Shown one piece after another: positions 1 to 64,000 of a stretch of DNA of 64,000 nt (position 1 is its first letter; each line of letters opens with the position of its first letter). The position numbers and the translations under genes were made by a program. Under the pieces are notes generated by a model. The model did no database searches. It had not been told where the DNA came from and saw only the letters and a list, made by a program, of their open reading frames with translations. This DNA is from Nocardia vermiculata NBRC 100427 (GTDB lineage Bacteria > Actinomycetota > Actinomycetes > Mycobacteriales > Mycobacteriaceae): the NCBI RefSeq assembly GCF_001613265.1, contig NZ_BDCA01000015.1:62001-126000 (forward strand), written 5' to 3'.

Positions 1-1719
1 GAAGGCGTCGTCGAAGAAGACCTCGTTGAATTCTGCATTACCGCTGGACTGGGTGATCGGGCGGACCGTCACCCCCGGGCCGTGCATATCGACCAGGAAC
101 ATGGTCAGGCCACGATGGCGTTCGGCGTCGGAATCGGTGCGGGCCAGCAGCAGTCCCCAGTCGGACCGGTGTGCCAGCGTGGTCCAGATCTTCTGGCCGT
201 TGAGCCGCCAGCCGTCGCCGTCACGGGTCGCGTGCAGGCTCAGCGACGCCACGTCCGAGCCCGCTTCGGGTTCGCTCATCAGCTGACACCAGATCTCCTC
301 ACCGCGCAATGCGGGAGCCGCGACCCGGGCCAGCTGTTCCGGAGTACCGCGCGCCAGCACGATCGGCACCACCCACTGGCCGATTCCCATGGAGGGCTGA
401 GCCATTCCGTGCTTGTCGTATTCGTCCTGCAGGATCAGCTGTTCCAGCGGACCGGCCTCGATGCCCCACGGCTTCGGCATGGGCGGGGACACCAGTCCCG
501 AGTCGGCGAGCAGGGTGCGCCGCGGCCCGGTATTGGTGGCGTCGTGGTCCCCGATCTTGCCGGGATGTGGATTGTCCAGTGCGGCGGCACGATCCAGAAT
601 CTCCGAAACCCAGGTGCGGAAAGAAGTATCGGTTTCCGGCAGTGGCACCGCAAAACTGCGAGGGCCGCCCAGCGCGACCTCACCGAGCCGGCGTTCCCAG
701 CTCTCGGCACCACCTCCGAGACCGGCCAGGGATATGGCGCGTCGCCAGTACAGGTGCAGATCGTGCTCCCAGGTGAAGCCGATCGCACCGTGCAGGCATA
801 CCGATTCCACGGCAGCGTGAACGGCATGGCCGAGCGTGGTGATCGCGGCGCCGGCCACGGCGTGGGTGCGCTGGGCGGGATCGTCGGTCAGCCCGCGTAC
901 CGCGTCCCAAGCCGCCGACGTGGCCAGCTCACTGGTGATCAGCAGCTGTGCACTACGGTGCTGCACCGCCTGGAAGGCCCCGATGGGGCGACCGAATTGC
1001 CTGCGGGCCTTCACATAGTCGGTTGCGGCATCCGAGCACCAGCGGATCACTCCGGCGGCTTCTGCTGCCATCAAGGCGGTGGCGACCGCCTCGGCGTACC
1101 CGGCGTCGATCCCGGCGAGTTCCACACCGGCGGCCGCACGCATCCGGACGACGGCGAGATCACGTCCCAGATCGGATCCGGCACATGCCTGGACCTCGAT
1201 CCCGGGCGCGGCGCGCTCCACCAGGAACCAGCGGGTCCGGTCCTCGTCGCTCGCTGCCACCAGGAACACGTCGGCCGCGGCGGCACCCGGGACCGGGCCG
1301 CTCGCACCGTCGAGTCCGGCCGCCGAGACACCGATGCCGTGTTCCGTGCCCACCGTCGCACCGGTCGTCCCGGCGGCGAAGCGTCGCAACGCATCCCGGG
1401 CCGGTTCCTCGGATCCCGACGAGGCGACGATCGTACTGGTGATCACCGACGGCAGGAGCGGACCGGGCAGCAGGGCTCGTCCGGCTTCGGCGAGCACCAC
1501 CGCGATCTCGTCGAGGGTGCCGCCCTGTCCACCCACCGATTCCGGCAGGTGCACACCCGTCAGTCCCAGGGCGACCAACTCCGTCCAGAAGGTGGGCAGT
1601 TCACCGGCGGCGAGCCGATCGGAGTGTTTACGGGTGTATTCGCGACTGTTGTGACGGTCGGCGAATCCGCTGACGGCCTCCGCCAGCGCCGTCTGATCCG
1701 CGGTCAGGGCAAGGGGCAC
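1..1719 (-). CDS. Two-domain acyl-CoA dehydrogenase, 3' end outside the window
   Basis: The visible 573 codons hold one complete ACAD-type unit (about residues 1-350), a linker, and most of a second unit. The second unit carries the substrate/FAD motif MSEPEAGSD, then QKIWTT, and reaches the mid-barrel FNEVFFDD segment where the window ends. Fused double ACADs of about 700 residues occur among mycobacterial FadE proteins; they are flavoenzymes that desaturate acyl-CoA at C2-C3. The GTG start at 1719 is chosen because GGAG lies about 9 bases upstream. In related fused proteins the two halves often differ in catalytic competence, which cannot be judged here because the C-terminal catalytic region is missing. 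Family assignment is firm; the substrate is unknown. Confidence 0.88.
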   Translation of the reverse strand, partial: MPLALTADQTALAEAVSGFADRHNSREYTRKHSDRLAAGELPTFWTELVALGLTGVHLPESVGGQGGTLDEIAVVLAEAGRALLPGPLLPSVITSTIVASSGSEEPARDALRRFAAGTTGATVGTEHGIGVSAAGLDGASGPVPGAAAADVFLVAASDEDRTRWFLVERAAPGIEVQACAGSDLGRDLAVVRMRAAAGVELAGIDAGYAEAVATALMAAEAAGVIRWCSDAATDYVKARRQFGRPIGAFQAVQHRSAQLLITSELATSAAWDAVRGLTDDPAQRTHAVAGAAITTLGHAVHAAVESVCLHGAIGFTWEHDLHLYWRRAISLAGLGGGAESWERRLGEVALGGPRSFAVPLPETDTSFRTWVSEILDRAAALDNPHPGKIGDHDATNTGPRRTLLADSGLVSPPMPKPWGIEAGPLEQLILQDEYDKHGMAQPSMGIGQWVVPIVLARGTPEQLARVAAPALRGEEIWCQLMSEPEAGSDVASLSLHATRDGDGWRLNGQKIWTTLAHRSDWGLLLARTDSDAERHRGLTMFLVDMHGPGVTVRPITQSSGNAEFNEVFFDDAF

Positions 1720-1812
1720 GATCTCTCACTCCGCTCGGGTTCGCTGCGTTCCCGGTTCGACCCGGGTACCCCGATTAGAACAGGTTCCATGAGCCCGTGC
1801 GGGGCTATCGGC

Positions 1813-2058
1813 TCAGCCCAGCCGGATCGGCGGCGCGGGCGGGAATTCGACCGGTAGCGAGTCCACCGCCCGGTTGTATCCGCCGACCCGCCACGACAGG
1901 GCTTCCACCGACTGCGTGAGCTGGATTTCCGGGAGCAGATCCAGCAGCTGCTCCAACGCGAAGGCGGCGATCACGAAGGACGGATCCTGTGCCGGGCAGG
2001 CATGCGGACCGATGCTCTCACTGTGTAGAACAACTCCTCGTGCACGAAGGTGGGGTTT
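1813..2058 (-). pseudogene. Cytochrome P450 C-terminal remnant
   Basis: An open stretch of 81 codons between an in-frame TAA (2059-2061) and a TGA (1813-1815) reads as the last part of an actinobacterial P450. It has the heme-thiolate segment IGPHACPAQ, an L-helix-like run ALEQLLDLLPEIQL, and the usual tail ending in PVEFPPAP. The expected FGxG before the ligand cysteine is degraded (SESIGPHAC). No I-helix, ExxR or upstream P450 sequence is visible up to the FAD monooxygenase at 2331. I see no start codon with a ribosome site, so this is best read as a decayed fragment. Confidence 0.6.
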
Positions 2059-2330
2059 TTAGCGGACCCGTAGCAATCCCGTCAACATGCCGCCGCAGAT
2101 TTGGCAATTATCCGCCAGCGACGGTTCCGGAACAGGTGACCACACGAAACATCAAGTGCTCGAATGCCTTTGACATTCCCCTGAGTTCCGACTTGGTTCC
2201 GTTGAAAAGTACACCACGTCCTATGATCGACCACGACCGATCGGAATCCGGCTTCGAGAGCACCGGACGCAGGCGTGGTCCCGCGGTCGCAACAGACATA
2301 TGAACGACGGATGTGCTTCGGAGGCTTGGA

Positions 2331-3710
2331 ATGTCCCTTTCTCGCGCGGTGGTACTCGGGGCCAGTGTGGCCGGACTACTGTCGGCCGCTGCTCTGAGCA
2401 GGACCTTCGAACGGGTCGCACTCGTCGAGCGGGATCACCTCGTCGACGCGCCGGAGCCCAGACGCGGTGTACCGCAGGGTGATCAGGTTCACCAGCTGAT
2501 GCCCGCCGGTCTGGAGCGGATCGACGCGCTGCTGCCGGGCTTCGGTGACGACCTGATCGCCGCAGGATGCGAACGGTACGAGGTCGACCGCGACGTGGCG
2601 GTCTGGTATCCGATGGGATGGGCCGCCCGGGTCGCCGGCGGGATGGACGTCATCGGCTTTCTCCGGCCGACGTTCGAATGGGTGCTGCGGCGCCGGGTCC
2701 TGGCACTGCCCAATGTCGAATTGGTGACCGGTAACGCCACCGGACTGGTGGCCGACGCCGACCGCACCACGATCATCGGCGCAACGGTCGCCGGAGTCGA
2801 CGGCGGACAACTCGATGCCGGCCTCGTGGTCGACGCCACCGGCCGCGGATCGAAAGCACCCCAGTGGTTGAGCGCACTGGGCTACGCGGCGCCGGAGGAG
2901 CAGCACGTGCGGCCGTTCCTCGGCTACACCACGATGGTGGTGCGCCTGCACGAGGACGCGCTGCCGGCCGGACTCCGCGGGATCGCCTCGACCCCGAATC
3001 CCGTGCAGCTCAAGGGTGGAGCCATTCTGCCCTGCGGCAACGGGCATCATGTCGTGGCCGCCATGGGATTGTCGAAGAACTACCCGTCCGCGGACCATGC
3101 CGAAGTACTGGACTTCCTCGACGAGGCGCCGAGCCCGATCGTCGGGCGCGCCGCACGCTCTGCGGAGTTGATCACCCCGCCCGCCACATACCGCATGCCG
3201 GGCAACCAGCGCCGGCTCTGGGAGCAACTCGACCGGAGCCCGGAGGGATTCGTCGCCATCGGTGACGCGGTCGCGGCGTTCAATCCCATTTACGGCCAGG
3301 GCATGACCATCGCCGCCGTCGGCGCCGCCCTGCTCGGGCAGATCGTCGCGTCGGCGGATGGCACCACCACGGGGGTTGCGGAGAAGTTCGCCGCAGAACT
3401 GGCGCCCTGGACCGAATACGCCTTCAGCATGGCCGCCGGAACGGATTCGGCCTTCCCGGGCGCCGAACTGGTGAACTTCACCGCACCGGCCCCGGAATCG
3501 GCCGCCGCGGAAGCGATCGCGGTAGCGGCCTCCACTACCGATATCGGTGTCGCCCAGGCGATGCGCCGTGCCGCCTACTACATGGACCCGACCGGAATGC
3601 AGTCCCCGGACGTGCAACAGACCATCGGTGAATGGATGAGCACCGGACGTACCCCGGATCCGGCGCTGACCGACCCGAACCAGCCACCCGAGACGGCGCG
3701 GGCCGAATAG
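2331..3710 (+). CDS. FAD-dependent monooxygenase/oxidoreductase
   Basis: A 459-residue group A flavoprotein-type oxidoreductase. A Rossmann dinucleotide motif GASVAG is at residues 10-15, and the second FAD motif GDAVAAFNPIYGQGM at 311-325 is typical of the PHBH/squalene-epoxidase-like fold. Such enzymes use NAD(P)H and O2 to hydroxylate or epoxidise aromatic or polyketide substrates, or act as halogenase-like oxidases; the substrate cannot be told. I chose ATG 2331 over ATG 2313 because CGGAGG (2318-2323) sits at the right distance and the Rossmann strand begins directly after it. It stands alone, with a P450 scrap upstream and a strong hairpin downstream. Confidence 0.85.
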   Translation: MSLSRAVVLGASVAGLLSAAALSRTFERVALVERDHLVDAPEPRRGVPQGDQVHQLMPAGLERIDALLPGFGDDLIAAGCERYEVDRDVAVWYPMGWAARVAGGMDVIGFLRPTFEWVLRRRVLALPNVELVTGNATGLVADADRTTIIGATVAGVDGGQLDAGLVVDATGRGSKAPQWLSALGYAAPEEQHVRPFLGYTTMVVRLHEDALPAGLRGIASTPNPVQLKGGAILPCGNGHHVVAAMGLSKNYPSADHAEVLDFLDEAPSPIVGRAARSAELITPPATYRMPGNQRRLWEQLDRSPEGFVAIGDAVAAFNPIYGQGMTIAAVGAALLGQIVASADGTTTGVAEKFAAELAPWTEYAFSMAAGTDSAFPGAELVNFTAPAPESAAAEAIAVAASTTDIGVAQAMRRAAYYMDPTGMQSPDVQQTIGEWMSTGRTPDPALTDPNQPPETARAE

Positions 3711-3721
3711 TCGACCCGAAC

Positions 3722-3772
3722 CGAACCGGCCCCATCCGGAGCACGCCGGCATTCCCGGATGGGGCCGGTTCG
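3722..3772. terminator. Perfect 18-bp inverted repeat between convergent genes
   Basis: Arms at 3722-3739 and 3755-3772 are perfect reverse complements (CGAACCGGCCCCATCCGG and its complement) around a 15-base loop. It lies just after the monooxygenase stop and before the stop of the opposing nitroreductase-like gene, so it probably serves both directions. There is no T tract, as is common in high-GC actinobacteria. Confidence 0.75.
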
Positions 3773-3835
3773 CAGGGCTCGCACCGGCAGCCGCCCGCGA
3801 TGCTCCCCGAGCCGGCCGGGCATCCGAAACGAGTA

Positions 3836-4528
3836 CTACTGTCGGCCGACTCGACGATCCGGCACCGGCAGCGCAGGCCGATCCGGACCGTCCGCGGGAT
3901 CGGACGGTGACGCCGCTGCCTCGAGGACCAGCCGAATATGCACAGTGAGCACATCGGCGCCCAGCACTCGGACGTTGATGGCATTGAGTGCGCGGAGCGG
4001 ATGCCACGCGATGATTCGCCGCTGCCTGGCCAGTGGGTCGTCGTCGGGCAATAGCGTGGCCACACCGGATACCCAGCGATAGCGAATGCCCCTGCGCAGC
4101 TTCACTCTTACCCGCGGATCATGCTGAATATTGCGGACGTATCCCGCGCGCATGCCGTGTTCGGCGATAATCCAGAACGCATCGCCTTGCCGGCCGTTGC
4201 CCACCGGCACCCGGCGAGTTCTTCCGGTCACGTGTCCGGTCGTCTCCAGGATGGCCAGACCGAGCGGATTTATCCCGATGGCGAGCAACAGGCGCATCAG
4301 CGGGTTGATGGTGTAGCGCTGCACGGTTCGCACGACAAGCACTTTCGCCCGTCGACTGCATACCGTGAGCAGCACCAGACCGAGGTAGACACCGGTTTGC
4401 ACGAGTGCCGAAAGGCGACTGCCGCCAGGTCCGACCAGGTACACGCCCCATACCAGCGCAGTGGCGGCGGCTGCACCGCCGAGCAGCCCACGCGGCAACC
4501 GGAAATCCGGTGTTGCGATCCATCCCAT
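3836..4528 (-). CDS. Membrane-anchored deazaflavin-dependent nitroreductase family protein
   Basis: This 230-residue protein has an N-terminal membrane part (hydrophobic runs near residues 15-32 and 40-57). A split-barrel domain follows, with GRTRRVPVGNGRQGDAFWII and YVRNIQHDPRVRVKLR. These are hallmarks of the F420/deazaflavin-dependent oxidoreductase family (Ddn-like, PF04075), which uses reduced F420 for quinone or xenobiotic reduction. The hydrophobic N-terminus suggests action at the inner face of the membrane. It is divergent from the TetR gene at 4613 with 84 bases between starts, the arrangement of a regulator beside its target. The C-terminal tail is proline- and aspartate-rich and not conserved-looking. 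Confidence 0.8.
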   Translation of the reverse strand: MGWIATPDFRLPRGLLGGAAAATALVWGVYLVGPGGSRLSALVQTGVYLGLVLLTVCSRRAKVLVVRTVQRYTINPLMRLLLAIGINPLGLAILETTGHVTGRTRRVPVGNGRQGDAFWIIAEHGMRAGYVRNIQHDPRVRVKLRRGIRYRWVSGVATLLPDDDPLARQRRIIAWHPLRALNAINVRVLGADVLTVHIRLVLEAAASPSDPADGPDRPALPVPDRRVGRQ

Positions 4529-4612
4529 GCCGAGTCCTCGTTCGTGACGATTTTTTTCAGCATAGCCGTATTAGCATCGCCATACTAGTACCGCGATGTT
4601 ATTTTATCGGGC

Positions 4613-5227
4613 ATGCCGAAGACCGTGGACCACGAAACCCGTCAGCGTGAACTTGCGGACGCAGCCTGCGCGGCAATAGCCCGGCACGGACTGGCGGGCA
4701 CGACTCTGGCCGAGATCGCCGCCGAATCCGGATGGTCGATCGGCTCCATCCGGCACTACTTCCCCAACAAGGACGAGCTGATCACCGCTGCGCTCTGGCG
4801 CGTAGGTGAGCGGGTGGACCAGCGCATCCGGCACCGCACCGGCGACGGAATGACGCTCGCGGACCTGCGAACCACCGCCCTCGAGCTACTCCCCCTCGAC
4901 GACGAACGTCGTGCGGAGGCACTCGTGCACCTCGCCTTCACAGCCCAAGCCGCGGTGGTTCCCGCCCTGGCGATGTCGGCCGAGCACGCGGTCCAACGGC
5001 TCCACGCGCCACTGGCAGCCCGAATCGCGCACGCCATCGAGACAGGCGAGCTACCACCGCATCTGAATGCGGATAAAGAGGCCACCAGACTCCGACTCCT
5101 CTTCGACGGCCTGGCAGTTCAACTCGTGACGACGCCCCGCACAGATTCCGATACCTGGGTCGTCGAACTCCTGGACGACCACCTGAGAGCCCTCGTCGAA
5201 TCGGCACCGCCACGATCACACCGGTGA
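4613..5227 (+). CDS. TetR family transcriptional regulator
   Basis: A 204-residue protein with a classical N-terminal helix-turn-helix (about residues 30-55, GWSIGSIRHYFPNKDEL) and a ligand-binding domain with a second conserved block MSAEHAVQRLHAPL, close to the TetR_C_6/BetI-like group. It faces away from the deazaflavin-type oxidoreductase at 3836-4528. The AT-rich gap between them holds repeated GTAT/ATAC half sites (about 4568-4595), plausible operator material though not a clean palindrome. The likely role is repression of the divergent gene and possibly itself. Confidence 0.85.
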   Translation: MPKTVDHETRQRELADAACAAIARHGLAGTTLAEIAAESGWSIGSIRHYFPNKDELITAALWRVGERVDQRIRHRTGDGMTLADLRTTALELLPLDDERRAEALVHLAFTAQAAVVPALAMSAEHAVQRLHAPLAARIAHAIETGELPPHLNADKEATRLRLLFDGLAVQLVTTPRTDSDTWVVELLDDHLRALVESAPPRSHR

Positions 5228-5291
5228 GCCCCCGCATTTCCATTCACCGCCCGGCGGGAATTTCCGCCCTGAATCGTGCGCTGATCTTGTC

Positions 5292-6245
5292 ATGGGTAAA
5301 CGCTATGCGCTCGGCTCGTCCGAGCTTTCCGTGTCCCCGCTCTGCCTGGGAGGCAATGTCTTCGGCTGGACAGCCGACAAGGCACAGTCGTTCGCTGTGC
5401 TCGACGACTACTTCGCCGCCGGTGGCAACTTCGTCGACACCGCCGACTCGTACATGCAGCATTTTCCGGGCAACGAGCCCGGCCAGTCCGAGGCCATCAT
5501 CGGCGACTGGATGGCCGCTCGCGGGAACCGTGACGACGTGGTCGTCGCCACCAAGGTCGGCGATCACCCGCAGTACCTGGGACTCGACCCCGCCAATATC
5601 ACCGCCGCCGCCGAGCAATCCCTGCGGCGGCTGCGCACCGACCACATCGACCTCTACTACACCCACTTCGATCGGGACGAGTCCATCCCCGTCGGCGACA
5701 TCATCACCGCGCTCGACGACCTCGTGCGGGCCGGGAAGGTACGCGCGATCGCGGCCTCCAACATCAGCCCCGAACGGCTCACCGCCTCGCTGGCCTTCTC
5801 CGACCGGGAGGGAACGGCCCGTTACGTCGCATTGCAGCCGCAGTACAACCTGGTCTCGCGCGATACCTACGAGGGCGCACGGCGCGAGATCGTGCAGCGT
5901 GAAGGACTCGCATGCGTTCCCTACTTCGCACTCGCCTCCGGGTTCCTCACCGGCAAGTACCGCCCTGGACAGAGGGTGGACAGCGTCCGTGACATGCAGG
6001 GACTCGCCGGTGGTTATGCCGACACCGAACGAGGTGTGCGCGTGCTCGACGCGCTGGAACAGGTGGCGACGGGGCGCGGGGTGGCGATGGCGACGGTGGC
6101 ACTGGCCTGGCTCGCACAGCAACCGACAGTGGTCTCCCCGATCGCCTCTGCCCGAGCCGTCGAACAACTCCCGGCGCTGCTGGCGATGCAGGACCTCGAG
6201 CTGTCGGACGAGGAGTTGCGTATCCTGGACAAGGCGTCGTCCTGA
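5292..6245 (+). CDS. Aldo/keto reductase
   Basis: The 317-residue TIM-barrel NADPH-dependent oxidoreductase keeps the catalytic tetrad D49, Y54, K88 and H125 (in VDTADSY, VATKVG and YYTHFDRD). It also has the C-terminal cofactor segment SPIASARAVEQL. Length and order fit the AKR superfamily (YdhF/YghZ/Tas-like group) that reduces aldehydes and ketones. It starts 64 bases after the TetR stop and is followed after 34 bases by a luciferase-like oxidoreductase gene in the same direction, so the two redox enzymes are probably co-transcribed. No strong ribosome site is visible before ATG 5292. Confidence 0.88.
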   Translation: MGKRYALGSSELSVSPLCLGGNVFGWTADKAQSFAVLDDYFAAGGNFVDTADSYMQHFPGNEPGQSEAIIGDWMAARGNRDDVVVATKVGDHPQYLGLDPANITAAAEQSLRRLRTDHIDLYYTHFDRDESIPVGDIITALDDLVRAGKVRAIAASNISPERLTASLAFSDREGTARYVALQPQYNLVSRDTYEGARREIVQREGLACVPYFALASGFLTGKYRPGQRVDSVRDMQGLAGGYADTERGVRVLDALEQVATGRGVAMATVALAWLAQQPTVVSPIASARAVEQLPALLAMQDLELSDEELRILDKASS

Positions 6246-6279
6246 CCATCGAATTCATCCACGGGTAAGGAAGGCCACC

Positions 6280-7158
6280 ATGAAGATCCGGTTCGGTGTG
6301 GGGACGGGCTTGTCCGCCGACGCGAAAGAGCTGCCCGCACTGGTGGATCGGCTGGAGGCCGCGGGGGTCGACTCGCTGTGGTTCTCCGAGCTCGTCTTCT
6401 CCCCCGCCGTCGACCCGGTCGTGGGGATGGCATTCGCGCTGTCGCGGACCACCGGTCTGAAGGTCGGTACCTCGGTGGCGATCCTTCCCGGTCGGCATCC
6501 GGTGCTCGTCGCCAAGCAGTTGGCGTCGCTGGCCGCGCTGGCTCCCAAACGGGTGCTACCGGTATTCGGGCTGCGCCCGGCGGGACCGCGAGAATCAGAG
6601 CTGTTTCCGGTCGCCGGCCCGCGCGGAGCCGTATTCGACGAGTCACTGCAACTGCTGCGTGCCGTCCTTCGTGCCGACGCGGTCGACTTCGACGGCGACT
6701 ATTTCTCCGTGCGCGGCGCAAGCCTCGGCAACAGACCCGACCGACCGCTCGACATCTGGTTGGGCGGCCGCGCGCCCGGCGCCTTCCGGCGCATCGGCCG
6801 ATACGGAGACGGCTGGCTGGGCAGTTTCGTCACTCCCACCGAGGCGGCAGCCGCGGTCACCGCCATCAATGCGGAGGCGTCGGCCGCCGACCGTGCCCTC
6901 GAGGCCGACCATTTCGGCCTCACCCTCCTGCTCGCGGAGAACGGCGTACCGACCGAATTGGCAACCAGAATCCGGCGACAGCATCCCGCCGCGGAGCCGG
7001 CCGACCTGGTCGCGGGCAGTTGGCCTGACCTGCACCGCCTCATCGACGGCTATCTCGAGGCCGGCCTCAGCAAGTTCGTCGTCGTGCCGGCCGACGGCGC
7101 AGCGGACGCGAGATTCGTCGAAAGATTCGTCGCCGAACTCCATCCCCGACAGAACTGA
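6280..7158 (+). CDS. Luciferase-like (LLM class) F420-dependent-type oxidoreductase
   Basis: A 292-residue bacterial luciferase-like monooxygenase fold. The N-terminal strand-helix block KIRFGVGTG, the segment GLKVGTSVAILPGRHPVLVA, and the barrel motif PLDIWLGGRAPGAFRRIGRY are typical of the F420-dependent or FMN-dependent LLM family (TIGR03854-like). Such enzymes catalyse hydride transfer or oxygenation; the substrate is unknown. The ATG at 6280 follows GGAAGG (6269-6274). It probably forms an operon with the aldo/keto reductase just upstream and ends before a hairpin shared with the opposing SDR gene. Confidence 0.85.
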   Translation: MKIRFGVGTGLSADAKELPALVDRLEAAGVDSLWFSELVFSPAVDPVVGMAFALSRTTGLKVGTSVAILPGRHPVLVAKQLASLAALAPKRVLPVFGLRPAGPRESELFPVAGPRGAVFDESLQLLRAVLRADAVDFDGDYFSVRGASLGNRPDRPLDIWLGGRAPGAFRRIGRYGDGWLGSFVTPTEAAAAVTAINAEASAADRALEADHFGLTLLLAENGVPTELATRIRRQHPAAEPADLVAGSWPDLHRLIDGYLEAGLSKFVVVPADGAADARFVERFVAELHPRQN

Positions 7159-7186
7159 TCGTCGAGGAATAGGCCACCGTCCAGAA

Positions 7187-7211
7187 CTGCCGTGCGCAGC
7201 GACCACGGCAG
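7187..7211. terminator. Inverted repeat between convergent genes
   Basis: Perfect 8-bp arms CTGCCGTG (7187-7194) and CACGGCAG (7204-7211) around a 9-base loop. It lies 28 bases after the LLM oxidoreductase stop and 10 bases before the stop of the convergent SDR gene. Likely a bidirectional terminator; no T tract. Confidence 0.5.
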
Positions 7212-7221
7212 CTTCTCACCG

Positions 7222-7968
7222 CTAGGCGCTGTAGCCGTCGGTACCCGCGCGGGACATGACGATATTGCCGACGACAGCGTTCGCGGACAGGCGCAGCAGC
7301 GAATCCACCACTTCCACGATGTCGTTCACCCCGAGCATGTCCTCGGGCGGGATCCGGTCGTGGATCCAGGCGCTCATATCGGTGTCGACATAGGCGGGGG
7401 CGAGGGTGGTGGCGGTGACACCGTTACCGGATTCTTCGGCATTCAGCGTCGCGACCAGCGAGATGAGGGCTGCTTTTGCCGCGCCGTACACCGACAGGCC
7501 GGCCTCGGCATAGACGCCGGTGATCGACGACAAGGCGATCACCTTCGCACCGCGCGCCGGCTCGGCGGCCGCGGCGGCCCGCAGCAGCGGCAACGCACCT
7601 TGGATGAGTTGCAGCGGCGCCCGTAGATTCACGGCGATGGTCTTGTCGAACCGGCGCATCGCGGTGTCCGCGATCGGTTCGGCATATCCGACACCGGCGT
7701 TGAGCACCAGCGCTGACATCGCACCGAACCGCTGCGCATGCTGGTCGATGATTCCGGCGACCGCCTCGGCATCGGACATATCGGCCGCGACCGCGGCGAC
7801 ATCCGCCGCGCCGGCGGCACGCAGTTCGGTGGCGACCGTGTCCAGCCGAGCGCTGTCGCGTGCGGTGATGGTCAACGAATAGCCCTGCTGTGCCAGGCGT
7901 TCGGCAATACCCTGCCCGATTCCCCGGGAGGCCCCGGTGATCAGTGCGGTCCTCGGTGTTCCGGTCAA
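7222..7968 (-). CDS. Short-chain dehydrogenase/reductase
   Basis: A classical 248-residue SDR: cofactor motif TGASRGIG at 11-18, NAG at 90-92, and catalytic S148, Y161 and K165. It is probably NADP(H)-preferring, with a basic residue after the second strand. The start is an unusual TTG at 7968 that overlaps the TGA of the preceding phosphotransferase gene (TTGA), with GGAG upstream. It is the last gene of a leftward ACAD / phosphotransferase / SDR operon, so it may oxidise the hydroxyacyl intermediate or process an alcohol feeding this route; that is inference. Confidence 0.88.
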   Translation of the reverse strand: MTGTPRTALITGASRGIGQGIAERLAQQGYSLTITARDSARLDTVATELRAAGAADVAAVAADMSDAEAVAGIIDQHAQRFGAMSALVLNAGVGYAEPIADTAMRRFDKTIAVNLRAPLQLIQGALPLLRAAAAAEPARGAKVIALSSITGVYAEAGLSVYGAAKAALISLVATLNAEESGNGVTATTLAPAYVDTDMSAWIHDRIPPEDMLGVNDIVEVVDSLLRLSANAVVGNIVMSRAGTDGYSA

Positions 7969-8987
7969 CTCCGGTCTCCTTTCAGTGCGCGCAACCCGGC
8001 CGCCATGAATTCCGGGGTCACCTCGGCGGCCCGTTCGGCGGCCGAGCCGGCATCGGATCCGTGCCGGGCGCGATGGGTGATGCCCTCGGCGATCACCCCG
8101 AGTTTGAAATTGGCCAGGGCGAGGTAGAAACCCCAGTTGTCCAGTGCCCGACCGGATGCGGTCGCGTAAGCTTCGGCCAGCTCGTCCGCGCCGGGCAGCC
8201 GGTCACTCGTCCACGCCGCCGGCGCACCCAGCACCTGATCGAACACCGCGGATCGGTACACACACATCAGCGCGACATCGGTCAGAGGCTCACCGAGGGT
8301 GGACAACTCCCAGTCCACCACCGCCCGAACCGAGGCCGGGTTCGCCGGGTCCACGATGGTGTTGTCGACCCGGAAGTCGCCGTGCACGATCGCGCCCGGC
8401 TGTTCGGGCGGCACCGCTTCGACCAGCGCGGCCCCGAGCGTGGCGACATCGGGCAGCTCACGAGTCTGCACCCGCTCCCACTGCGAGGCCCACAGTTTCA
8501 CCTGCCGGGCAACGAAGCCGCCGGGTCGCCCGAACCCGCTGAGCCCCACCTCATCCGGGTCGACAGCGTGCAGATCCGCCAGCACCCGCACCAACGCACC
8601 CGCGCAGGCTGCCACTTGTTCGTCGCTGAACGCCGCGAGATCGTCGCTGGTCCGAATCACCACACCGTCGACGAATTCGACGACCGTCGCGGGGGCACCC
8701 AGCGCCTGCCCCTCGGCGTCGAAGGCGACAGTCTTCGCGACCGGCACCGCGGAGCCCTGCAGGGCCCGGGTGACGGTGTACTCACGCGCCATATCGTGCG
8801 CCGACGGCGTCAGCCCGGCGACCGGGGGACGGCGAACCACCCATCGCGATACCTCGTCGGACGCCGAGAAGGTCAAGTTGGAGCGGCCGCCGCTGATCAG
8901 CTCGACCCGCAACTCGCCCTGCACCGCGACACCCTGTTCGATCAGAAACTGCCGCAGCGCGGCGACATCCATACCGGGGAGGTTCAC
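7965..8987 (-). CDS. Phosphotransferase of the aminoglycoside-kinase-like (ACAD10/11-type) family
   Basis: This 340-residue protein has a kinase-like fold. GGRSNLTF begins the nucleotide-binding lobe, HGDFRVDNTIVD is the catalytic loop (HGDxxxxN), and VVDWELSTLGEPLTDVA holds the metal-binding aspartate. This family (APH, PF01636) is fused to ACADs in vertebrate ACAD10/11. ACAD10/11 phosphorylate 4-hydroxyacyl-CoAs so that they can be isomerised to 3-hydroxyacyl-CoAs. Here the kinase gene overlaps an ACAD gene by 4 bases (GTGA), the split bacterial version of that pair. GTG 8987 is preferred over ATG 8972 because of this overlap and the GGGAG upstream. Confidence 0.85.
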   Translation of the reverse strand: MNLPGMDVAALRQFLIEQGVAVQGELRVELISGGRSNLTFSASDEVSRWVVRRPPVAGLTPSAHDMAREYTVTRALQGSAVPVAKTVAFDAEGQALGAPATVVEFVDGVVIRTSDDLAAFSDEQVAACAGALVRVLADLHAVDPDEVGLSGFGRPGGFVARQVKLWASQWERVQTRELPDVATLGAALVEAVPPEQPGAIVHGDFRVDNTIVDPANPASVRAVVDWELSTLGEPLTDVALMCVYRSAVFDQVLGAPAAWTSDRLPGADELAEAYATASGRALDNWGFYLALANFKLGVIAEGITHRARHGSDAGSAAERAAEVTPEFMAAGLRALKGDRS

Positions 8988-10192
8988 TGCTGCTCCCGCT
9001 TCGCCCGGCGCGCGGCACCGACCGCGCGTTTGGCGATCGCCCACCGATGCACCTCCGAAGGCCCGTCGTAGATCCGGAACGGGCGAACCTCACGTGACAA
9101 CCGCGCCAGCGGCAGATCTCCCGATACCCCCAGCCCGCCACACATCTGCACGCTCCGGTCGACGATCCGGAAGATCGCCTCGGCAGCAAAGGTTTTCGCT
9201 ATCGAGGTGGCGTTGGAGGCGTGCTCGCCCTGATCGAGTTCCCAGCACGCCCGAGTCAGCAGTGCTCGCGTGGCCGCGATATCGATCTCGTTGTCGGCGA
9301 TCATTTTCTGGATCATGCCGAGATCGCCCAGCCGCGAACCGAACCCCTCACGCTCGGCCACATGAGCCACCGCCACATCGTGCCCCCGACGGGCGGCACC
9401 GAGCCAGCGCATCACATGCGTCATCCGCGCCGGCCCCAACCGGACCTGCGCGTATCCGAAACCGCGGTCGACCGCACCGAGCACCGCCGAATCCGGAACC
9501 AGCACATCGTCGAAGAACACCTCACAGTGACCGCCGATCATCGACCGGTCCAGGGTTTCGATGTGGCGTTCGACCCGAATCCCGGGAGTGTCGTCGGGCG
9601 CGAGGAACATCGTCGCGCCGCCACGCTGACCGGGCTCCCCCGAGGTGCGGGCCATGATGATGAAGAATCCCGCACCGTCGGCGCCGGTGATGAACCACTT
9701 GTGCCCGGAGATCCGCCAGCCGCCCTCGGCCCGCACCGCGCGGGTGGCCAGCGCCGACGGATCCGAGCCGGCCCCCGGCGCCGGCTCGGTCATCGCGAAT
9801 GCCGAACGCACCTCCCCGCGCGCCAACGGCTCCAGAAACCGCTGCTTCTGCTCCGGATCCGCGATATGGGCGAGCATATGCACATTGCCCTCGTCGGGCG
9901 CGGCGATATTCAACGCGGTCGGGCCGAACAACGAGTACCCGGCCTCTTCGAACACCGGCGCCCGGTCCGACATGTTCAGGCCGTGGCCGCCGTATTCCAC
10001 CGGCGCATGCGGGGCGAACACGCCCGCCTGCCGTGCCGCGCGCTGCCACTCACCGCGCGCCTGGTCACCACCGGCGGCCGCGATATCGCCACCGTGCGCA
10101 TCTTCGACCGGCAATACGGACGTCCGCACGAACTCGCGGGTCCGTTCCGCCAGCTCCCGGACCTCGGCCGAATAGGACAGCTCGATCGTCAC
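8984..10192 (-). CDS. Acyl-CoA dehydrogenase (ACAD11-like)
   Basis: A full-length ACAD of about 402 residues with FAMTEPAPGAGSDPS and HKWFITGA in the FAD region, RDRSMIGG-type mid-barrel sequence, and the C-terminal block QMCGGLGVSGDLPLAR...YDGPSEVHRWAIAKR. The C-terminal pattern matches ACAD10/11-like long or branched-chain enzymes. GTG 10192 is preferred over GTG 10198 because GAGGAG then sits about 5 bases upstream. It heads the operon with the kinase-like protein and SDR, which supports a route for 4-hydroxy or branched acids. The divergent XRE-TetR gene is the likely regulator. Confidence 0.9.
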   Translation of the reverse strand: MTIELSYSAEVRELAERTREFVRTSVLPVEDAHGGDIAAAGGDQARGEWQRAARQAGVFAPHAPVEYGGHGLNMSDRAPVFEEAGYSLFGPTALNIAAPDEGNVHMLAHIADPEQKQRFLEPLARGEVRSAFAMTEPAPGAGSDPSALATRAVRAEGGWRISGHKWFITGADGAGFFIIMARTSGEPGQRGGATMFLAPDDTPGIRVERHIETLDRSMIGGHCEVFFDDVLVPDSAVLGAVDRGFGYAQVRLGPARMTHVMRWLGAARRGHDVAVAHVAEREGFGSRLGDLGMIQKMIADNEIDIAATRALLTRACWELDQGEHASNATSIAKTFAAEAIFRIVDRSVQMCGGLGVSGDLPLARLSREVRPFRIYDGPSEVHRWAIAKRAVGAARRAKREQQ

Positions 10193-10214
10193 ACGCACTC
10201 CTCACCACAGCAGC

Positions 10215-10247
10215 CGAACGCTCGTTCGCCTATCGTCTGCCGACGAT
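10215..10247. promoter_or_regulatory. Two adjacent palindromes, likely operator for the divergent ACAD operon
   Basis: CGAACG-CT-CGTTCG (10215-10228) is immediately followed by ATCGTC-TGCC-GACGAT (10232-10247). Both lie 23-55 bases before the ACAD start and upstream of the divergent XRE-TetR gene. Position and symmetry fit a dimeric TetR or XRE binding site that could control both directions. Sequence observation; binding is inferred. Confidence 0.5.
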
Positions 10248-10319
10248 CCTGTCATGTCGCTTTTTCCCTTGTCAACGCACCAGTATCGTCGTGGCCAGTG
10301 TTCAGTTATGCTGAGCACC

Positions 10320-11423
10320 ATGACGGTTGTCGCGTTCGGTAACGCAGATATCGGTGCCCGGCTCCGGTCGGCCAGAACCGCGGCCGGGCTCTCACTGCGC
10401 GGCACCGCACGCCGCATCGGGGTCAGCCCCGCCACACTCAGCGCCATCGAGAACGGCAAAACCGGCGCATCGGTACCGCGACTGCGGACCCTTGCCGCCG
10501 AATTCGGAGTCACGGTCGGATGGCTCGCCGGCGATGAGCCGGGGCCGCACCCCCAATCCCCGCCGCGCTCACGCCGTTCCGGCGACGAGATCAGGGCCGA
10601 CGAGGCGCGGCAGCACTGTCACTGGCGTGAATTTCCGCCCCTGTCACTCGACCCCGTCCTCGCCGCGGCCATCGCCTCGTTCGTCGAAACCGGGTATCAC
10701 GGCGCCACGATGCGCTCGATCGCCGAACGCGCCCGGATCAGCGTGCCGGGCGTGTACCACCACTATCGGGACAAGCAGGAGCTGCTGGTTCGGGCACTCG
10801 ACCTGACCATGGACGAACTGCACCTCCGGGTGGGTGCCGCCTACGCCGACGGTACGACCGCGCTCGGCCGGTTGGTACACACCGTGGAAGCACTGGCACT
10901 GTTCCACACCCACCGCCGGCAGCTGGCCTTCATCGGAGCCAGCGAAATGCGCAGCCTGACAACTGCGAACCGGCAGCGAATCGCGGACTCGCGCAATCGA
11001 CTTCAGCACCTGCTCGACGACGCTATCGCCGCCGCGCTGGATGAGGCGCGGCGACCGCACGACGACGCACGCGTCGCTGGACGAGCGATCGCCACCATGT
11101 GTACCGCGCTGCCCCAATGGTTCCGGCTCGACGGACCCACCTCACCGGAGCAGATCGCGACCCGGTACGCCTGCTTCGCCCTGGGCCTGCTCGGGCTGCC
11201 GGTGACGGGAGCGCAGACTGTTCAGGATCGCGAGCAGGACACCCAGGCCCACCAGGATCAGTCCGCGCGCCCAGATCGCGGCCTCGATCCGGGTGAACAG
11301 GAACAGACACGAGGCGAGGGCGAGCCAGACGAGGAGGGTCGGGGCGCGGAAATGTTCGGTCTCGACCGGGTGCCGGCGCTCGAGCAGTACCGAACAATTC
11401 ACCGCCGCGAAGACGACGAGTAG
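10320..11423 (+). CDS. XRE-TetR fusion transcriptional regulator with an aberrant C-terminal tail
   Basis: The N-terminal domain (about residues 12-75) is a Cro/C1 helix-turn-helix (ARLRSARTAAGLSLRGTARR, then VSPATLSAIENGKTG). A TetR DNA-binding domain follows at about 120-185 (ATMRSIAERARISVPGVYHH), then a TetR ligand domain ending near LLGLPVTG, about residue 300. Proteins with both DNA-binding domains are known in actinobacteria, often beside fatty-acid genes. The last 65-70 residues are a charged, glutamine/arginine/glutamate-rich run encoded antisense to the dead permease at 11142-12345, so the original stop appears lost. ATG 10320 is preferred over 10254 or 10308 because the domain begins there. 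Divergent from the ACAD operon. Confidence 0.82.
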   Translation: MTVVAFGNADIGARLRSARTAAGLSLRGTARRIGVSPATLSAIENGKTGASVPRLRTLAAEFGVTVGWLAGDEPGPHPQSPPRSRRSGDEIRADEARQHCHWREFPPLSLDPVLAAAIASFVETGYHGATMRSIAERARISVPGVYHHYRDKQELLVRALDLTMDELHLRVGAAYADGTTALGRLVHTVEALALFHTHRRQLAFIGASEMRSLTTANRQRIADSRNRLQHLLDDAIAAALDEARRPHDDARVAGRAIATMCTALPQWFRLDGPTSPEQIATRYACFALGLLGLPVTGAQTVQDREQDTQAHQDQSARPDRGLDPGEQEQTRGEGEPDEEGRGAEMFGLDRVPALEQYRTIHRREDDE

Positions 11424-12345
11424 CAGCAGTACCAAGGTTTCGGCCAGCACGCGCCATGCCGAAGGCGAGCCGGGATGCCATGACGCCGGTCAGTAGCGCC
11501 CCATTGGCCACCGCGACCAGCGCGATCACACTGAACAATCGTTCCGGCACGCCACCGGCCCGGCGCACCACCTCGAGCAGCGGCCCACTCGATTCGGCCA
11601 GTCGCCGGTCGGTACCGCGGCACTGGTCACCACGCCTACCAGCACGTACACCAGCCCGGCCGTGAGCAACGCACCGAACAACGCGGCCGGGTACGAACGC
11701 CGCGGATCGCGCACCTCCTCCGCCAGGTTCGCCGAGGTCTCGAATCCGACGAAGGAGTAGAAGGCCGGTACCGCGCCGGCCGCCACCGCCGCAACGGGAC
11801 CGTGCTCCGCGGTTCCGATATCGGTGAGCCGGCCCGGATCGGCGTCGCCACGCAGCAGCAGCCAGGCGCCGAGCCCGATGACCAGCACCAGCCCGCCGAG
11901 CTCGACCACACTCGCCGCGACGTTCGCCCGCAACGATTCCTTGATTCCGCTGCCCGGGCCAGCGCCCCTACCGACACCACACCCGCGGCCAGCATGCAGA
12001 AGCCGACCAGCGAACCGGCCGCCGGTCCCAGCGCGCGAGTCGCGTAGTGCGCGGACCCACCCGCTCGTGGATATTTCGTCGTCAATTCCGCATACGACGC
12101 GGCAGTGAGCGTCGCCGAACCCGGCGCCACCGCCAACGGTAACCACACCGCACCGCCGGACGCCTCGGCCACGGAGCCGATCAGCACGTACACGCCTGCT
12201 CCGAGCACGTCACCGAGGATGAAGAAGTACAGCAGCGGCGTGCTCGCGGCGCGCTTCAGGGAACGAGGCAGAGCGGCCAGGTACCCGACGCTCGCAGGTC
12301 GAACCCGGATACACAGCCGATTACCCCGATCTCCGACCGGAGGTC
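11142..12345 (-). pseudogene. APC-family amino acid permease, multiply frameshifted and deleted
   Basis: Pieces of one permease lie in order but in different frames. First come FFILGDVLGAGVYVLIGSVA and AGGSAHYATRALGPAAGSLVGF. A shift leads into SGIKESLRANVAASVVELGG, FYSFVGFETSANLAEEVRDP and LLTAGLVYVLVGVV. A second shift leads to GGVPERLFSVIALVAVANGA and ASRLAFGMAR, and a third to LAETLVLLLLVVFAAVNCSV and the C-terminal helices. A segment expected between RLAFGMAR and LAETLV (about 40 residues in homologues) is missing, so this is genuine decay rather than one base-call error. The family is the basic amino acid/polyamine APC group. No convincing start codon remains. Confidence 0.8.
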
Positions 12346-12354
12346 CGGTCTCAC

Positions 12355-12774
12355 TCAGCCGGGAGGCGCGGCACGCTCACCGGTAGCGGATGTCCGGCCG
12401 TCCTGCGCGGCGCGGCATTCCAATTCGACCCAGCGGCAAATGATTTCGACGACATACTCCCGCTCCCGATCGGTCAGCTCATTCCCCTTGGCGATACCGT
12501 GCGTCCGTTGCAGACAACTGCGGCAACAGGTGCCGGTGGCATGCTGAGCCCGAAAAACCGGGTGCCCACCCCAGGGCGTCTGCTTGCCGTCTCGGGCAGG
12601 GTGAGCCGGCGCGAGCCGCGTGCCGATGAGATCGGCGGCATGTCGGCGCACGACCTCCATACCGCGCAGCGCGACGAACTCCACCTCGGGCGCACGCAGG
12701 TGGAACTTCGCCCGGAACGGGTGCCGGGCGATCTCGCCGAGGCGAGCGTCGAGAGTTGCGCGGTCGGGCGGCAT
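12355..12774 (-). CDS. DUF4186 family protein
   Basis: This 139-residue protein matches the DUF4186 pattern: FRAKFHLRAPEVEFVALRG, IGTRLAPAHP, DGKQTPWGGHPVFRAQHATG, TCCRSCLQRTHGIAKG. The paired cysteines of TCCRSC and the histidines of HPVF, QHAT and THGI suggest a metal site. The family function is unknown. It is the last gene of the leftward gene set starting at 17737, separated from the MaoC gene by 107 bases, so co-transcription is plausible but not certain. ATG 12774 is used; the ribosome site is weak. Confidence 0.75.
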   Translation of the reverse strand: MPPDRATLDARLGEIARHPFRAKFHLRAPEVEFVALRGMEVVRRHAADLIGTRLAPAHPARDGKQTPWGGHPVFRAQHATGTCCRSCLQRTHGIAKGNELTDREREYVVEIICRWVELECRAAQDGRTSATGERAAPPG

Positions 12775-12881
12775 GAGTCCAGCGTAGGCGCACAGCCCGA
12801 CGGGCAGATCTGTGCGGAACAAGGCTTCGTCCCGTCGGTTGCCACAGCGGTGCCGATACGCACGTTCGGGTCGCCACAGGT

Positions 12882-13892
12882 TCAGGCGAACAGTGCCGTG
12901 AACCGCCAGTCCAGTACTCGCACCGGCGGCCCCGCCCGGCGGTGGGCGAAGACGATCGAGCGGAGGTCGAGGGCTCCGGCACCGGGCAGGGCAGTCGCAT
13001 CTTCGACGTACAGGTCGCTGGTCAAGGTATCTCCTTCGGAAACCGCGGCCGTGTGATCGCACGACCGCCAGCCGAGCACCGTGACCAGATTCGGCAGCGC
13101 ACGTGTCGCTTGGGCGAGCGCGATGCCGATCGTATGGCCCCCGTAGACCAGGCGGCCATCGGGGCCGAACCTTTCGTCATGGTGGGTGGCGGCGAGATTG
13201 AGTGTGAGCCGGGCCAGTTCCGGGGCACTGCTGACCAGATCACCACTCGAGGTGAACCGAATCCCGACCAGCGCAGCGTCGAAGTGGGTGCCGGGGACCT
13301 CGGAACGGTAGACGCCGAGGTCGATTCCATCCGGGACGGCCCACTTCGGTTCGTTCCGTTCGCCGATCGTGGAGAGATCGTCGGCCCGTACCACCTGGGC
13401 AGGATTCACGGCGGGATCGATCGGCAACATCGCGCACCGATGGAAGTCGAGGACGGTGCGCCCGTGTTGGTCCACAGTACTGATCCGCAGTGCGGCCAAT
13501 CCCGTTGCCGGACGTCCCGCTCTGATCGAGTTGGTTTTCAAGCCGACGACCTCGGTCGTGGTCCACAGGGTGTCGCCGATCAGCGGAAGGCGATGCAATC
13601 GCAGTCCGCGATAGAACAGGTTGGCCCGCACATGATGGGTGACCGACGTCGATTGACCGATCGCGACGTCGGTGACCAATCCCGGGTGTGCGAGTGGGCC
13701 ACCCGCGACCGCAGCCGACAACCGCGCATCCAATGGCAGCCGTAACCGATCACCGAGAATCGCCTGGTGTGCGGCAGCCAGACCGTCGGTCAGCGTGACG
13801 GCCGGGGCGGTGTCGAAGATCTGGCCGACCGTCAGCTGGTCGAAGTACGGGCCTCCCACATCGACGGAGCGAGTGTGGCGCGGTGTCGTCAT
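12882..13892 (-). CDS. MaoC-like (mesaconyl-CoA hydratase type) acyl-CoA hydratase
   Basis: A 336-residue protein long enough for a double hot-dog fold. The second half carries NLAATHHDERFG and LVYGGHTIGIALAQATRALP, the hydratase-2-like helix region. The first half has ILGDRLRLPLDARLS and VTHHVRANLFYRGL, as in mesaconyl-C4-CoA or itaconyl-CoA hydratases. Such enzymes hydrate unsaturated acyl-CoAs. Its start overlaps the stop of the CitE-like gene (ATGA, 13889-13892), so the two are translationally coupled. The expected pair of reactions is hydration to a 3-hydroxyacyl-CoA, then C-C cleavage by the lyase. The exact substrate is not determined by sequence. Confidence 0.82.
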   Translation of the reverse strand: MTTPRHTRSVDVGGPYFDQLTVGQIFDTAPAVTLTDGLAAAHQAILGDRLRLPLDARLSAAVAGGPLAHPGLVTDVAIGQSTSVTHHVRANLFYRGLRLHRLPLIGDTLWTTTEVVGLKTNSIRAGRPATGLAALRISTVDQHGRTVLDFHRCAMLPIDPAVNPAQVVRADDLSTIGERNEPKWAVPDGIDLGVYRSEVPGTHFDAALVGIRFTSSGDLVSSAPELARLTLNLAATHHDERFGPDGRLVYGGHTIGIALAQATRALPNLVTVLGWRSCDHTAAVSEGDTLTSDLYVEDATALPGAGALDLRSIVFAHRRAGPPVRVLDWRFTALFA

Positions 13893-14740
13893 CGGGCTCC
13901 GATCCTGGCCACGATGCGCCGAGCCGCAACGGCGACAGCTTCATCGAGCATCCGGCCGTCGAGCTGAACAGCTCCCGCGCCGCGTTCCTCCGCCGCTTCG
14001 AGGGCGGCCAGTACCCGGCGGGCGAAATCCGCGTCCTCGCCACTCGGGGTGAATATCTCGAGCGCGGGGTCGATATGCACCGGATGGACAACCCACTTGC
14101 CGTCGAATCCGAGATCGGCGGCCCACTGCGCCGCACGACGGAATGCTCCCATATCGACGAGATCTAGAAACGGACCGTCGATCGCCTGTACGCCGGCCTC
14201 CCGTGCCGCATGCAATACCCGGTCCTGGACGTAGAGCCACTGTTCCGGCCGGGTTACCTGGGAGCGGCCGAGGGCGGCACCGAGGTCGGCGTAGCCGATG
14301 ACCATCGCCTCGAGTCGCGGGCCCGCGGCGATCGCGTCGACATTGCGAACACCGCAAGGGGTTTCCACCAGCGCCTGCACGCGTACCGCACTGTCACCTC
14401 CGCGGTGCAGGATCCGGTCGATCTCCTCGAGCTCCGCAGCGTTTTCGACCTTCGGGATCACCAGAGAGGCCAGGAAGTCCGCCGCTCGACCGAGCACGGA
14501 CAGATCGGGGCCGAACCACGGGGTGTTCGGCCCGTTGATCCGGACGGAGACCGCCCGTCGAGCTCCGTACTCACGGGCCAGCTCGACTACCAGTCGGCGC
14601 GCTTCGTCTTTCCGGGCGGCGGTGACGGCGTCCTCGAGGTCCAGAACGACCTCGTCGGCATGTGAGCCGAGCGCTTTTCGCGCAGTGCGTTCGTCGGAGC
14701 CGGGCGCGACCAGTGTTGTTCGTCGGCGGGTAGCGATCAC
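13889..14740 (-). CDS. CitE/HpcH-type acyl-CoA lyase (malyl/citramalyl-CoA lyase-like)
   Basis: This 283-residue TIM-barrel lyase shows the family signatures LVAPGSDERTARKAL (N-terminal), DEVVLDLEDAV with the acidic metal region, SVRINGPNTPWFGPDL (conserved arginine), LVETPCGVRNVD (metal-binding glutamate) and GYADLGAALG. The family cleaves (citra)malyl-CoA or beta-hydroxyacyl-CoA into acetyl-CoA or propionyl-CoA plus a 2-oxoacid, using Mg2+. The GTG at 14740 follows AGAAGGA. It is coupled to the MaoC hydratase gene by a 4-base overlap. Together they form the hydratase-lyase half of itaconate/mesaconate-type routes; a class III CoA-transferase sits at the end of the co-regulated right operon. 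Confidence 0.87.
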   Translation of the reverse strand: MIATRRRTTLVAPGSDERTARKALGSHADEVVLDLEDAVTAARKDEARRLVVELAREYGARRAVSVRINGPNTPWFGPDLSVLGRAADFLASLVIPKVENAAELEEIDRILHRGGDSAVRVQALVETPCGVRNVDAIAAGPRLEAMVIGYADLGAALGRSQVTRPEQWLYVQDRVLHAAREAGVQAIDGPFLDLVDMGAFRRAAQWAADLGFDGKWVVHPVHIDPALEIFTPSGEDADFARRVLAALEAAEERGAGAVQLDGRMLDEAVAVAARRIVARIGAR

Positions 14741-14811
14741 ATCAGGTCCTTCTCTGTCGTATCGCGGGGGCGTTCGAGGCACCGGCGAGGAAGCGGAGGC
14801 ACAGTCGCGGT

Positions 14812-15504
14812 TCACCTCGGTGCAGGGAAGGGCTGATTGATCGTGGTGAAGTACTGGAGCCCCGCCATGATCGCGGCCGGTGCGGTGACCAGCAGCTGGC
14901 CGGCCAGCGTACCCAGCGCACCGACTGCGACGATGCCGCCCAGGCAGCCCACCACAGCTGCCGGCACGAATGCCCCGAACAGGCCGACGATCGCTGCCGC
15001 CGCAACGGTCGCACCGGCGATGCCGCCGAGAAGGCATCCCACCGCACCACCGGTCAGGCCCCCGACCAGGCTACCGACGGTGGCACCTGTGGTGATCGTC
15101 GTGACCATCCGGTTCCAGGCGGCCTGCTCGCGGTCGTATGGGGTCTTGAACGGCGCTTGGTCCTCGAACGGCAACGCGACGGGTCGATACTGTGCGTGCG
15201 CCGCATCGAAACGCGGTGTCAACGTGGCGGTGCGCCCGTTGATCTCGGCCGCGATCGGAAAAACGAAATCGTCGACTCTGAAGGACAATTCGGTCCCGGC
15301 CAGCACCGTGCCGTCCGCCGCCTTGATCCTGAAGACGCCGCGGTCGGTATCCATTGTGCCCGCATCGGTGGTGATGATGGTGGACGTCCGGTTCGCGGTC
15401 GCGGTGTAGTTCACGCCGCGACTCTGATCCGGCGCTGCGTCGGCGACGCCGGCGGCCGCGCTCCATATCGCGACCACGAGGGTGGAGATGGCAAGGCTCT
15501 TCAT
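14812..15504 (-). CDS. Secreted protein with glycine-rich membrane-like C-terminus, unknown function
   Basis: This 230-residue protein has a clear signal peptide, MKSLAISTLVVAIWSAAAGV ending about ADA-AP. A roughly 100-residue polar, probably beta-rich domain follows (INGRTATLTPRFDAAHAQYR). A C-terminal half then holds three or four glycine/alanine-rich hydrophobic segments (VGSLVGGLTGGAVGCLLGG, VGCLGGIVAVGALGTLAGQ) with two cysteines. Similar secreted proteins of unknown role are common in mycolic-acid bacteria. ATG 15504 has AGAGGA upstream. Lying between a lactonase and a lyase in a catabolic operon, it might help the substrate cross the envelope; that is a guess. I do not recognise a named family. 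Confidence 0.7.
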   Translation of the reverse strand: MKSLAISTLVVAIWSAAAGVADAAPDQSRGVNYTATANRTSTIITTDAGTMDTDRGVFRIKAADGTVLAGTELSFRVDDFVFPIAAEINGRTATLTPRFDAAHAQYRPVALPFEDQAPFKTPYDREQAAWNRMVTTITTGATVGSLVGGLTGGAVGCLLGGIAGATVAAAAIVGLFGAFVPAAVVGCLGGIVAVGALGTLAGQLLVTAPAAIMAGLQYFTTINQPFPAPR

Positions 15505-15548
15505 AGTTGTTCCTCTACTTGTTCTGTTCGCCGGTGCACCGGTCACGA

Positions 15549-16439
15549 TCACCGCGCGTGTGGCGCGGGTGCCGCGATGGTCCGTACTTCGATCCGGGAG
15601 GCGCGTAGCCGCAGACATTCGGCGCTGTCCAGGGACGGAGAGGCGCACAGATAAAGCTGATTGCCGTGTTCTCCACCTGCTGCACAGGCGAGGACGAGCT
15701 GATCGAACCGCAGGCGCTCGATCTCACTGCCCTCCGCATCGAAACGCACAGCTGCACAGCCGAATACATCGGAGACCCAGACGCTCCCCCAACGATCCAT
15801 CCCGATGCCGTCGGGAGCGAAATCGAATGGCAGTTCCTTGCGCCCGGAAAGATCTCCCCCCGCACCGAGGTCGAAGCGACTGAGCCGGGCACCGAACGAC
15901 TCCGCGACGAACAGATATTTTCTCGTTTCGTCGACGACGATTCCGTTGCTGAACGCGAGTCCGGAAGCCACCTCTCGGTACTCACCATCGGGTTCGATCG
16001 AAAAGATCCGACTGGTAGCCGGCGGAACAATTTCTGCGCGGCAGACCTTTTCGATATCTTCCGCGGTGGTGAAGAATATGTGTGGATCGAATCCGGTTTC
16101 GCCGACATAGCACCGCCCGGTCGAGTCCACCGCCAGATCGTTGAGCGTCGTGGCGACCACATCGGAAAGGTCGGCATGCACAACGAATTCGTTCCCTTCG
16201 AGCCGGACGATCTTCCGCTCCTGCATCAGAACCACCAGCAGCCGCCCATCGGGCAGCCACCCGATTCCGCCCGGAGAGCTCGCCACCTCGAGGGTGCGAC
16301 GGTCCGAACCGTCGGCGCGAACCGATACGACTCGATTGAGGTGCATGTCGACAAACCAGAGGCGTCCGTCGCGATAGCGCGGGCATTCGGTGAACGAAAA
16401 CCCTTCGGCAACATATCCCGCGGGCGAATGTGCAGTCAT
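15549..16439 (-). CDS. SMP-30/gluconolactonase/LRE family hydrolase
   Basis: A 296-residue six-bladed beta-propeller of the SMP-30 family. FTECPRYRDGRLWFVDMH carries the first metal-ligand glutamate; LNDLAVDSTGRCYVGETGF the asparagine and aspartate region; and FAPDGIGMDRWGSVWVSDVF the catalytic aspartate blade. The family hydrolyses lactones or phosphoesters with a divalent metal. ATG 16439 is preceded by GGGAG at good spacing. It is followed by the secreted protein and preceded by the MFS transporter, so it probably opens a lactone ring of the imported compound or of an intermediate. Substrate unknown. Confidence 0.86.
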   Translation of the reverse strand: MTAHSPAGYVAEGFSFTECPRYRDGRLWFVDMHLNRVVSVRADGSDRRTLEVASSPGGIGWLPDGRLLVVLMQERKIVRLEGNEFVVHADLSDVVATTLNDLAVDSTGRCYVGETGFDPHIFFTTAEDIEKVCRAEIVPPATSRIFSIEPDGEYREVASGLAFSNGIVVDETRKYLFVAESFGARLSRFDLGAGGDLSGRKELPFDFAPDGIGMDRWGSVWVSDVFGCAAVRFDAEGSEIERLRFDQLVLACAAGGEHGNQLYLCASPSLDSAECLRLRASRIEVRTIAAPAPHAR

Positions 16440-16462
16440 CGAACTTACTCCCTTTCCCTGGA

Positions 16463-17737
16463 TCAGGCTTCGGACGCAGCGCTGATCGCATTGACATCGG
16501 TGACACTCGGCGATTGCCGCTGCCGGGGAATCAGAGCGGCGAGTATCGCGCCGAGAATTCCGAACCCCGCGAGAACATAGAAACTTGTCTCGACGCTGCT
16601 GCCGGCGGCGACGAGAAACCCGATCAACGTCGGCCCGACCAGAGCGCCCACTCTCCCGGCACACGAAATCCACGACAGAGCAGCGACTCTGGAAGTGATC
16701 GGATAGTCGGTCGCCACGAACCCGGACATGAGTAGTTGAGCACCGAGCGTGCCGGCACCGGCGACGAATACCAGGAGGTAGACCAGCAGCAGCGGAAGGA
16801 CGATACTCAGCGCGAGAATACTCGCCGCGGCGGCAAGAAACACGGCAATGATCACCACACGAGGACCGGACACGTCGGCACGTTTGGCGAGCAGCGGCGG
16901 GATCGTCGCGGCCCCCAGATTCAGGGCCATCAAGAAGGTGAGGGCCGAACCGAGCTCGTAGCCATTGGCACGCATCAACTGCGGGAGCCAGGTATTCAGG
17001 CCGTAGGTCAGCACGAGACCGCTGGCACTCAGCAGCCCGAAGACGACGGTCCGTATCCATACTCCGTCGACGAACAGTGCTTTCGGGCCACGCGCGACGC
17101 CATGGGAGCCGTGTGGTACTTCCTGCGACGAGACGGCATCACTCGCGCGGCGCGACGGTGTGGAGGATTCGGGCAGAGCGAAGTACATCAGCGGCACCAG
17201 GGTGATCAATGGCAGTGCACCGACCGCAAAGAGGAATCGCCATCCCAGCGGCTCGAGTGCCAGCACGCCGACAAGTGCCGCGACCACACCACCGACGGGG
17301 TATCCCGCCCAGGCGATGGCACTGTATCGGTTGCCCTTTCCATCCGGCGCGAATTCCACCGCGAGCGCCGCCACGAGCGGGACGAACGCACCGATACCAA
17401 GCCCTGCCATCAACCTGGCGCCACCGAGCAGCTGAACATTCGGGGCCGCAGCGCACACTGCCATCCATCCCGAGAACCAGGCACACGAGGCGATGGTCAG
17501 CGTGCGCCTGCCGGTGAAATCGGCCAGCGCGCCGGAGATGATCGAGCCGATCAGCATGCCCACAACCGTGAGCGTGCTGATCAGGCCCGCGGTCGCGGCG
17601 CCCAGGTGCCATCCATCGGAAGAGATCAGTTGCGGCAGCACCGTCCCGTACGAGACGAGGTCGTACCCTTCGAAGGCCAGGCCGGCAAAACACATTGCCA
17701 GAACGGGGATTCGCGCTCTGGCGACGACTCTGGTCAC
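16463..17737 (-). CDS. MFS transporter, aromatic acid/H+ symporter (AAHS) type
   Basis: A 424-residue protein with about 12 membrane helices. The N-terminal AMCFAGLAFEGYDLVSYGTV matches the AAHS signature, with the intramembrane aspartate of DLVSYG, and GALADFTGRRTLTIAS is the loop 2-3 MFS motif. The AAHS family (PcaK/BenK-like) imports aromatic or short organic acids. I place the start at GTG 17737 because GAGGGAG lies 6 bases upstream and the first helix starts immediately; the open frame further upstream is not membrane-like. It is the first gene of the leftward operon and therefore the most likely entry point for the substrate of the regulon. Confidence 0.87.
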   Translation of the reverse strand: MTRVVARARIPVLAMCFAGLAFEGYDLVSYGTVLPQLISSDGWHLGAATAGLISTLTVVGMLIGSIISGALADFTGRRTLTIASCAWFSGWMAVCAAAPNVQLLGGARLMAGLGIGAFVPLVAALAVEFAPDGKGNRYSAIAWAGYPVGGVVAALVGVLALEPLGWRFLFAVGALPLITLVPLMYFALPESSTPSRRASDAVSSQEVPHGSHGVARGPKALFVDGVWIRTVVFGLLSASGLVLTYGLNTWLPQLMRANGYELGSALTFLMALNLGAATIPPLLAKRADVSGPRVVIIAVFLAAAASILALSIVLPLLLVYLLVFVAGAGTLGAQLLMSGFVATDYPITSRVAALSWISCAGRVGALVGPTLIGFLVAAGSSVETSFYVLAGFGILGAILAALIPRQRQSPSVTDVNAISAASEA

Positions 17738-17963
17738 TGTAACTCCCTCGCGGTTGATGAGGATTGCGTAGTCCGCGGTGAACGGAGCTCGGGCCGCAGG
17801 ATCGAGACGGTCGAGAACCGGGGCCGGCGCGGACGCCTCGGAGACTTCGGACCGCGCGTCGAACCGCGCGCTCCGGCATTCATTCGGCGACGTCCGCTCG
17901 CGGAGATTGTTCGTCTTTCCCGGGAACCGGCGCAGGGATCGAGAGGCAGGACGTCTGCAAATG

Positions 17964-17992
17964 AGACTAGATACGACAGTGCGATGAGTCAA
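17964..17992 (-). promoter_or_regulatory. Promoter of the leftward MFS/SMP-30/CitE operon
   Basis: On the minus strand TTGACT (17987-17992), a 17-base spacer and TAGTCT (17964-17969) form a good sigma-A-type promoter about 230 bases before the MFS start. The -35 box lies in the centre of the palindrome at 17974-18006. The rest of the 366-base gap up to 18103 shows no gene. Confidence 0.6.
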
Positions 17993-18006
17993 GCATCACA
18001 GTGTCG
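17974..18006. promoter_or_regulatory. 33-bp palindromic operator, left site of the TetR(18104) regulon
   Basis: Read on the minus strand, arms CGACACTGTGA and TCGCACTGTCG (9 of 11 paired) flank the core TGCTTGACTCA. The same 11-base core with similar arms recurs at 18859-18891 on the other side of the TetR gene. In both places the core contains the -35 hexamer TTGACT. This strongly suggests a common binding site for the TetR protein encoded between them. Binding itself is inferred. Confidence 0.68.
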
Positions 18007-18103
18007 ATCCAATGTGCTCTCCGTCTATCAAAGCCGCTCACCACCCCTGCCATGACGGCACTGCGCGGCCGCCGGCGGCAACTCCCAGGACTACGCTGAC
18101 GGG

Positions 18104-18739
18104 ATGGACAACACCGCATCGACTGAGTCGACGGAATTGCTGCCGGTACGCGAGCAGCAGCGATTGCTCACTCGTCAGCGCATCGTGGACGCCGCACGCA
18201 CGGTCTTCGAGGACCGCGGCTACGGCGAAGCGTCCATGGGCGACATCACCAAGGTCGCGAAGATCAACCGCTCCACCATCTACCTCCACTTCGCCAACAA
18301 GGCGGAAGTCTTCAACGAGGTGTACGAGGCAGTCCGCAAACAACAAAGCACGCGCTACTGGTCCCTGCTGAACTCCGCACTCGAGGAGGGCACCGAATCC
18401 TCGGTCCGACACTGGCTCGACAATGCGCTGACCTGGTGGGAGGACCACGCCAGGTTGCTGCCGGCCATCCACGAGGCCATGGCGAGCGACCTCGAGGTCG
18501 CCGCGCGATGGAAGGCGCAGATCGACCAACTGGCAGGCGAACTGGACGGATACCTACATACGGTCCCCCGGACCCAACGTGCGGAACGGCAACTGCGAAT
18601 CGAACTACTCATGATCCAACTCGATCAGTTGTGCTTCCGATGCATCGTGCAGAAGGTTTTCACCCTGGAGCGCGACGCACTGCTCGACGTGGTGACCGGT
18701 CTATGGGCAGACGCTCTGAACTTGAAGAAGGACCTGTGA
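18104..18739 (+). CDS. TetR family regulator of the flanking catabolic operons
   Basis: A 211-residue TetR protein. The N-terminal domain has RQRIVDAARTVFEDRGYGEA and the recognition helix region INRSTIYLHFANKAEVF (about residues 50-68). The C-terminal ligand domain is rich in tryptophan and leucine (HWLDNALTWWEDHARLLPAI). It lies between the leftward MFS operon and the rightward acyl-CoA synthetase operon and is bracketed by two matching 33-bp palindromes (17974-18006, 18859-18891). The simplest model is a repressor of both sets, and perhaps itself, released by a CoA ester or the free acid. A T-tract terminator follows it. Confidence 0.9.
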   Translation: MDNTASTESTELLPVREQQRLLTRQRIVDAARTVFEDRGYGEASMGDITKVAKINRSTIYLHFANKAEVFNEVYEAVRKQQSTRYWSLLNSALEEGTESSVRHWLDNALTWWEDHARLLPAIHEAMASDLEVAARWKAQIDQLAGELDGYLHTVPRTQRAERQLRIELLMIQLDQLCFRCIVQKVFTLERDALLDVVTGLWADALNLKKDL

Positions 18740-18767
18740 CCGATAAGTAGCAACCCCACCCCTGTCC

Positions 18768-18814
18768 GACAACGCCGAGCCGTCCACATCCGGCTCCGGC
18801 GTTGTCCTTTTTTT
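18768..18814 (+). terminator. Rho-independent terminator after the TetR gene
   Basis: Stem GACAACGCCGAGCC (18768-18781) pairs with GGCTCCGGCGTTGTC (18792-18806) with one bulged base, followed by seven T residues (18808-18814). This is the clearest intrinsic terminator in the window and isolates the TetR gene from the operon that starts at 19072. Confidence 0.88.
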
Positions 18815-18858
18815 CGAGCCCCACCGGCGACCCGGCGGTCTTCACGTCCAACTTCACG

Positions 18859-18891
18859 CAACACACTGTTGCTTGACTCACCAGAGTGTTG
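18859..18891. promoter_or_regulatory. 33-bp palindromic operator, right site of the TetR(18104) regulon
   Basis: Arms CAACACACTGT and CCAGAGTGTTG (9 of 11 paired) flank the core TGCTTGACTCA, identical to the core of the site at 17974-18006. The core again contains the -35 hexamer of the downstream promoter, so bound regulator would block RNA polymerase. Confidence 0.7.
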
Positions 18892-18901
18892 CGCGTAACG
18901 T
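18873..18901 (+). promoter_or_regulatory. Promoter of the rightward operon 19072-32146
   Basis: TTGACT (18873-18878), a 17-base spacer and TAACGT (18896-18901) form the likely promoter, giving a leader of roughly 165 bases before ATG 19072. The geometry relative to the palindrome is the same as for the leftward promoter. Apart from this and the terminator, the gap 18740-19071 holds no gene. Confidence 0.62.
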
Positions 18902-19071
18902 CGGTGTCAGATGGTGATCCCGGCGACAGCAAAGTCGCTCGGGGCCAGGTCATTCGATATCCGGAATGCGTGCGCCCACTCTGGTGCGGCGCGGCCGAGC
19001 CGAAGGCATTCCGTCCCCTGACCGGTGCGATGCCCACCGATGCGCACGAAGCAATAGGACAGGACCAATCA

Positions 19072-20661
19072 ATGAACGAGATCCGAATAGGTGCGGGCGA
19101 AACCTTTCCGGCGGCGTTGGCCGAACTGGCCGATACATTCCCCGACACCGAGGCCGTGGTAGCGCCGGAAGGACGTGTGACGTTTGCCGAATTCCACTCC
19201 CGTTGTGCGGAATTCGCGGGCATGCTGGCCCGAGCCGGGCTGCGGCCCGGACAGCGGGTCGGAGTGCTGCTGCCCAATGGCTTGCGCTGGCTGGTAGCGA
19301 TGCTGGGCGCCCAGCGCGCGGGACTGACCGTTGTCCCGATCAACACGTGGTACCGCTCCAACGAACTGGCACATCTGATCGCGACCGCGCAGCTGCGGCT
19401 GATCGTCACCGATGGCGTCGTTTTCGGCAAAGACATCCCCGCGGAGCTCGCGGCCGCAGGCCGGCCCGGAATGTACACCTCCGACACCGACGGCGGGGGC
19501 GAGGGATATCTGGGCGCTCTGCTGTGGCCGGCGGACGAGCAGTTGCCGACGTCCGCGCAGCGCGGCCCGTGCCCGCCGCCGACCTGCGCGTCTTCCGATC
19601 CGGCGATGATCCTCTACACCAGCGGCAGCACCGCCCTTCCCAAACCGGTCCCGCTCGAACACGGCAAACTGCTGCGTAACGGCCGCGCCATGGGCGACTG
19701 TATGCATGTGGTGCCCGGCGATCGACTGTGGTTCGCGATGCCGTTGTTCTTCGGCTACGGCGCGTGCAATGCGCTGCCGGTCGCGCTGGCCCACGGTCTC
19801 ACTCTCTGCGTTCAGGAGAAGGTCGACGGCGACGCGGCGTTGGCGTTCATCGAGGCCGAGCGCTGCACCGTCTTCTATGGCCTCGCCACCGCCGTGCGCG
19901 CCCTGCTGGCCGCGCCCAGTTTCGGACGGCGTGACATCTCGTCACTGCGGACGGGACCGGTGGGATTCAACGCGGAAGACAAACGGCTGGCCATCGAGGG
20001 TCTCGATATCGCCGAAGCGTGCAGCGCGTACGGAATGACCGAGTCCTACGGCTTCGTCACCATGACCGATGCACACGACGACCTGGCGGCCAAACTCGGA
20101 ACACAGGGGAAATGCCTTCCCACCCAGGCGATCCGGATAACCGATTCGACCGGTAGGCCGTGTCCGCCCGGCTCGGTAGGTGAGATCGAGATCCGCGGCT
20201 GTGTCATCCCCGGCTACCTGGGCGGCGCGGAGATCAACGCGGGCACCCGGACCGCGGACGACTGGTTCCGGACCGGCGATCTCGGGGTGATCGACGACGA
20301 GGGCCGGCTGGCGTTCGGCGGTCGGTGGAAAGAGATGCTCAAGATCAAAGGGATCAACGTAGCTCCGCTCGAGGTCGAGGAGATCGTTTCCGGCCACGCC
20401 TCGGTCGACCAGGCCTACGTGCTGGGGATCGAGACCGCCGACGGCGATCAGGAGATGGCGTGTGTCGTCGTGCCGGCTGTCGCAATCGGCGACGCGGAAG
20501 CCCTCAGCCGTACCCTCACCGAGTACATCCGCGCTCGTGCCGCCAGCTACAAGGTGCCGGCCCGATTCGTCGTCATGGAAGCGACGGCAGTGCCACAGAC
20601 CGCCACCGGCAAGGTAAGCAAGCTGAAGTTGCGTGAGCTGCTCAGCGAGGGCGTGCGATGA
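19072..20661 (+). CDS. Acyl-CoA synthetase (AMP-forming)
   Basis: This 529-residue protein is an ANL-superfamily ligase. The P-loop-like TSGSTALPKPVPLEHG (A3), SAYGMTESYGFVTM (A5), DWFRTGDLGVID (A7), RWKEMLKIKGINVAPLEVE (A8) and the C-terminal lysine in TATGKVSKLKLRELL (A10) are present. It activates a carboxylic acid to acyl-AMP, then acyl-CoA. It is the first gene of the TetR(18104)-controlled right operon, so it probably activates the acid that the AAHS-type transporter brings in. Its stop overlaps the cyclase start (ATGA). ALPKP replaces the usual xPKG in A3, a mild deviation worth noting. Confidence 0.9.
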   Translation: MNEIRIGAGETFPAALAELADTFPDTEAVVAPEGRVTFAEFHSRCAEFAGMLARAGLRPGQRVGVLLPNGLRWLVAMLGAQRAGLTVVPINTWYRSNELAHLIATAQLRLIVTDGVVFGKDIPAELAAAGRPGMYTSDTDGGGEGYLGALLWPADEQLPTSAQRGPCPPPTCASSDPAMILYTSGSTALPKPVPLEHGKLLRNGRAMGDCMHVVPGDRLWFAMPLFFGYGACNALPVALAHGLTLCVQEKVDGDAALAFIEAERCTVFYGLATAVRALLAAPSFGRRDISSLRTGPVGFNAEDKRLAIEGLDIAEACSAYGMTESYGFVTMTDAHDDLAAKLGTQGKCLPTQAIRITDSTGRPCPPGSVGEIEIRGCVIPGYLGGAEINAGTRTADDWFRTGDLGVIDDEGRLAFGGRWKEMLKIKGINVAPLEVEEIVSGHASVDQAYVLGIETADGDQEMACVVVPAVAIGDAEALSRTLTEYIRARAASYKVPARFVVMEATAVPQTATGKVSKLKLRELLSEGVR

Positions 20662-21626
20662 GCACCTCCGCCCGTATCCGGCGCACTCCGCGTTTCACCG
20701 ACCTGCCGACACTGCCTGATCGCGACGAACACCACGGCTGGGATGTGTGGGGCCATGACGACGAGCTCGGTACGCTCAACCTGATCGGCCCCGAGCAGCG
20801 CATCTGTGCGGCCCGCACCATCCGAACCGGCGCGATGATTTCGCTGAATCTCCCACTGAACGAACCGGATCCGGGGTTGTTCGACGACCGCGAGCCCTAT
20901 CAGCACATCGTCGAGGACACCGCCGCCGGGCACGACGACCGGCTCGACCACTTCTATCTGCAGGGCTCCTCCCAATGGGATGGTCTGCGCCATATCCGCG
21001 CCGGACGGCACGGCTACTGGGGCGGGCGCCAGGAACCCGATCTGGCCGGCACCGACATCCTCGGGGTCGATCGGTGGGCGGCACACGGCTTCGGCGGCCG
21101 TGGAGTTCTGCTCGACATCGCCAACTACTTGTCCGACAGGGGATCGCCGCTGTCTGCGGACGAACCGGTGGTGATTACCGCTGCCCTGCTCGACGAGGTC
21201 GCCGCCGCGCAGGACACCACCTTCGAGTCGGGCGACATCCTGGTGGTTCGCACCGGCTGGACGGAGTGGTACCGGACGCGTCCACTCGAGGACCGGGCCC
21301 GTATGCGCGGAACGATCGGCGCCGGATTCGCCTGCCCGGGACTGGACTCGTCGAAGGAGATGGCGGGCTATCTGTGGGACAACGAGTTCGCTGCCGTCGC
21401 TGTCGACAACGTCGGCGCCGAAGTCTTCCCGGTCGATCGCGAGAAGGGATTCCTGCATCGCCGCCTGATTGCACTACAAGGCATGCCGTTGGGCGAATTG
21501 TGGTGTCTCGCAGAGCTTGCCGAGGCGTGCGCCGACCGTGGCGCCTACGAATTCCTGCTGGTGTCGGGAGTTTTGCCACTGCCGGGCGGAGTCGGAACGC
21601 CCGCGAACGCCCACGCCATCCTCTGA
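20658..21626 (+). CDS. Cyclase family protein (kynurenine-formamidase-like fold), divergent metal motif
   Basis: A 322-residue member of the cyclase/formamidase superfamily (PF04199). GWDVWGHDDELGTLNLI, RGVLLDIA and GDILVVRTGWTEWYR are family landmarks. The usual metal motif HxGTHxDxxxH is reduced to SSQWDGLRH (Q106, W107, D108, H112), as in a large divergent clade. Members hydrolyse amides, lactones or cyclic substrates with Mn or Zn. It overlaps the synthetase gene by 4 bases. Similar proteins occur in two other clusters of this window (35736, 49642), pointing to a common chemical step, perhaps opening a ring or lactone. Confidence 0.82.
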   Translation: MSTSARIRRTPRFTDLPTLPDRDEHHGWDVWGHDDELGTLNLIGPEQRICAARTIRTGAMISLNLPLNEPDPGLFDDREPYQHIVEDTAAGHDDRLDHFYLQGSSQWDGLRHIRAGRHGYWGGRQEPDLAGTDILGVDRWAAHGFGGRGVLLDIANYLSDRGSPLSADEPVVITAALLDEVAAAQDTTFESGDILVVRTGWTEWYRTRPLEDRARMRGTIGAGFACPGLDSSKEMAGYLWDNEFAAVAVDNVGAEVFPVDREKGFLHRRLIALQGMPLGELWCLAELAEACADRGAYEFLLVSGVLPLPGGVGTPANAHAIL

Positions 21627-21651
21627 TCCATCACCGATGAAAGGAACCGCT

Positions 21652-22820
21652 GTGCCGCTGGGCCCGCTCCGTCAGGTTGCCGTAGTCGGGATCGGGATGA
21701 CCGAAGTCTCCCGACGCTCGCCACGCACCGCCCTGGATTTCGCCGCCGAAGCGCTGCGCCTCGCACTCGACGATGCCGGTCTGCGCCCGGGCGACATCGA
21801 CGGCCTGTTCACCAATGTCGGCTATCCGCTGGCTGTCGACTACGACCGGATGGCCGAAGCGTTCGGGCTCCGGATCCGCGCCGCGCTGCAGACCTGGACC
21901 CACGGACGGTTCGTCGGACCGGCCCTACAGGCGGCGGTGCAATCGGTCGCACTGGGCATGTCCGATATTGCGGCATGCGTTGCGGGAGTGTCATTTTCCG
22001 GGCTCGGCACGGTCGGTGGTGCGGAGGATATCGAAGGGATGCGTCAGGGCGGTGGCTCGCACGGCGAACTACCGCATTACGGCATGACCGCGCCCGGCGC
22101 CGGCGCGGCGATGGCCTTCCGACGGTATTGCGCCCGTTACGGCTACGACCCCGAGCTGATCGCCGCGGTGCCCACCGCGTTTCGCACGCGCAATCGAATC
22201 CGAACGCACAGGTGACCACTCCCCTGAGCGCCGAGGACTACCGGCGACAGCCCTACATCGTCGAACCGTTGCGTCGCCCCGATTTCGCGTTGCTCAGCGA
22301 CGGCGGTGGCTGCCTGCTCGTCACGACCGTCGAACGCGCCCGCGACCTGCGCCGCCCTGCCGTCGTGGTGGCCCGGATGCAGGGCCTGCACACCGGTCGC
22401 GACGAATTCATCTTCGCCCCACCGGGCCTCGGAGTCTTCTCCCAGAACGACACCAGGCGAATCGAGCACAATCCGGTCTACGCGATGGCCGGACTGACCG
22501 GGGCCGACGATGTCGATTCACTGCAACTGTACGACGCGTTCTCACCCAACCTGGTGTTCGTCCTCGAGCGCTTCGGCTTCACCGCCGAAGGCGAAGCGCT
22601 CGACTGGCTCCAGAACGGTCGGATCGGGCTCGGTGGCGAACTACCGACCAACACCGCCGGTGGACTGTTGTCGGAAGCACATATCTGCGGCTGGGGCCAC
22701 ATGATCGAGGCCACTCGCCAGCTCCGCGGGCAGGCCGGTGACCGCCAAGTCGACGGCTGCGAAATCGTTCAGTGGGCGACACCCTTCGGCGATTCGCTCA
22801 TCTTCACGAAGGATCGGTGA
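21652..22820 (+). pseudogene. Thiolase-like protein interrupted by a single-base frameshift
   Basis: The first frame from GTG 21652 (AAAGGA upstream) encodes a thiolase-fold start (QVAVVGIGMTEVSRRSPRTA, ALDDAGLRPGDIDGLFTNVG) and continues to AAVPTAFR. It then runs into a stop at 22215. The next frame (-1) continues with HAQSNPNAQVTTPLSAEDYR and then SDGGGCLLVTT, LQLYDAFSPNLVFVLERFGF, LPTNTAGGLLSEAHICGWGH, to a stop at 22820. Joined, about 389 residues match the full length of SCP2-like thiolases. The break is at 22183-22187, consistent with loss of one C. No slippery heptamer is visible, so this is a mutation or a base-call error. It pairs with the DUF35 gene next door. Confidence 0.75.
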
Positions 22821-22826
22821 CAGGCA

Positions 22827-23231
22827 GTGACGAACGAACGCCCCCTTCCCGTCAGGTATCCGGAGGACGTCGAACATCTCGACGGCGCGGTGAACGCCCT
22901 GCTGCGCGTACCCTGCTGCCGCACCTGCGATCAACGGTTCTGGCCGCCCGCGCCCGTATGCCCCGCCGACTTCGGCACCGACATCGGCTGGGATACCGAT
23001 CCGGGTACCGGCCGGGTCAACAGCTGGGTTCGCTTCCACAAGCAGTACTTCACCGCAGATCGGGTCCCCTACGTCGTCGTTCAGGTCCGTCTCGACAGTG
23101 GACCCAACCTCACGACCACCTGGACGGGCGCAGCGGATCCGGTCATCGGCGAGCTCGTCGCAGTGTCGTTCCGCACTGTCGGCGACGACACCGTACTGCC
23201 GGAATTCGGACCGGTGCCCACCCATGACTGA
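22827..23231 (+). CDS. DUF35 OB-fold protein with rubredoxin-like zinc ribbon
   Basis: A 134-residue protein with an N-terminal zinc ribbon (LLRVPCCRTCDQRFWPPAPV, then CP) and a C-terminal OB fold (GRVNSWVRFHKQYF, VPYVVVQVRLDSG). DUF35 proteins pair with thiolase-fold partners. In steroid catabolism the Ltp2-ChsH2 type pair acts as a retro-aldolase on acyl-CoA. The gene begins with GTG 22827, 7 bases after the thiolase stop, so the two form a classical pair. If the thiolase is really broken, this protein would lack its partner; if the frameshift is an artefact, the pair probably performs the C-C cleavage step. Confidence 0.86.
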   Translation: MTNERPLPVRYPEDVEHLDGAVNALLRVPCCRTCDQRFWPPAPVCPADFGTDIGWDTDPGTGRVNSWVRFHKQYFTADRVPYVVVQVRLDSGPNLTTTWTGAADPVIGELVAVSFRTVGDDTVLPEFGPVPTHD

Positions 23232-23280
23232 TACGCCGATCGAACGCCTCGGACATAGCAATATTCGGAGGAACCACACC

Positions 23281-26200
23281 ATGACCGATTCCGGCCGTCA
23301 CACTCTCGACGACCGCTATACCGTCGCCGACGGCGTCGTCCACCTCACCGGTGTGCAGGCGCTGGCGCGGCTGCCGATCGACGTGCGTCGGGCAGATCGG
23401 CGAGCAAGCCGTGCCACCGCGGCGTTCATCTCCGGATACGAAGGGTCGCCGCTCGGCGGCTACGACCTCGAGCTGGGCCGACAGGGCCCGCTGCTCGACG
23501 AGCACGACATCCTCTTCCGGCCCGGCGTCAATGAGGAACTCGCGGCGACCGCGGTGCAGGGCGCGCAACTGGCCGCGATCTCGTCCGACAAACGCGTCGA
23601 CGGCGTCACCGGCTACTGGTACGGCAAGTCACCCGGCCTCGATCGTGCCTCGGACGCCTTGCGGCACAACAATCTCATGGGCACCCACCGGCTGGGCGGA
23701 TCGCTGGCACTCGTGGGAGACGATCCGGCGGCGAAATCGTCGACCGTGCCGGGCAGTTCGGAGATGCTACTGGCCGATCTCGGGATGCCCACCCTGTATC
23801 CCGCCGATCCTCAGGAAGTTCTCGACCTCGGGCTCCATGCTGTCGCACTGTCGCGAGCATGCGGGCTGTGGGTGGGTTTCAAGATCGCCACCAACGTCGC
23901 CGACGGCACCGCGACCGCGCGCGTCCACCCGGACCGGATCAGGCCGATCGATCCCGACTTCCGCATCGATGGGCGGTCGTTTGCCCACGAGATGACCGCG
24001 CGCATGCTGCAACCCGACCTGGGCCGGCTCGAACGCAGCCGCGACGGCGCGCGCCTGGAACTGGCCCGCCGGTACGCGGCGGTCAACAGCCTGAACACGA
24101 TCGTCACCGAGAGCGGCGCCGATCGGATCGGAATCGTTGCCGCCGGAAAGACATTTCACGATCTGCGGCAAGCGCTGCGCACCTTGGGTCTCGACGAGGC
24201 GGAACTGGCCCGCCGCGGGGTGCGGCTGTTGCACCTGGCGATGATCCACCCGCTCGAACCCGAGATCATCGGCCGATTCGCGCGCGGCCTGCGGGAGATC
24301 ATCGTGGTCGAGGAGAAGCGTTCGTTTCTCGAAAGCGCCCTCAAGGACCTGCTCTACGGCCGCTCGGACGCACCGGCGATCAGCGGCAAGCGCACTCCGG
24401 ACGGCACCGCGCTCGTTCCGGCCGACGGAGAACTCGACCCCGACCTCATCGCTACCGCGCTGGCGTCGCGACTACGCGCGCACGGCGATTTCCCCAGCGT
24501 CGATGCGTGGTCACCGCAGCACCACAGCACGCGACCGCGCACATTGCTGCCGCTGGCGACGCGCACGCCGTACTTCTGCTCGGGCTGCCCGCACAACACG
24601 TCCACCAAAACCCCCGAAGGATCGCTGGTAGGGGCCGGAATCGGCTGCCACAGTCTGGTTTTGATGATGGAACCGGAGCAGACGGGGCAGATCACCGGCC
24701 TCACCCAGATGGGCGGCGAAGGGGCGCAGTGGGTCGGTATGGCCCCGTTCCTCACCCGCGATCATCTGCTGCAAAACCTCGGCGACGGCACGTTCCACCA
24801 CTCCGGTAGCCTCGCCGTGCGAGCCGCCGTAGCCGGCGGTGTCGACATCACCTACAAGCTGCTCTACAACTCCGCGGTCGCGATGACCGGCGGGCAGCAA
24901 CCGGCCGGTGTGCTGAGCATCGCACAGATTGTCACAGCGATGCGTGCCGAAGGCGTCCGCCGCATCATCGTCACCACCGACGAGCCTCGCCGCCTGCGCA
25001 AGTTGCGTCGTCTCGCCGGCGTGCAGGTCTGGCACCGCGACCGGGTCGAAGAGGCGCAAACCGAATTGTCGGGCACCGCGGGGGTGACGATGCTGATCCA
25101 CGATCAGGAATGCGCCACCGAGCTTCGCCGTAAACGCAAACGCGGTCTCGCGCCCGACCCCATCGAACGGATCATGATCAACGAGCGGGTGTGTGAGGGC
25201 TGTGGCGACTGTGGTGTGAAGTCGAACTGCCTGTCGGTCCAGCCCGTGGCGACCGAGTTCGGGCGCAAGACGCTGATCGATCAATCGTCGTGCAACAAGG
25301 ACTACTCCTGCCTGGCCGGCGACTGCCCGTCGTTCCTGACAGTCGTCCCCGGCAAGGCCGGCGCGGATAAAATGCTTGCCGAGTCCATCGGCGCCGATCT
25401 GCCGCAGCCCTCGGCACGGACCTCCGCCACAGCGTTCACCGTCCGAGTGACCGGGGTCGGCGGATCCGGGGTCGTCACCCTGTCCCAGATACTCGGTCGC
25501 GCGGCCACGATTGCAGGGCTGAGCGCGTGTTCCCTGGATCAGACCGGACTCGCGCAGAAGGGCGGCGCGGTCATCTCCGACATCAAACTCGGCGAAGCCG
25601 AGGCCAACAAGGCCGCCGCGGGCGAATGCGATCTGTATCTGGGCGCCGACATCCTCGTCGCCGCCGACCCCCGGCACCTGACTGTCGCCGCCCCGGGCCG
25701 TACCGTCGCGGTCATCTCGACGTCGCAGGTACCGACGGGTGCTATGGTTACCGATCCGACGGTCGCGTTCCCCGCCGAGGACACGTTGCTCGAACGCATC
25801 GCGGAAGCCACCGATCCGACAGCATTGACGGCCCTGGACGCCCGGGCCGTCTCGCAAACCCTGTTCGGCGAGGACCAGTACGCGAACCTCGTACTCACTG
25901 GTGTCGCTTATCAACTGGGCGCCATGCCCATTCCCGCCGACGCGATCGAACAGGCGATCACGCTGAACGCGACGAAGGTGAACAACAATATTCAGGCCTT
26001 CCGGCGCGGCCGCCAGTTCGTCGCGGACCGGCACGGCTTCGATGCCACCGTCGCCGCCCTGAGCCGGCAGCCACATGTACCTGCGCGGATCTCGGACAGT
26101 GCTGCGGCACTGATCGAATCCGTCGCCACGCCGGCTGGTTCCGAGCTCGATCGGCTGCTGCGCATCCGGGTGCCCGATCTCATCGCCTACCAGAACGAGG

Positions 26201-26799
26201 CGTATGCCGACCGGTACGTCCGATACGTCCGGTGGGTTCACCGTGCCGAGGCTGCGGCCGTGCCCGGGCAGAGCGCGCTGACCGAAGCGGTCGCCCGATA
26301 TCTCTACAAACTCATGGCCTACAAGGACGAGTACGAAGTCGCGCGGCTGAGTCTGGATCCCGATCAGGAACGTGCGGTGCGAGCGCGATTCGGCGCGGAC
26401 GCCACCATCTCCTACCGCTTGCACCCGCCGGTGCTGCGCGCTATGGGTATGAGCCGCAAACTCGAACTCGGGCCCTGGTTCCGGCCGGTATTCCGCACTT
26501 TGGTCGCCGGCCGACGCCTGCGTGGAACTCGCCTGGATCCTTTCGGATACGCGGCACTGCGACGGCTCGAGCGTGAACTGATCGACGAGTACCTGGCTAC
26601 CATCACCGAAGCCGTCGGCACGCTGCGGCCCGAAACCCATGCGCTGAGCGTCGAAATCGCGGAGTTGCCGGACCTGATCCGCGGCTACGAAGAGGTCAAG
26701 CTCCGCACCGTGGACGACTATCGGATCCGGCGCACCGATCTGCTGGAGAAACTGCGACGGGCCGGGACGGCGCTCACGAGCGAGGTGGGTGTGCGATGA
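23281..26799 (+). CDS. Indolepyruvate:ferredoxin oxidoreductase-type fused 2-oxoacid oxidoreductase
   Basis: This 1172-residue single chain contains an N-terminal pyrimidine/TPP-type domain (FISGYEGSPLGGYDLELG) and a TPP-binding domain (YFCSGCPHNTSTKTPEGSLV, GAGIGCH). A 4Fe-4S cluster motif follows, C638-x2-C641-x2-C644-x5-C650, and a C-terminal gamma-like domain (VTGVGGSGVVTLSQILGRAA, GLAQKGGAVISDIKLG). It oxidatively decarboxylates a 2-oxoacid to the acyl-CoA with ferredoxin as acceptor. Fused aerobic versions occur in actinobacteria and proteobacteria. GGAGGAA precedes ATG 23281. The next gene, overlapping by 4 bases, is a 2-hydroxyacid dehydrogenase, so hydroxyacid to oxoacid to acyl-CoA is the natural sequence. 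Confidence 0.92.
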   Translation: MTDSGRHTLDDRYTVADGVVHLTGVQALARLPIDVRRADRRASRATAAFISGYEGSPLGGYDLELGRQGPLLDEHDILFRPGVNEELAATAVQGAQLAAISSDKRVDGVTGYWYGKSPGLDRASDALRHNNLMGTHRLGGSLALVGDDPAAKSSTVPGSSEMLLADLGMPTLYPADPQEVLDLGLHAVALSRACGLWVGFKIATNVADGTATARVHPDRIRPIDPDFRIDGRSFAHEMTARMLQPDLGRLERSRDGARLELARRYAAVNSLNTIVTESGADRIGIVAAGKTFHDLRQALRTLGLDEAELARRGVRLLHLAMIHPLEPEIIGRFARGLREIIVVEEKRSFLESALKDLLYGRSDAPAISGKRTPDGTALVPADGELDPDLIATALASRLRAHGDFPSVDAWSPQHHSTRPRTLLPLATRTPYFCSGCPHNTSTKTPEGSLVGAGIGCHSLVLMMEPEQTGQITGLTQMGGEGAQWVGMAPFLTRDHLLQNLGDGTFHHSGSLAVRAAVAGGVDITYKLLYNSAVAMTGGQQPAGVLSIAQIVTAMRAEGVRRIIVTTDEPRRLRKLRRLAGVQVWHRDRVEEAQTELSGTAGVTMLIHDQECATELRRKRKRGLAPDPIERIMINERVCEGCGDCGVKSNCLSVQPVATEFGRKTLIDQSSCNKDYSCLAGDCPSFLTVVPGKAGADKMLAESIGADLPQPSARTSATAFTVRVTGVGGSGVVTLSQILGRAATIAGLSACSLDQTGLAQKGGAVISDIKLGEAEANKAAAGECDLYLGADILVAADPRHLTVAAPGRTVAVISTSQVPTGAMVTDPTVAFPAEDTLLERIAEATDPTALTALDARAVSQTLFGEDQYANLVLTGVAYQLGAMPIPADAIEQAITLNATKVNNNIQAFRRGRQFVADRHGFDATVAALSRQPHVPARISDSAAALIESVATPAGSELDRLLRIRVPDLIAYQNEAYADRYVRYVRWVHRAEAAAVPGQSALTEAVARYLYKLMAYKDEYEVARLSLDPDQERAVRARFGADATISYRLHPPVLRAMGMSRKLELGPWFRPVFRTLVAGRRLRGTRLDPFGYAALRRLERELIDEYLATITEAVGTLRPETHALSVEIAELPDLIRGYEEVKLRTVDDYRIRRTDLLEKLRRAGTALTSEVGVR

Positions 26800-28184
26800 G
26801 TGACCCTGTGATCGCGGAGCTGCGCCGTGTACTGCCTTCCGAGCGGACCCTCGAAGACCCCGACATTCTCGACAGTTACTCGCACGACGAGGCCGAGTGG
26901 GCCCCGCACAGCCGCCCGCTGGCGGTCGTGCGGCCGGGTAACGCTCAGGAGATTCAGCAGATCGTCCGCGCGTGCCTGACTCATCGCACACCGATCGTGC
27001 CGCGCGGTGCGGGGACCGGGCTGTCCGGCGGCGCCAATGCCGTCGAGGGCGCCGTCGTCCTGTCGACCGAACGCATGACGGCGATCAAGGAGATCGATAA
27101 CACCGAACAACTCGCCGTGGTCGAGCCCGGTGTGGTCAACGACCACCTCAGAAGCGCATGTGCCGAGCACGGCCTGTGGTACCCGCCGGATCCGGCGAGC
27201 GCCCCGTGGTCCACGATCGGCGGGAACGTCGCGACCAACGCCGGCGGACTGTGCTGCGTGAAGTACGGCGTCACCCGCGATTACGTGCTCGGTATGCAGG
27301 TTGTCACCGGCACCGGCGAACTGGTGCGGCTGGGCCGGCGCACCGCCAAGGGGGTTGCGGGGTACGACCTGGCCGGCCTCATGGTCGGTTCCGAGGGAAC
27401 GCTCGGCATCATCACCGAAGTCACGGTGCGGCTACGCCCGACGCGTCCGCCGGAGCGCACGATCGCCGGCTACTTCGACTCGCTCGCCGATGCCGGACAT
27501 GCGGTCGCGGCGATCGGGGCGGCGGGCCTCATTCCGTCGGCGCTGGAGCTCATCGACCGTCACACCCTGCTCGCAGTGGACGCATGGAAGAAGATGGGGC
27601 TGTCCGACGACGCGAATGTGGTCCTGCTGGCCCGCACCGACGTGCCGGGCGCGGAAGGCGAGCAGGAAGCCGCGACGATTTCGGCCTGTTTCACCGAATC
27701 GGGCGCGAGCTGGGCGGCGATCTCTTCCGATTCCCAGGAGGCCGAGGCACTGTTCGCTGCCCGCCGGCTCGCGTACCCGGCGCTCGAACGGCTCGGCCCG
27801 GTCCTCACCGAAGACGTGTGTGTCCCCCGCGCGTGCGTCCCCGAGATGCTGACCCGGATCGAGCGCATCGGGCAGCAGCACGACATCACCATCGCCAATG
27901 TCGCCCACGCCGGTGACGGAAATCTGCATCCGCTGTTGATCGTCCCCGCAGACGACGCTCCGGCACGTCGACGTGCCCAGCGTGCCTTCGAGGAAATCCT
28001 CGATGCGGCAATGGATCTGGGCGGCACGGTCACCGGAGAACACGGGGTGGGCTTGCTGAAACGTCACGGCCTGACACGCGAATTGACCGAGCCGGTCCTG
28101 GCCATGCACGCCGCGGTGAAAAACGCCCTCGACCCGCACGGCATCCTCAATCCCGGAAAGGTGATCGCACCGTGCGCGCCGTAG
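26796..28184 (+). CDS. FAD-linked 2-hydroxyacid dehydrogenase (GlcD/D-lactate dehydrogenase type)
   Basis: This 462-residue protein has the FAD-binding type 4 (VAO/PCMH) motif PRGAGTGLSGGA at 69-80, STIGGNVATNAGG, and GYDLAGLMVGSEGTLGIITE. The C-terminal catalytic/metal region ANVAHAGDGNLHPLL and GTVTGEHGVGLLKR is that of the GlcD/LDHD family. It oxidises D-2-hydroxyacids to 2-oxoacids. It overlaps the indolepyruvate-type oxidoreductase gene by 4 bases, which suggests that the 2-oxoacid it makes is consumed there. There is no separate Fe-S subunit gene (GlcF-like) beside it, so its electron acceptor is not evident. Confidence 0.9.
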   Translation: MSDPVIAELRRVLPSERTLEDPDILDSYSHDEAEWAPHSRPLAVVRPGNAQEIQQIVRACLTHRTPIVPRGAGTGLSGGANAVEGAVVLSTERMTAIKEIDNTEQLAVVEPGVVNDHLRSACAEHGLWYPPDPASAPWSTIGGNVATNAGGLCCVKYGVTRDYVLGMQVVTGTGELVRLGRRTAKGVAGYDLAGLMVGSEGTLGIITEVTVRLRPTRPPERTIAGYFDSLADAGHAVAAIGAAGLIPSALELIDRHTLLAVDAWKKMGLSDDANVVLLARTDVPGAEGEQEAATISACFTESGASWAAISSDSQEAEALFAARRLAYPALERLGPVLTEDVCVPRACVPEMLTRIERIGQQHDITIANVAHAGDGNLHPLLIVPADDAPARRRAQRAFEEILDAAMDLGGTVTGEHGVGLLKRHGLTRELTEPVLAMHAAVKNALDPHGILNPGKVIAPCAP

Positions 28185-28251
28185 TGCCGGCCAGCACGGA
28201 CCGGTCGACCGAACGAACCATCCACCAGCCCCACCACCCCAGGAGACAACC

Positions 28252-29718
28252 GTGACCTCCACAGACAACATCGATCTCGACCGCACTCGCTTCTACATCG
28301 ATGGACGATGGGTGGCACCACATCGCGCCGACACTCATCTGGCGTTGGAAGCTGCCACCGGAACACCGTTGGGCACAGCAGCTCTGGGCTCCGAAGCAGA
28401 TATCGACACCGCCGTCCGCGCTGCCCACCGCGCCTTGCACGGCCCGTGGGGCAGCACCACGGCCGCCGAACGGGCAGCCGTCATGCGCCGGTTCGCCGAG
28501 GCGCTCGCGGCCCGCGCGGAGCACACCTCGACTCTGGTCAGCCGGGAAAACGGCATGCCGATCGCACTGTCCAACATCTTCAACGGCGCGGCGCCCGCGG
28601 GCCTGCTGCGGATGTATGCTGACACCATCGAGACCATGGCCCTGGAGCAGGCCCGCCCCAGCCAAGCCGGATCGACGATCGTGCGCCGGGAACCCGTCGG
28701 TGTCGTCGGCGCGATCACTCCGTGGAACTATCCGCAGGTCCTCGCGATGATGAAAATCGCGCCCGCCCTCGCCGCGGGCTGCACCGTCGTGCTGAAGCCC
28801 GCCCCCGAAACCGCTTTGGACGGTTACGTGCTCGGCGAAGCTGCTGCCGAAGCGGGCCTCCCACCCGGTGTGTTGAACATCGTGGTCGCGGGACGGGAAG
28901 CCGGCTCGGCGCTGGTATCACATCCGCTGGTCGACAAGATCGCATTCACCGGATCCACCGCGGCGGGACGAATCATCGGCGCCGAATGCGGACGGCTGAT
29001 CCGGCGCTGCACGCTGGAACTCGGCGGAAAGTCCGCGGCCATCGTGCTCGACGATGCCGACCTGACCACCTTCGTCGCCGGACTGGGCGATGCGTCGTTC
29101 CAGAACAACGGACAGACCTGCACCGCGCAGACGCGAGTGCTGGCACCGCGGTCGCGCTACAACGAGGTCGTCGACGCCGTGGCCCAGTACGCACGCGAAA
29201 TGGTTGTGGGCAACCCGCTCGACCCGACGGTCACCTGTGGGCCGATGGCCAGCGAAGCCCAGTTGGACCGGGTGCTCGGCTACATCGACCTGGGGAAGAA
29301 GACGAACGCGCGGCTGGTAACCGGCGGCGTCCGCCCGAGCGCACTGCCCGCGGGCTGGTTCGTGGAGCCGACCGTCTTCGCCGATGTCGACAACTCCGAA
29401 CGCATCGCCCAGGAAGAGATCTTCGGGCCTGTCATCACCGTCACCCCTTACGACGATGACGACGATGCCGTCCGCTTGGCCGACGACAGCGAATACGGCC
29501 TCGGCGGATCGGTCTGGACCACCGACGAGCAGCGCGGCATCGCCGTAGCCCGCAGGATCCGCACCGGGACGATCGGCGTGAACTACTACCTGCAGGATCT
29601 CGGCGCTCCCTTCGGCGGCATGAAGAGCAGCGGCCTCGGACGCGAACTCGGACCGGAAGCCTTGGACAGCTACCTCGAATACAAGTCCATCTATGCGAGC
29701 GCCGCACAGATCGGATAG
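28252..29718 (+). CDS. NAD(P)-dependent aldehyde dehydrogenase
   Basis: A standard-length 488-residue ALDH. The catalytic cysteine is C290 in NNGQTCTAQTR, the general base E256 is in LELGGKSAA, and the cofactor region ITPWNYP and FTGSTAAGR is intact. EIFGPVITV and the C-terminal GGMKSSGLGRELG are typical. It oxidises an aldehyde to an acid. GTG 28252 follows AGGAGA. In the operon it sits between the hydroxyacid dehydrogenase and an ACAD and may process an aldehyde released by retro-aldol or lyase cleavage; that placement is inference. Confidence 0.92.
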   Translation: MTSTDNIDLDRTRFYIDGRWVAPHRADTHLALEAATGTPLGTAALGSEADIDTAVRAAHRALHGPWGSTTAAERAAVMRRFAEALAARAEHTSTLVSRENGMPIALSNIFNGAAPAGLLRMYADTIETMALEQARPSQAGSTIVRREPVGVVGAITPWNYPQVLAMMKIAPALAAGCTVVLKPAPETALDGYVLGEAAAEAGLPPGVLNIVVAGREAGSALVSHPLVDKIAFTGSTAAGRIIGAECGRLIRRCTLELGGKSAAIVLDDADLTTFVAGLGDASFQNNGQTCTAQTRVLAPRSRYNEVVDAVAQYAREMVVGNPLDPTVTCGPMASEAQLDRVLGYIDLGKKTNARLVTGGVRPSALPAGWFVEPTVFADVDNSERIAQEEIFGPVITVTPYDDDDDAVRLADDSEYGLGGSVWTTDEQRGIAVARRIRTGTIGVNYYLQDLGAPFGGMKSSGLGRELGPEALDSYLEYKSIYASAAQIG

Positions 29719-29747
29719 CCCGACGACACCGCAACAAGGAGGAAATT

Positions 29748-30935
29748 GTGCTTGCACAGACCGCGGGCCTGTCCGAGGTTCAGATCGACATCCTGTCCAC
29801 CGTACGGGCATTCGTGAGCAAGGAGATCATTCCGCACGCGCAGGAACTCGAACGGGCCGACCGCTACCCGAGCGAGATCGTCGAGTCCATGAAGCAGATG
29901 GGCCTGTTCGGGTTGACCATTCCCGAGGAATACGGTGGCCTCGGTGAATCACTATTGACCTATGCGCTGGTCGTCGAGGAGATCGCCCGGGGCTGGATGA
30001 GCGTATCGGGGGTGATCAATACGCATTTCATCGTCGCGCACATGATCGCCCGGCACGGCACTCCCGAACAGAAGAACAGCTACCTGCCCCGGATGGCAAC
30101 CGGCGAGATCCGGGGTTCGTTCTCGATGTCGGAACCCGACCTCGGCTCCGACGTCGCGGCGGTCAAGACCCGTGCGCGCCGCGACGGGGACGAGTACGTG
30201 ATCGACGGAGCCAAGATGTGGCTCACCAACGGTGCCTCGTCGAATCTCATCGCTCTGCTCGCGCGTACCGGCGACGACCCGAAGCCGAGCCGGCGGCTGA
30301 CCACCTTCCTCGTGGAGAAGCCCGAAGGTTTCGGCGAGGTCGCCCCCGGTCTCACCATCCCCGGCAAGATCGAGAAAATGGGTTACAAAGGGGTCGATAC
30401 CACCGAAGCGGTATTCGACGGCTTCCGTATCCCCGCGACTCAGGTCCTCGGCGAGGCGCCGGATCAGGGATTCGGGTTCATGATGGATGGCGTCGAGGTC
30501 GGTCGCGTCAACGTCGCGGCGCGGGCGTGCGGGATCACGATCCGCGCCTTCGAGCTCGCGATCGACTACGCGCAGCAGCGCAAGTCCTTCGGCAAGCCGA
30601 TCGCCGAACACCAGGCTATCGCATTCAAACTCGCCGATATGGCTGCCAAAATAGAAGCCGCGCACCTCATGATGGTCAACGCAGCGCGTCTGAAAGGGAC
30701 CGGTGAACGTAACGATATCACCGCGGGAATGGCCAAACTGGTTGCCAGCGAATACTGCGTCGATGTCACTCAGGAATCGTTCAGAATCCATGGCGGCTAC
30801 GGGTATTCGAAGGAGTACGAAATCGAACGACTGATGCGTGAAGCCCCGTTCCTGCTGATCGGTGAGGGCACCAGCGAAATTCAGAAAACCATCATCAGTC
30901 GTGGCCTGCTGCGCGCGTACCGATCGCGCGCCTGA
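29748..30935 (+). CDS. Acyl-CoA dehydrogenase
   Basis: A complete 395-residue ACAD with FGLTIPEEYGGLG, FSMSEPDLGSDVAAVKT, and AKMWLTNGASSNLIALLA. The arginine-rich FAD contact RKSFGKPIAEHQAIAFKLAD is followed by the C-terminal QESFRIHGGYGYSKEYEIER and GEGTSEIQKTIISRGLL. The shape resembles short/branched-chain or glutaryl-type enzymes used on acyl-CoA intermediates. The catalytic base position in the YGYSKEYEIERL block carries E, as in short-chain ACADs. GTG 29748 has a near-perfect AAGGAGG upstream. It probably produces the enoyl-CoA that the MaoC hydratase of the left operon would hydrate. Confidence 0.92.
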   Translation: MLAQTAGLSEVQIDILSTVRAFVSKEIIPHAQELERADRYPSEIVESMKQMGLFGLTIPEEYGGLGESLLTYALVVEEIARGWMSVSGVINTHFIVAHMIARHGTPEQKNSYLPRMATGEIRGSFSMSEPDLGSDVAAVKTRARRDGDEYVIDGAKMWLTNGASSNLIALLARTGDDPKPSRRLTTFLVEKPEGFGEVAPGLTIPGKIEKMGYKGVDTTEAVFDGFRIPATQVLGEAPDQGFGFMMDGVEVGRVNVAARACGITIRAFELAIDYAQQRKSFGKPIAEHQAIAFKLADMAAKIEAAHLMMVNAARLKGTGERNDITAGMAKLVASEYCVDVTQESFRIHGGYGYSKEYEIERLMREAPFLLIGEGTSEIQKTIISRGLLRAYRSRA

Positions 30936-30955
30936 CCCGCACAGGACGGAAATAC

Positions 30956-32146
30956 ATGTCCACCGATAACCTTCCGCTGTCGGGACTTCGTGTCGTGGAA
31001 GTCTCCAGTTTCGTCGCCGCGCCGTTGTGCGGGCTCTCGCTGGCACAGCTGGGCGCCGAGGTGATTCGCATCGATCCGCCGGGTGGCGCGGCCGACCACA
31101 CCCGGTTGCCGACCACCGGCGACGGCACCAGTATCTACTGGACCGGCCTCAATCGAGGTAAGCAGTCGGTGATCTGCGACGTGCGCAGTACCGAAGGTCA
31201 GCAACTGATTCAGCGACTGATCACCGCGCGGGGCGACGGCGGCGGCATCCTCGTGACCAACGCCGGGGGACGCGATTGGCTCAACCACCAAACCCTCGAG
31301 CGGATGCGGCACGATGTCATCACCCTCGAGATCCTCGGGCGGCGCGACGGCACCCCCGGAGTCGACTACACCGTGAACGCCGCCACCGGGTTCCCCTACG
31401 TCACCGGCCCGCCGAACCACGGCGATCCGGTCAATCACGCGCTGCCGGCGTGGGATATCGCATGTGGCTTCTACGCGGCGTTCGCACTCACCGCGGCGAT
31501 ACTTCGCCGTGCCGGAACCGGACGAGGCATGCACATCACGCTGCCGCTCGACAATGTCGCGCTCTCGATCGCGGGAACTCTCGGATACCTCACCGAAGTT
31601 CAGGTCAACGGATCCGAAAGGCCGCGCACAGGCAACCACGTGTACGGCACGTACGGAACCGATTTCGTCGCCGCCGACGGTGCCCGCTTCATGATCGTGG
31701 CGCTCACCCCGAGACACTTCCGCGGCCTGGTCTCGGCCACCGGCACCGCCACCGCGATCGCGGCTCTCGAGTCCGCGCTGGGCGCGGACTTCACACGCGA
31801 CGCCGACAGGTACCGGCACCGCGATCTTCTCACTGCGCTGTTCGCCGACTGGTTCTCGAGACATACCGCCGAGGAGATCACGTCGACGTTGAGCACATGT
31901 GCAGTCCTGCACGAACGCTACCGCACATTCGCCGAAACCTTTGTCTCACCAGATGTTCAGGACAATCCGTTGTTCACCGAACTCGAGCAACCGGGTATCG
32001 GCACCTACCTGGCGGCGGGAACAGCCGCCCTGTTCGACGGTCGGCACCTACACTGTGGCGCCGCGCCCACGCTCGGGCAACACACCGACGACATCATCGT
32101 CGAACCACCGGAGCGCACACACAGCGAAGCTGAACTCCGGCGATAG
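30956..32146 (+). CDS. Class III CoA-transferase (CaiB/BaiF, mesaconyl-CoA-transferase-like)
   Basis: This 396-residue family III CoA-transferase has LSGLRVVEVSSFVAAPLCGL, LAQLGAEVIRIDPPGG, the conserved GVDYTVNAATGFPYVTGP and NHALPAWDIACGFYAAFAL. The aspartate nucleophile expected in the class is most likely in PAWDIACG. The DYTVN...GFPYVTGP region resembles transferases acting on mesaconate-type C5 acids. It moves CoA between acids without ATP. It ends the right operon; with MaoC and CitE in the left operon it would complete a transferase-hydratase-lyase triad. It faces the SDR gene at 32188. Confidence 0.87.
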   Translation: MSTDNLPLSGLRVVEVSSFVAAPLCGLSLAQLGAEVIRIDPPGGAADHTRLPTTGDGTSIYWTGLNRGKQSVICDVRSTEGQQLIQRLITARGDGGGILVTNAGGRDWLNHQTLERMRHDVITLEILGRRDGTPGVDYTVNAATGFPYVTGPPNHGDPVNHALPAWDIACGFYAAFALTAAILRRAGTGRGMHITLPLDNVALSIAGTLGYLTEVQVNGSERPRTGNHVYGTYGTDFVAADGARFMIVALTPRHFRGLVSATGTATAIAALESALGADFTRDADRYRHRDLLTALFADWFSRHTAEEITSTLSTCAVLHERYRTFAETFVSPDVQDNPLFTELEQPGIGTYLAAGTAALFDGRHLHCGAAPTLGQHTDDIIVEPPERTHSEAELRR

Positions 32147-32150
32147 AACC

Positions 32151-32169
32151 CGTCGAATCATCCTCGACG
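32151..32169. terminator. Short hairpin between convergent genes
   Basis: CGTCGA (32151-32156) and TCGACG (32164-32169) pair around a 7-base loop, followed by TTTCC, in the 41-base gap between the CoA-transferase stop and the opposing SDR stop. The stem is short, so this is a weak call. Confidence 0.3.
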
Positions 32170-32187
32170 TTTCCGCCGGAGCACAGG

Positions 32188-33048
32188 TCAGTCGATGACC
32201 GCCTCGGAGAACACCGGAGGATTGCCCAGCATCGGCCGATGCGAGGGCGGCTGCTGTCCTTTGGTATCCACCACGCCGAGTTCCTGGGCGATCTCGGCGC
32301 CGACGAGTACCCGGCCGGTACGGGTCATCAACTCCGGGTCGCGTGCGAGGGCGGCGATGATGCGGCCGGTGAATTCCGGCGACTCGGCGGTCGCCGCGAG
32401 GCCGTCGTAGGCGCCCGGATCGGCGGCGAATCCGGCGAGTGTGCGTTCGGTGGCGAGTAGCCCCATCCAGATCGATACGACCGCCACGTTCCAGGGCCGG
32501 AAATCGACTGCCATATCGTGCGCCATCTTGTCCACCGCCGCCTTGCCGGCCCCGTAGGCCGGTCCGTGCATGTAGCAGGTGCCGCCGAACGACGACGTGT
32601 TCACGACCAGTCCGCCACCGCCTGCGACCAGCAGCGGCGCGGCGAAGTAGCTGGTGACGTATGTCGAACGCATGCCGACATCGAGCAGGTCGAGCAGCGA
32701 CAGCGGCTTTTCCCAGAACGGCCCCTTCTCGGTCAGGCCGTCGGGCACCGTGAGCGCGTTGTTGACCAGGATGTCGAGGCGGCCGTGCTCGTCGCGAAGG
32801 CGTTCGAAGAAGGCCTCGACCTGTGCGTCGTCTCGATGGTCGAGCACGACGGGCACGCCGCGGCCGCCGCGGCGACCGATCTCCTCAGCGGTCGCGAACA
32901 CGGTGCCCGGCAGCGGCGCATCCCCTTCGTTCCGCGTCCGCCCGGTGACGTAGACCGTCGCCCCGGTCTCCCCCAGGGCCAGCGCGATTCCCTTCCCCGC
33001 ACCACGACTGGCGCCGGTCACCACCACGACTCGTTCCGAACCCACCAT
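32188..33048 (-). CDS. Short-chain dehydrogenase (DHRS1-like)
   Basis: A 286-residue SDR with TGASRGAG at 11-18, NNA at 96-98, the catalytic serine pair near 152-153, Y165 and K169. VYVTGRTRNEGDAPLPGTVF is characteristic of the DHRS1-like group, whose members reduce varied carbonyls. GGAGGGAG precedes ATG 33048. It lies downstream of the Old Yellow Enzyme gene in the same direction, with a 127-base gap holding a GC-rich hairpin near 33130-33162, so the two may or may not be co-transcribed. Confidence 0.86.
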   Translation of the reverse strand: MVGSERVVVVTGASRGAGKGIALALGETGATVYVTGRTRNEGDAPLPGTVFATAEEIGRRGGRGVPVVLDHRDDAQVEAFFERLRDEHGRLDILVNNALTVPDGLTEKGPFWEKPLSLLDLLDVGMRSTYVTSYFAAPLLVAGGGGLVVNTSSFGGTCYMHGPAYGAGKAAVDKMAHDMAVDFRPWNVAVVSIWMGLLATERTLAGFAADPGAYDGLAATAESPEFTGRIIAALARDPELMTRTGRVLVGAEIAQELGVVDTKGQQPPSHRPMLGNPPVFSEAVID

Positions 33049-33175
33049 CGACTCCCTCCACTGCCCGACAATTCACACCGAATCGTGCGACCCGTGCCAC
33101 CACCGAACCGGATGGGCCGTCAGCAGCACAGCCGCCTTCCCGGTGGCCGGAAAGGCGGTAGTGCCGCGCCCAGGA

Positions 33176-34444
33176 TCAGTGCCGTGCACGGCTGTCGGCA
33201 CGGGCCGCGAATTCCGTTGCGGCACTGTCGACCGGTTCGGGTCTCACCTGCTGTGGGTCGAGCACGCAGTGCGTGCGGCCATAGACGGTGAACATGCAGC
33301 GGTTGTTGTGATTGCAACGGCCGTTGGTGGTCGGCTCCGCCTGCATCTTGTGCACCAGGTCGGGTTCACGCAGCAGCGCGCGGCCCATGGCCACGAAGTC
33401 GAAGCCCTCGGCCAGGCCTCGCTGCGCGTGCTGGGCGTTGTTGATTCCGCCGAGCAGGATCAGCCTCGTATGTTTCACCGCGGGCACGAACTGGCGCGCG
33501 GATTCGAGCATGTACAGGTCCTCGTAGGGATACTCGCCGAGCACCTTGCGCCCGAAGAGTTTCACACCCGTCTTGAACGGCTCCTTCTGGACGGAGGCGA
33601 AGCCGTCGATCGGCACGTCACCGCGGAACAGGTACATCTGGTGGTAGACCGAGGATCCCTGGGTCAGTTCGATGGCGTCGAGGTTGCGGTCGCGATCGAG
33701 CAGCTGGACCGTGCGAATCGACTCGTCGAGCCAGATGCTGCCGCGGATACCGTCGTCCATGCTCAGTTTCGCGGTGACCGCGGCACGGTCGCCGACGACT
33801 TCACGCACCCGCTGCGCGATCTGGCGGACGAATCTGGATCGGTTCTCGATGCTGCCGCCGTATTCGTCCTTGCGCCGGTTGATCTTCCGGCTGAGAAAGG
33901 AACTCGGCAGGTACAGGTGACCGAAGTGCAGTTCCACCGCGTCGAAGCCCGCCTCGACCGCCACCTCTGCCGCTCGGGCGAACTGGTCGATCACGATCTC
34001 GATCTCGTGCCGCCGGATCGGGCGGCAGTACTCGAAGGACGAAGGATTGACGAACTTACTCGGCGACAGCGCAGTGATGCCGGTGATCTTCTTCGACGCC
34101 ACCACTCCCGCATGTCCGAGCTGCGCGGAGATCGCTCCACCTGCCGCGTGGACAGCGTCGGTCAGCTTCTTCAGTCCCGGAAGTGCCGCGTTGCTCATCA
34201 CGATCTGCCCCGGAGCGCTGGCTCCTTCCGGGGCGACACAGCAATACGCCACGGTTGTCATCCCGACCCCGCCGCGGACGAAGGCCAGGTGGAAGTCGAT
34301 CAGATCGTCGGTGACCAGGCCGTCGGGCGAACGCCCCTCCGACGTGGCCGCCTTGATGAACCGATTCCGTAGTCGCACGGGGCCGAGGGTGGCCGGTGCG
34401 AAAGGGTCGGAGGCGTGATCGGTGGTTGCTTGCTCAGAGGGCAT
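33176..34444 (-). CDS. NADH:flavin oxidoreductase, Old Yellow Enzyme family
   Basis: This 422-residue TIM-barrel flavoenzyme starts with FAPATLGPVRLRNRFIKAAT, has AQLGHAG with the conserved histidine, and FDAVELHFGHLYLPSSFLS, where the usual H-x-x-N substrate pair is altered. EYGGSIENRSRFVRQI and FDFVAMGRALLREPD are family blocks, and a C-terminal NGRCNHNNRCM resembles the cysteine cluster of dienoyl-CoA-reductase-type members, though it has only two cysteines. OYEs reduce activated C=C bonds with NAD(P)H. ATG 34444 is chosen because GGGAAGG lies upstream; ATG 34477 has none. It is downstream of the GntR gene in the same orientation. Confidence 0.86.
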   Translation of the reverse strand: MPSEQATTDHASDPFAPATLGPVRLRNRFIKAATSEGRSPDGLVTDDLIDFHLAFVRGGVGMTTVAYCCVAPEGASAPGQIVMSNAALPGLKKLTDAVHAAGGAISAQLGHAGVVASKKITGITALSPSKFVNPSSFEYCRPIRRHEIEIVIDQFARAAEVAVEAGFDAVELHFGHLYLPSSFLSRKINRRKDEYGGSIENRSRFVRQIAQRVREVVGDRAAVTAKLSMDDGIRGSIWLDESIRTVQLLDRDRNLDAIELTQGSSVYHQMYLFRGDVPIDGFASVQKEPFKTGVKLFGRKVLGEYPYEDLYMLESARQFVPAVKHTRLILLGGINNAQHAQRGLAEGFDFVAMGRALLREPDLVHKMQAEPTTNGRCNHNNRCMFTVYGRTHCVLDPQQVRPEPVDSAATEFAARADSRARH

Positions 34445-34521
34445 GATGTGGGCCTTCCCGGTGTGCTCCGTCGGCATGATCCGAGTTCACGAAATGGCGT
34501 TCGCCCGGGGCTGTGCGGGCT

Positions 34522-34544
34522 GCGATCGGTGAGAGAACGATCGC
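34522..34544. promoter_or_regulatory. Inverted repeat upstream of the Old Yellow Enzyme gene
   Basis: Perfect 7-bp arms GCGATCG (34522-34528) and CGATCGC (34538-34544) with a 9-base spacer lie between the GntR stop and the flavoenzyme start. It could be an operator or a terminator of the GntR transcript; sequence alone does not decide. Confidence 0.35.
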
Positions 34545-34620
34545 GATAGTTCGTTACGCCGCGTGATGTTAGACACAGACGTCGAGCCGGGTGACCGGCC
34601 GTCCCGCTGAGGGGGACGAC

Positions 34621-35418
34621 TCAGCGAACGGCCGTGGTGTTGTCACCGTCCTGAGCGTCGGAGCCTACGAGCTCGGGTGCCGGTGGCTCTTCGAGCACCG
34701 CAGCAATCGCCTGCAGGTGCCGGCGCATGCGGTATTGGGCCAAGGCGGCATCGCCGCTGGTGATCGCCGCGACGATTGCCTCGTGCGCCTGGTGCGAGGC
34801 GGCTGCCCCTTCTGCCCAGTCCGGGTGGGACTCTCGACTGTCCCACCCCTGCTGCACCATCTCTTCGTCGAGTTGGGCAAGGACTTCGACGAAGAGCGTG
34901 ATGGCGGGATTGCCGGTGAGTTCAGCGATCTCGCTGTGCAGATTCCGCAAGTGACCGGTAGTCACGCCGTGCGTCACCAGCTCCTGCTCGGTATGCAGCG
35001 CATCGTTCAGGCGGGCGATCCCGGCTTCGGTCAACCGTTCCGTTGCCGTGACCACCCCGGCGAGTTCGAGCGCCATGCGGGCCTGGAACAACTGTTCTCG
35101 CGTCACCTCGGCGTGGCGCAGATATACCCGGGCCGCGTGACGAACGACCCCGGGATCCGGTTCGGTCACCACCAGTCCACCGCCCGGACCGCGTCGCATG
35201 GCGGCCATCTGATGATGTTCGACGAGCCGGACCGCTTCCCGGAAGACCGCGCGGCTGACACCGTATCGCTCGATGAGCTCGGATTCGGAACCGAGGATGG
35301 TCCCGGTGCGCCAACCGTTGGCGATGATATCTGCCTCGATCCGCTCGGCGACCGTCTCGGCCAGCCGCCGCCCACCGCGACCTGCGCTCACCACGTCGTC
35401 CTTCTGTCCACCGACCAT
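34621..35418 (-). CDS. FadR-subfamily GntR regulator (FCD domain)
   Basis: This 265-residue protein has an N-terminal winged helix (GSESELIERYGVSRAVFREA, RRGPGGGLVV, about residues 40-85) and an all-helical FCD ligand domain (about 95-235). Histidine/aspartate positions such as ARMALELAG, LHSEIAELTGNPAI and SHQAHEAIVAAI are typical of metal-assisted carboxylate or acyl-CoA sensing. It is divergent from the cyclase operon at 35736. AGTGCAC-type palindromes occur at its own promoter (35447), at that operon's promoter (35571) and at the 44.4 kb promoter, so it is the best candidate to control both clusters. GTG 35391, after AAGGAC, is an alternative start. Confidence 0.88.
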   Translation of the reverse strand: MVGGQKDDVVSAGRGGRRLAETVAERIEADIIANGWRTGTILGSESELIERYGVSRAVFREAVRLVEHHQMAAMRRGPGGGLVVTEPDPGVVRHAARVYLRHAEVTREQLFQARMALELAGVVTATERLTEAGIARLNDALHTEQELVTHGVTTGHLRNLHSEIAELTGNPAITLFVEVLAQLDEEMVQQGWDSRESHPDWAEGAAASHQAHEAIVAAITSGDAALAQYRMRRHLQAIAAVLEEPPAPELVGSDAQDGDNTTAVR

Positions 35419-35446
35419 GGACTGATACTACCTACCGCACCTTCTT

Positions 35447-35460
35447 TTAAGTGCACCTAA
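35447..35460. promoter_or_regulatory. Palindrome TTAAGTGCACCTAA, putative GntR operator (autoregulation)
   Basis: A 14-bp near-perfect palindrome (one mismatched pair) 29 bases upstream of the GntR start. The core AGTGCAC is shared with the site at 35571-35578 and resembles those at 44369 and 44405. FadR-type regulators typically bind such short inverted repeats. Confidence 0.58.
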
Positions 35461-35554
35461 TAGCCCTTCCGGAGCAACACATAGCCACACAGTATGAGTG
35501 TCCTCTATAGGGTCACCAATGCGTATGACATCCATTCAGAGAGTGACGCAGGTC

Positions 35555-35583
35555 TCGACACTTAATAAAGAGTGCACTATACT
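35555..35583 (+). promoter_or_regulatory. Promoter of the cyclase/ECH/SDR/ligase operon with overlapping operator
   Basis: TCGACA (35555-35560), a 17-base spacer and TATACT (35578-35583) form a good promoter, giving a leader of about 145 bases. The palindrome AGTGCACT (35571-35578) ends inside the -10 box, an ideal position for repression. The remaining intergenic sequence 35419-35735 shows no gene; a strong AAGGAG sits just before ATG 35736. Confidence 0.62.
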
Positions 35584-35735
35584 ACCGTGAGCCCCGGTTG
35601 CTTCGGATATCTCTAGCCGGGATGCGCCGCGTCGCACGGCTACGCGATGTCGAGGACAGTGAACTCTATTAGTGCGAAGAGCTCCCCTCGAGCGACCCGA
35701 GCCGTGCTCGATCCCGCAAGGAAAAGGAGCCAGCA

Positions 35736-36611
35736 ATGAACGCACCAACCGGATCGGTTCGTGGCGATGCACTCATCCGCGCACTGAGCCGGCCTCGGTC
35801 CGGGACGATCTACGACCTGTCTACGGGGTGGTGGCGGCATATGCCGAACTTCGAGGGTTACCCCCGTTTCGAGGTCGTCACCTACAACTCCCCCGGCGGA
35901 CAACGGGTCGACCAGCGCTTCCCGTTCGACGACCCGGAAGCGAATGCCGTCGAGTTCGGATACGTTTCCGAGCTGATCTCCGGAAGCCTGCACACCGGCA
36001 CCCACATCGACGCCTTGTGCCATGTGACCAAGGGGCCGAACGACGAATGGCACGGCGGAGTCGCCGCCTCGGACGCAGTGGGAGACTACGGCGCCCGCCG
36101 TGGCGACGCGGCCGCACTCGAGCCGATCGTGTGCCGTGGAGTGCTGCTGGACATCCCGGGACTACTCGGACTGGACGCATTGCCACCGGGATTCGCGGTC
36201 GATGCCGAACACCTCGCCGGCGCCGCACAGCGCGCAGATGTGGAGATCGAGGCCGGCGACGCGGTCCTGGTCCGCACCGGTCAGATGCGTTTCTGGCCCG
36301 ATGCCGAGCGGATCCGGCAGGAAAGCGGCGGCAGCGGCGTCGATCTGAGCGGAGCCCGCTGGCTGGCCGAGCGCGGTGTCCGCTATGTGGGTGCCGACAC
36401 CCAGTCGTTCGAGGTGCGCCCCTCCTCGGTCCCGGGCAACCCGCTGCCCGTACACCTGTTCCTGTTGCAGGAACAGGGAATTCACATCATGGAGTGGGTC
36501 GACTGCGAGGAGCCGGCTGCCGCGGGGGTGACCAGTTTCCTGTTCGTCGCGCTGCCGTTGTCGATTCGCGGTGGCACCGGTTCGCCGATCCGCCCGATTG
36601 CCATCGTCTGA
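35736..36611 (+). CDS. Cyclase family metal-dependent hydrolase
   Basis: This 291-residue cyclase/kynurenine-formamidase superfamily protein keeps the full metal motif H86-TGT-H90-I-D92-ALC-H96. It also has RGVLLDIPG and GDAVLVRTGQM. It should hydrolyse an amide, ester or lactone with a divalent metal. It heads an operon whose other genes are an enoyl-CoA hydratase, a dienoyl-CoA-reductase-like SDR and an acyl-CoA synthetase, so it probably generates the free acid that is then activated. Unlike the two other cyclase-family proteins of this window, it is predicted to be catalytically canonical. Confidence 0.86.
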   Translation: MNAPTGSVRGDALIRALSRPRSGTIYDLSTGWWRHMPNFEGYPRFEVVTYNSPGGQRVDQRFPFDDPEANAVEFGYVSELISGSLHTGTHIDALCHVTKGPNDEWHGGVAASDAVGDYGARRGDAAALEPIVCRGVLLDIPGLLGLDALPPGFAVDAEHLAGAAQRADVEIEAGDAVLVRTGQMRFWPDAERIRQESGGSGVDLSGARWLAERGVRYVGADTQSFEVRPSSVPGNPLPVHLFLLQEQGIHIMEWVDCEEPAAAGVTSFLFVALPLSIRGGTGSPIRPIAIV

Positions 36612-36613
36612 TC

Positions 36614-37414
36614 ATGCGCGACGAACACGGCGACGGCGAGCCGGCCGTTCTGCGCTCCCGGAAGGGCGCGGTACTGCTGCTGACCCTGAACCGTCCCGGC
36701 AGACGTAATGCGCTCGACGACCACGCGCGCCGAGAACTGGCCGGACAGCTCGAGGCCGCCCACACCGACCACGGCATTCGCGCGATCGTGCTCGCCGGCT
36801 CCGGCGGATTCTTCTGTGCCGGTGCGGATATCGGTGCCATGTCGCAGGAGCCCGGTGCCGCGCACGCTCGAATGACGTTGCTCACCCGGCTGGCACGGGC
36901 GATCGTGCACGGTCCGAAGCCGGTGATCGCCGCGGTGGAGGGCGGGGCATCCGGATTGGGACTCTCACTGGCGGCGGCGTGTGATCACGTCGTCGCTGCG
37001 GAGAACGCCCGCTTCACCGCATCGTTCGGACTCCTCGGCCTGGTAGGCGATACCGGACTGTTCTGGAGCCTCACCGGACGCCTCGGCCCCGCACGGGCGC
37101 GGCGGTTCCTGCTCTTCACGGAGAGTGTCGCGGCACCCGAAGCCGCCCGCATCGGAATAGCCGACGAGCTGGCTGCCCCGGGCGAGACGCAGCGTGTCGC
37201 GCTCGACCGGGCGGCGCAGCTGGCCCGGGCGTCCGCGCCGGCGCTGGCGGCCACCAAACGCATCCTGGCGAATCCGCTGCAGGACTTCGACTCCCTGCTG
37301 GCCGCCGAAGCCGACGCCCAGATCGGGCTGCTGACCTCGAGCGACTTCGACGAGGGCCGCCGCGCCTTCTTCGAACGACGTAGTCCTGTGTTCACCGATC
37401 ACCCACCATCCTGA
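36614..37414 (+). CDS. Enoyl-CoA hydratase/isomerase family protein
   Basis: A 266-residue crotonase-fold protein. The oxyanion-hole segments SGGFFCAGADIGAM (63-76) and EGGASGLGLSLAAACDHVVA (109-128) are intact. The usual catalytic glutamates are not obvious: the segment corresponding to the second reads LLGLVGDTGLFWSLTGRLG, with D146 as the only acid, so it may be an isomerase or another crotonase rather than a hydratase. The start ATG 36614 follows the cyclase stop by 2 bases, so translation is coupled. Next genes are an SDR and a CoA ligase. Confidence 0.88.
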   Translation: MRDEHGDGEPAVLRSRKGAVLLLTLNRPGRRNALDDHARRELAGQLEAAHTDHGIRAIVLAGSGGFFCAGADIGAMSQEPGAAHARMTLLTRLARAIVHGPKPVIAAVEGGASGLGLSLAAACDHVVAAENARFTASFGLLGLVGDTGLFWSLTGRLGPARARRFLLFTESVAAPEAARIGIADELAAPGETQRVALDRAAQLARASAPALAATKRILANPLQDFDSLLAAEADAQIGLLTSSDFDEGRRAFFERRSPVFTDHPPS

Positions 37415-37424
37415 GGAACCGAAC

Positions 37425-38195
37425 GTGCTGCCACCGAACTCATTCGAAGGGCGGGTCGCTGTCGTCACCGGCGGCGGATCCGGTATCGGCGAGTCCATTG
37501 CTCGCGAACTCGCGCGGCTGGGAGCCGATGTGGCGGTGCTCGGGCGTCGCCGCGAACAGTTGGAGGAAGTCGCCGCCGATATCCGCTCCCGCGGCGGATC
37601 TGCCGCGGCCTACAGCGCCGATGTGCGCGACCGCGACCGGGTGCAGGAGGTCGTCGACGCGGTGATCGGCCGCTTCGGTCGGATCGACCACCTGGTCAAC
37701 TGCGCGGCGGGAAACTTCCGCGTCGCTCCCGAGAACATGTCGCTCAACGCCTGGCAGGCCGTGATCGGGATCGTGCTCAACGGCAGCTGGAACTGTACCC
37801 AGGTCGTGGGCCGGGAGCTGATCGAGCGGGGCGGCGGTTCCATCCTCAGTATCGGGACGACCATGGCCGAGCACGGCAGCGCCACGACCGTGCACTCGGC
37901 CAGTGCCAAAGCCGGTGTCCGCAGTATGACCAAATCGCTGGCCTCGGCATGGGGTCGATACGGAGTCCGGGTCAACCTGGTCACCCCGGGCCTGACCGAC
38001 GACACCTCGGGTGCGTCGGTGCTGCATTCGACGCCCGAGGCACGCGCCGAGGCACTTGCGACCATCCCGGCCGGACGACTGGCGTTCCGCGAAGAGGTAG
38101 CGCAGGCCGCCACCTATCTGCTCAGTGACTTCGCCGGTTATGTGACCGGAGCCGAGCTGGTGATCGACGGCGGGCGCAGCCTCGGCAAGTTCTGA
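37425..38195 (+). CDS. SDR resembling 2,4-dienoyl-CoA reductase (DECR-like)
   Basis: This 256-residue SDR has TGGGSGIG at 15-22, NCAAGNF at 92-98, and HSASAKAGVRSMTKSLASAW (157-176). The last block, and the later IPAGRL with LLSDFAGYVTGAELVIDGG, closely follow mitochondrial 2,4-dienoyl-CoA reductase (DECR1). In DECR1 a tyrosine stands in the segment after the ITT-like strand; here the corresponding sequence is LSIGTTMAEHGS, so methionine 147 replaces it, while K162 is kept. This points to altered or reduced catalysis. GTG 37425 has GAGGAA upstream. It belongs to the cyclase/ECH/ligase operon. Confidence 0.85.
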   Translation: MLPPNSFEGRVAVVTGGGSGIGESIARELARLGADVAVLGRRREQLEEVAADIRSRGGSAAAYSADVRDRDRVQEVVDAVIGRFGRIDHLVNCAAGNFRVAPENMSLNAWQAVIGIVLNGSWNCTQVVGRELIERGGGSILSIGTTMAEHGSATTVHSASAKAGVRSMTKSLASAWGRYGVRVNLVTPGLTDDTSGASVLHSTPEARAEALATIPAGRLAFREEVAQAATYLLSDFAGYVTGAELVIDGGRSLGKF

Positions 38196-38239
38196 TTCGA
38201 CCTCGAGTTCTGTTTCGACCCAGGAGAAGGAAGACGTTC

Positions 38240-39829
38240 ATGGAGCCGACGGACACGGTGTTGCCGGCCGAGATGATGGCGAACGACGTACCACTGAGCC
38301 CACTGAGCTTTCTGCACCGTACGGCGGAGATCAAAGGCGATGACCTCGCCTTGATAACCGATGCCGGGGAACAGATCTCGTGGTCGGGTCTGCTCGACCG
38401 CGCGCAGCGGCTGGCAGCGAACCTGCGTGCGCTGGGCCTGGGCCCCGGGGATCGGGTCGCGATTCTCGCGCCCAACGATGCTCCGCTGCTGGAGGCCCAC
38501 TACGGCGTGCCGGGTGCGGGCTGCGAGCTGGTCGCGCTCAACACCCGGCTCTCACCGCCCGAGTACGAGGATCTGTTGCGCAGGTCGGGAGCCAAGGTGG
38601 TCATCGCGGACTCCTCGCTGGTCGAACGGGTCGAACAGGTGGCGAGTCGGCTGCCGCAGATCCGGGTGATCGTGACGATCACCGATTCCGACGACCGGGA
38701 CGGCTACGAGCACTGGCTGCGCTCCGTGCGTGGCGTCTCGCTCCGCCTGCCGCAGGACGAGCGCGCGCCGCTGGCGATCAACTTCACCTCCGGAACCACC
38801 GCGGGACCGAAAGGCGCCGTCTACACCCACCGCGGCTGCTACCTCAATGCCTTGAGCCAGGTGGTGGCCACCGGGCTGCGCGCCGATTCTCGGTATCTGT
38901 GGACGCTGCCGATGTTTCATTGCAACGGTTGGTGTTTCACTTGGGCGGTGACCGCCGTGGGGGCTCAGCACATCACGCTGCGCAAGGTCGATTCGGCCCG
39001 GGTGCTGGACCTGATCGCGGACCACGGCGTGACACACCTGTGCGGCGCACCGGTGGTGCTGGGTGGACTGGTCGAGGAGAGCCGCACTCGGCACCGCCAA
39101 TTCGACCAGGATGTGCTCTTCGCGGTGGGCGGTGCACCGCCGTCCCCAGCTGCGATCGAGGCGATGTCCGGCATGGGCGTGCAGATCCTGCACCTGTACG
39201 GCGCGACCGAGACCTACGGCCCCTCGCTGGTGTGCGAGCCGCGACCGTCGTGGTCGTCGTTGAACGCACACGACCTCTCGCGCAAACTCTCCCGGCAGGG
39301 AGTACGCACCCTGAGTGTGGAATCGGTCCGAGTGCTCGACGAGCGCGGCGACGATGTTCCCGCCGACGGCGGCACCCTCGGCGAGATCGTGGTCCGGTCC
39401 AACACCGTCATGTCCCATTACCTCGACAACCCCGCCGCCACTCGGGCGGCGTTCGAGGGTGGCCGGCTCCATACCGGCGACCTCGCGGTGCGCCATCCCG
39501 ACGGCTACATCGAGATTCACGACCGGATGAAGGACATCATCATCAGCGGAGGCGAGAACATCTCCTCGATCGAGGTCGAGAACTCGCTGCTCGAGCATCC
39601 CGCCGTCTTGGAAGCGGCAGTGGTGGCCCGCAGCCACCCGCGCTGGGGCGAAGTTCCGCTGGCATTCGTCGCCCTGCGCGAGGATCACCTGCTCACCGAG
39701 AGCGAACTGATCAGCTGGCTACGGGCGCGTATCGCCCATTTCAAGGTGCCCGCGTCGGTGGTTTTCGGCGAGCTGCCGAAGACGGCGACGGGCAAGATCA
39801 GGAAGGCCGAGTTGCGCGATGCCCACTGA
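38240..39829 (+). CDS. Acyl-CoA synthetase (AMP-forming)
   Basis: This 529-residue ANL ligase has TSGTTAGPKGAVYTHRG (183-199), LPMFHCNGWCFTWAV, LHLYGATETYGPSL, GRLHTGDLAVRHPDG, RMKDIIISGGENISSIEVE, and the C-terminal TATGKIRKAEL with the catalytic lysine. The FHCNGWC segment is typical of the medium-chain/aromatic FadD group related to plant AMP-ligases. It probably activates the acid released by the cyclase. Its end overlaps the IclR gene by 11 bases, so regulator and enzyme are co-translated. Confidence 0.92.
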   Translation: MEPTDTVLPAEMMANDVPLSPLSFLHRTAEIKGDDLALITDAGEQISWSGLLDRAQRLAANLRALGLGPGDRVAILAPNDAPLLEAHYGVPGAGCELVALNTRLSPPEYEDLLRRSGAKVVIADSSLVERVEQVASRLPQIRVIVTITDSDDRDGYEHWLRSVRGVSLRLPQDERAPLAINFTSGTTAGPKGAVYTHRGCYLNALSQVVATGLRADSRYLWTLPMFHCNGWCFTWAVTAVGAQHITLRKVDSARVLDLIADHGVTHLCGAPVVLGGLVEESRTRHRQFDQDVLFAVGGAPPSPAAIEAMSGMGVQILHLYGATETYGPSLVCEPRPSWSSLNAHDLSRKLSRQGVRTLSVESVRVLDERGDDVPADGGTLGEIVVRSNTVMSHYLDNPAATRAAFEGGRLHTGDLAVRHPDGYIEIHDRMKDIIISGGENISSIEVENSLLEHPAVLEAAVVARSHPRWGEVPLAFVALREDHLLTESELISWLRARIAHFKVPASVVFGELPKTATGKIRKAELRDAH

Positions 39830-40613
39830 CCAAGGCCACCGCTTCGGGGTGGACCGCGCCGCATTGCTGCTCGACGCGTTCGAGGGCTCCGATCGTCTCA
39901 CCCTCGAACAGCTGGTGAACAGAACCGGTCTGCCGCGTTCCTCGGCGCATCGGATGCTGCAGCGACTCGTGCAACTGCGGTGGGTGCACCGCGAGGGCGG
40001 CTACTACGAACTGGGAACGCGCTTACTCGAATTGGGTTCCCTGGCCCAGTATCAGAGCCGACTGCACCGAGCGGCGCTGCCCTTCCTGCACGAGCTGCAC
40101 CGGGTGACGGGACGCGTTGTGCATCTGGCTGTGCTGGACAACGCCGATGTCGTCTACCTCGAGAAGCTCGGCCGGGGGCCCGCCGCCCGGATCCCCGCGC
40201 GGATCGGCCGGCGGCAGCCGGCCCTGCACACGAGTGTGGGCAAGGCCATACTCGCCCACCTGCCGCCGGACGAGCTGCACCGCATCCTCGCGGTCGAGCA
40301 CCACGGCCGCGGGCTGGCGCCTCCTGCCGATGTACAGCGACTGCACGCCGAACTGGCCCGGGTCCGCGACCGTGGGATCGCCGTCGAGCACGGGCAGACG
40401 GCCCACGGGGTCGGGTGCATCGGAACACCTGTCGGGCCGCCGGATGCCGTGATCGCGGCTGTCTCCGTGTGCGGGGCGATCGCCGATATCCGAGCCGGTC
40501 ATCTGCTCGCTGCTCCCCTTCGGCGTGCCGCGCAAGGTATCTGGCGTAGTTACCGGGATCGGGGGCCGGGTGTCACGCCCGGCCCCCGATCACTTCGATC
40601 CGTTACGCCGTGA
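39819..40613 (+). CDS. IclR family transcriptional regulator
   Basis: This 264-residue protein has an N-terminal winged helix (LEQLVNRTGLPRSSAHRMLQ, about 28-48) and an IclR effector domain (RVVHLAVLDNADVVYLEKLG, LHTSVGKAILAHLPPDEL, RGIAVEHGQTAHGVGCIGTP). IclR proteins sense small organic acids. It is the last gene of the operon starting at 35736. The final 19 residues are encoded by the terminator hairpin at 40557-40591 and a short tail that overlaps the opposing MFS gene, so the natural C-terminus may be near GIWRSYRDR. It may control the operon or the convergent transporter. Confidence 0.88.
   Translation: MPTDQGHRFGVDRAALLLDAFEGSDRLTLEQLVNRTGLPRSSAHRMLQRLVQLRWVHREGGYYELGTRLLELGSLAQYQSRLHRAALPFLHELHRVTGRVVHLAVLDNADVVYLEKLGRGPAARIPARIGRRQPALHTSVGKAILAHLPPDELHRILAVEHHGRGLAPPADVQRLHAELARVRDRGIAVEHGQTAHGVGCIGTPVGPPDAVIAAVSVCGAIADIRAGHLLAAPLRRAAQGIWRSYRDRGPGVTPGPRSLRSVTP
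40557..40591. terminator. Strong 14-bp perfect hairpin at the convergent gene ends
   Basis: GATCGGGGGCCGGG (40557-40570) pairs perfectly with CCCGGCCCCCGATC (40578-40591) around a 7-base loop. It lies downstream of the MFS stop on the minus strand but inside the last codons of the IclR frame on the plus strand. A bidirectional terminator embedded in the 3' end of a coding sequence is unusual. Confidence 0.75.
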
Positions 40614-42102
40614 CCTCTGCGCCCGGTTTCGCCGACGCGCCGAGGCTGCCGGAATCGTTCAGTGCCAGTGGGCGAATCGTCCGGGGCAACGTGGCAGCCG
40701 CGATGGCCCCGATCGCCGCCACCGTCGCGGACAGCACGAACACGAGGGTGATACCGAGGTCGCTGTAGAACGTCTGCTCGCCGGCGACCACTGCGATCCG
40801 CGAGTTGAGGATCGCGAAAGCGATGATCGGCACGATCGCCGAGACGAGGCTTTGCGCCACCGCGACAATGCTCGCGGCACTGGCCTGCAGCTTCGGCACG
40901 ACGGCCGCGATCACCAGATTCGGAATGGATGCGTAGATGAGCCCCTGACCGAAACCGAACACACCGATGAACACGATGAGCAGCACCTTGTGGTCGTGCA
41001 CTCCGGCCGCCAGCGCTGCCGCGAGGACCTCGATCAGCAGACCGGCCGCCATGAGGCTGCGCAAGGGCACCCGTCGAGCACAGAGACCGACCACGATCCC
41101 GCCCACCAACGTCGCCGCCCCGAACGGCGCCTGAAAAATCGAGAAGCCTTGTGCGGTCACGCCGAATCCGTAGCCGAGCCCGAGGGTCGACGGTGTCATG
41201 CACATCAGCGGTAGCACCAGTGAGAAGACGACGCCGGCACCGTAGCAGGCTCCGGCCCCGATCGTGGTGAGCGCAACGGGTCGGCTACACAGGACGGGGA
41301 GATCGATGAGCGGCTCACGCACCCTTCGCGCGGAGACGAGCCAGAACCCCAGCAGCACAGCACCACCGATGAGAGTTCCGAGTGTCGAGGGTGCCGTCCA
41401 TCCCCACTGCGGACCGAAACTGATTGCCACCAGAACGCCCGCCAGACCGCCGCTGAGCAACAGGGCCCCGATGGGATCGAGCCGCCCGTCGGTGCGAATC
41501 GAGGTCTCGGCGGTGGTGAATGCGATCAGGACGGCGAGCACGGCCAACCCGATCATGGTGAACCAGAAGATGCTGCGGAACCCGAAGGTGTCGATCAGCC
41601 ATCCGGCGAGGAACGGGGCGAGGACCGTGATAGCTCCCATCCCGCTCGTGGCGATGCTGACCGCCATCGGCACGGTGCGCTTCGGATACACATCGCGAAT
41701 CAAGCTGTAGCTCAAGAACAGACACGGCGTCAGCAGACCGGTCAGTGCGCGGCCCGCGATGAGCACCGGATACGTCGGGGCCAGAGCCGACAGCAGCGAC
41801 CCGAGCGCGGCCGACACGGCGCAGCCCAGCAGTATTGCGCGCTTGCCGTGCCGGTCGGCGAGCCGGCCGACCAGTGGGCAGGAGATGGCGCCGACGAGCA
41901 GGAAAGCCGTGAGCAACCACGCGCCCTGGGTGGTCTCGTAGTGAACGAGAATGTCGGGCAACGCGATCGAGATCATCATGTAGCTGACCGCGAGCATTTC
42001 CAGGAGCAGCACAATCGAGACCAGCGAGCACACCAGACGTGGGGACCAGCCCCGGTCCTCGTCGGTGCTATCGCATGGGGGTGGGGATGCGTCAATACTC
42101 AT
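40603..42102 (-). CDS. MFS transporter, DHA2-like (14 helices)
   Basis: This 499-residue protein has about 14 hydrophobic helices. LPDILVHYETTQGAWLLTAF, LVGRLADRHGKRAILLG (loop 2-3 motif) and ALTGLLTPCLFLSYSLIRDV are typical of the drug:H+ antiporter-2 group. The family mostly exports drugs, but some members import or export organic acids. ATG 42102 (MSIDAS) is preferred; ATG 42150 would add a non-membrane stretch and neither has a strong ribosome site. It is the third gene of a leftward set (ligase 42749-44290, MaoC 42269-42739) with a 166-base gap before it. Confidence 0.85.
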   Translation of the reverse strand: MSIDASPPPCDSTDEDRGWSPRLVCSLVSIVLLLEMLAVSYMMISIALPDILVHYETTQGAWLLTAFLLVGAISCPLVGRLADRHGKRAILLGCAVSAALGSLLSALAPTYPVLIAGRALTGLLTPCLFLSYSLIRDVYPKRTVPMAVSIATSGMGAITVLAPFLAGWLIDTFGFRSIFWFTMIGLAVLAVLIAFTTAETSIRTDGRLDPIGALLLSGGLAGVLVAISFGPQWGWTAPSTLGTLIGGAVLLGFWLVSARRVREPLIDLPVLCSRPVALTTIGAGACYGAGVVFSLVLPLMCMTPSTLGLGYGFGVTAQGFSIFQAPFGAATLVGGIVVGLCARRVPLRSLMAAGLLIEVLAAALAAGVHDHKVLLIVFIGVFGFGQGLIYASIPNLVIAAVVPKLQASAASIVAVAQSLVSAIVPIIAFAILNSRIAVVAGEQTFYSDLGITLVFVLSATVAAIGAIAAATLPRTIRPLALNDSGSLGASAKPGAEVTA

Positions 42103-42268
42103 GAGTGGGTGTCCGATCCGAGAAAGAATGCCGCCGGTACGGCGGTTCACAGAGTCGGCGATATTTCCGGCGATGAACGCCTGTGACCGATATCACGACC
42201 GACCAGTTCAGGCTAATTTCGCAGGCGGTGCGGCAACAGCTTCTTTCCACCGAGCGGAAACAATGAAA

Positions 42269-42739
42269 CTACTCGTAGTAGCGACCGACGTTCTCTGCCA
42301 CGCACACCGGTTTGACCGACCCGAGTCGTTCATAGGTACGGGCGGTGACCACGTCGGCGCCACCATCGACGTCGACAACCGCGGTCACCATCGCACGCAT
42401 GCGAATCGACGAGCCCACCGGGATGGGTGCGGGAAACCGCACCCGGTTGTATCCGTAATTGAGACTCCGTGAGAATCCGCGGAATTCGAGGAGCGAGGCC
42501 ATAAAATCTGGAGCGAGCGCCAGAACGTACAGACCATGAGCGAGCGTCGAGCCGTGCAGGCTGCGGGATGCTCGTTCTTCGTCGACGTGAATCCACTGAT
42601 GATCGCCTGTCAGATCGGCGAACGCCTGAATATGTTCCTGGGTGATCACGCGCCAGTCGGTGGGTCCGATATCGACACCTACGAGCGCTCGACATTCGTC
42701 GATGTTGTTCACTGTCAGGGGTAGCTGTCGAAACACCAT
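42269..42739 (-). CDS. MaoC-like hydratase (single hot-dog, R-hydratase type)
   Basis: A 156-residue single-domain MaoC protein with the catalytic hydratase-2 motif: FADLTGDHQWIHVDEERA (the D and H active-site pair) and LHGSTLAHGLYVLALAPDFM. It should hydrate an enoyl-CoA to the R-3-hydroxyacyl-CoA, acting as a dimer. It starts 9 bases after the stop of the acyl-CoA synthetase gene. The ribosome site is weak, so expression may depend on coupling. Confidence 0.9.
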   Translation of the reverse strand: MVFRQLPLTVNNIDECRALVGVDIGPTDWRVITQEHIQAFADLTGDHQWIHVDEERASRSLHGSTLAHGLYVLALAPDFMASLLEFRGFSRSLNYGYNRVRFPAPIPVGSSIRMRAMVTAVVDVDGGADVVTARTYERLGSVKPVCVAENVGRYYE

Positions 42740-42748
42740 GAGGTTTCT

Positions 42749-44290
42749 CTATTCGTCGACCGAACCAACAGCCTCGAGCGCCACGGCGCGCACCGCTCTG
42801 CGGTCGGGCTTGTTGTTCGGAGTCAGGGGGATGGAGTCGAGCAGCCGCATCGTCTTCGGAATTTTGAAGCCGGCGAGACTGTCTCGGCAATACTCCCGGA
42901 GTTCGTCGACGACGACGGTGGTACCCGGGGCCGCGACGATGCCCACTTCGACTCGTTCACCCCAGTATTCGTCCGGCATTCCGTACACGATGGCGTCGGC
43001 CACTCCGGGATGGTTCAACACGACCTCTTCGACTTCGCGAGGAAAGACGTTCTCGCCGCCACTGATGATCATTTCCTTTTTCCGCCCAGCGATGGACAGC
43101 CAGCCGTCCTCGGCCCGGGAGGCGAGGTCGCCGATATGCACGCCGTCGGGCCGGAAGGTCTCGGCCGTTTCCCCCGGCAGGCCGAAGTAGCCCTGGGTCT
43201 GCCACGGGCAGGACACGACGAGCTCGCCGACCTCGCCTGCCGCCATCTCGCGGCCGTCGTCTCCCACGATCCGGACGACGACCCCGGGTAGCGGACGCCC
43301 CACCCCGGCATACCGCCCGGCCTCCAGGTCTTCATGGTCGAATCCGATCACGGACCCGAATTCGGTTGCGCCGAAGCCGGCCCGGATCCGGGCGTTGGGA
43401 AACTCGCGGACCAGGTCGCGAACGAAGTCGCCGGTGGACGGTGCCGAGCCGTAGCGAATCGCGGTCACTGTTTCGCGATGGGTCGCGGCGAAGGATTCGT
43501 GCTCCCGCAGGGCGGTGAACATCGTCGGCGCCCCCATGAGCCGGCTGGCTCCGTCGTCGATCGCGGCGAGGGCGGCGCCGGCGTCGAAGCGGCGCTGTAT
43601 CCACACCTCGCCGCCGGCGAGCAGGGGTGTCAGCACACTGGTGCCGAGGGTGATGTGGAAGAAGGGCGAGAAGCACAGTTCGATGTCGGAAGGCGTGCGC
43701 GGATTGCCGTGGGCGCAGGTGTTCAGCCACAACCACATACTGCGGTGGGTATGCACCGCCCCCTTGGGAGCTCCGGTGGTGCCTCCGGTCGGGAAGATGA
43801 TCGCCGGGGCGGTTTCCGGCACCTCGGGAACCTCGACACGCTCCCGAGCGGGCGCATACAGCGGTGCCAACCGCTGTATGCCCGGCACCCTCGTGGCCGC
43901 CGACGGCAATTCGATCACGCGGTAACCGGTTCGACGGACGGGATCGGCATAGGTCGGATCGGCGACGACGAGACTCGGTTCGAGTGTCGCGAGATAGGTC
44001 CGCATCTCCGCGGCGGTCAGCCGAGTGTTGAGCGGCGCGGCCACCATGCCCGCGGCCATCGTCCCCAGGATCGCCATGACGTGCGCAATGGAGGGCTCCA
44101 TGGCGGTCACCACCCGGTCACCGGGTCGTATTCCCGCATCCCGTAGTCCCGCGCCGACACCGTTCATGATCGCGACGAGTTCGGCGTAGGAGATCTCGCC
44201 GAATTCGTCGCGCATCGCACGGCGGTGCACGCCATGGGGTTGCGTCCCGATCGTTGCCAGCCATGACGGCAACGTCAGTGCTGCACACAT
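42749..44290 (-). CDS. Acyl-CoA synthetase (AMP-forming)
   Basis: This 513-residue ANL ligase has FPTGGTTGAPKGAVHTHRSM (A3), GFGATEFGSVIGFD (A5), GVHIGDLASRAEDGWLSIAG (A7), KKEMIISGGENVFPREVEEV (A8) and the C-terminal end LTPNNKPDRRAVRAVAL. The A10 motif normally reads TxxGKxxR; here NNKPDRR keeps the lysine but loses the glycine, which may affect adenylation. GAAGGGAG precedes ATG 44290. It is divergent from the ACAD cluster at 44604 across a promoter region with two AGTGTACT-type palindromes. Confidence 0.9.
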   Translation of the reverse strand: MCAALTLPSWLATIGTQPHGVHRRAMRDEFGEISYAELVAIMNGVGAGLRDAGIRPGDRVVTAMEPSIAHVMAILGTMAAGMVAAPLNTRLTAAEMRTYLATLEPSLVVADPTYADPVRRTGYRVIELPSAATRVPGIQRLAPLYAPARERVEVPEVPETAPAIIFPTGGTTGAPKGAVHTHRSMWLWLNTCAHGNPRTPSDIELCFSPFFHITLGTSVLTPLLAGGEVWIQRRFDAGAALAAIDDGASRLMGAPTMFTALREHESFAATHRETVTAIRYGSAPSTGDFVRDLVREFPNARIRAGFGATEFGSVIGFDHEDLEAGRYAGVGRPLPGVVVRIVGDDGREMAAGEVGELVVSCPWQTQGYFGLPGETAETFRPDGVHIGDLASRAEDGWLSIAGRKKEMIISGGENVFPREVEEVVLNHPGVADAIVYGMPDEYWGERVEVGIVAAPGTTVVVDELREYCRDSLAGFKIPKTMRLLDSIPLTPNNKPDRRAVRAVALEAVGSVDE

Positions 44291-44368
44291 GCGCTCTCTC
44301 CCTTCCGTGCCCGCATCGCACGGGCACCGTGTGCGGCATCGTTCCTGCCGAATGAGTCACACCGGCAT

Positions 44369-44380
44369 TGAGTGTACTCA
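44369..44380. promoter_or_regulatory. Palindrome TGAGTGTACTCA, putative operator
   Basis: TGAGT and ACTCA arms are perfect around a 2-base centre. A second copy lies at 44405-44416, 36 bases away centre to centre. The sites flank the promoter between the divergent synthetase and ACAD genes and resemble the AGTGCACT sites near the FadR-type gene at 34621. Confidence 0.6.
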
Positions 44381-44386
44381 TAAATC

Positions 44387-44416
44387 TTGCCAAACTTCGG
44401 CCATTGAGTACACTCT
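44387..44416 (+). promoter_or_regulatory. Promoter of the ACAD cluster with an overlapping second operator
   Basis: TTGCCA (44387-44392), a 16-base spacer and TACACT (44409-44414) form the probable promoter for the rightward cluster. The second palindrome TGAGTACACTCT (44405-44416) covers the -10 box. The remaining sequence from 44291 to 44603 contains no gene I can support. Confidence 0.52.
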
Positions 44417-44603
44417 TATGGAGGACAGGCGCGATTTCGCCTGCATATAGCTGCAAATCGGACTTATTCCGTATCCTCGACTGTGGGTTTCACTCCGCAG
44501 CGTCGAACCGTTGTCATCACGTTAGGAGCAACTCAGTGGATTGCACCCCCAGCCTCCCGGCAAGTGGGCCGGCCGGACCGACCCGAACCGATGGGGGTCG
44601 TTG

Positions 44604-45749
44604 ATGGAATTCGCGTGGAGCAAGGAGGACGCGGCCTTCCGCACCGAGCTCGTCGACTATCTCGACGCCGAACTGACCGGCGACTGGTCGCGGTCGGACG
44701 GCACCGGCCTCGGCAGCGCGGTGTACACCGAGTTCTCGAAGTCGTTCGTACGGAAACTCGCCACCAAAGGCTGGCTGACCCCGCACTGGCCGCAGGAGTA
44801 CGGCGGCAGCGGCCAGAGCGCCTGGCAGCACTTCGTGCTCGGCGAGGAGATGTGGAAGCGCGGCGAGCCGCGTGGGCCGCAATACATGAACGTCAACTGG
44901 GTGGGCCCGGCGATCATCAAATACGGCACCGAGGAGCAGAAGCAGAGTCTGTTGCCGCCCATCGCACGCGGTGAGGTCTTCTGGTGCCAAGGATTCTCCG
45001 AGCCGGAAGCCGGAACCGACCTGGCGTCGTTGAAGACTCGCGCGGTGCGCGACGGCGACGAGTACGTGCTCAACGGTCAGAAGATCTGGACCTCCTACGC
45101 GAACGCCGCCGACTACTGCTTCCTGTTGGCGCGCACCGGCCCGCCCGGGTCCCGCGGCGACGGCATCTCCGTATTCCTGTTGCCGATGGACACTCCCGGC
45201 GTCGAGGTACGCCGCATCGACTGCCTGGTGGGCGAGCACTCCTTCAACGAGGTGTTCCTCACCGACGTGCGTCTCCCACACAGCGCCTTGCTGGGCGAAG
45301 AGAACAACGGGTGGAACATCGTGCGCCGCACGCTCGCCTACGAGCGGGTCGGCGCACCACGGTATGCCCGCGCCGCACTGGTGCTCGACGGCCTCGCCGA
45401 ATGGGCCGGCAGCCGTGGACTGCTGGACGATCCCGGGGTGCAGGAACAGTTCGGCGAGGCGCGCACGCTGTGCGAAGCCGCGCGGGTGCTCGTGTACCGC
45501 GTGATCGACGAGCGCGCCAAACAGAAGGAGCCCTCACCGCTGGCCTATCAGGCCCGCGCGGCGATGGTGCAGGCCGAGCGTGCCGTGGGTGATCTGGCGT
45601 TGGACGTCATGGGCAGCGAGGCTCTGGTGGAAGGCTCCCTCGGCGATGCACAGTTCCGCAACTCCCTCGGCGCCGGTATCGCGGCCGGCAGCTACGAGGT
45701 GCAACTCAACCTGATATCGCGGCTCATCCTGGGAATGCCGAAGGACTAG
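44604..45749 (+). CDS. Acyl-CoA dehydrogenase
   Basis: A 381-residue ACAD with WLTPHWPQEYGGSGQSAWQH, CQGFSEPEAGTDLASLKTRA and QKIWTSYANAADYCFLLART. The C-terminus is GSEALVEGSLGDAQFRNSLG, AGIAAGSYEVQLNLISRLIL, of the type seen in steroid and terpenoid side-chain FadEs, which lack the canonical catalytic glutamate in the usual loop. ATG 44604 is chosen because the N-terminal helix starts there; ATG 44541 would add an unstructured leader. It is the first gene of a six-gene rightward operon, followed after 2 bases by a half-length ACAD. Confidence 0.9.
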   Translation: MEFAWSKEDAAFRTELVDYLDAELTGDWSRSDGTGLGSAVYTEFSKSFVRKLATKGWLTPHWPQEYGGSGQSAWQHFVLGEEMWKRGEPRGPQYMNVNWVGPAIIKYGTEEQKQSLLPPIARGEVFWCQGFSEPEAGTDLASLKTRAVRDGDEYVLNGQKIWTSYANAADYCFLLARTGPPGSRGDGISVFLLPMDTPGVEVRRIDCLVGEHSFNEVFLTDVRLPHSALLGEENNGWNIVRRTLAYERVGAPRYARAALVLDGLAEWAGSRGLLDDPGVQEQFGEARTLCEAARVLVYRVIDERAKQKEPSPLAYQARAAMVQAERAVGDLALDVMGSEALVEGSLGDAQFRNSLGAGIAAGSYEVQLNLISRLILGMPKD

Positions 45750-45751
45750 AC

Positions 45752-46681
45752 ATGGATTTCGAACTCTCCGAAACACAGCGACCGGTGCTGGACGCGCTCG
45801 ACACACTTCTCGTTCGGCACGCCGGCGTGCAGCGGTGCCGCGCTCTGGCCGCGGTCGAAGGGTACGACCACGCCCTCGAACGAGAGCTACGGGTCGGCGG
45901 GTTCTTCGACTCGTTCACCGAGGAGAGCGTCGGCCCGCTCGGGGCCACTCTCGCCGTGGAGCGAATCGGCGCCCATCTCGGCACGATCGCGGCCACCGCG
46001 CACCTGCTGGTGCTGCCCGCACTGGGTGTCGACTCGGTCGAGGGCGCGGTGGCGCTGGTGCTCGGCGGTGAGAACCGGCCCGTGCGGTTCGGGGCCGAAG
46101 CATCCGCGGTGCTGGCCGCAGGTAAGGACCGATGCAGGCTGGCGCACTCGTCGCCGACGGCCGAGGCTGCCCTGCCGTCGGCCTACGGATACTCGCTGGG
46201 CCGGGTCGCCTCCGATGCCGGCGAAGACCTGGCCCCGGGAACGGCCGCGACCATGATCAATTGGTGGCGGGTCGGCATGTCCGCGGAGGCGATCGGGATG
46301 ATGGACAAAGCCCTCGACATCGCCGTCCGGTACGCGGAGGACCGCCGCACCTTCGGGCGCGCGGTCGGATCCTTCCAAGCGCTGCAACACCGCGCGGCGG
46401 AACTGACCGTCCTGGTCGAGGGGGCGCGCTGGCTCACCTACGAGGCGGCCTTCCACGGCGCGCCCGAACAGGCGTCGGCCACCGCCGCGGCACACACGAT
46501 GGCTGCCCTGCAGAAGGTGACGCGCGAGACCCACCAGTTCCTGGGAGCCATCGGACTCACCCGGGAGCACGATCTGCACCTCTACACGCTTCGGCTGCAG
46601 GCATTGCGGACCGAACTCGGCGGGCTGCGCCGGCATCGGCGAGCGCTGGTCGCCGCACGATGGGGCGGGGACGTGTCGTGA
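45752..46681 (+). CDS. Short acyl-CoA dehydrogenase subunit (309 residues)
   Basis: This ACAD-fold protein is about 80 residues shorter than normal: MDFELSETQRPVLDALDTLL at the start, and AEDRRTFGRAVGSFQALQHR with GAIGLTREHDLHLYTLRLQA at the end. The middle beta-barrel domain is reduced. Short ACADs of this kind pair with a second short ACAD to give alpha2-beta2 heterotetramers, as known for cholesterol side-chain enzymes (ChsE type). The next gene, overlapping by 4 bases, is another short ACAD, which fits this model. It is preceded by a full-length ACAD gene. Confidence 0.88.
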   Translation: MDFELSETQRPVLDALDTLLVRHAGVQRCRALAAVEGYDHALERELRVGGFFDSFTEESVGPLGATLAVERIGAHLGTIAATAHLLVLPALGVDSVEGAVALVLGGENRPVRFGAEASAVLAAGKDRCRLAHSSPTAEAALPSAYGYSLGRVASDAGEDLAPGTAATMINWWRVGMSAEAIGMMDKALDIAVRYAEDRRTFGRAVGSFQALQHRAAELTVLVEGARWLTYEAAFHGAPEQASATAAAHTMAALQKVTRETHQFLGAIGLTREHDLHLYTLRLQALRTELGGLRRHRRALVAARWGGDVS

Positions 46682-47628
46682 ACCGCCCGGCCGCGTTCAC
46701 CCGAGACGAGCAGGCACTCGCCGAGGCGGTGCGCGGGTACTGCCATGCCAAGTGCACCGACGATATCCAACGCGCACCCGGTCCCCCCTTTCCGGAGCAG
46801 TTCTGGACCGGCCTGGCCGAGCTCGGAGTCTTCGCCATGGCGGTGCCGTCGGAAGAGGGCGGTTCCGGTGAGATCCTCGCTACGGCAATCGAACTCGGGC
46901 ATTCGGTGGCGCCGGGTCCGGTGCCGGCCACCTTCTTCGCCGCGCACGCCCTACCCGCGGATCGCATCGGCGGGCTCGTAGCGGGAACCGAGCTGGTGTC
47001 GGTCGGCACTGCGCCGCTGATGCCCTGGGCGGAGATCGCCGATATCCACATCGAGTGGACCGGTGCCGGGGCCTGGGTGGTGCGGCGGGTCGGAGCCGCC
47101 GAACCGGTGGAGACGCTGGGCAACGAGCCGTGGGCCCGGATCTCGGTCGAGCGGGAGCATCCCCTCGAGCGCGTCGCGGCCGCCGGCGACCTGTTCCATC
47201 TGGCGCTGGCCGGATATGCGGTGGGTGCCGGGCGGCGGGTCCTCGACACCGCTGTCGACCATGCCCGCACCCGCGAACAGTTCGGCCGGACCCTCGGATC
47301 CTTCCAGGCCGTCGCGCACCCACTGGTCGACGCGAGCCTGGAGCTCGAAGCCGCGGAGAAGCTGTCCATTCTCGCGGCCCGAGCCACCGACGAACCGCAT
47401 ACCGACAACAGAGGGCTGCCCGCGGCAGCACGACTGTCGGCGTCGCGGGCCGCCATGAACGCCGCGTTCGCTGCGCATCAGGCGCTCGGCGCGATCGGCT
47501 ACTCGGTCGAGGGACCGATCGGCCATATAACACAACGTATCCGGCAGCTCACGCTGCCGACCGGCATGGACACCGAGCTCGAACAGCAAGTCCTGTCCGG
47601 TTTTTCCGCAGAGAGGGTAGAGCAATGA
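46678..47628 (+). CDS. Short acyl-CoA dehydrogenase subunit (316 residues)
   Basis: The second half-length ACAD: FTRDEQALAEAVRGYCHAKC, FAMAVPSEEGGSGEILATAI, then HARTREQFGRTLGSFQAVAH and GAIGYSVEGPIGHITQRIRQ. The start is GTG 46678, overlapping the stop of the previous gene (GTGA). The two adjacent short ACADs probably form one heteromeric enzyme whose FAD and catalytic base come from different subunits. In the cholesterol-type precedents such enzymes act on CoA esters attached to ring systems. Its stop overlaps the next start (ATGA). Confidence 0.88.
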   Translation: MNRPAAFTRDEQALAEAVRGYCHAKCTDDIQRAPGPPFPEQFWTGLAELGVFAMAVPSEEGGSGEILATAIELGHSVAPGPVPATFFAAHALPADRIGGLVAGTELVSVGTAPLMPWAEIADIHIEWTGAGAWVVRRVGAAEPVETLGNEPWARISVEREHPLERVAAAGDLFHLALAGYAVGAGRRVLDTAVDHARTREQFGRTLGSFQAVAHPLVDASLELEAAEKLSILAARATDEPHTDNRGLPAAARLSASRAAMNAAFAAHQALGAIGYSVEGPIGHITQRIRQLTLPTGMDTELEQQVLSGFSAERVEQ

Positions 47629-48455
47629 CGCAGCACGACGAGCAAGCACAGCACACCGAACCGGAGGTGCTGTTCGACAAGCGTGACCACATCGCCTACA
47701 TCACCCTCAACCGCCCGCACAAGGGCAATTCGCTGACCGGGACGATGATGCCGGTGATGAAGGAAGTCTGGGGCGAGGTCCGCGACGATCCGTGGATCCG
47801 GGCGGCCATCGTCACCGGAGCCGGCGACCGGCACTTCTGCACCGGCGCCGATGTGAACGTGGTCGCTTCCCGCGGCGGTATGAGTACCGGAACCGGTCCG
47901 CTCACCGACGAGGTCTACTGGTCGCCGCGGCAGAACCGGGTATGGAAACCGGTCATCTGTGCGGCCAACGGGCTGGTCGCCGGTGCGGGCCTGCACTTCG
48001 TCGTCGACGCCGACATCGTCGTCTCGGCCGACACCGCCGCCTTCATGGACACCCATGTCAATGTCGGGCTCGTCGGTGCGATGGAGAACATCGGCTTGGC
48101 CAAACGCTTGCCGCTGGGCACCGCACTCCGGATGACGTTGATGGGCAAGGACTATCGACTGCCCGCCGAGCGCGCCTATCAGCTGGGCCTGGTCGACGAA
48201 CTGGTCGCACCGGACAAGGTGATGGAGACGGCGCAGGACATCGCGCGCAGCATCGTGAAGAACTCGCCGGCCGCGGTATCGCTGTCCCAGCAGGCGGTCT
48301 GGAATTCGCTCGAGATGGGATACACCCAGGCCTGCGAGTACGGCTGGGCGCTGCTGCGGCTGCATTGGGCGCACCCGGACTCCAAGGAAGGACCCCGCGC
48401 CTTCAGCGAACGCCGCGAACCTCACTGGACGACCACTCCGCGGCCGGAGGCCTGA
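47625..48455 (+). CDS. Enoyl-CoA hydratase/isomerase family protein
   Basis: This 276-residue crotonase-fold protein has ITLNRPHKGNSLTGTMMPVM, the oxyanion segment RHFCTGADVN and ANGLVAGAGLHFVVDADIVV. The second catalytic region reads NVGLVGAMENIGLAKRLPLG, with a glutamate in AMENIG. It overlaps the preceding short ACAD gene by 4 bases (ATGA), with GAGAGGG upstream. In the operon it follows the heteromeric ACAD and precedes another ACAD, consistent with a beta-oxidation module. Confidence 0.9.
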   Translation: MTQHDEQAQHTEPEVLFDKRDHIAYITLNRPHKGNSLTGTMMPVMKEVWGEVRDDPWIRAAIVTGAGDRHFCTGADVNVVASRGGMSTGTGPLTDEVYWSPRQNRVWKPVICAANGLVAGAGLHFVVDADIVVSADTAAFMDTHVNVGLVGAMENIGLAKRLPLGTALRMTLMGKDYRLPAERAYQLGLVDELVAPDKVMETAQDIARSIVKNSPAAVSLSQQAVWNSLEMGYTQACEYGWALLRLHWAHPDSKEGPRAFSERREPHWTTTPRPEA

Positions 48456-48456
48456 C

Positions 48457-49581
48457 GTGGACTTCGGATTCTCGCCGCAGGAAGAGGAGTTCCGGCGCGA
48501 GGTACTGCACCTGCTCGACCGGTTCCAGGGGACCAACGGGTACTTCCACCGCACCCCGGACGCCTGGAAAACGGTCAAGGAGCTCTACCGAGAGCTGGGC
48601 GCACGCGGCTGGCTGTCGCTGTCGTGGCCGACGGAATTCGGCGGCGCGGGGCTGCCGCCGACCTACGAGTTCATCCTGTGGGACGAAATGGCGTATGCGC
48701 GGGTCGCGCGGCCGCCGATGGGTCCGGGCCTGGTCGCCAAGGCGCTGATGTCACACGGTTCCGCCGAACAGCAGCAACGCTATCTGCCCGCGTTGCGCGC
48801 GGGCACGATGAACTTCTGCCTCGGCTACTCCGAACCGGAAGCGGGCTCCGACCTGGCTTCGGTGCGCACCCGAGCCGCCCGGCACGGCGAGGTGTACCGC
48901 ATCGACGGGGCGAAATGCTGGACCTCCAACGCGCACTGGGCCGACAACATCTGGTTGCTCGCGCGCACCGGTGAACCCGGCAGCCGCTCCCGCGGGCTCA
49001 GCGTGTTCATCGTGCCGCTGACGTCGCCGGGCGTGCAGGTCTCCCCGATTCCGACGCTCGAGGGCGGGCGGCTCAACGAGGTCCGATTCGACGGTGTCGA
49101 GGTGCCCGTCGAGAATCGGGTGGGCGCGGAAAATCAGGGCTGGCAGGTCGTCGGCTCGGCGCTCGCGGTGGAGCGGCACGTGCAGTTCCCACCCAAGCGG
49201 GTCAGACGCGACCTAGAGGACCTCGTCGACTGGGTGACCACGACCGGTCTCGACACCCAACCGATGGTGCGGCAACGTCTTTCGGCCCTTGCGGTGAAAG
49301 TGCGGGAGGTGGAGGCGTTGTCGCTGGCGCTGCTCGGTGAGATCACCAGCGGGGAACCGTCCGCGGTCGCTGCCGCATACCACAAGCTCGCCGGCACCGT
49401 GCTGTGCCAGGAGATCGCCCGCGCGGGCCTGGAATTCGGCTCCCCGGAAGCGCTGGTTCGCGGTACCGATGTCGAATTCATGTGGCGGCAGGCGATTCTG
49501 GAAACGATCGGCGGCGGCACGTCCGAGGTCATGCGGACTCTGATCGCGAAGCAGGCCCTCGGCTTGGACAGCAAACGCTGA
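48457..49581 (+). CDS. Acyl-CoA dehydrogenase
   Basis: A 374-residue ACAD: FGFSPQEEEFRREVLHLLDR, GWLSLSWPTEFGGAGLPPTY, LGYSEPEAGSDLASVRTRAA, AKCWTSNAHWADNIWLLART, and the C-terminal ETIGGGTSEVMRTLIAKQAL. The middle of the C-terminal domain (LGEITSGEPSAVAAAYHKLA) is unlike fatty-acid ACADs and more like FadE proteins of steroid catabolism. GTG 48457 begins 1 base after the enoyl-CoA hydratase stop. It is followed after 60 bases by the third cyclase-family gene. Confidence 0.9.
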   Translation: MDFGFSPQEEEFRREVLHLLDRFQGTNGYFHRTPDAWKTVKELYRELGARGWLSLSWPTEFGGAGLPPTYEFILWDEMAYARVARPPMGPGLVAKALMSHGSAEQQQRYLPALRAGTMNFCLGYSEPEAGSDLASVRTRAARHGEVYRIDGAKCWTSNAHWADNIWLLARTGEPGSRSRGLSVFIVPLTSPGVQVSPIPTLEGGRLNEVRFDGVEVPVENRVGAENQGWQVVGSALAVERHVQFPPKRVRRDLEDLVDWVTTTGLDTQPMVRQRLSALAVKVREVEALSLALLGEITSGEPSAVAAAYHKLAGTVLCQEIARAGLEFGSPEALVRGTDVEFMWRQAILETIGGGTSEVMRTLIAKQALGLDSKR

Positions 49582-49641
49582 GCCCCATCGGAACCCGTCG
49601 CCGGCCGGCACGGATGTCATTTCTACAGTAAGGAGTCCGAT

Positions 49642-50565
49642 ATGACCGCCGTTCCCAACATGCGTGAGCTCGGCCGGAAGGTGCGAAACTGGGGTCGCTG
49701 GGGCGCCGACGACGAGCGCGGAACCACCAACCTGATCACGCCGGAACGCGTCGCGGCCGCCGCCGGTCTGGTGCGCACCGGCGAGGTCTTCGACCTGGGT
49801 ATCCCACTCGACAGTGACGGTCCGCAGCCGGGCGGTTTCCGGAACAACCCGATCCGGCTGATGGCGGAGAACGGCCAGGAACAGGTGTTTCCCGGCGGAT
49901 TCAAATACGCCGACGACTACATCTTCATGCCGCTGCAGGCCGGTTCACAGTACGACTCGCTCGCCCACGTGTACTACGACGAGCAGCTTTACAACGGTCA
50001 CCCCAGCTCCGGGGTGACGGTCAAGGGCGCCGACAAGTGCGGAATCCACACCCAGGCCAAAGGTATCGCCGGACGCGGGGTCCTACTCGATGTCGCGAAG
50101 TACCGCGGAGTGGACTGGCTCGAAGCGGGCACCGTGATCGGCCCGGAAGAACTGGACGCCGTCGCGGCCGCCCAGAACGTCCAGGTCGGGGCCGGCGACA
50201 TCGTGCTGATCCGAACCGGTTGGCGGGCCAAGTTTGTCGCCGAAGGGGACGCAGCCGGATTCATGGCGGGCGAACCGGGTCTGGGGCTCGGATGCGCCAC
50301 CTGGCTGCGGGAGCACGACGTCGCGGTCGTGGGCTCGGACAACTGGGGTGTAGAGGTGGCGCCCGGTGAGAACCCCGACGCCCTGATGGAACTGCACATG
50401 GTGCTGATCCGGGACATGGGTATGACACTCGCCGAGATGCTCGACCTCGAAGAGCTGTCCGCCGCCTGCGCCGCCGACGGAACCTACGAGTTCTTCTACA
50501 CCGGTGCACCGCTGAAGTTCACCCGAGGCGTGGGCTCCCCGATCAATCCTCTCGCCATTCGGTGA
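49642..50565 (+). CDS. Cyclase family protein with divergent metal motif
   Basis: This 307-residue PF04199-type protein has NWGRWGADDERGTTNLITPE, GRGVLLDVAKYRGV, GDIVLIRTGWRAKF and GSDNWGVEVAPGE. The metal motif is reduced to Q103-Y-D105-S-L-A-H109, the same pattern type as in the protein at 20658 and unlike the canonical motif at 35736. AAGGAGT precedes ATG 49642. It ends the ACAD operon and overlaps the opposing pentapeptide-repeat gene by 70 bases. The role is unknown; hydrolysis of a ring-opening intermediate is a reasonable guess. Confidence 0.83.
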   Translation: MTAVPNMRELGRKVRNWGRWGADDERGTTNLITPERVAAAAGLVRTGEVFDLGIPLDSDGPQPGGFRNNPIRLMAENGQEQVFPGGFKYADDYIFMPLQAGSQYDSLAHVYYDEQLYNGHPSSGVTVKGADKCGIHTQAKGIAGRGVLLDVAKYRGVDWLEAGTVIGPEELDAVAAAQNVQVGAGDIVLIRTGWRAKFVAEGDAAGFMAGEPGLGLGCATWLREHDVAVVGSDNWGVEVAPGENPDALMELHMVLIRDMGMTLAEMLDLEELSAACAADGTYEFFYTGAPLKFTRGVGSPINPLAIR

Positions 50566-51437
50566 GTTTCGACCGAGTTCCGCTGCGCCGCAGCGACCGG
50601 GCTGTCGAACCGGGCATGGTCGAATGAGCTGCCGGTGGTGAAGGTGGACCCGTCGAATCGTGCCGGACCGGTGAAGTCGGCGGCGCCGAAATCGGCATCA
50701 CCACGGAACTGCGCACTGTCGAAATACGCTCCGCGTTGAAATGCGGTGCGATAGAAGCGGGCCTCGCGGGTGAAGACCGCGAGCGGGAATTGTGCGCAGT
50801 CCCGGAAGGTGGTTTCGTCGAAACGGCCGCTGCCGAACCGGGTTCCGAAGAATCGGGCGGAATCGGTGAACACCGCCTCCCGGAACCAGGCAGTATCGAA
50901 GACAGCGGACTGAAAGTGGGTCTGCCCGAGAAACGTCGCACCGTCGAAACGTGTCACCCCGGCCAGGGTGGCGGATTCGAACAGCGCCGGCCCACGGAAT
51001 ACCGCCTCGGTGAAATCGACATTCTCGAGGTAGGCGTTCCGCAGATCGATCGCCACGCCCGACCAGTTGCCGCGAATACGGCGGCGGCGCATACGGTCGG
51101 CGAGAACCGCGACGATCGTGTCACGTACGGTCCGCTCGTCCCCCATATCCCGCCCAGTCGGCCACGGTTCCCGCAGATAGCCGCAGAGCACGTCGACGCA
51201 TTGCTGGCGCCGGGTGAACGGCGAACCGTCGGCGACATCGGCCAGTGCGTGCACCGCCGAAACCTGCGCCGCCGGCTCACCGACATACAGATCCGCCGCT
51301 GCCGAATCGAACGCGTCGACCGGATTCAGCGGCCGCCGAAACCGCCTGCGCCGACCTGAATCCGTGGAATTCGCCGCATCCGCGACCAGCGCATTCGCCG
51401 CCGACGGCGGTGATCGATGTTGTACGAGCGCTACCAT
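50496..51437 (-). CDS. Pentapeptide-repeat protein
   Basis: This 313-residue protein has an N-terminal helical region (residues 1-115). A long right-handed quadrilateral beta-helix follows, made of five-residue repeats with central phenylalanine or leucine: LENVDFTEAVFRGPALFESA, TRFDGATFLGQTHFQSAVFD, AQFRGDADFGAADFTGPARF. Pentapeptide-repeat proteins act in gyrase protection, scaffolding or membrane association; nothing here selects one. AGGAGG lies 5 bases before ATG 51437. The last 23 codons are antisense to the cyclase gene. It is not obviously part of the catabolic clusters. Confidence 0.88.
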   Translation of the reverse strand: MVALVQHRSPPSAANALVADAANSTDSGRRRRFRRPLNPVDAFDSAAADLYVGEPAAQVSAVHALADVADGSPFTRRQQCVDVLCGYLREPWPTGRDMGDERTVRDTIVAVLADRMRRRRIRGNWSGVAIDLRNAYLENVDFTEAVFRGPALFESATLAGVTRFDGATFLGQTHFQSAVFDTAWFREAVFTDSARFFGTRFGSGRFDETTFRDCAQFPLAVFTREARFYRTAFQRGAYFDSAQFRGDADFGAADFTGPARFDGSTFTTGSSFDHARFDSPVAAAQRNSVETHRMARGLIGEPTPRVNFSGAPV

Positions 51438-51492
51438 TCGAACCTCCTAAACGCCGTGCAACGCCCAGAAAAGCCCTATTTGCTGTAACGAC

Positions 51493-51522
51493 GGTATAAC
51501 CGGTCGGACGTTTCCATAACAA
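51493..51522 (-). promoter_or_regulatory. Probable promoter of the pentapeptide-repeat gene
   Basis: On the minus strand TTGTTA (51517-51522), an 18-base spacer and TATACC (51493-51498) lie about 56 bases upstream of ATG 51437. The rest of the 276-base gap up to the ketopantoate-reductase-like stop at 51714 shows no credible gene. Confidence 0.45.
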
Positions 51523-51713
51523 TCGTCATCGAAAAGTAATCGAGCGGATACGGCGTGGCGGTCGTACAGTCCTCGGGGTATGCGCCGAGGAGCAACGGAG
51601 TAAACGCATGTGCCGACTTCACGCAAGATCCCATCACGTGCAGGTCAACAGTGGTCCGGCCGTCCATGACGCCCACGCGCCGCTCGGCCTGTCAGCTGAT
51701 GCGCCAGACGGCC

Positions 51714-52649
51714 TCACGCGTCCGAAGCATGCCGTGTCCAACGGTGTTCGATGGACTTCACCAGGGCGGTCAGGGTCGCGTTCACCGGCGCCTCGAGACC
51801 GATCCGCTCCGCCTGTCGCGGCACGGCACCGTTGATCACGTCGATTTCGCTGGCCCGACGCTCTTCGTGGTCGAGCAACGCCGAAGGTTTGGCGGCGGGC
51901 ATCCGGGCGCCGAATGCGCGCACGTGTTCGACCGGATCCGCAACGGTTATCGCGATGCCGGCCGCACGGGCGATCGTCCACGCCTCGGTGGCGGCCGCGC
52001 GACTGACTCGCCCCATCTGCTCATCGTCCATGACCTCGCCGACGGTCATCCCGGTCAGCGCGCACGGCGCGCTGTAGGCGACGTTGCAGATCAACTTCTC
52101 CCACTGCATCGCGGCGATATCGGACACGGCAGCCGCATCGAAGCCCGCGGCACGCCAGACGTCCGCGATCGTGTCGACGAGCGAGTGGTCGAGGGTGGAA
52201 TAGGCCCCGAATCGCATCGCGCTCATGGCATTGTGGTGTACGTGGGCCGGCCCGCGACGCGAGGCGCCGAACCCGCTCGCGATGCCGACGGCGACGCGGT
52301 GCCCACCGACGATCTCGGCCACCGCGTCCGCCGATCCGAGACCGTTCTGAATCGTCAGCACCGGAGTCGACTCGCCGAGCAGCGGCAGTGCCGCGCGCGC
52401 CCCAGCGGCCACGTCGGAGGCCTTGACGGCGAGCACGACGAGTTCCATCCGCTCCGCGGGAGCGGTATCGGCGGCACGCAGAGCGACCACCACATCGGAC
52501 TCGGGCCCGGTGATCCGCAACCCGTCCCGGGAGATCCGGTCGGCGGTCTCGGGCCGCCGGGTCACCGCCAGGACGTCGTTGCCGGCGGCGGCGAGCTTGC
52601 CGGCGTAGATCGACCCCATTGCGCCACAACCGACTATCGCGATCTTCAT
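51714..52649 (-). CDS. Ketopantoate reductase (ApbA/PanE) family protein
   Basis: This 311-residue protein starts with the Rossmann motif MKIAIVGCGAMGSIYAGKLA. It has VLAVKASDV, LTIQNGLGSADAV and the C-terminal catalytic region WEKLICNVAYSAPCALTGMT, with the conserved lysine and asparagine, then KPSALLDHEERRASEIDVIN. The family reduces 2-oxoacids with a branched or hydroxylated beta carbon, ketopantoate being the classic substrate. As the last gene of a leftward catabolic operon it more likely acts on a related 2-oxoacid, such as the product of the preceding dehydratase, than in pantothenate synthesis. AAGGGAA precedes ATG 52649. Confidence 0.9.
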   Translation of the reverse strand: MKIAIVGCGAMGSIYAGKLAAAGNDVLAVTRRPETADRISRDGLRITGPESDVVVALRAADTAPAERMELVVLAVKASDVAAGARAALPLLGESTPVLTIQNGLGSADAVAEIVGGHRVAVGIASGFGASRRGPAHVHHNAMSAMRFGAYSTLDHSLVDTIADVWRAAGFDAAAVSDIAAMQWEKLICNVAYSAPCALTGMTVGEVMDDEQMGRVSRAAATEAWTIARAAGIAITVADPVEHVRAFGARMPAAKPSALLDHEERRASEIDVINGAVPRQAERIGLEAPVNATLTALVKSIEHRWTRHASDA

Positions 52650-52677
52650 ACGTATTCCCTTGTCCCGGTTCGTGTCT

Positions 52678-53841
52678 TTATTCCAGCAACTCGGTGATCA
52701 GCTCGGCCAGGCCGGTCTTCTGTTCCAGCCCGAAGCCGGGGGCATCGGTCGGCGTGATCCGCCCATCGGCGAGGACGCACTGCTCGCTGTAGCCTCCGAA
52801 GGGCTGGAATACGCCGGGGTAGGATTCACAACCGCCGAGCCCCAGACCGACCACGATATGCAGGTTGAGCAGATGACCGCCGTGCGGGAACGCGAACCCG
52901 CGGTCGAAACCATGGGACTCGAGAACGCCGAGCATGCGGGCGTACTCGGTCAGCCCGTAACTGAGTCCGGCATCCATCTGGAAGATGTCGCGCTGCCGGC
53001 GCATACCGCCGAACCGCACCAGGTTCGTCACGTCCTGTACCGAGAACAGATTTTCGCCGGTGGCGACCGGCCCCGCGTAACTGTCGGTCAGGCGCTGGTT
53101 GAGGTCGAAGTCCAGCGGATCGCCGGCCTCCTCGTACCAGCGCAGTTTGTAGGGACTCAGCGCCTGAGCCCAGTCGGTGGCGGCGGCCAGATCGAACCGG
53201 CCGTTCGCGTCGACCGCGACCCGATCCGCCGCACCGACGATCTCGACGACGGCCTCGATCCGTGCGAGATCGTCGGCCAACGGGGCGCCGCCGATCTTCA
53301 TTTTGTATGCGTCGTAACCTATGTCGCGGTATCCGCGCATCTCCTCACGCAGTTGCGGGATCCCCCGATCCGGATAGTAGTAACCACCCGCGGCGTACAC
53401 CGGCACTCCGCCGGTGATCGGCTCCCGCCCGAAGTGACGCGCGATGCTCGCATAGGCGGGCTCGTCGTCGAGTTTGGCGTCCAGATCCCAGCAGGCGAGC
53501 TCGAGGGCACCCGCCGCCGCTGCGCGGTCCCCGTGGCCGCCGGGCTTCTCGTCCCGCATCGCACACCGCAGTACCTTCGCCGGATCGATCCGTCCCTGTT
53601 CGCCGAGTAGCGAATCCGGTGGTGCCGCCAGCACCCGTGGAATCATTCGGTCGTGCAGAATGCCGCTCTGCGCGAAGCGGCCGATCGAGTTGAAAGCCAC
53701 CCCCACCACGGGTTTGCCGTCGCGAATCACGTCCGAGACCACAGCGACCAGCGAGATCGTATGGCTGGAAAAGTTCACCAGTGCGTTGGCGACGTCGCCG
53801 TGTAATCGGACCGGTGTCTCCATAATCGCGGTGATGCGCAC
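52678..53841 (-). CDS. Enolase-superfamily sugar-acid dehydratase, D-tartrate dehydratase-like
   Basis: This 387-residue mandelate-racemase-type enzyme has K180-M-K182, metal ligands D211 (VDANGRF), E237 (WYEE) and E263 (TGENLF), and H320 (FPHGGH). Each is exactly two positions before the residues reported for Bradyrhizobium D-tartrate dehydratase (K184, D213, E239, E265, H322). The long shared stretches EKPGGHGDR, YAAGGYYYP and KMKIGGAP also agree with that enzyme. The expected reaction is dehydration of D-tartrate or a close 2,3-dihydroxy acid to a 2-oxoacid (oxaloacetate for tartrate). GTG 53841 follows AAGGAG. Neighbours are a ketopantoate-reductase-like gene and an acyl-CoA ligase, unusual company. 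Confidence 0.87.
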   Translation of the reverse strand: MRITAIMETPVRLHGDVANALVNFSSHTISLVAVVSDVIRDGKPVVGVAFNSIGRFAQSGILHDRMIPRVLAAPPDSLLGEQGRIDPAKVLRCAMRDEKPGGHGDRAAAAGALELACWDLDAKLDDEPAYASIARHFGREPITGGVPVYAAGGYYYPDRGIPQLREEMRGYRDIGYDAYKMKIGGAPLADDLARIEAVVEIVGAADRVAVDANGRFDLAAATDWAQALSPYKLRWYEEAGDPLDFDLNQRLTDSYAGPVATGENLFSVQDVTNLVRFGGMRRQRDIFQMDAGLSYGLTEYARMLGVLESHGFDRGFAFPHGGHLLNLHIVVGLGLGGCESYPGVFQPFGGYSEQCVLADGRITPTDAPGFGLEQKTGLAELITELLE

Positions 53842-53906
53842 GGCATCGCTCCTTGTCCATGTGTATTGCGGCAGGGTGATCCGCCCGCGGGCGGGTCCAG
53901 CGCGGG

Positions 53907-54353
53907 TTATGACTTCGTCTCGGTCAGCCCGTCGGGCCGGTATTTGCGCAGATCTGCACTGGCCGCGGAGTCCAGATACTCGTCGATGCGGGTGATCCGG
54001 CCGCCCGCGACGGTGACGAAGAAGCAGGCCCGCACGGTGATTTCCTCGCCGCCCGGGCAGCGCCCGCGCAGAACATGACGTTGTACGTAGCCGTCTCGGG
54101 CAGGCATCCGGGAGACCTGCTCGTAGCGCATGTCCTTCAGCGTCGCCGAAAGCCAGGCCAGAGACGCGAGGTTCTGCGCGACAGTCATTTCCAGGCCGTC
54201 GCTGTTGTGCCAGATGATCGCGTCCGGGGCATAGATGCGCCCGGCGATCTCGTCGATATCGCCTCGCTCGACCGCGGCGATGAAATCCCCGGCCAACTGT
54301 TCCAGCGCCGGATCGAGCCCATCGGCGGTGCAGGGTGCCGATGCCTCGCTCAT
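53907..54353 (-). CDS. SnoaL-like/NTF2-fold protein
   Basis: A 148-residue single-domain cone-shaped NTF2-like protein: AAVERGDIDEIAGRIYAPDA, IIWHNSDGLEMTVAQNLASL, RACFFVTVAGGRITRIDEYL. Members include polyketide cyclases, steroid isomerases and limonene-epoxide-hydrolase-like enzymes; here the role is unknown. The start at 54353 is preferred over 54374 because its ATG overlaps the stop of the hydrolase (ATGA) and GAAGAGG lies upstream. It sits between an alpha/beta hydrolase and the tartrate-dehydratase-like gene. Confidence 0.82.
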   Translation of the reverse strand: MSEASAPCTADGLDPALEQLAGDFIAAVERGDIDEIAGRIYAPDAIIWHNSDGLEMTVAQNLASLAWLSATLKDMRYEQVSRMPARDGYVQRHVLRGRCPGGEEITVRACFFVTVAGGRITRIDEYLDSAASADLRKYRPDGLTETKS

Positions 54354-55465
54354 GCGAACCTCTTCTCGATCCACGCGGTGGTCAGATCGGCGAGTTCGGT
54401 ACGGGCACCGGCAGGTTCGAGAAAATAGTGGTCCGCGTGGATGTCGTGGCGCTGTTTGTCCGTACTCGCCAGCGCCTCGTACATGGCGTCGGCGTCACTG
54501 GGGTAGACCCCGGTGTCGGCGTCGGCGTTGACCACCAGCGACGGCACCCCGATTCGCGCCAGATGTGGTTGCGCGCGGGTCTGGGAATCATCGAGACTCC
54601 ACAGGCTCAGCCAGGTGCGCAGTGTGGACGCCGCGGCGATGCCGTAGACCGAGCGGTTGGCGCGCTCGGGCTTACCGGCATAGCAACTGTTCGGGCGGCG
54701 GCGGGTCGGCTCGAGTGTCGGGTCGACCATTCGGGGGTCGGCCCACGTGCGGAATACGCTGAACGGCCGGTCGTGGTATCCGCCCTCCGTCAATCGTGCC
54801 AGCTCGGCCTTGACCCAGGCGGTGATCCGCCGGTTGCGTGCGGCCTGGGCGGCCCGATAGCGGGCCACGAAGTCCGCATCGTAGGGCGGTCCGTTCCGCG
54901 GATCGAACAGGTCCAGGGACGCATCGGTTTTCAGTGGATCGTTCTCATCGACGACCGCGCCGTCCATCCAGGCGGTCAGCACGTCGGGCCGGCCGAGATG
55001 CGCGGCGACGGAGATGTAGGCGTCGCCCGCGGGCAGTTCGTCGGCGCCGGAGGCCAGGCGCATGCCCGGCAGTGGTGTCACATTCGGCTCGGTCGCCTGC
55101 GATTGGTAGGCCGCCATCAGCGATCCGCCGCCGGAATTGCCCAGTAGCACAACGATCTCCGCGCCGGCAACCTCACGTAGCCAGCGGACGCCGACGCCGA
55201 TGTCGACCAGTGCGTGATCGAGCAGGAAGTGGTTCTCGTCGCCACGGAAACGGGTGTTCCATCCGAGGAATCCGATCCCGCGCTCGGCGAGGTATTCGGC
55301 GAGATAGTGCTCGGAGAAATCGATCTGGTAGTGGGTGGCGATCACCGCCACCCTGGGGGATTTACCGGCCGGGGTGTGATAGATGCCCTGACACGGGTGC
55401 CCGCCCGCGCCGGCCCGCCCGACGACCGGAGAGGGAAGTCCGACGAATGTCCGTTCGATAGTCAA
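54350..55465 (-). CDS. Alpha/beta hydrolase
   Basis: A 371-residue alpha/beta-hydrolase-fold protein. The nucleophile elbow is GNSGGGSL with the serine in the centre, the acidic residue probably lies in VVNADADTGVYPSDADAMY, and the histidine is in DIHADHYFLEPAG. A large insert (about residues 135-260) forms a cap. It should hydrolyse an ester, possibly a CoA or alkyl ester. The start is TTG 55465, with AGGAG 7 bases upstream. It is preceded 43 bases upstream by the synthetase gene and overlaps the SnoaL-like gene by 4 bases, so all belong to one operon. Confidence 0.85.
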   Translation of the reverse strand: MTIERTFVGLPSPVVGRAGAGGHPCQGIYHTPAGKSPRVAVIATHYQIDFSEHYLAEYLAERGIGFLGWNTRFRGDENHFLLDHALVDIGVGVRWLREVAGAEIVVLLGNSGGGSLMAAYQSQATEPNVTPLPGMRLASGADELPAGDAYISVAAHLGRPDVLTAWMDGAVVDENDPLKTDASLDLFDPRNGPPYDADFVARYRAAQAARNRRITAWVKAELARLTEGGYHDRPFSVFRTWADPRMVDPTLEPTRRRPNSCYAGKPERANRSVYGIAAASTLRTWLSLWSLDDSQTRAQPHLARIGVPSLVVNADADTGVYPSDADAMYEALASTDKQRHDIHADHYFLEPAGARTELADLTTAWIEKRFA

Positions 55466-55508
55466 TGTTCGCTCCTGCGGTGATGAGGAAAAGTATTCTG
55501 CGGGTGAT

Positions 55509-57062
55509 CTATCCGACCCGGCGGCCGTCGGTGGGCCAGTAGCGGTCGCGGAGCACCCGTTTGAGGATCTTGCCGCTCGGGTTGCGCGGCAGGTCGTCCA
55601 CGACGTCGACCGTGGTCGGGCATTTGTAGTGGGCCAGGTTCCGGCGGCAGTAGTCGATCACCTCGCGGGCCTGCAGCTCGACACCCGCGCGCGCCACGAC
55701 CACCGCCTTGACCGTCTCACCCCATTTCTCGTGCGGCACACCGACTACCGCGGCGTCCGCGACATCCGGATGTTCCATCAGGGTGTTCTCGACCTCGGCG
55801 GGATAGATGTTCTCGGCACCGGACACGATCATGTCCTTGACCCGGTCGGTGATGTAGAGATAGCCGTCCTCGTCGAAGTAGCCGGCATCGCCGGTGCGCA
55901 ACCAGCCGTCCGCGGTGACGGCCGCCGCCTGCTCGGCGGGCCTGTTGCGGTAACCGGTCATCAGCAGGTCACTGCGGGTCCACACCTCGCCGACCTGTCC
56001 GGGCCGCAGCCGCTCGCCCGCGACCGGGTCGAAGACGGCGACCTCGACACCATCGACCGGCCGCCCGGCGGAGGTCAGCCGATGCGCCGGAGCGTCCGGC
56101 GCGTGGTCGGCCGGCCACAGGAAGGTGATAGGGCCGTTGCTCTCGGTCATGCCGTAGGACTGGGTCAGCTCGCAGCCGAACATTTCGCGGGCCTCCCCGA
56201 GCACGGTGGTCGAAATCGGCGAGCCGCCGTAGATGATCATTTTCAATGCCGAGTAGTCGACTTCCGGGGCCACCGGGTCGCGCGCCAACATCTGCAATAC
56301 CGCCGGCACCACCAGTGCGTGTGTGACGCAATATCTTTCGAATAGGCGTAGCACCTCGGCAGGCACTATCTCGTTCACATACAGTGCATGCGCACCACGC
56401 GCGAGACACAGGAACAGCCATCCGCTGCCCGACAGATGGAACGTCGGGGCGGGCACGAACACCACATCGTCGGGGCCGATCGACCACGGCGCGGTCTTGG
56501 CCAGATTGGCGCTCACACTGCGGTTAGCCAGCTGGACGCCCTTCGGTCGTCCCGTGGTACCGGAGGTGTAGAAGAGGAACGCAATGTCCTCCGGTTCCGG
56601 TTCACCGCCGGGGTCCTGGGCGCTCTGTTGGTCGAGCCACGCCCGCAACGGTGTGGCCACCCCGTCGACGACGAGGCAGTCGCCGTTCCCCGGCTCCTCG
56701 GCAGGCAAGCCGAGCAGCGGGAGCAGGTGCGGTTCGCACACGATGACCGCGGGGTCGGCATCGGCGAGAATCTCCGCCATCTCCGGCCGGGCCAGACGCC
56801 AATTCAGCGGAACCCCCGCCGCTCGTACCTTCGAGGCGCCCACCAGCGTGGTCGCCCAGGTACGGGTGTCACGCCCGAGAAAGGCGACTCGCTGCCCCGC
56901 TCCGACGCCGAGGGCGCGCAGTCCGTTGGCGCATCGCGAGGTCAGCTCGTCGAGCTCGCGATAACTCAGCGATCCTTGACCGCCGACCGTAATCGCGGTC
57001 GCCTCCGGGCGGACCCGCGACCAGTGCCGCACCATATGTGCCAGTGACGCATCGACCTTCAT
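55509..57062 (-). CDS. Acyl-CoA synthetase (AMP-forming)
   Basis: This 517-residue ANL ligase has FLFYTSGTTGRPKGVQLANR (A3), TQSYGMTESNGPITFLWPAD (A5), GWLRTGDAGYFDEDGYLYIT (A7), RVKDMIVSGAENIYPAEVEN (A8) and NPSGKILKRVLRDRY (A10, with the catalytic lysine). ATG 57062 is chosen because AGGAG precedes it at good spacing, rather than ATG 57113. It is the first gene of a five-gene leftward operon that ends with the ketopantoate-reductase-like gene. A half-site TATAAATCTGA at 57125-57135 resembles the operator at 57884. Confidence 0.9.
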   Translation of the reverse strand: MKVDASLAHMVRHWSRVRPEATAITVGGQGSLSYRELDELTSRCANGLRALGVGAGQRVAFLGRDTRTWATTLVGASKVRAAGVPLNWRLARPEMAEILADADPAVIVCEPHLLPLLGLPAEEPGNGDCLVVDGVATPLRAWLDQQSAQDPGGEPEPEDIAFLFYTSGTTGRPKGVQLANRSVSANLAKTAPWSIGPDDVVFVPAPTFHLSGSGWLFLCLARGAHALYVNEIVPAEVLRLFERYCVTHALVVPAVLQMLARDPVAPEVDYSALKMIIYGGSPISTTVLGEAREMFGCELTQSYGMTESNGPITFLWPADHAPDAPAHRLTSAGRPVDGVEVAVFDPVAGERLRPGQVGEVWTRSDLLMTGYRNRPAEQAAAVTADGWLRTGDAGYFDEDGYLYITDRVKDMIVSGAENIYPAEVENTLMEHPDVADAAVVGVPHEKWGETVKAVVVARAGVELQAREVIDYCRRNLAHYKCPTTVDVVDDLPRNPSGKILKRVLRDRYWPTDGRRVG

Positions 57063-57190
57063 CGGACTCCTGACGCCGGGCCGGAGGTCAGCTCCCTCGA
57101 CTGCGCTGCCCATCCGCCCAAAAATATAAATCTGATCTCACAATCATGTCTCAGGGATGCGGCGCTGACAAGACCCCAGGGGCCGATCCG

Positions 57191-57811
57191 TCACATCGCG
57201 TCGGTGCCGGGCTTCCAATAGATCGCACGGAACCAGATGTCGGCGAGCGCGGCGACCGCCTCGTCGTCGTCGATATCGGGCGCGCCACCGGCGAGGTGCT
57301 CGTAACAGAACTGATTGAGCATCGCCACGATCGCCGAGGCGGTCACTCGCGGCACCAGCCCCGGACAGTAACCCTCGTCTTGCGCATGCACGATCGATTC
57401 CGCGATGCCCGCCACCGCGTCATCACAGAGTTCGCGCCAATACCGGGCGAACTCGTCGTTGACCATCGCCAATTGACTGACACCGACCATCTCGGCGAGC
57501 CGCTCCCGGTAGGTATCCCAATGGGCCCGGGCGGACTGCGTAACGCGCTCCCGATGCGACAGGCCGGAGCGGTCGGCGGGTCGCGCACGGCGGCTCGCCT
57601 CGACCTTGAACTCCTCGGCCCAATGCGCCAGCAGAGCCTCCTTGGAGTCGAAATAGTTGTAGAACGACGCCGGTGAGCGCCCCGCCTCCTTGGCGATGTC
57701 CGGGATCGTCATCTTGAGAAACCCCTTGTCGGCGATCACCTTCCGCGCCGCGGACTCGATCGCGGCCAAGGTCTCCCGGCCGCGAATAGTTGGACGCGCA
57801 CGCTCAGCCAT
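57191..57811 (-). CDS. TetR family regulator
   Basis: This 206-residue TetR protein has the helix-turn-helix TIPDIAKEAGRSPASFYNYF (about 35-54) and the ligand domain WDTYRERLAEMVGVSQLAMV and YCPGLVPRVTASAIVAMLNQ. It is a clear paralogue of the TetR at 60071: the stretches EAGRSPA, VSQLAM versus ISQAAM, GYCPGL and FCYEH versus FCLTW align throughout. It is divergent from the VOC gene at 57940, with a strong palindrome (57884-57915) between them. It likely represses both directions. Confidence 0.88.
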   Translation of the reverse strand: MAERARPTIRGRETLAAIESAARKVIADKGFLKMTIPDIAKEAGRSPASFYNYFDSKEALLAHWAEEFKVEASRRARPADRSGLSHRERVTQSARAHWDTYRERLAEMVGVSQLAMVNDEFARYWRELCDDAVAGIAESIVHAQDEGYCPGLVPRVTASAIVAMLNQFCYEHLAGGAPDIDDDEAVAALADIWFRAIYWKPGTDAM

Positions 57812-57883
57812 ACCGAACTCCTCACCTCGTCGGTCACGACCCTAACTGCCGGAGCAGCGTGGTTCAGCCAGGCTCTGGCCGAT

Positions 57884-57915
57884 TTATGAACCTGATGTTA
57901 ACCTCAGATTCATAA
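57884..57915. promoter_or_regulatory. TetR operator between the TetR and VOC genes
   Basis: TTATGAACCTGA (57884-57895) and TCAGATTCATAA (57904-57915) are 12-bp arms with one mismatched pair around an 8-base spacer TGTTAACC. The site is in the AT-rich gap between divergent genes, 73 bases from the TetR start and 25 from the VOC start. A related half-site occurs at 57125-57135 upstream of the synthetase operon. Very good candidate for the binding site of one or both local TetR proteins. Confidence 0.75.
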
Positions 57916-57939
57916 GTCACGGCGATCAGGAGGATGGCG

Positions 57940-58512
57940 ATGACGCGAGAGAATCCAGAATTCCAGCTCGGCGGCTTCAATCACGTCGCACTCGTGTGTT
58001 CCGATATGGCGCGCACGGTCGAGTTCTACACGCAGGTCCTGGGAATGCCGTTGATCAAGACAGTGAACCTTCCCGACGGGCAGGGCCAGCACTTCTTCTT
58101 CGATGCCGGCGGCGGGAACTCGCTGGCTTTCTTCTGGTTCCCCGACGCACCCGAGGGGGTGCCCGGCATCTCGGCTCCGGTGGCCGTACCCGGATTCGGC
58201 GAATGGTCCAGCGCCATCGGCTCGCTCAATCACGTCGCCTTCGACGTCCCCGCCGACAAGTTCGAGGAATACCGCGCCAAACTCAAGGCCAAGGGCGTCA
58301 AGGTCGCCCCCATCGTCAATCATGACGAGAGCCCGACTCAGGTGGCGACCACCATGCACCCCGGCGTCTATGTTCGCTCATTCTACTTCCAGGACCCGGA
58401 CGGGATTCTGCTCGAATTCGCCTGCTGGATGCGCGAATTCACCGATGCAGACGTTCAGCACGCACCGGTGAGCCGGGCCGGGCGGACCCTCTCGACAGTC
58501 ACGGACGCCTGA
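57940..58512 (+). CDS. VOC family (glyoxalase/extradiol dioxygenase-like) protein
   Basis: A 190-residue two-module vicinal-oxygen-chelate protein: FNHVALVCSDMARTVEFYTQ, QHFFFDAGGGNSLAFFWFPD, SLNHVAFDVPADKFEEYRAK and VRSFYFQDPDGILLEFACWM. The metal-ligand histidines (NHVAL, NHVAF) and the terminal glutamate (LLEFAC) are present, so it may be active. ATG 57940 is preferred over ATG 57934 because AGGAGG (57928-57933) would have no spacing for the latter. It is followed after 32 bases by a synthetase gene. Confidence 0.88.
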   Translation: MTRENPEFQLGGFNHVALVCSDMARTVEFYTQVLGMPLIKTVNLPDGQGQHFFFDAGGGNSLAFFWFPDAPEGVPGISAPVAVPGFGEWSSAIGSLNHVAFDVPADKFEEYRAKLKAKGVKVAPIVNHDESPTQVATTMHPGVYVRSFYFQDPDGILLEFACWMREFTDADVQHAPVSRAGRTLSTVTDA

Positions 58513-58544
58513 CACCGGCGGATCGCCGTCCGGAGGGATATCTC

Positions 58545-60065
58545 ATGCAGAGCTGGATACACGTGCTGGAGTGGCGGGCCATCGGGCGGCGAGACCAGCC
58601 CGCGCTGCGCGACGCCGACAACGCCTACACCTACGGCGAACTGCTCGCCGAAGTCGAACGGCGGGCCGGCGGCTGGGCGACACTGGGCATCGGCCCGGGC
58701 GATGTGGTCGCGGTCATCGCCCGCAACAGTGCGGCCTACCTCATCCAAGCCTTGGCACTGATGCGTGCCGGTGCGATCCCCGCATTGATCAACTGGCGGC
58801 TGACCGCACACGAATTGGCACCGCTGCTCGACCTGATCGATCCGGTGGCAGTCCTGGCAGGCCCGGACCTGGTTTCCACCCTCGATTCGGTACAACCACC
58901 CCGCGACCTCAGGGCCAAGGTCGTACTCGGCGGCCAGGGAGACGACGGGTGGCAACCGGAGGCCGTCGCGCCGGCCCCACCCCGCCCCGTCGAGCGGCTC
59001 ACCTCCGATTCGGTGTTCGCGCTGATGCACACCAGCGGAACCACCGGTCGCCCCAAGCTGATCCCACTCGACCACGGCTCACTCATCCGGTCGCTGTCGG
59101 GCTTCGCGCTCGATATCGGTGACCAGGTCGCCGGGGCCCAGCACCTGCAGATCATGCCGTTGTTTCATCTGGCCGGCTTCGCCCAGGCGATGCAGGCCAT
59201 CCTCACCGCGGGCACGCTGACCGTGCACGAAACCTTCCGCGCGGCGGATGTGGTGGACGCGTTCGAGACCGAGCGCATCGAATTCTTCACTGCCGGACCC
59301 ACGCTGATCGACATGCTGGTCACCGAGATCCGGTCCCGGGCCCGCCCGCCGGATCTGTCCGCACTCGTGGAGATCCAGTACGGCTCCGCACCGATCACGC
59401 CGACCCTGCTCCGCGCGGCCGTGGAAACCCTCGGCTGCCGCTTCCGGCAGATCTACGGCGGCACCGAATGCCAGTCGTTCGTCACCCAGCTGAGCCCCGA
59501 CGACCACACTCCTGACAGCCCGTATCTGACCAGCGCCGGGCAGCTCACCATCGGCTGGGAGGCACGGGTGGTGGCACCGGATGGCAGCGACGTGCCGACC
59601 GGCGAACCGGGCGAACTGATCATCCGAGGTGAAAGCCTGTTTGCCGGATATTGGGGCGATCAGGACGCCACCGATGCCGCGTTCACCGACAGCTGGTACC
59701 ACACCGGCGATATCGCTCGCCTCACCGAGGACCGGTACCTGTTCATCGTCGACCGCGCCAAGGACATGGTGATCAGCGGCGGCGAGAACATCTATCCCGC
59801 CGAGGTCGAATTCGCGCTGGCCGAACACCCCGCCGTCGCCGAGGTCGCGGTCATAGGGATCCCGGACGAAAAATGGGGACAGCGCGTGCACGCCGTGGTG
59901 GTGTCGAACGGCGAGGAGCCGGTGACCGAGGCGAAAGTCATCGAGTGGTGCCGCGGGCGGCTGGCGCACTTCAAGTGCCCGCGTTCGGTGGAATTCGCCG
60001 ACGATCTGCCCCGCGGCGCCACAGGGAAGGTACTCAAGGCCGAGTTGCGCGCCGGCCACCGATAA
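58545..60065 (+). CDS. Acyl-CoA synthetase (AMP-forming)
   Basis: This 506-residue ANL ligase has MHTSGTTGRPKLIPLDHGSL (A3), IYGGTECQSFVTQL (A5, with the usual MTE replaced by GTE), SWYHTGDIARLTEDRYLFIV (A7), RAKDMVISGGENIYPAEVEF (A8) and ATGKVLKAELRAGHR (A10, with lysine). GGAGGGATATCTC precedes ATG 58545. It follows the VOC gene and precedes the paralogous TetR gene by 5 bases, so the three are one operon. It is the second ligase under the TetR pair. Confidence 0.9.
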   Translation: MQSWIHVLEWRAIGRRDQPALRDADNAYTYGELLAEVERRAGGWATLGIGPGDVVAVIARNSAAYLIQALALMRAGAIPALINWRLTAHELAPLLDLIDPVAVLAGPDLVSTLDSVQPPRDLRAKVVLGGQGDDGWQPEAVAPAPPRPVERLTSDSVFALMHTSGTTGRPKLIPLDHGSLIRSLSGFALDIGDQVAGAQHLQIMPLFHLAGFAQAMQAILTAGTLTVHETFRAADVVDAFETERIEFFTAGPTLIDMLVTEIRSRARPPDLSALVEIQYGSAPITPTLLRAAVETLGCRFRQIYGGTECQSFVTQLSPDDHTPDSPYLTSAGQLTIGWEARVVAPDGSDVPTGEPGELIIRGESLFAGYWGDQDATDAAFTDSWYHTGDIARLTEDRYLFIVDRAKDMVISGGENIYPAEVEFALAEHPAVAEVAVIGIPDEKWGQRVHAVVVSNGEEPVTEAKVIEWCRGRLAHFKCPRSVEFADDLPRGATGKVLKAELRAGHR

Positions 60066-60070
60066 AGTTC

Positions 60071-60733
60071 ATGCCTATGGCCAGGACCGCGCGCGGCCGC
60101 GCAACTCGGGAAGCGTTCCGGGAGGGCGCTCGCCGGGTCTTCACCCGGGACGGATATCTCAACGCGCGCTTGAGCGACATTGCCGCCGAAGCGGGCCGGT
60201 CCCCCGCGCTGCTCTACCAGCACTACGACGGTAAGGAAGCGTTGCTGGCCGAGCTCGCCGAAGACTTCAGCGAGCAACTGCAAGCCAAGATCGCCGAACC
60301 CTACCGCAGCGGCCTCACCCCGATCGCCGCATTGCGGGAGGCGATCCGGTTGTTCTGGCTGCACTACCGCGAACACCTGGCCGAGGTGATCGGAATATCC
60401 CAGGCGGCGATGATCGATCCCGCATTCGCCGCGCGGTGGCGCGAGATCCACCGCAGCGCAACCGAACTCATCGCGAGCGGCATACGCGCGGCGCAGGCCG
60501 CCGGGTACTGCCCCGGTCTGCACCCCGACATCGCCGCCTCGGCACTGGCCGCCATGATCGAACAGTTCTGCCTCACCTGGCAGTACCAGAACGACAACCC
60601 GGAATTCGAACTCACCGACGAGACCGCAGTCGAAACCCTGTGGCAACTCTGGGGACATGCGGTGTACTGGATAGACCCGCTTCCGGCGACCGCTGATGCC
60701 GAGCCCCACAGCGCACCTCCACCGACTGGATAG
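60071..60733 (+). CDS. TetR family regulator
   Basis: A 220-residue TetR protein with RLSDIAAEAGRSPALLYQHY in the recognition-helix region (about 35-54) and a ligand domain parallel to that of the TetR at 57191 (LHYREHLAEVIGISQAAMID, GYCPGLHPDIAASALAAMIE). ATG 60071 or 60077 are both possible; no strong ribosome site is seen, and coupling to the preceding synthetase (5-base gap) is likely. The C-terminal 15 residues (ATADAEPHSAPPPTG) look non-conserved and lie at the junction with the Mrr fragment. Confidence 0.86.
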   Translation: MPMARTARGRATREAFREGARRVFTRDGYLNARLSDIAAEAGRSPALLYQHYDGKEALLAELAEDFSEQLQAKIAEPYRSGLTPIAALREAIRLFWLHYREHLAEVIGISQAAMIDPAFAARWREIHRSATELIASGIRAAQAAGYCPGLHPDIAASALAAMIEQFCLTWQYQNDNPEFELTDETAVETLWQLWGHAVYWIDPLPATADAEPHSAPPPTG

Positions 60734-60735
60734 CT

Positions 60736-60959
60736 CGAGGTATCGTCGGTGCCCTGCACCGCGTCGGAGCTGCCCGCGGGGTCTTCATCACCACCAGCGC
60801 CTTCACATCGGGTGCCCCCGAGTACGCGCAGAGCATCAGCACCCGCATCATCCTCATCGATGGTAGGCGCCTCGCAGAGCTCATGATCCGCTACGGCGTC
60901 GCCGTCCGGACACGACAACCTTCACCATCGTTGAGGTCGACGAGGACTACTTCGAATGA
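60736..60959 (+). pseudogene. mrr: Mrr restriction endonuclease C-terminal remnant
   Basis: Directly after the TetR stop, the frame starting 60736 reads GIVGALHRVGAARGVFITTS, then GAPEYAQSISTRIILIDGRR and LAELMIRYGVAVRTRQ. This is the C-terminal end of a type IV Mrr endonuclease (the conserved GVFITTS and ILIDG..LAELM blocks). Near 60918 the frame shifts by one base and continues FTIVEVDEDYFE to a stop at 60957-60959, as in Mrr proteins. The N-terminal winged helix and PD-(D/E)xK core are missing. A truncated, frameshifted scrap and a sign of deletion or insertion at this spot. Confidence 0.75.
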
Positions 60960-61216
60960 CCCGCCCGAAGGTGCTCTGGCAGCCACGGTGAATGCGTCGA
61001 AGTGTCTGCAGGCAATTGGGCGAGCGCGATCGTGGCGTCGAGTAGTTCGTGTGCTCGGGCCCAGGGGCCGAACCCCGAAGCCAGGTTGAGATGGCCGACG
61101 TCGCCGAGTGAGATGAGATGGCTTCCCCAAGTCTGGGCCAGCTCCGCTGTCCATGACGGCGAAGCCAGCGGATCAGTGGTGCTGGCGGCCACGGTGGGAT
61201 CAGCAGTGAATCGCAT
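60947..61216 (-). pseudogene. RBBP9/YdeN-type serine hydrolase, C-terminal fragment
   Basis: The 89-codon frame reads AASTTDPLASPSWTAELAQT, WGSHLISLGDVGHLNLASGF and GPWARAHELLDATIALAQL. This is the C-terminal end of RBBP9-family alpha/beta hydrolases: the acidic residue in TDPL and the catalytic histidine in GHLN. The N-terminal half with the GxSxG elbow is absent, because the sequence upstream belongs to the unrelated small gene at 61200-61472. The join at about 61190-61216 marks a recombination point. Convergent with the Mrr scrap. Confidence 0.65.
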
Positions 61217-61472
61217 TGTGCTGGTGTCCTTGTGCGCGTTGTGCGTCGGTGGCGGCCATTGCGTGTAGTCGGGTCAGGACTAGGTCGTGGTCGATTTCGA
61301 TGTCGGTGCGTGCGGGCCATTGGGATTCCAGGTGGCGGCAGTAACTTTCGAATGCCAGCCGCCGTTGCACGACAGCAACGGTCAACCCTGGATCACGCGC
61401 CGGCCACCAACACCCGATCCCGATGAAAACACAGCAGACAATCACCATCAGGACAGTCACGATCGCGACCAC
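61200..61472 (-). CDS. Small membrane protein, unknown
   Basis: This 90-residue protein has one N-terminal hydrophobic helix (AIVTVLMVIVCCVFIGIGCW) and a cytoplasmic or external helix-rich part (VVQRRLAFESYCRHLESQWP). No family recognised. GTG 61472 starts 3 bases after the preceding stop, so it is the fourth gene of the leftward small-gene operon. The 3' end overlaps the RBBP9 fragment, so the original C-terminus may have been changed by the join. Confidence 0.55.
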   Translation of the reverse strand: MVAIVTVLMVIVCCVFIGIGCWWPARDPGLTVAVVQRRLAFESYCRHLESQWPARTDIEIDHDLVLTRLHAMAATDAQRAQGHQHNAIHC

Positions 61473-61475
61473 TCC

Positions 61476-61922
61476 TCAAGCCCTCTCGTTCCGCACATGC
61501 TGGATCACCAACGCAGCCGAAGGCCGGAAAGCCCCGGCCGGTACTTGCTTCCAGCTCCGGTAGCTGTCGCCCGGATCGCCCGGAACCGGCAATGCGACAC
61601 TGGCCCCCATCGGTGCGAGGGTTACCGAGCGGCAATACATTTCGGCGTAGAGCTCGTAGTCATCGAACGCGATGTCGGGCTCCAGCAGGAACGTCCACCG
61701 CCGACTACGGGTATGCACGATGACCGGCCCCGGTTCGACACCGACGGCACGGAGGGAAGACGACACCCGTTGACCGAGCGCCTCCGGCGTTGTAATCGCC
61801 GCTATCGCACCGGCTCTCACAACCAGGCGGCCCGAACAGGGATCGATCGAGACGGGCAGGCCACAGCGGTCTCGGTAGTAGCCGAAGACAGTGTTCACAG
61901 CGCTATCAACCGGATGGGACAT
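61476..61922 (-). CDS. Hypothetical actinobacterial protein (148 residues)
   Basis: The sequence shows a first strand-rich part (CGLPVSIDPCSGRLVVRAGA), a WTFLLEPDIAF segment, then GASVALPVPGDPGDSYRSWK and GAFRPSAALVIQHVR. Proteins with this WTFL...LP...YR.W...P...RPS pattern are common in actinobacterial accessory regions and are sometimes labelled as primase/polymerase N-terminal-like; the function is unknown. ATG 61922 has GAGG 5 bases upstream. Third gene of the operon under the GntR regulator. Confidence 0.6.
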   Translation of the reverse strand: MSHPVDSAVNTVFGYYRDRCGLPVSIDPCSGRLVVRAGAIAAITTPEALGQRVSSSLRAVGVEPGPVIVHTRSRRWTFLLEPDIAFDDYELYAEMYCRSVTLAPMGASVALPVPGDPGDSYRSWKQVPAGAFRPSAALVIQHVRNERA

Positions 61923-61993
61923 CGAAACCTCGATTCTGGTGGAAGAGATCGGCAACTTGTCGAGTGACGTTGCGCGGCAGCCGTACTCGGAGT

Positions 61994-62296
61994 TCAGGGG
62001 CGGGTTTCGCTCGCCCATCGAGCGAAAGACAATCGCGGCCGGACGGTCTCGACATCGGCAACACACATCACCGCCTGCAGAGTGACCGGACCGAGGTGAT
62101 CGGTCGACGGAACGATCACAACATCGGCCCCGGTGGCGCGAACCTGGTCGACCAGCGGTATCCGGCTCGTCTGCGGCGGCCACACCAGCGTGTACCCGAG
62201 GTGCCGCGCCAGTCGGCGCAGCTGAGCGAGATCCCACTCCGACACGTCCGAATCCGGATGGGTAAACCCCAGCGCGATCGAACGACCGCCCCTCAC
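61994..62296 (-). CDS. Small hypothetical protein with resolvase-N-terminal-like features
   Basis: A 100-residue protein: IALGFTHPDSDVSEWDLAQL, RRLARHLGYTLVWPPQTSRI, GADVVIVPSTDHLGPVTLQA. The order of a beta strand, an alpha helix with HLGYTLV, and a strand VVIVPSTDHL recalls the catalytic domain fold of serine recombinases. The usual catalytic serine and arginine are not evident, so it is probably not an active recombinase. GTG 62296 overlaps the TGA of the 36-residue gene (GTGA). Second gene of the operon. Confidence 0.55.
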   Translation of the reverse strand: MRGGRSIALGFTHPDSDVSEWDLAQLRRLARHLGYTLVWPPQTSRIPLVDQVRATGADVVIVPSTDHLGPVTLQAVMCVADVETVRPRLSFARWASETRP

Positions 62297-62403
62297 GACC
62301 GGTCCTTGCGACGCTCGCGGTTCAGCGGCAGCCGGAACAGCGCCAACGTGAGCCCGAGCAGGTTGCAGATCAGAAGCAGCAGGCACCAATCGCAACTGGT
62401 CAT
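62293..62403 (-). CDS. 36-residue membrane peptide gene
   Basis: ATG 62403 follows GAGGGG at good spacing and encodes MTSCDWCLLLLICNLLGLTL, then ALFRLPLNRERRKDRS: one hydrophobic helix with three cysteines and a basic tail. The stop overlaps the next start (GTGA), which argues for real translation. It is the leader gene of the operon controlled by the GntR protein. Function unknown. Confidence 0.55.
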   Translation of the reverse strand: MTSCDWCLLLLICNLLGLTLALFRLPLNRERRKDRS

Positions 62404-62427
62404 AAACGTCCCCTCTGATTGTGTCCC

Positions 62428-62456
62428 ACTCGGCAGTCGGGATTGCAGTGCCGAGT
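62428..62456 (-). promoter_or_regulatory. Leader hairpin of the small-gene operon
   Basis: ACTCGGCA (62428-62435) and TGCCGAGT (62449-62456) are perfect 8-bp arms around a 13-base loop, about 25 bases upstream of ATG 62403 and downstream of the tandem operators. It would lie in the untranslated leader of the small-gene transcript. Confidence 0.4.
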
Positions 62457-62471
62457 TGCCGAAGTACGAAC

Positions 62472-62509
62472 TGGACTATGCCACTTTATCCAAGTGGACT
62501 AGGCCACTT
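62472..62509. promoter_or_regulatory. Tandem GntR-type operators
   Basis: Two copies of TGGACTA(T/G)GCCACTTT begin 23 bases apart, at 62472 and 62495. The second is inside the palindrome AAGTGG-ACTAGG-CCACTT (62492-62509). They precede the leader hairpin of the small-gene operon and follow the GntR stop. A related TATGCCACT motif lies at 63321 near the GntR start, supporting autoregulation plus control of the small-gene operon. On the minus strand TTGCAA and GATAAA around the sites could be a promoter. Confidence 0.6.
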
Positions 62510-62552
62510 TGCAAAAGCTGGTGAAAATTTCAGTCAGGCACTCCGGCCGGCG

Positions 62553-63314
62553 CTAAATATTCACCGGATACTCTTGGCGGACAGCCCAACGTTCCGGTGG
62601 ATACACCGCCTCGTCGAACTGGATCGGAGAGTCGGCGGAGTCGTAGGCCACGAGCCAGTAGGCCAGCACAGGCGAGCAGGCCGACAAACCGAGTACGGCG
62701 TTCTCATCGTCCGTGGCGGCTCGTGCGCACGCCTGGTCGTGTACATAGGCCGCTCGTTTGCCCGCAGCCTTGGCGAGATACCCCAGGGTCCCGCCGCCTA
62801 CCCGTTCCGTGAGGAGTAATCGCGGTGCTATCTCAGCGAAGTATCCCGGGAACCACGACGTCGATAGTTCGACCACGCCGGTGTCGTTGCTGATGATCCG
62901 TTGCCGACGGACAACTCGATCACCGGCGGGCAGGTTGAGTGATTCCGTGACGTGAGCGGGTCCGATAGCGAAGCCGACAGCCGGGAACTCGACACTTTCG
63001 GAATCGGAGTACATAGTTCCTAATGTCGAAGCTCGCTCGAGGCGTTCCCGGGCCCGCGGCGCGGCGTGGGGCGCCCGAACATAGGTGCCCGACCCTTGCC
63101 TGGATTCGACCAGCCCTTGCTGTCGCAGCACCTGCAGAGCTTTGCTCGCAGTGGGACGTGCGACGTTCCAGGCAACGGCGAGCTCGCGCTCGGACTGCAC
63201 CTCGGCTCCCGGAGGTAGATCACCGCGCACGATCTGGTCTCGAAGATGACCGGCAATCTGCAGATACTTCGGCAGCACCTCTTGGATCTGGGGCACCTGT
63301 CCACCTCCGGTCAA
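62553..63314 (-). CDS. GntR/HutC family regulator
   Basis: This 253-residue protein has an N-terminal winged helix (LPKYLQIAGHLRDQIVRGDL, SERELAVAWNVARPTASKAL, VESRQGSGTYVR, about residues 14-78) and a UTRA ligand domain (GDRVVRRQRIISNDTGVVEL, FDEAVYPPERWAV). Such regulators (KorSA type and others) often control conjugative or plasmid-like elements in actinobacteria. It is immediately upstream of the tandem operators that precede the small-gene operon, and divergent from the DUF1152 gene. Confidence 0.87.
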   Translation of the reverse strand: MTGGGQVPQIQEVLPKYLQIAGHLRDQIVRGDLPPGAEVQSERELAVAWNVARPTASKALQVLRQQGLVESRQGSGTYVRAPHAAPRARERLERASTLGTMYSDSESVEFPAVGFAIGPAHVTESLNLPAGDRVVRRQRIISNDTGVVELSTSWFPGYFAEIAPRLLLTERVGGGTLGYLAKAAGKRAAYVHDQACARAATDDENAVLGLSACSPVLAYWLVAYDSADSPIQFDEAVYPPERWAVRQEYPVNI

Positions 63315-63320
63315 CTACCG

Positions 63321-63339
63321 TATGCCACTAGCCACTATA
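63321..63339. promoter_or_regulatory. Putative GntR operator near its own start
   Basis: TATGCCACTAGCCACTATA contains two CCACTA units and shares TATGCCACT with the tandem site at 62479. It lies 7 bases upstream of the GntR start and 32 bases before the DUF1152 start. A further small palindrome AATGAA-GGG-TTCATT sits at 63351-63365. Confidence 0.45.
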
Positions 63340-63370
63340 CGAGTCCTGAGAATGAAGGGTTCATTCAGCG

Positions 63371-64000
63371 ATGCCAGCGATCGCAATTGCAGCCGGCGGT
63401 GGAGGCGATGCCATCGCGGCCGCCATGCTGGCCTCGGCGATGCCGGAGCTGGGAATCCGGGCAATCATGAGCTACTCCTGGGATCGCTTCATGATCGACC
63501 CCGTGCCTGGGCCCCGCACAGCGACGGACTTCCAGGGCTTGATCGACCGTGGAGGCGTCATGGAAATTCCGGCTGGCGCCGCACTTCATAAAGGGCAGTC
63601 GACGTTGCCCCGCTTGGCCGGCTGTATCGACAAGCCTGTGCTCTTACTGGACGCGGCATCTGGCGCAGCCGGAATGGCGGACCTGATCAACAGTGCAGCA
63701 GAGGTTTTCGCCGCAGCCGAGGTAGTGGTTGTTGATGTCGGCGGCGATATCCTCGCCGAGGGGCACGAAGATTCTCTACGGACGCCGCTGGCCGATTCCC
63801 TCGCTCTCGCGGCGGCGGCACGGTCAGCTCTGCCTGTCCGCGTGATCGTCGCCGGAACAGGGCTCGACGGGGAGTTGACAAACCGCGAACTCCGCAGCCG
63901 CTTGCACCAACTCGAAGCTCGCCGGACAGGTGCTTTGACGTCACGAGACGCCGCACCCTTCACCGACGTGTGGTCCTGGCATCCCTCCGAGGCCAACGGC
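63371..64000 (+). CDS. DUF1152 family protein, 3' end outside the window
   Basis: The 210 visible codons start with IAIAAGGGGDAIAAAMLASA, a glycine-rich nucleotide-type loop. SYSWDRFMIDPVPGPRTATD follows, the signature of DUF1152 proteins (archaea and actinobacteria), and later VFAAAEVVVVDVGGDILAEG with a conserved DVGGD. The function is unknown; the fold may be Rossmann-like. It is divergent from the GntR gene, and the site at 63321 could control it. ATG 63371 is supported by the reading frame; a clear ribosome site is not seen. Confidence 0.75.
   Translation, partial: MPAIAIAAGGGGDAIAAAMLASAMPELGIRAIMSYSWDRFMIDPVPGPRTATDFQGLIDRGGVMEIPAGAALHKGQSTLPRLAGCIDKPVLLLDAASGAAGMADLINSAAEVFAAAEVVVVDVGGDILAEGHEDSLRTPLADSLALAAAARSALPVRVIVAGTGLDGELTNRELRSRLHQLEARRTGALTSRDAAPFTDVWSWHPSEANG

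Follow-up and report, generated by a model that had tools for sequence, protein, structure and literature searches.

TetR-family proteins are mostly repressors. The TetR proteins described as dimers of dimers (QacR, CgmR, Ms6564 and CprB) have sites of 22–32 bp, against 15–17 bp for single dimers, in the account given in PMC4150764. The published description of FadRSa from Sulfolobus acidocaldarius presents a TetR repressor with four genomic sites and a catabolic cluster spanning 30 kb and 23 ORFs (PMC6449355), and the edc cluster is reported to hold an enzyme of the indolepyruvate ferredoxin oxidoreductase (IOR) family (PMC12507874). In a literature search at the level of titles and abstract openings, we recognised no account of the TetR or of the gene cluster considered here, which lie in a 64,000-nucleotide stretch of Nocardia vermiculata DNA (the window).

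Two matching elements beside tetR in a catabolic gene cluster

The initial annotation of the window had placed matching 33-bp palindromes at both divergent promoters flanking a tetR gene and had read them as operators of one TetR regulon. Rechecking the sequence confirmed the coordinates of both elements (Table 1), the identical 11-base core TGCTTGACTCA common to them (the left copy on the minus strand), the imperfect inverted arms with 9 of 11 positions paired in each site, and a −35 hexamer separated by a 17-base spacer from the −10 box. The promoters fit the word divergent only in part: the left one, with its site 98 bases before the tetR start, does diverge from tetR, but the right one reads in the tetR direction from beyond a terminator hairpin. 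The RNA fold of this hairpin reached −27.7 kcal/mol (z −5.77), with 0 of 200 shuffles equally stable; it is absent from the list produced by a pattern scan, which had a loop limit of 8, the stem here being interrupted. The proposed tally of fifteen genes over 20 kb was corrected to 13 operon genes plus tetR (four on the left and nine on the right, at about 12.9–32.1 kb).

Table 1. Coordinates of the predicted operators, tetR, its terminator and the flanking operon genes in the window.
Feature	Position	Strand	Details
Left predicted operator	17974..18006	−	boxes 17994-18006 and 17974-17986; −35 TTGACT 17987-17992; −10 TAGTCT 17964-17969
Right predicted operator	18859..18891	+	boxes 18859-18871 and 18879-18891; −35 TTGACT 18873-18878; −10 TAACGT 18896-18901
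tetR, 211 aa	18104..18739	+	TetR_N domain residues 27-73, Pfam PF00440, E 2.4e-14
tetR terminator	18768..18813	+	hairpin then seven T; separates tetR from right promoter
RipB-like hydratase-related protein	12882..13892	−	NF038241 E 7e-9, far below cut-off; 79-80% in relatives
HpcH/HpaI-CitE-like lyase	13889..14749	−	PF03328; 71-72% in four relatives matched; start by homology
SMP-30/gluconolactonase-like protein	15549..16439	−	PF08450; 74% to C5 copy; start by homology
MFS transporter, aromatic-acid/H+ symporter-like	16463..17737	−	PF07690, TIGR00895; start GTG 17737 by eye from upstream GGAG
Acyl-CoA synthetase	19072..20661	+	PF00501; 85% to C5 copy; start ATG by eye after AGGACAGGA
Cyclase-family hydrolase	20658..21626	+	PF04199
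Thiolase-family protein, broken frame	21652..22820	+	PF22691; two frames match one 390-aa relative
ChsH2-like OB-fold protein	22827..23231	+	PF01796, PF12172
IOR family protein	23098..26799	+	NF009589 above cut-off; 78% to Rhodococcus DK180 copy
GlcD-like FAD-linked oxidase	26796..28184	+	TIGR00387, below cut-off
Aldehyde dehydrogenase	28252..29718	+	
Acyl-CoA dehydrogenase	29748..30935	+	
CoA-transferase family III	30956..32146	+	PF02515; last right-operon gene, next gene on opposite strand

The regulator carries an N-terminal TetR helix-turn-helix domain that scored 53.3 bits against PF00440 (cut-off 24). No close solved relative was found in the PDB, the best sequence match (E 1.8e-9) covering the helix-turn-helix part only, and the predicted structure, although all-helical, was poor (mean pLDDT 52.4, pTM 0.42, six sequences). 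Among the operon genes, the true start of the IOR family gene is probably near 23.3 kb. The thiolase frame is called broken because two frames match a single relative; the disruption, near 22185–22203, reflects either mutation or an assembly error, and relatives carry one uninterrupted frame of 390 aa. Membership of the IOR family raised estrogen degradation as a candidate pathway, which we regard as unsupported: neither an estrone 4-hydroxylase nor a 4-hydroxyestrone (ring-cleavage) dioxygenase is among the annotated cluster genes. Elsewhere in the window, positions 10254–11423 encode a 389-aa protein with an XRE-type helix-turn-helix followed by TetR_N and TetR_C_24, that is, two DNA-binding domains in one chain, and a 206-aa open frame at 11526–12146, possibly a fragment, matches only the middle of amino-acid permeases.

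Arms pairing at 9 or more of 11 positions occur at 32 positions in the window, the two sites included, so that palindromy is weak evidence alone and was rejected as stand-alone evidence. Stronger evidence comes from the match between the left and right sites, which are identical at 24 of 33 positions; in simulated random pairs of promoter-size sequences (130 + 150 bases), a best 33-mer match of at least 24 arose in 1 of 150. The 11-base core matched three times in the 6.69-Mb genome, at the two window sites and once next to a TetR paralogue (86% identical) on another contig (C5), and since a reversed control of the core pattern likewise gave three matches, the core alone is not rare. A strict sigma-70 scan returned no promoter in 17600–19200, and the −10 boxes of both sites are weak.

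Recurrence and anatomy of the element

A search for the 33-bp motif near homologous operons, one of the checks that the initial annotation had put forward, was carried out with the two window sites as the only query at seven loci that have a close TetR relative (70–87% identical; L004–L008, L018 and L021). At every one of the seven, the two best 33-mer matches fell in promoter regions of the cluster, at 23–29 of 33 positions, with the next best match at 19–22. Five of the loci belong to Nocardia, one being the C5 paralogue and the others coming from four species-level genomes, and there the matches flank tetR on either side, just as they do in the window; the genus of the window genome includes genomes matching the Nocardia carnea, N. 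flavorosea and N. testacea loci. In Rhodococcus DK180 they preceded an MFS–MmgE/PrpD pair and the synthetase operon. In Streptomyces S465 one preceded an MFS–MmgE pair and the other a hydantoinase gene, about 4 kb short of the synthetase and cyclase genes; no 33-bp site was found upstream of tetR in either strain. Strain DK17 (L023) was not counted, the first DK180 site being unchanged there and the second falling outside the fetched stretch. At the loci of distant TetR homologues (34–46% identical), including that of M. branderi (46%), no such element was detected. Three TetR homologues of 34–35% identity within the genus have a different dyad, of roughly 29 bp, beside the regulator gene (L015 and L016 at about 2109, L017 at about 1413).

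The element is conserved above its flanks. Identity to the window sites was 0.64–0.88 within the sites, against 0.18–0.37 over the 60 bases upstream (18 comparisons per window site) and 0.21–0.48 over a stretch at 46–93 downstream. The arrangement TTGAC, 17 bases, TAnnnT was present in 19 of 19 aligned sites, and its −10 part belonged to no query. These 19 sites contain one identical pair (C5_c and test_c), leaving 18 distinct, and leave out a diverged site (L029:16202 / L046:4893) and a three-mismatch hit in one genus genome (G091).

The description of the element as a 33-bp palindrome stands as far as the dyad symmetry of its arms is concerned, but the element is probably made of two 13-bp boxes, whose half-sites carry eight C/G positions (1, 4, 10, 13, 21, 24, 30 and 33), all of them invariant in the 19 sites. 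In order, the half-sites read CRACA, an inverted CAWCA-like word, a CRMCR-like word and an inverted CRACA; positions 1–13 and 21–33 each form a 13-bp inverted repeat. The centres of the two repeats are 20 bp apart, and the 7 bp between the repeats hold the −35 hexamer. At 33 bp and with four half-sites, the element is long enough to accommodate two dimers, as expected of a predicted operator for a dimer of dimers. Boxes were also seen outside the aligned set. The DK180 tetR start (L021:18006) has a single perfect box, strict boxes being expected by chance at a rate of about 0.65 in 64 kb, and the diverged copy of the element (L029:16202–16234 / L046:4893–4925), located between MmgE/PrpD and a luciferase-like gene, includes the perfect box CAACAggtTGTTG and has no TAnnnT at the usual place.

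Because the same half-sites also form a 33-bp dyad, symmetry cannot choose between boxes and dyad: over the 19 sites, two boxes gave 145 matches and one dyad 143, with two sites favouring each and 15 ties. The 33-bp dyad, or the inner TGWTG-N7-CAMCA pair, might instead serve a single dimer or interleaved dimers within an otherwise identical regulon, an alternative that we consider rather unlikely even though it is the better fit to the left window site (9 to 5) and to one Nocardia site (8 to 6). Its inner pair, 12 bp apart, comes near the 31–38 Å recognition-helix distances reported for TetR proteins (PMC4150764), and a TetR of M. abscessus is described as using a 27-bp dyad (PMC5895659). Judged by those same distances, however, the outer half-sites, which are the best conserved words and yet stand 28 bp apart, would be too far from each other for one dimer. 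The first sites of Streptomyces S465 and Rhodococcus DK180 each consist of two perfect but different boxes that break the large dyad (10 versus 6), and the diverged copy lacks the outer left arm while its right box is perfect. On the strength of these sequence patterns, two side-by-side 13-bp boxes around the −35 hexamer, accommodating two TetR dimers, are moderately favoured.

Extent of the predicted regulon in the genome and the genus

The consensus used in the following scans was built from sites that it then recovers, making the counts partly circular in both the window genome and the genus. With up to three mismatches, the window genome gave five matches and the reversed control none. These were the two window sites, two sites beside the C5 TetR paralogue and C5:163308–163340, which precedes MFS, MmgE/PrpD, luciferase-like, zinc dehydrogenase and thiolase genes; relatives of these genes (55–81%) belong to the pDK3 TetR cluster of Rhodococcus. 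Contig C5 thus holds, in addition to the second TetR and a paralogous cluster, three more predicted operators. Over residues 53–63 the recognition helices of the two TetRs differ by I59L alone, from which cross-binding of the paralogues is expected, and the sequences suggest that the regulon probably extends to this second locus, the two loci forming one cross-talking unit with five operators. Most C5 cluster proteins are 71–91% identical to those of the window; the IOR-type gene product reaches only 52%, and its gene is set apart and points the other way from the third operon.

Across the genus, matches with up to three mismatches occurred in 6 of 148 genomes and matches with at most one in five, the reversed control giving none in each listed genome. 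The sixth genome, G091, has a single three-mismatch match and only a 34% TetR homologue. The regulator itself is rare: among 394 genomes from the class and 396 from the phylum, at limits of 1e-40 and 1e-30, the window genome was the only one to carry it, and it was found at 86–100% identity in five of the 150 genus genomes searched. A site of the third type, that seen at C5:163308–163340, was found in three of these five (the window genome, G134 and G039), with an MFS gene adjoining it in each. This MFS gene was not found in the 19-kb stretches from the other two close-TetR genomes, and the G039 stretch contained MmgE fragments only and no luciferase-like gene.

Together, the recurrence of the element at cluster promoters in all seven loci whose TetR is closely related, its conservation above its flanks and, within the genus, its restriction at no more than one mismatch to the five close-TetR genomes support the proposal that one TetR regulon, presumably through direct binding, spans both operons. 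Were the element instead bound by a regulator encoded elsewhere, with the adjacent TetR a bystander, the 24 kb separating the third C5 operator from its tetR would be readily understood; we judge this highly unlikely, as tetR accompanies the element in Nocardia, Rhodococcus and Streptomyces despite different gene orders, and within the genus the five genomes with a match of at most one mismatch are the same five that have the close TetR. Whole-cluster inheritance could be the source of part of this co-occurrence. That the TetR is an activator, or that the sites are a shared promoter architecture without TetR regulation, would agree with the inclusion of the −35 and −10 in the conserved stretch but is highly improbable, given that conservation is not confined to the hexamers: it reaches some 13 bases further upstream than the −35 and takes in the spacer, and a protein there would overlap polymerase.

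Proposed repression and comparison with known systems

From the presence, position and conservation of the elements, their co-occurrence with close TetR relatives and the promoter spacing, we infer that TetR binds and acts as a local repressor of the catabolic gene cluster. Its operator would comprise two CRACA-N3-TGTYG boxes of 13 bp, spaced and placed about the −35 hexamer as above. With one dimer bound per box, the −35 and the spacer would be occluded and RNA polymerase blocked; the conserved DNA takes in both, so that bound protein should exclude the enzyme. Both operons would be switched on once TetR was released by an inducer, probably the substrate itself or a CoA intermediate early in the pathway. 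The C5 paralogue, whose recognition helix and operators are almost the same, would probably join the same five-operator regulon. This combination of a local TetR repressor, paired-box operators holding one dimer per box, release by an inducer and cross-talk with C5 is the best explanation, and one that we hold to be probable. More tentatively, two paralogous TetRs may share one operator code and couple two catabolic clusters through a non-interleaved twin-box design whose fixed 20-bp spacing extends from Nocardia to Rhodococcus and Streptomyces.

The local TetR repressor is a well-known principle, and the regulon predicted here is a well-supported but ordinary example of its kind. For specialists in actinobacterial catabolism, it is useful in supplying an operator code that can be tested, for a catabolic cluster so far uncharacterised and carried by Nocardia, Streptomyces and Rhodococcus plasmids, in widening the predicted regulon by a third operon, and in offering natural variants of a −35-bracketing operator as material for studying how one promoter might accommodate two TetR dimers.

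Among the systems compared, the pDK3 cluster of Rhodococcus sp. DK180 and DK17 has a TetR 70% identical to that of the window, two copies of the element and the same synthetase–cyclase–thiolase–OB–IOR–oxidase–aldehyde dehydrogenase order, but its tetR, MFS and MmgE genes all run in one direction; it carries no function annotation, and the TetR is the sole annotated regulator in that part of the plasmid. Where two dimers share an operator, those of QacR use overlapping palindromes. The same arrangement is reported for DarR (PMC10636190), whereas the half-sites described here fit separate boxes 20 bp apart; QacR, CgmR, Ms6564, CprB and DarR nonetheless resemble the predicted system as repressors with long operators holding two dimers. 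The edc estrogen cluster of Caenibius is similar in that its two catabolic operons are described as enclosing the regulator, EdcR, within the same cluster (PMC8700777). FadRSa, as presented in PMC6449355, likewise places one TetR repressor over a catabolic cluster and can bind as a dimer of dimers, but it is archaeal, governs a fatty-acid cluster and has a second dimer that overlaps the semi-palindrome rather than occupying a separate box.
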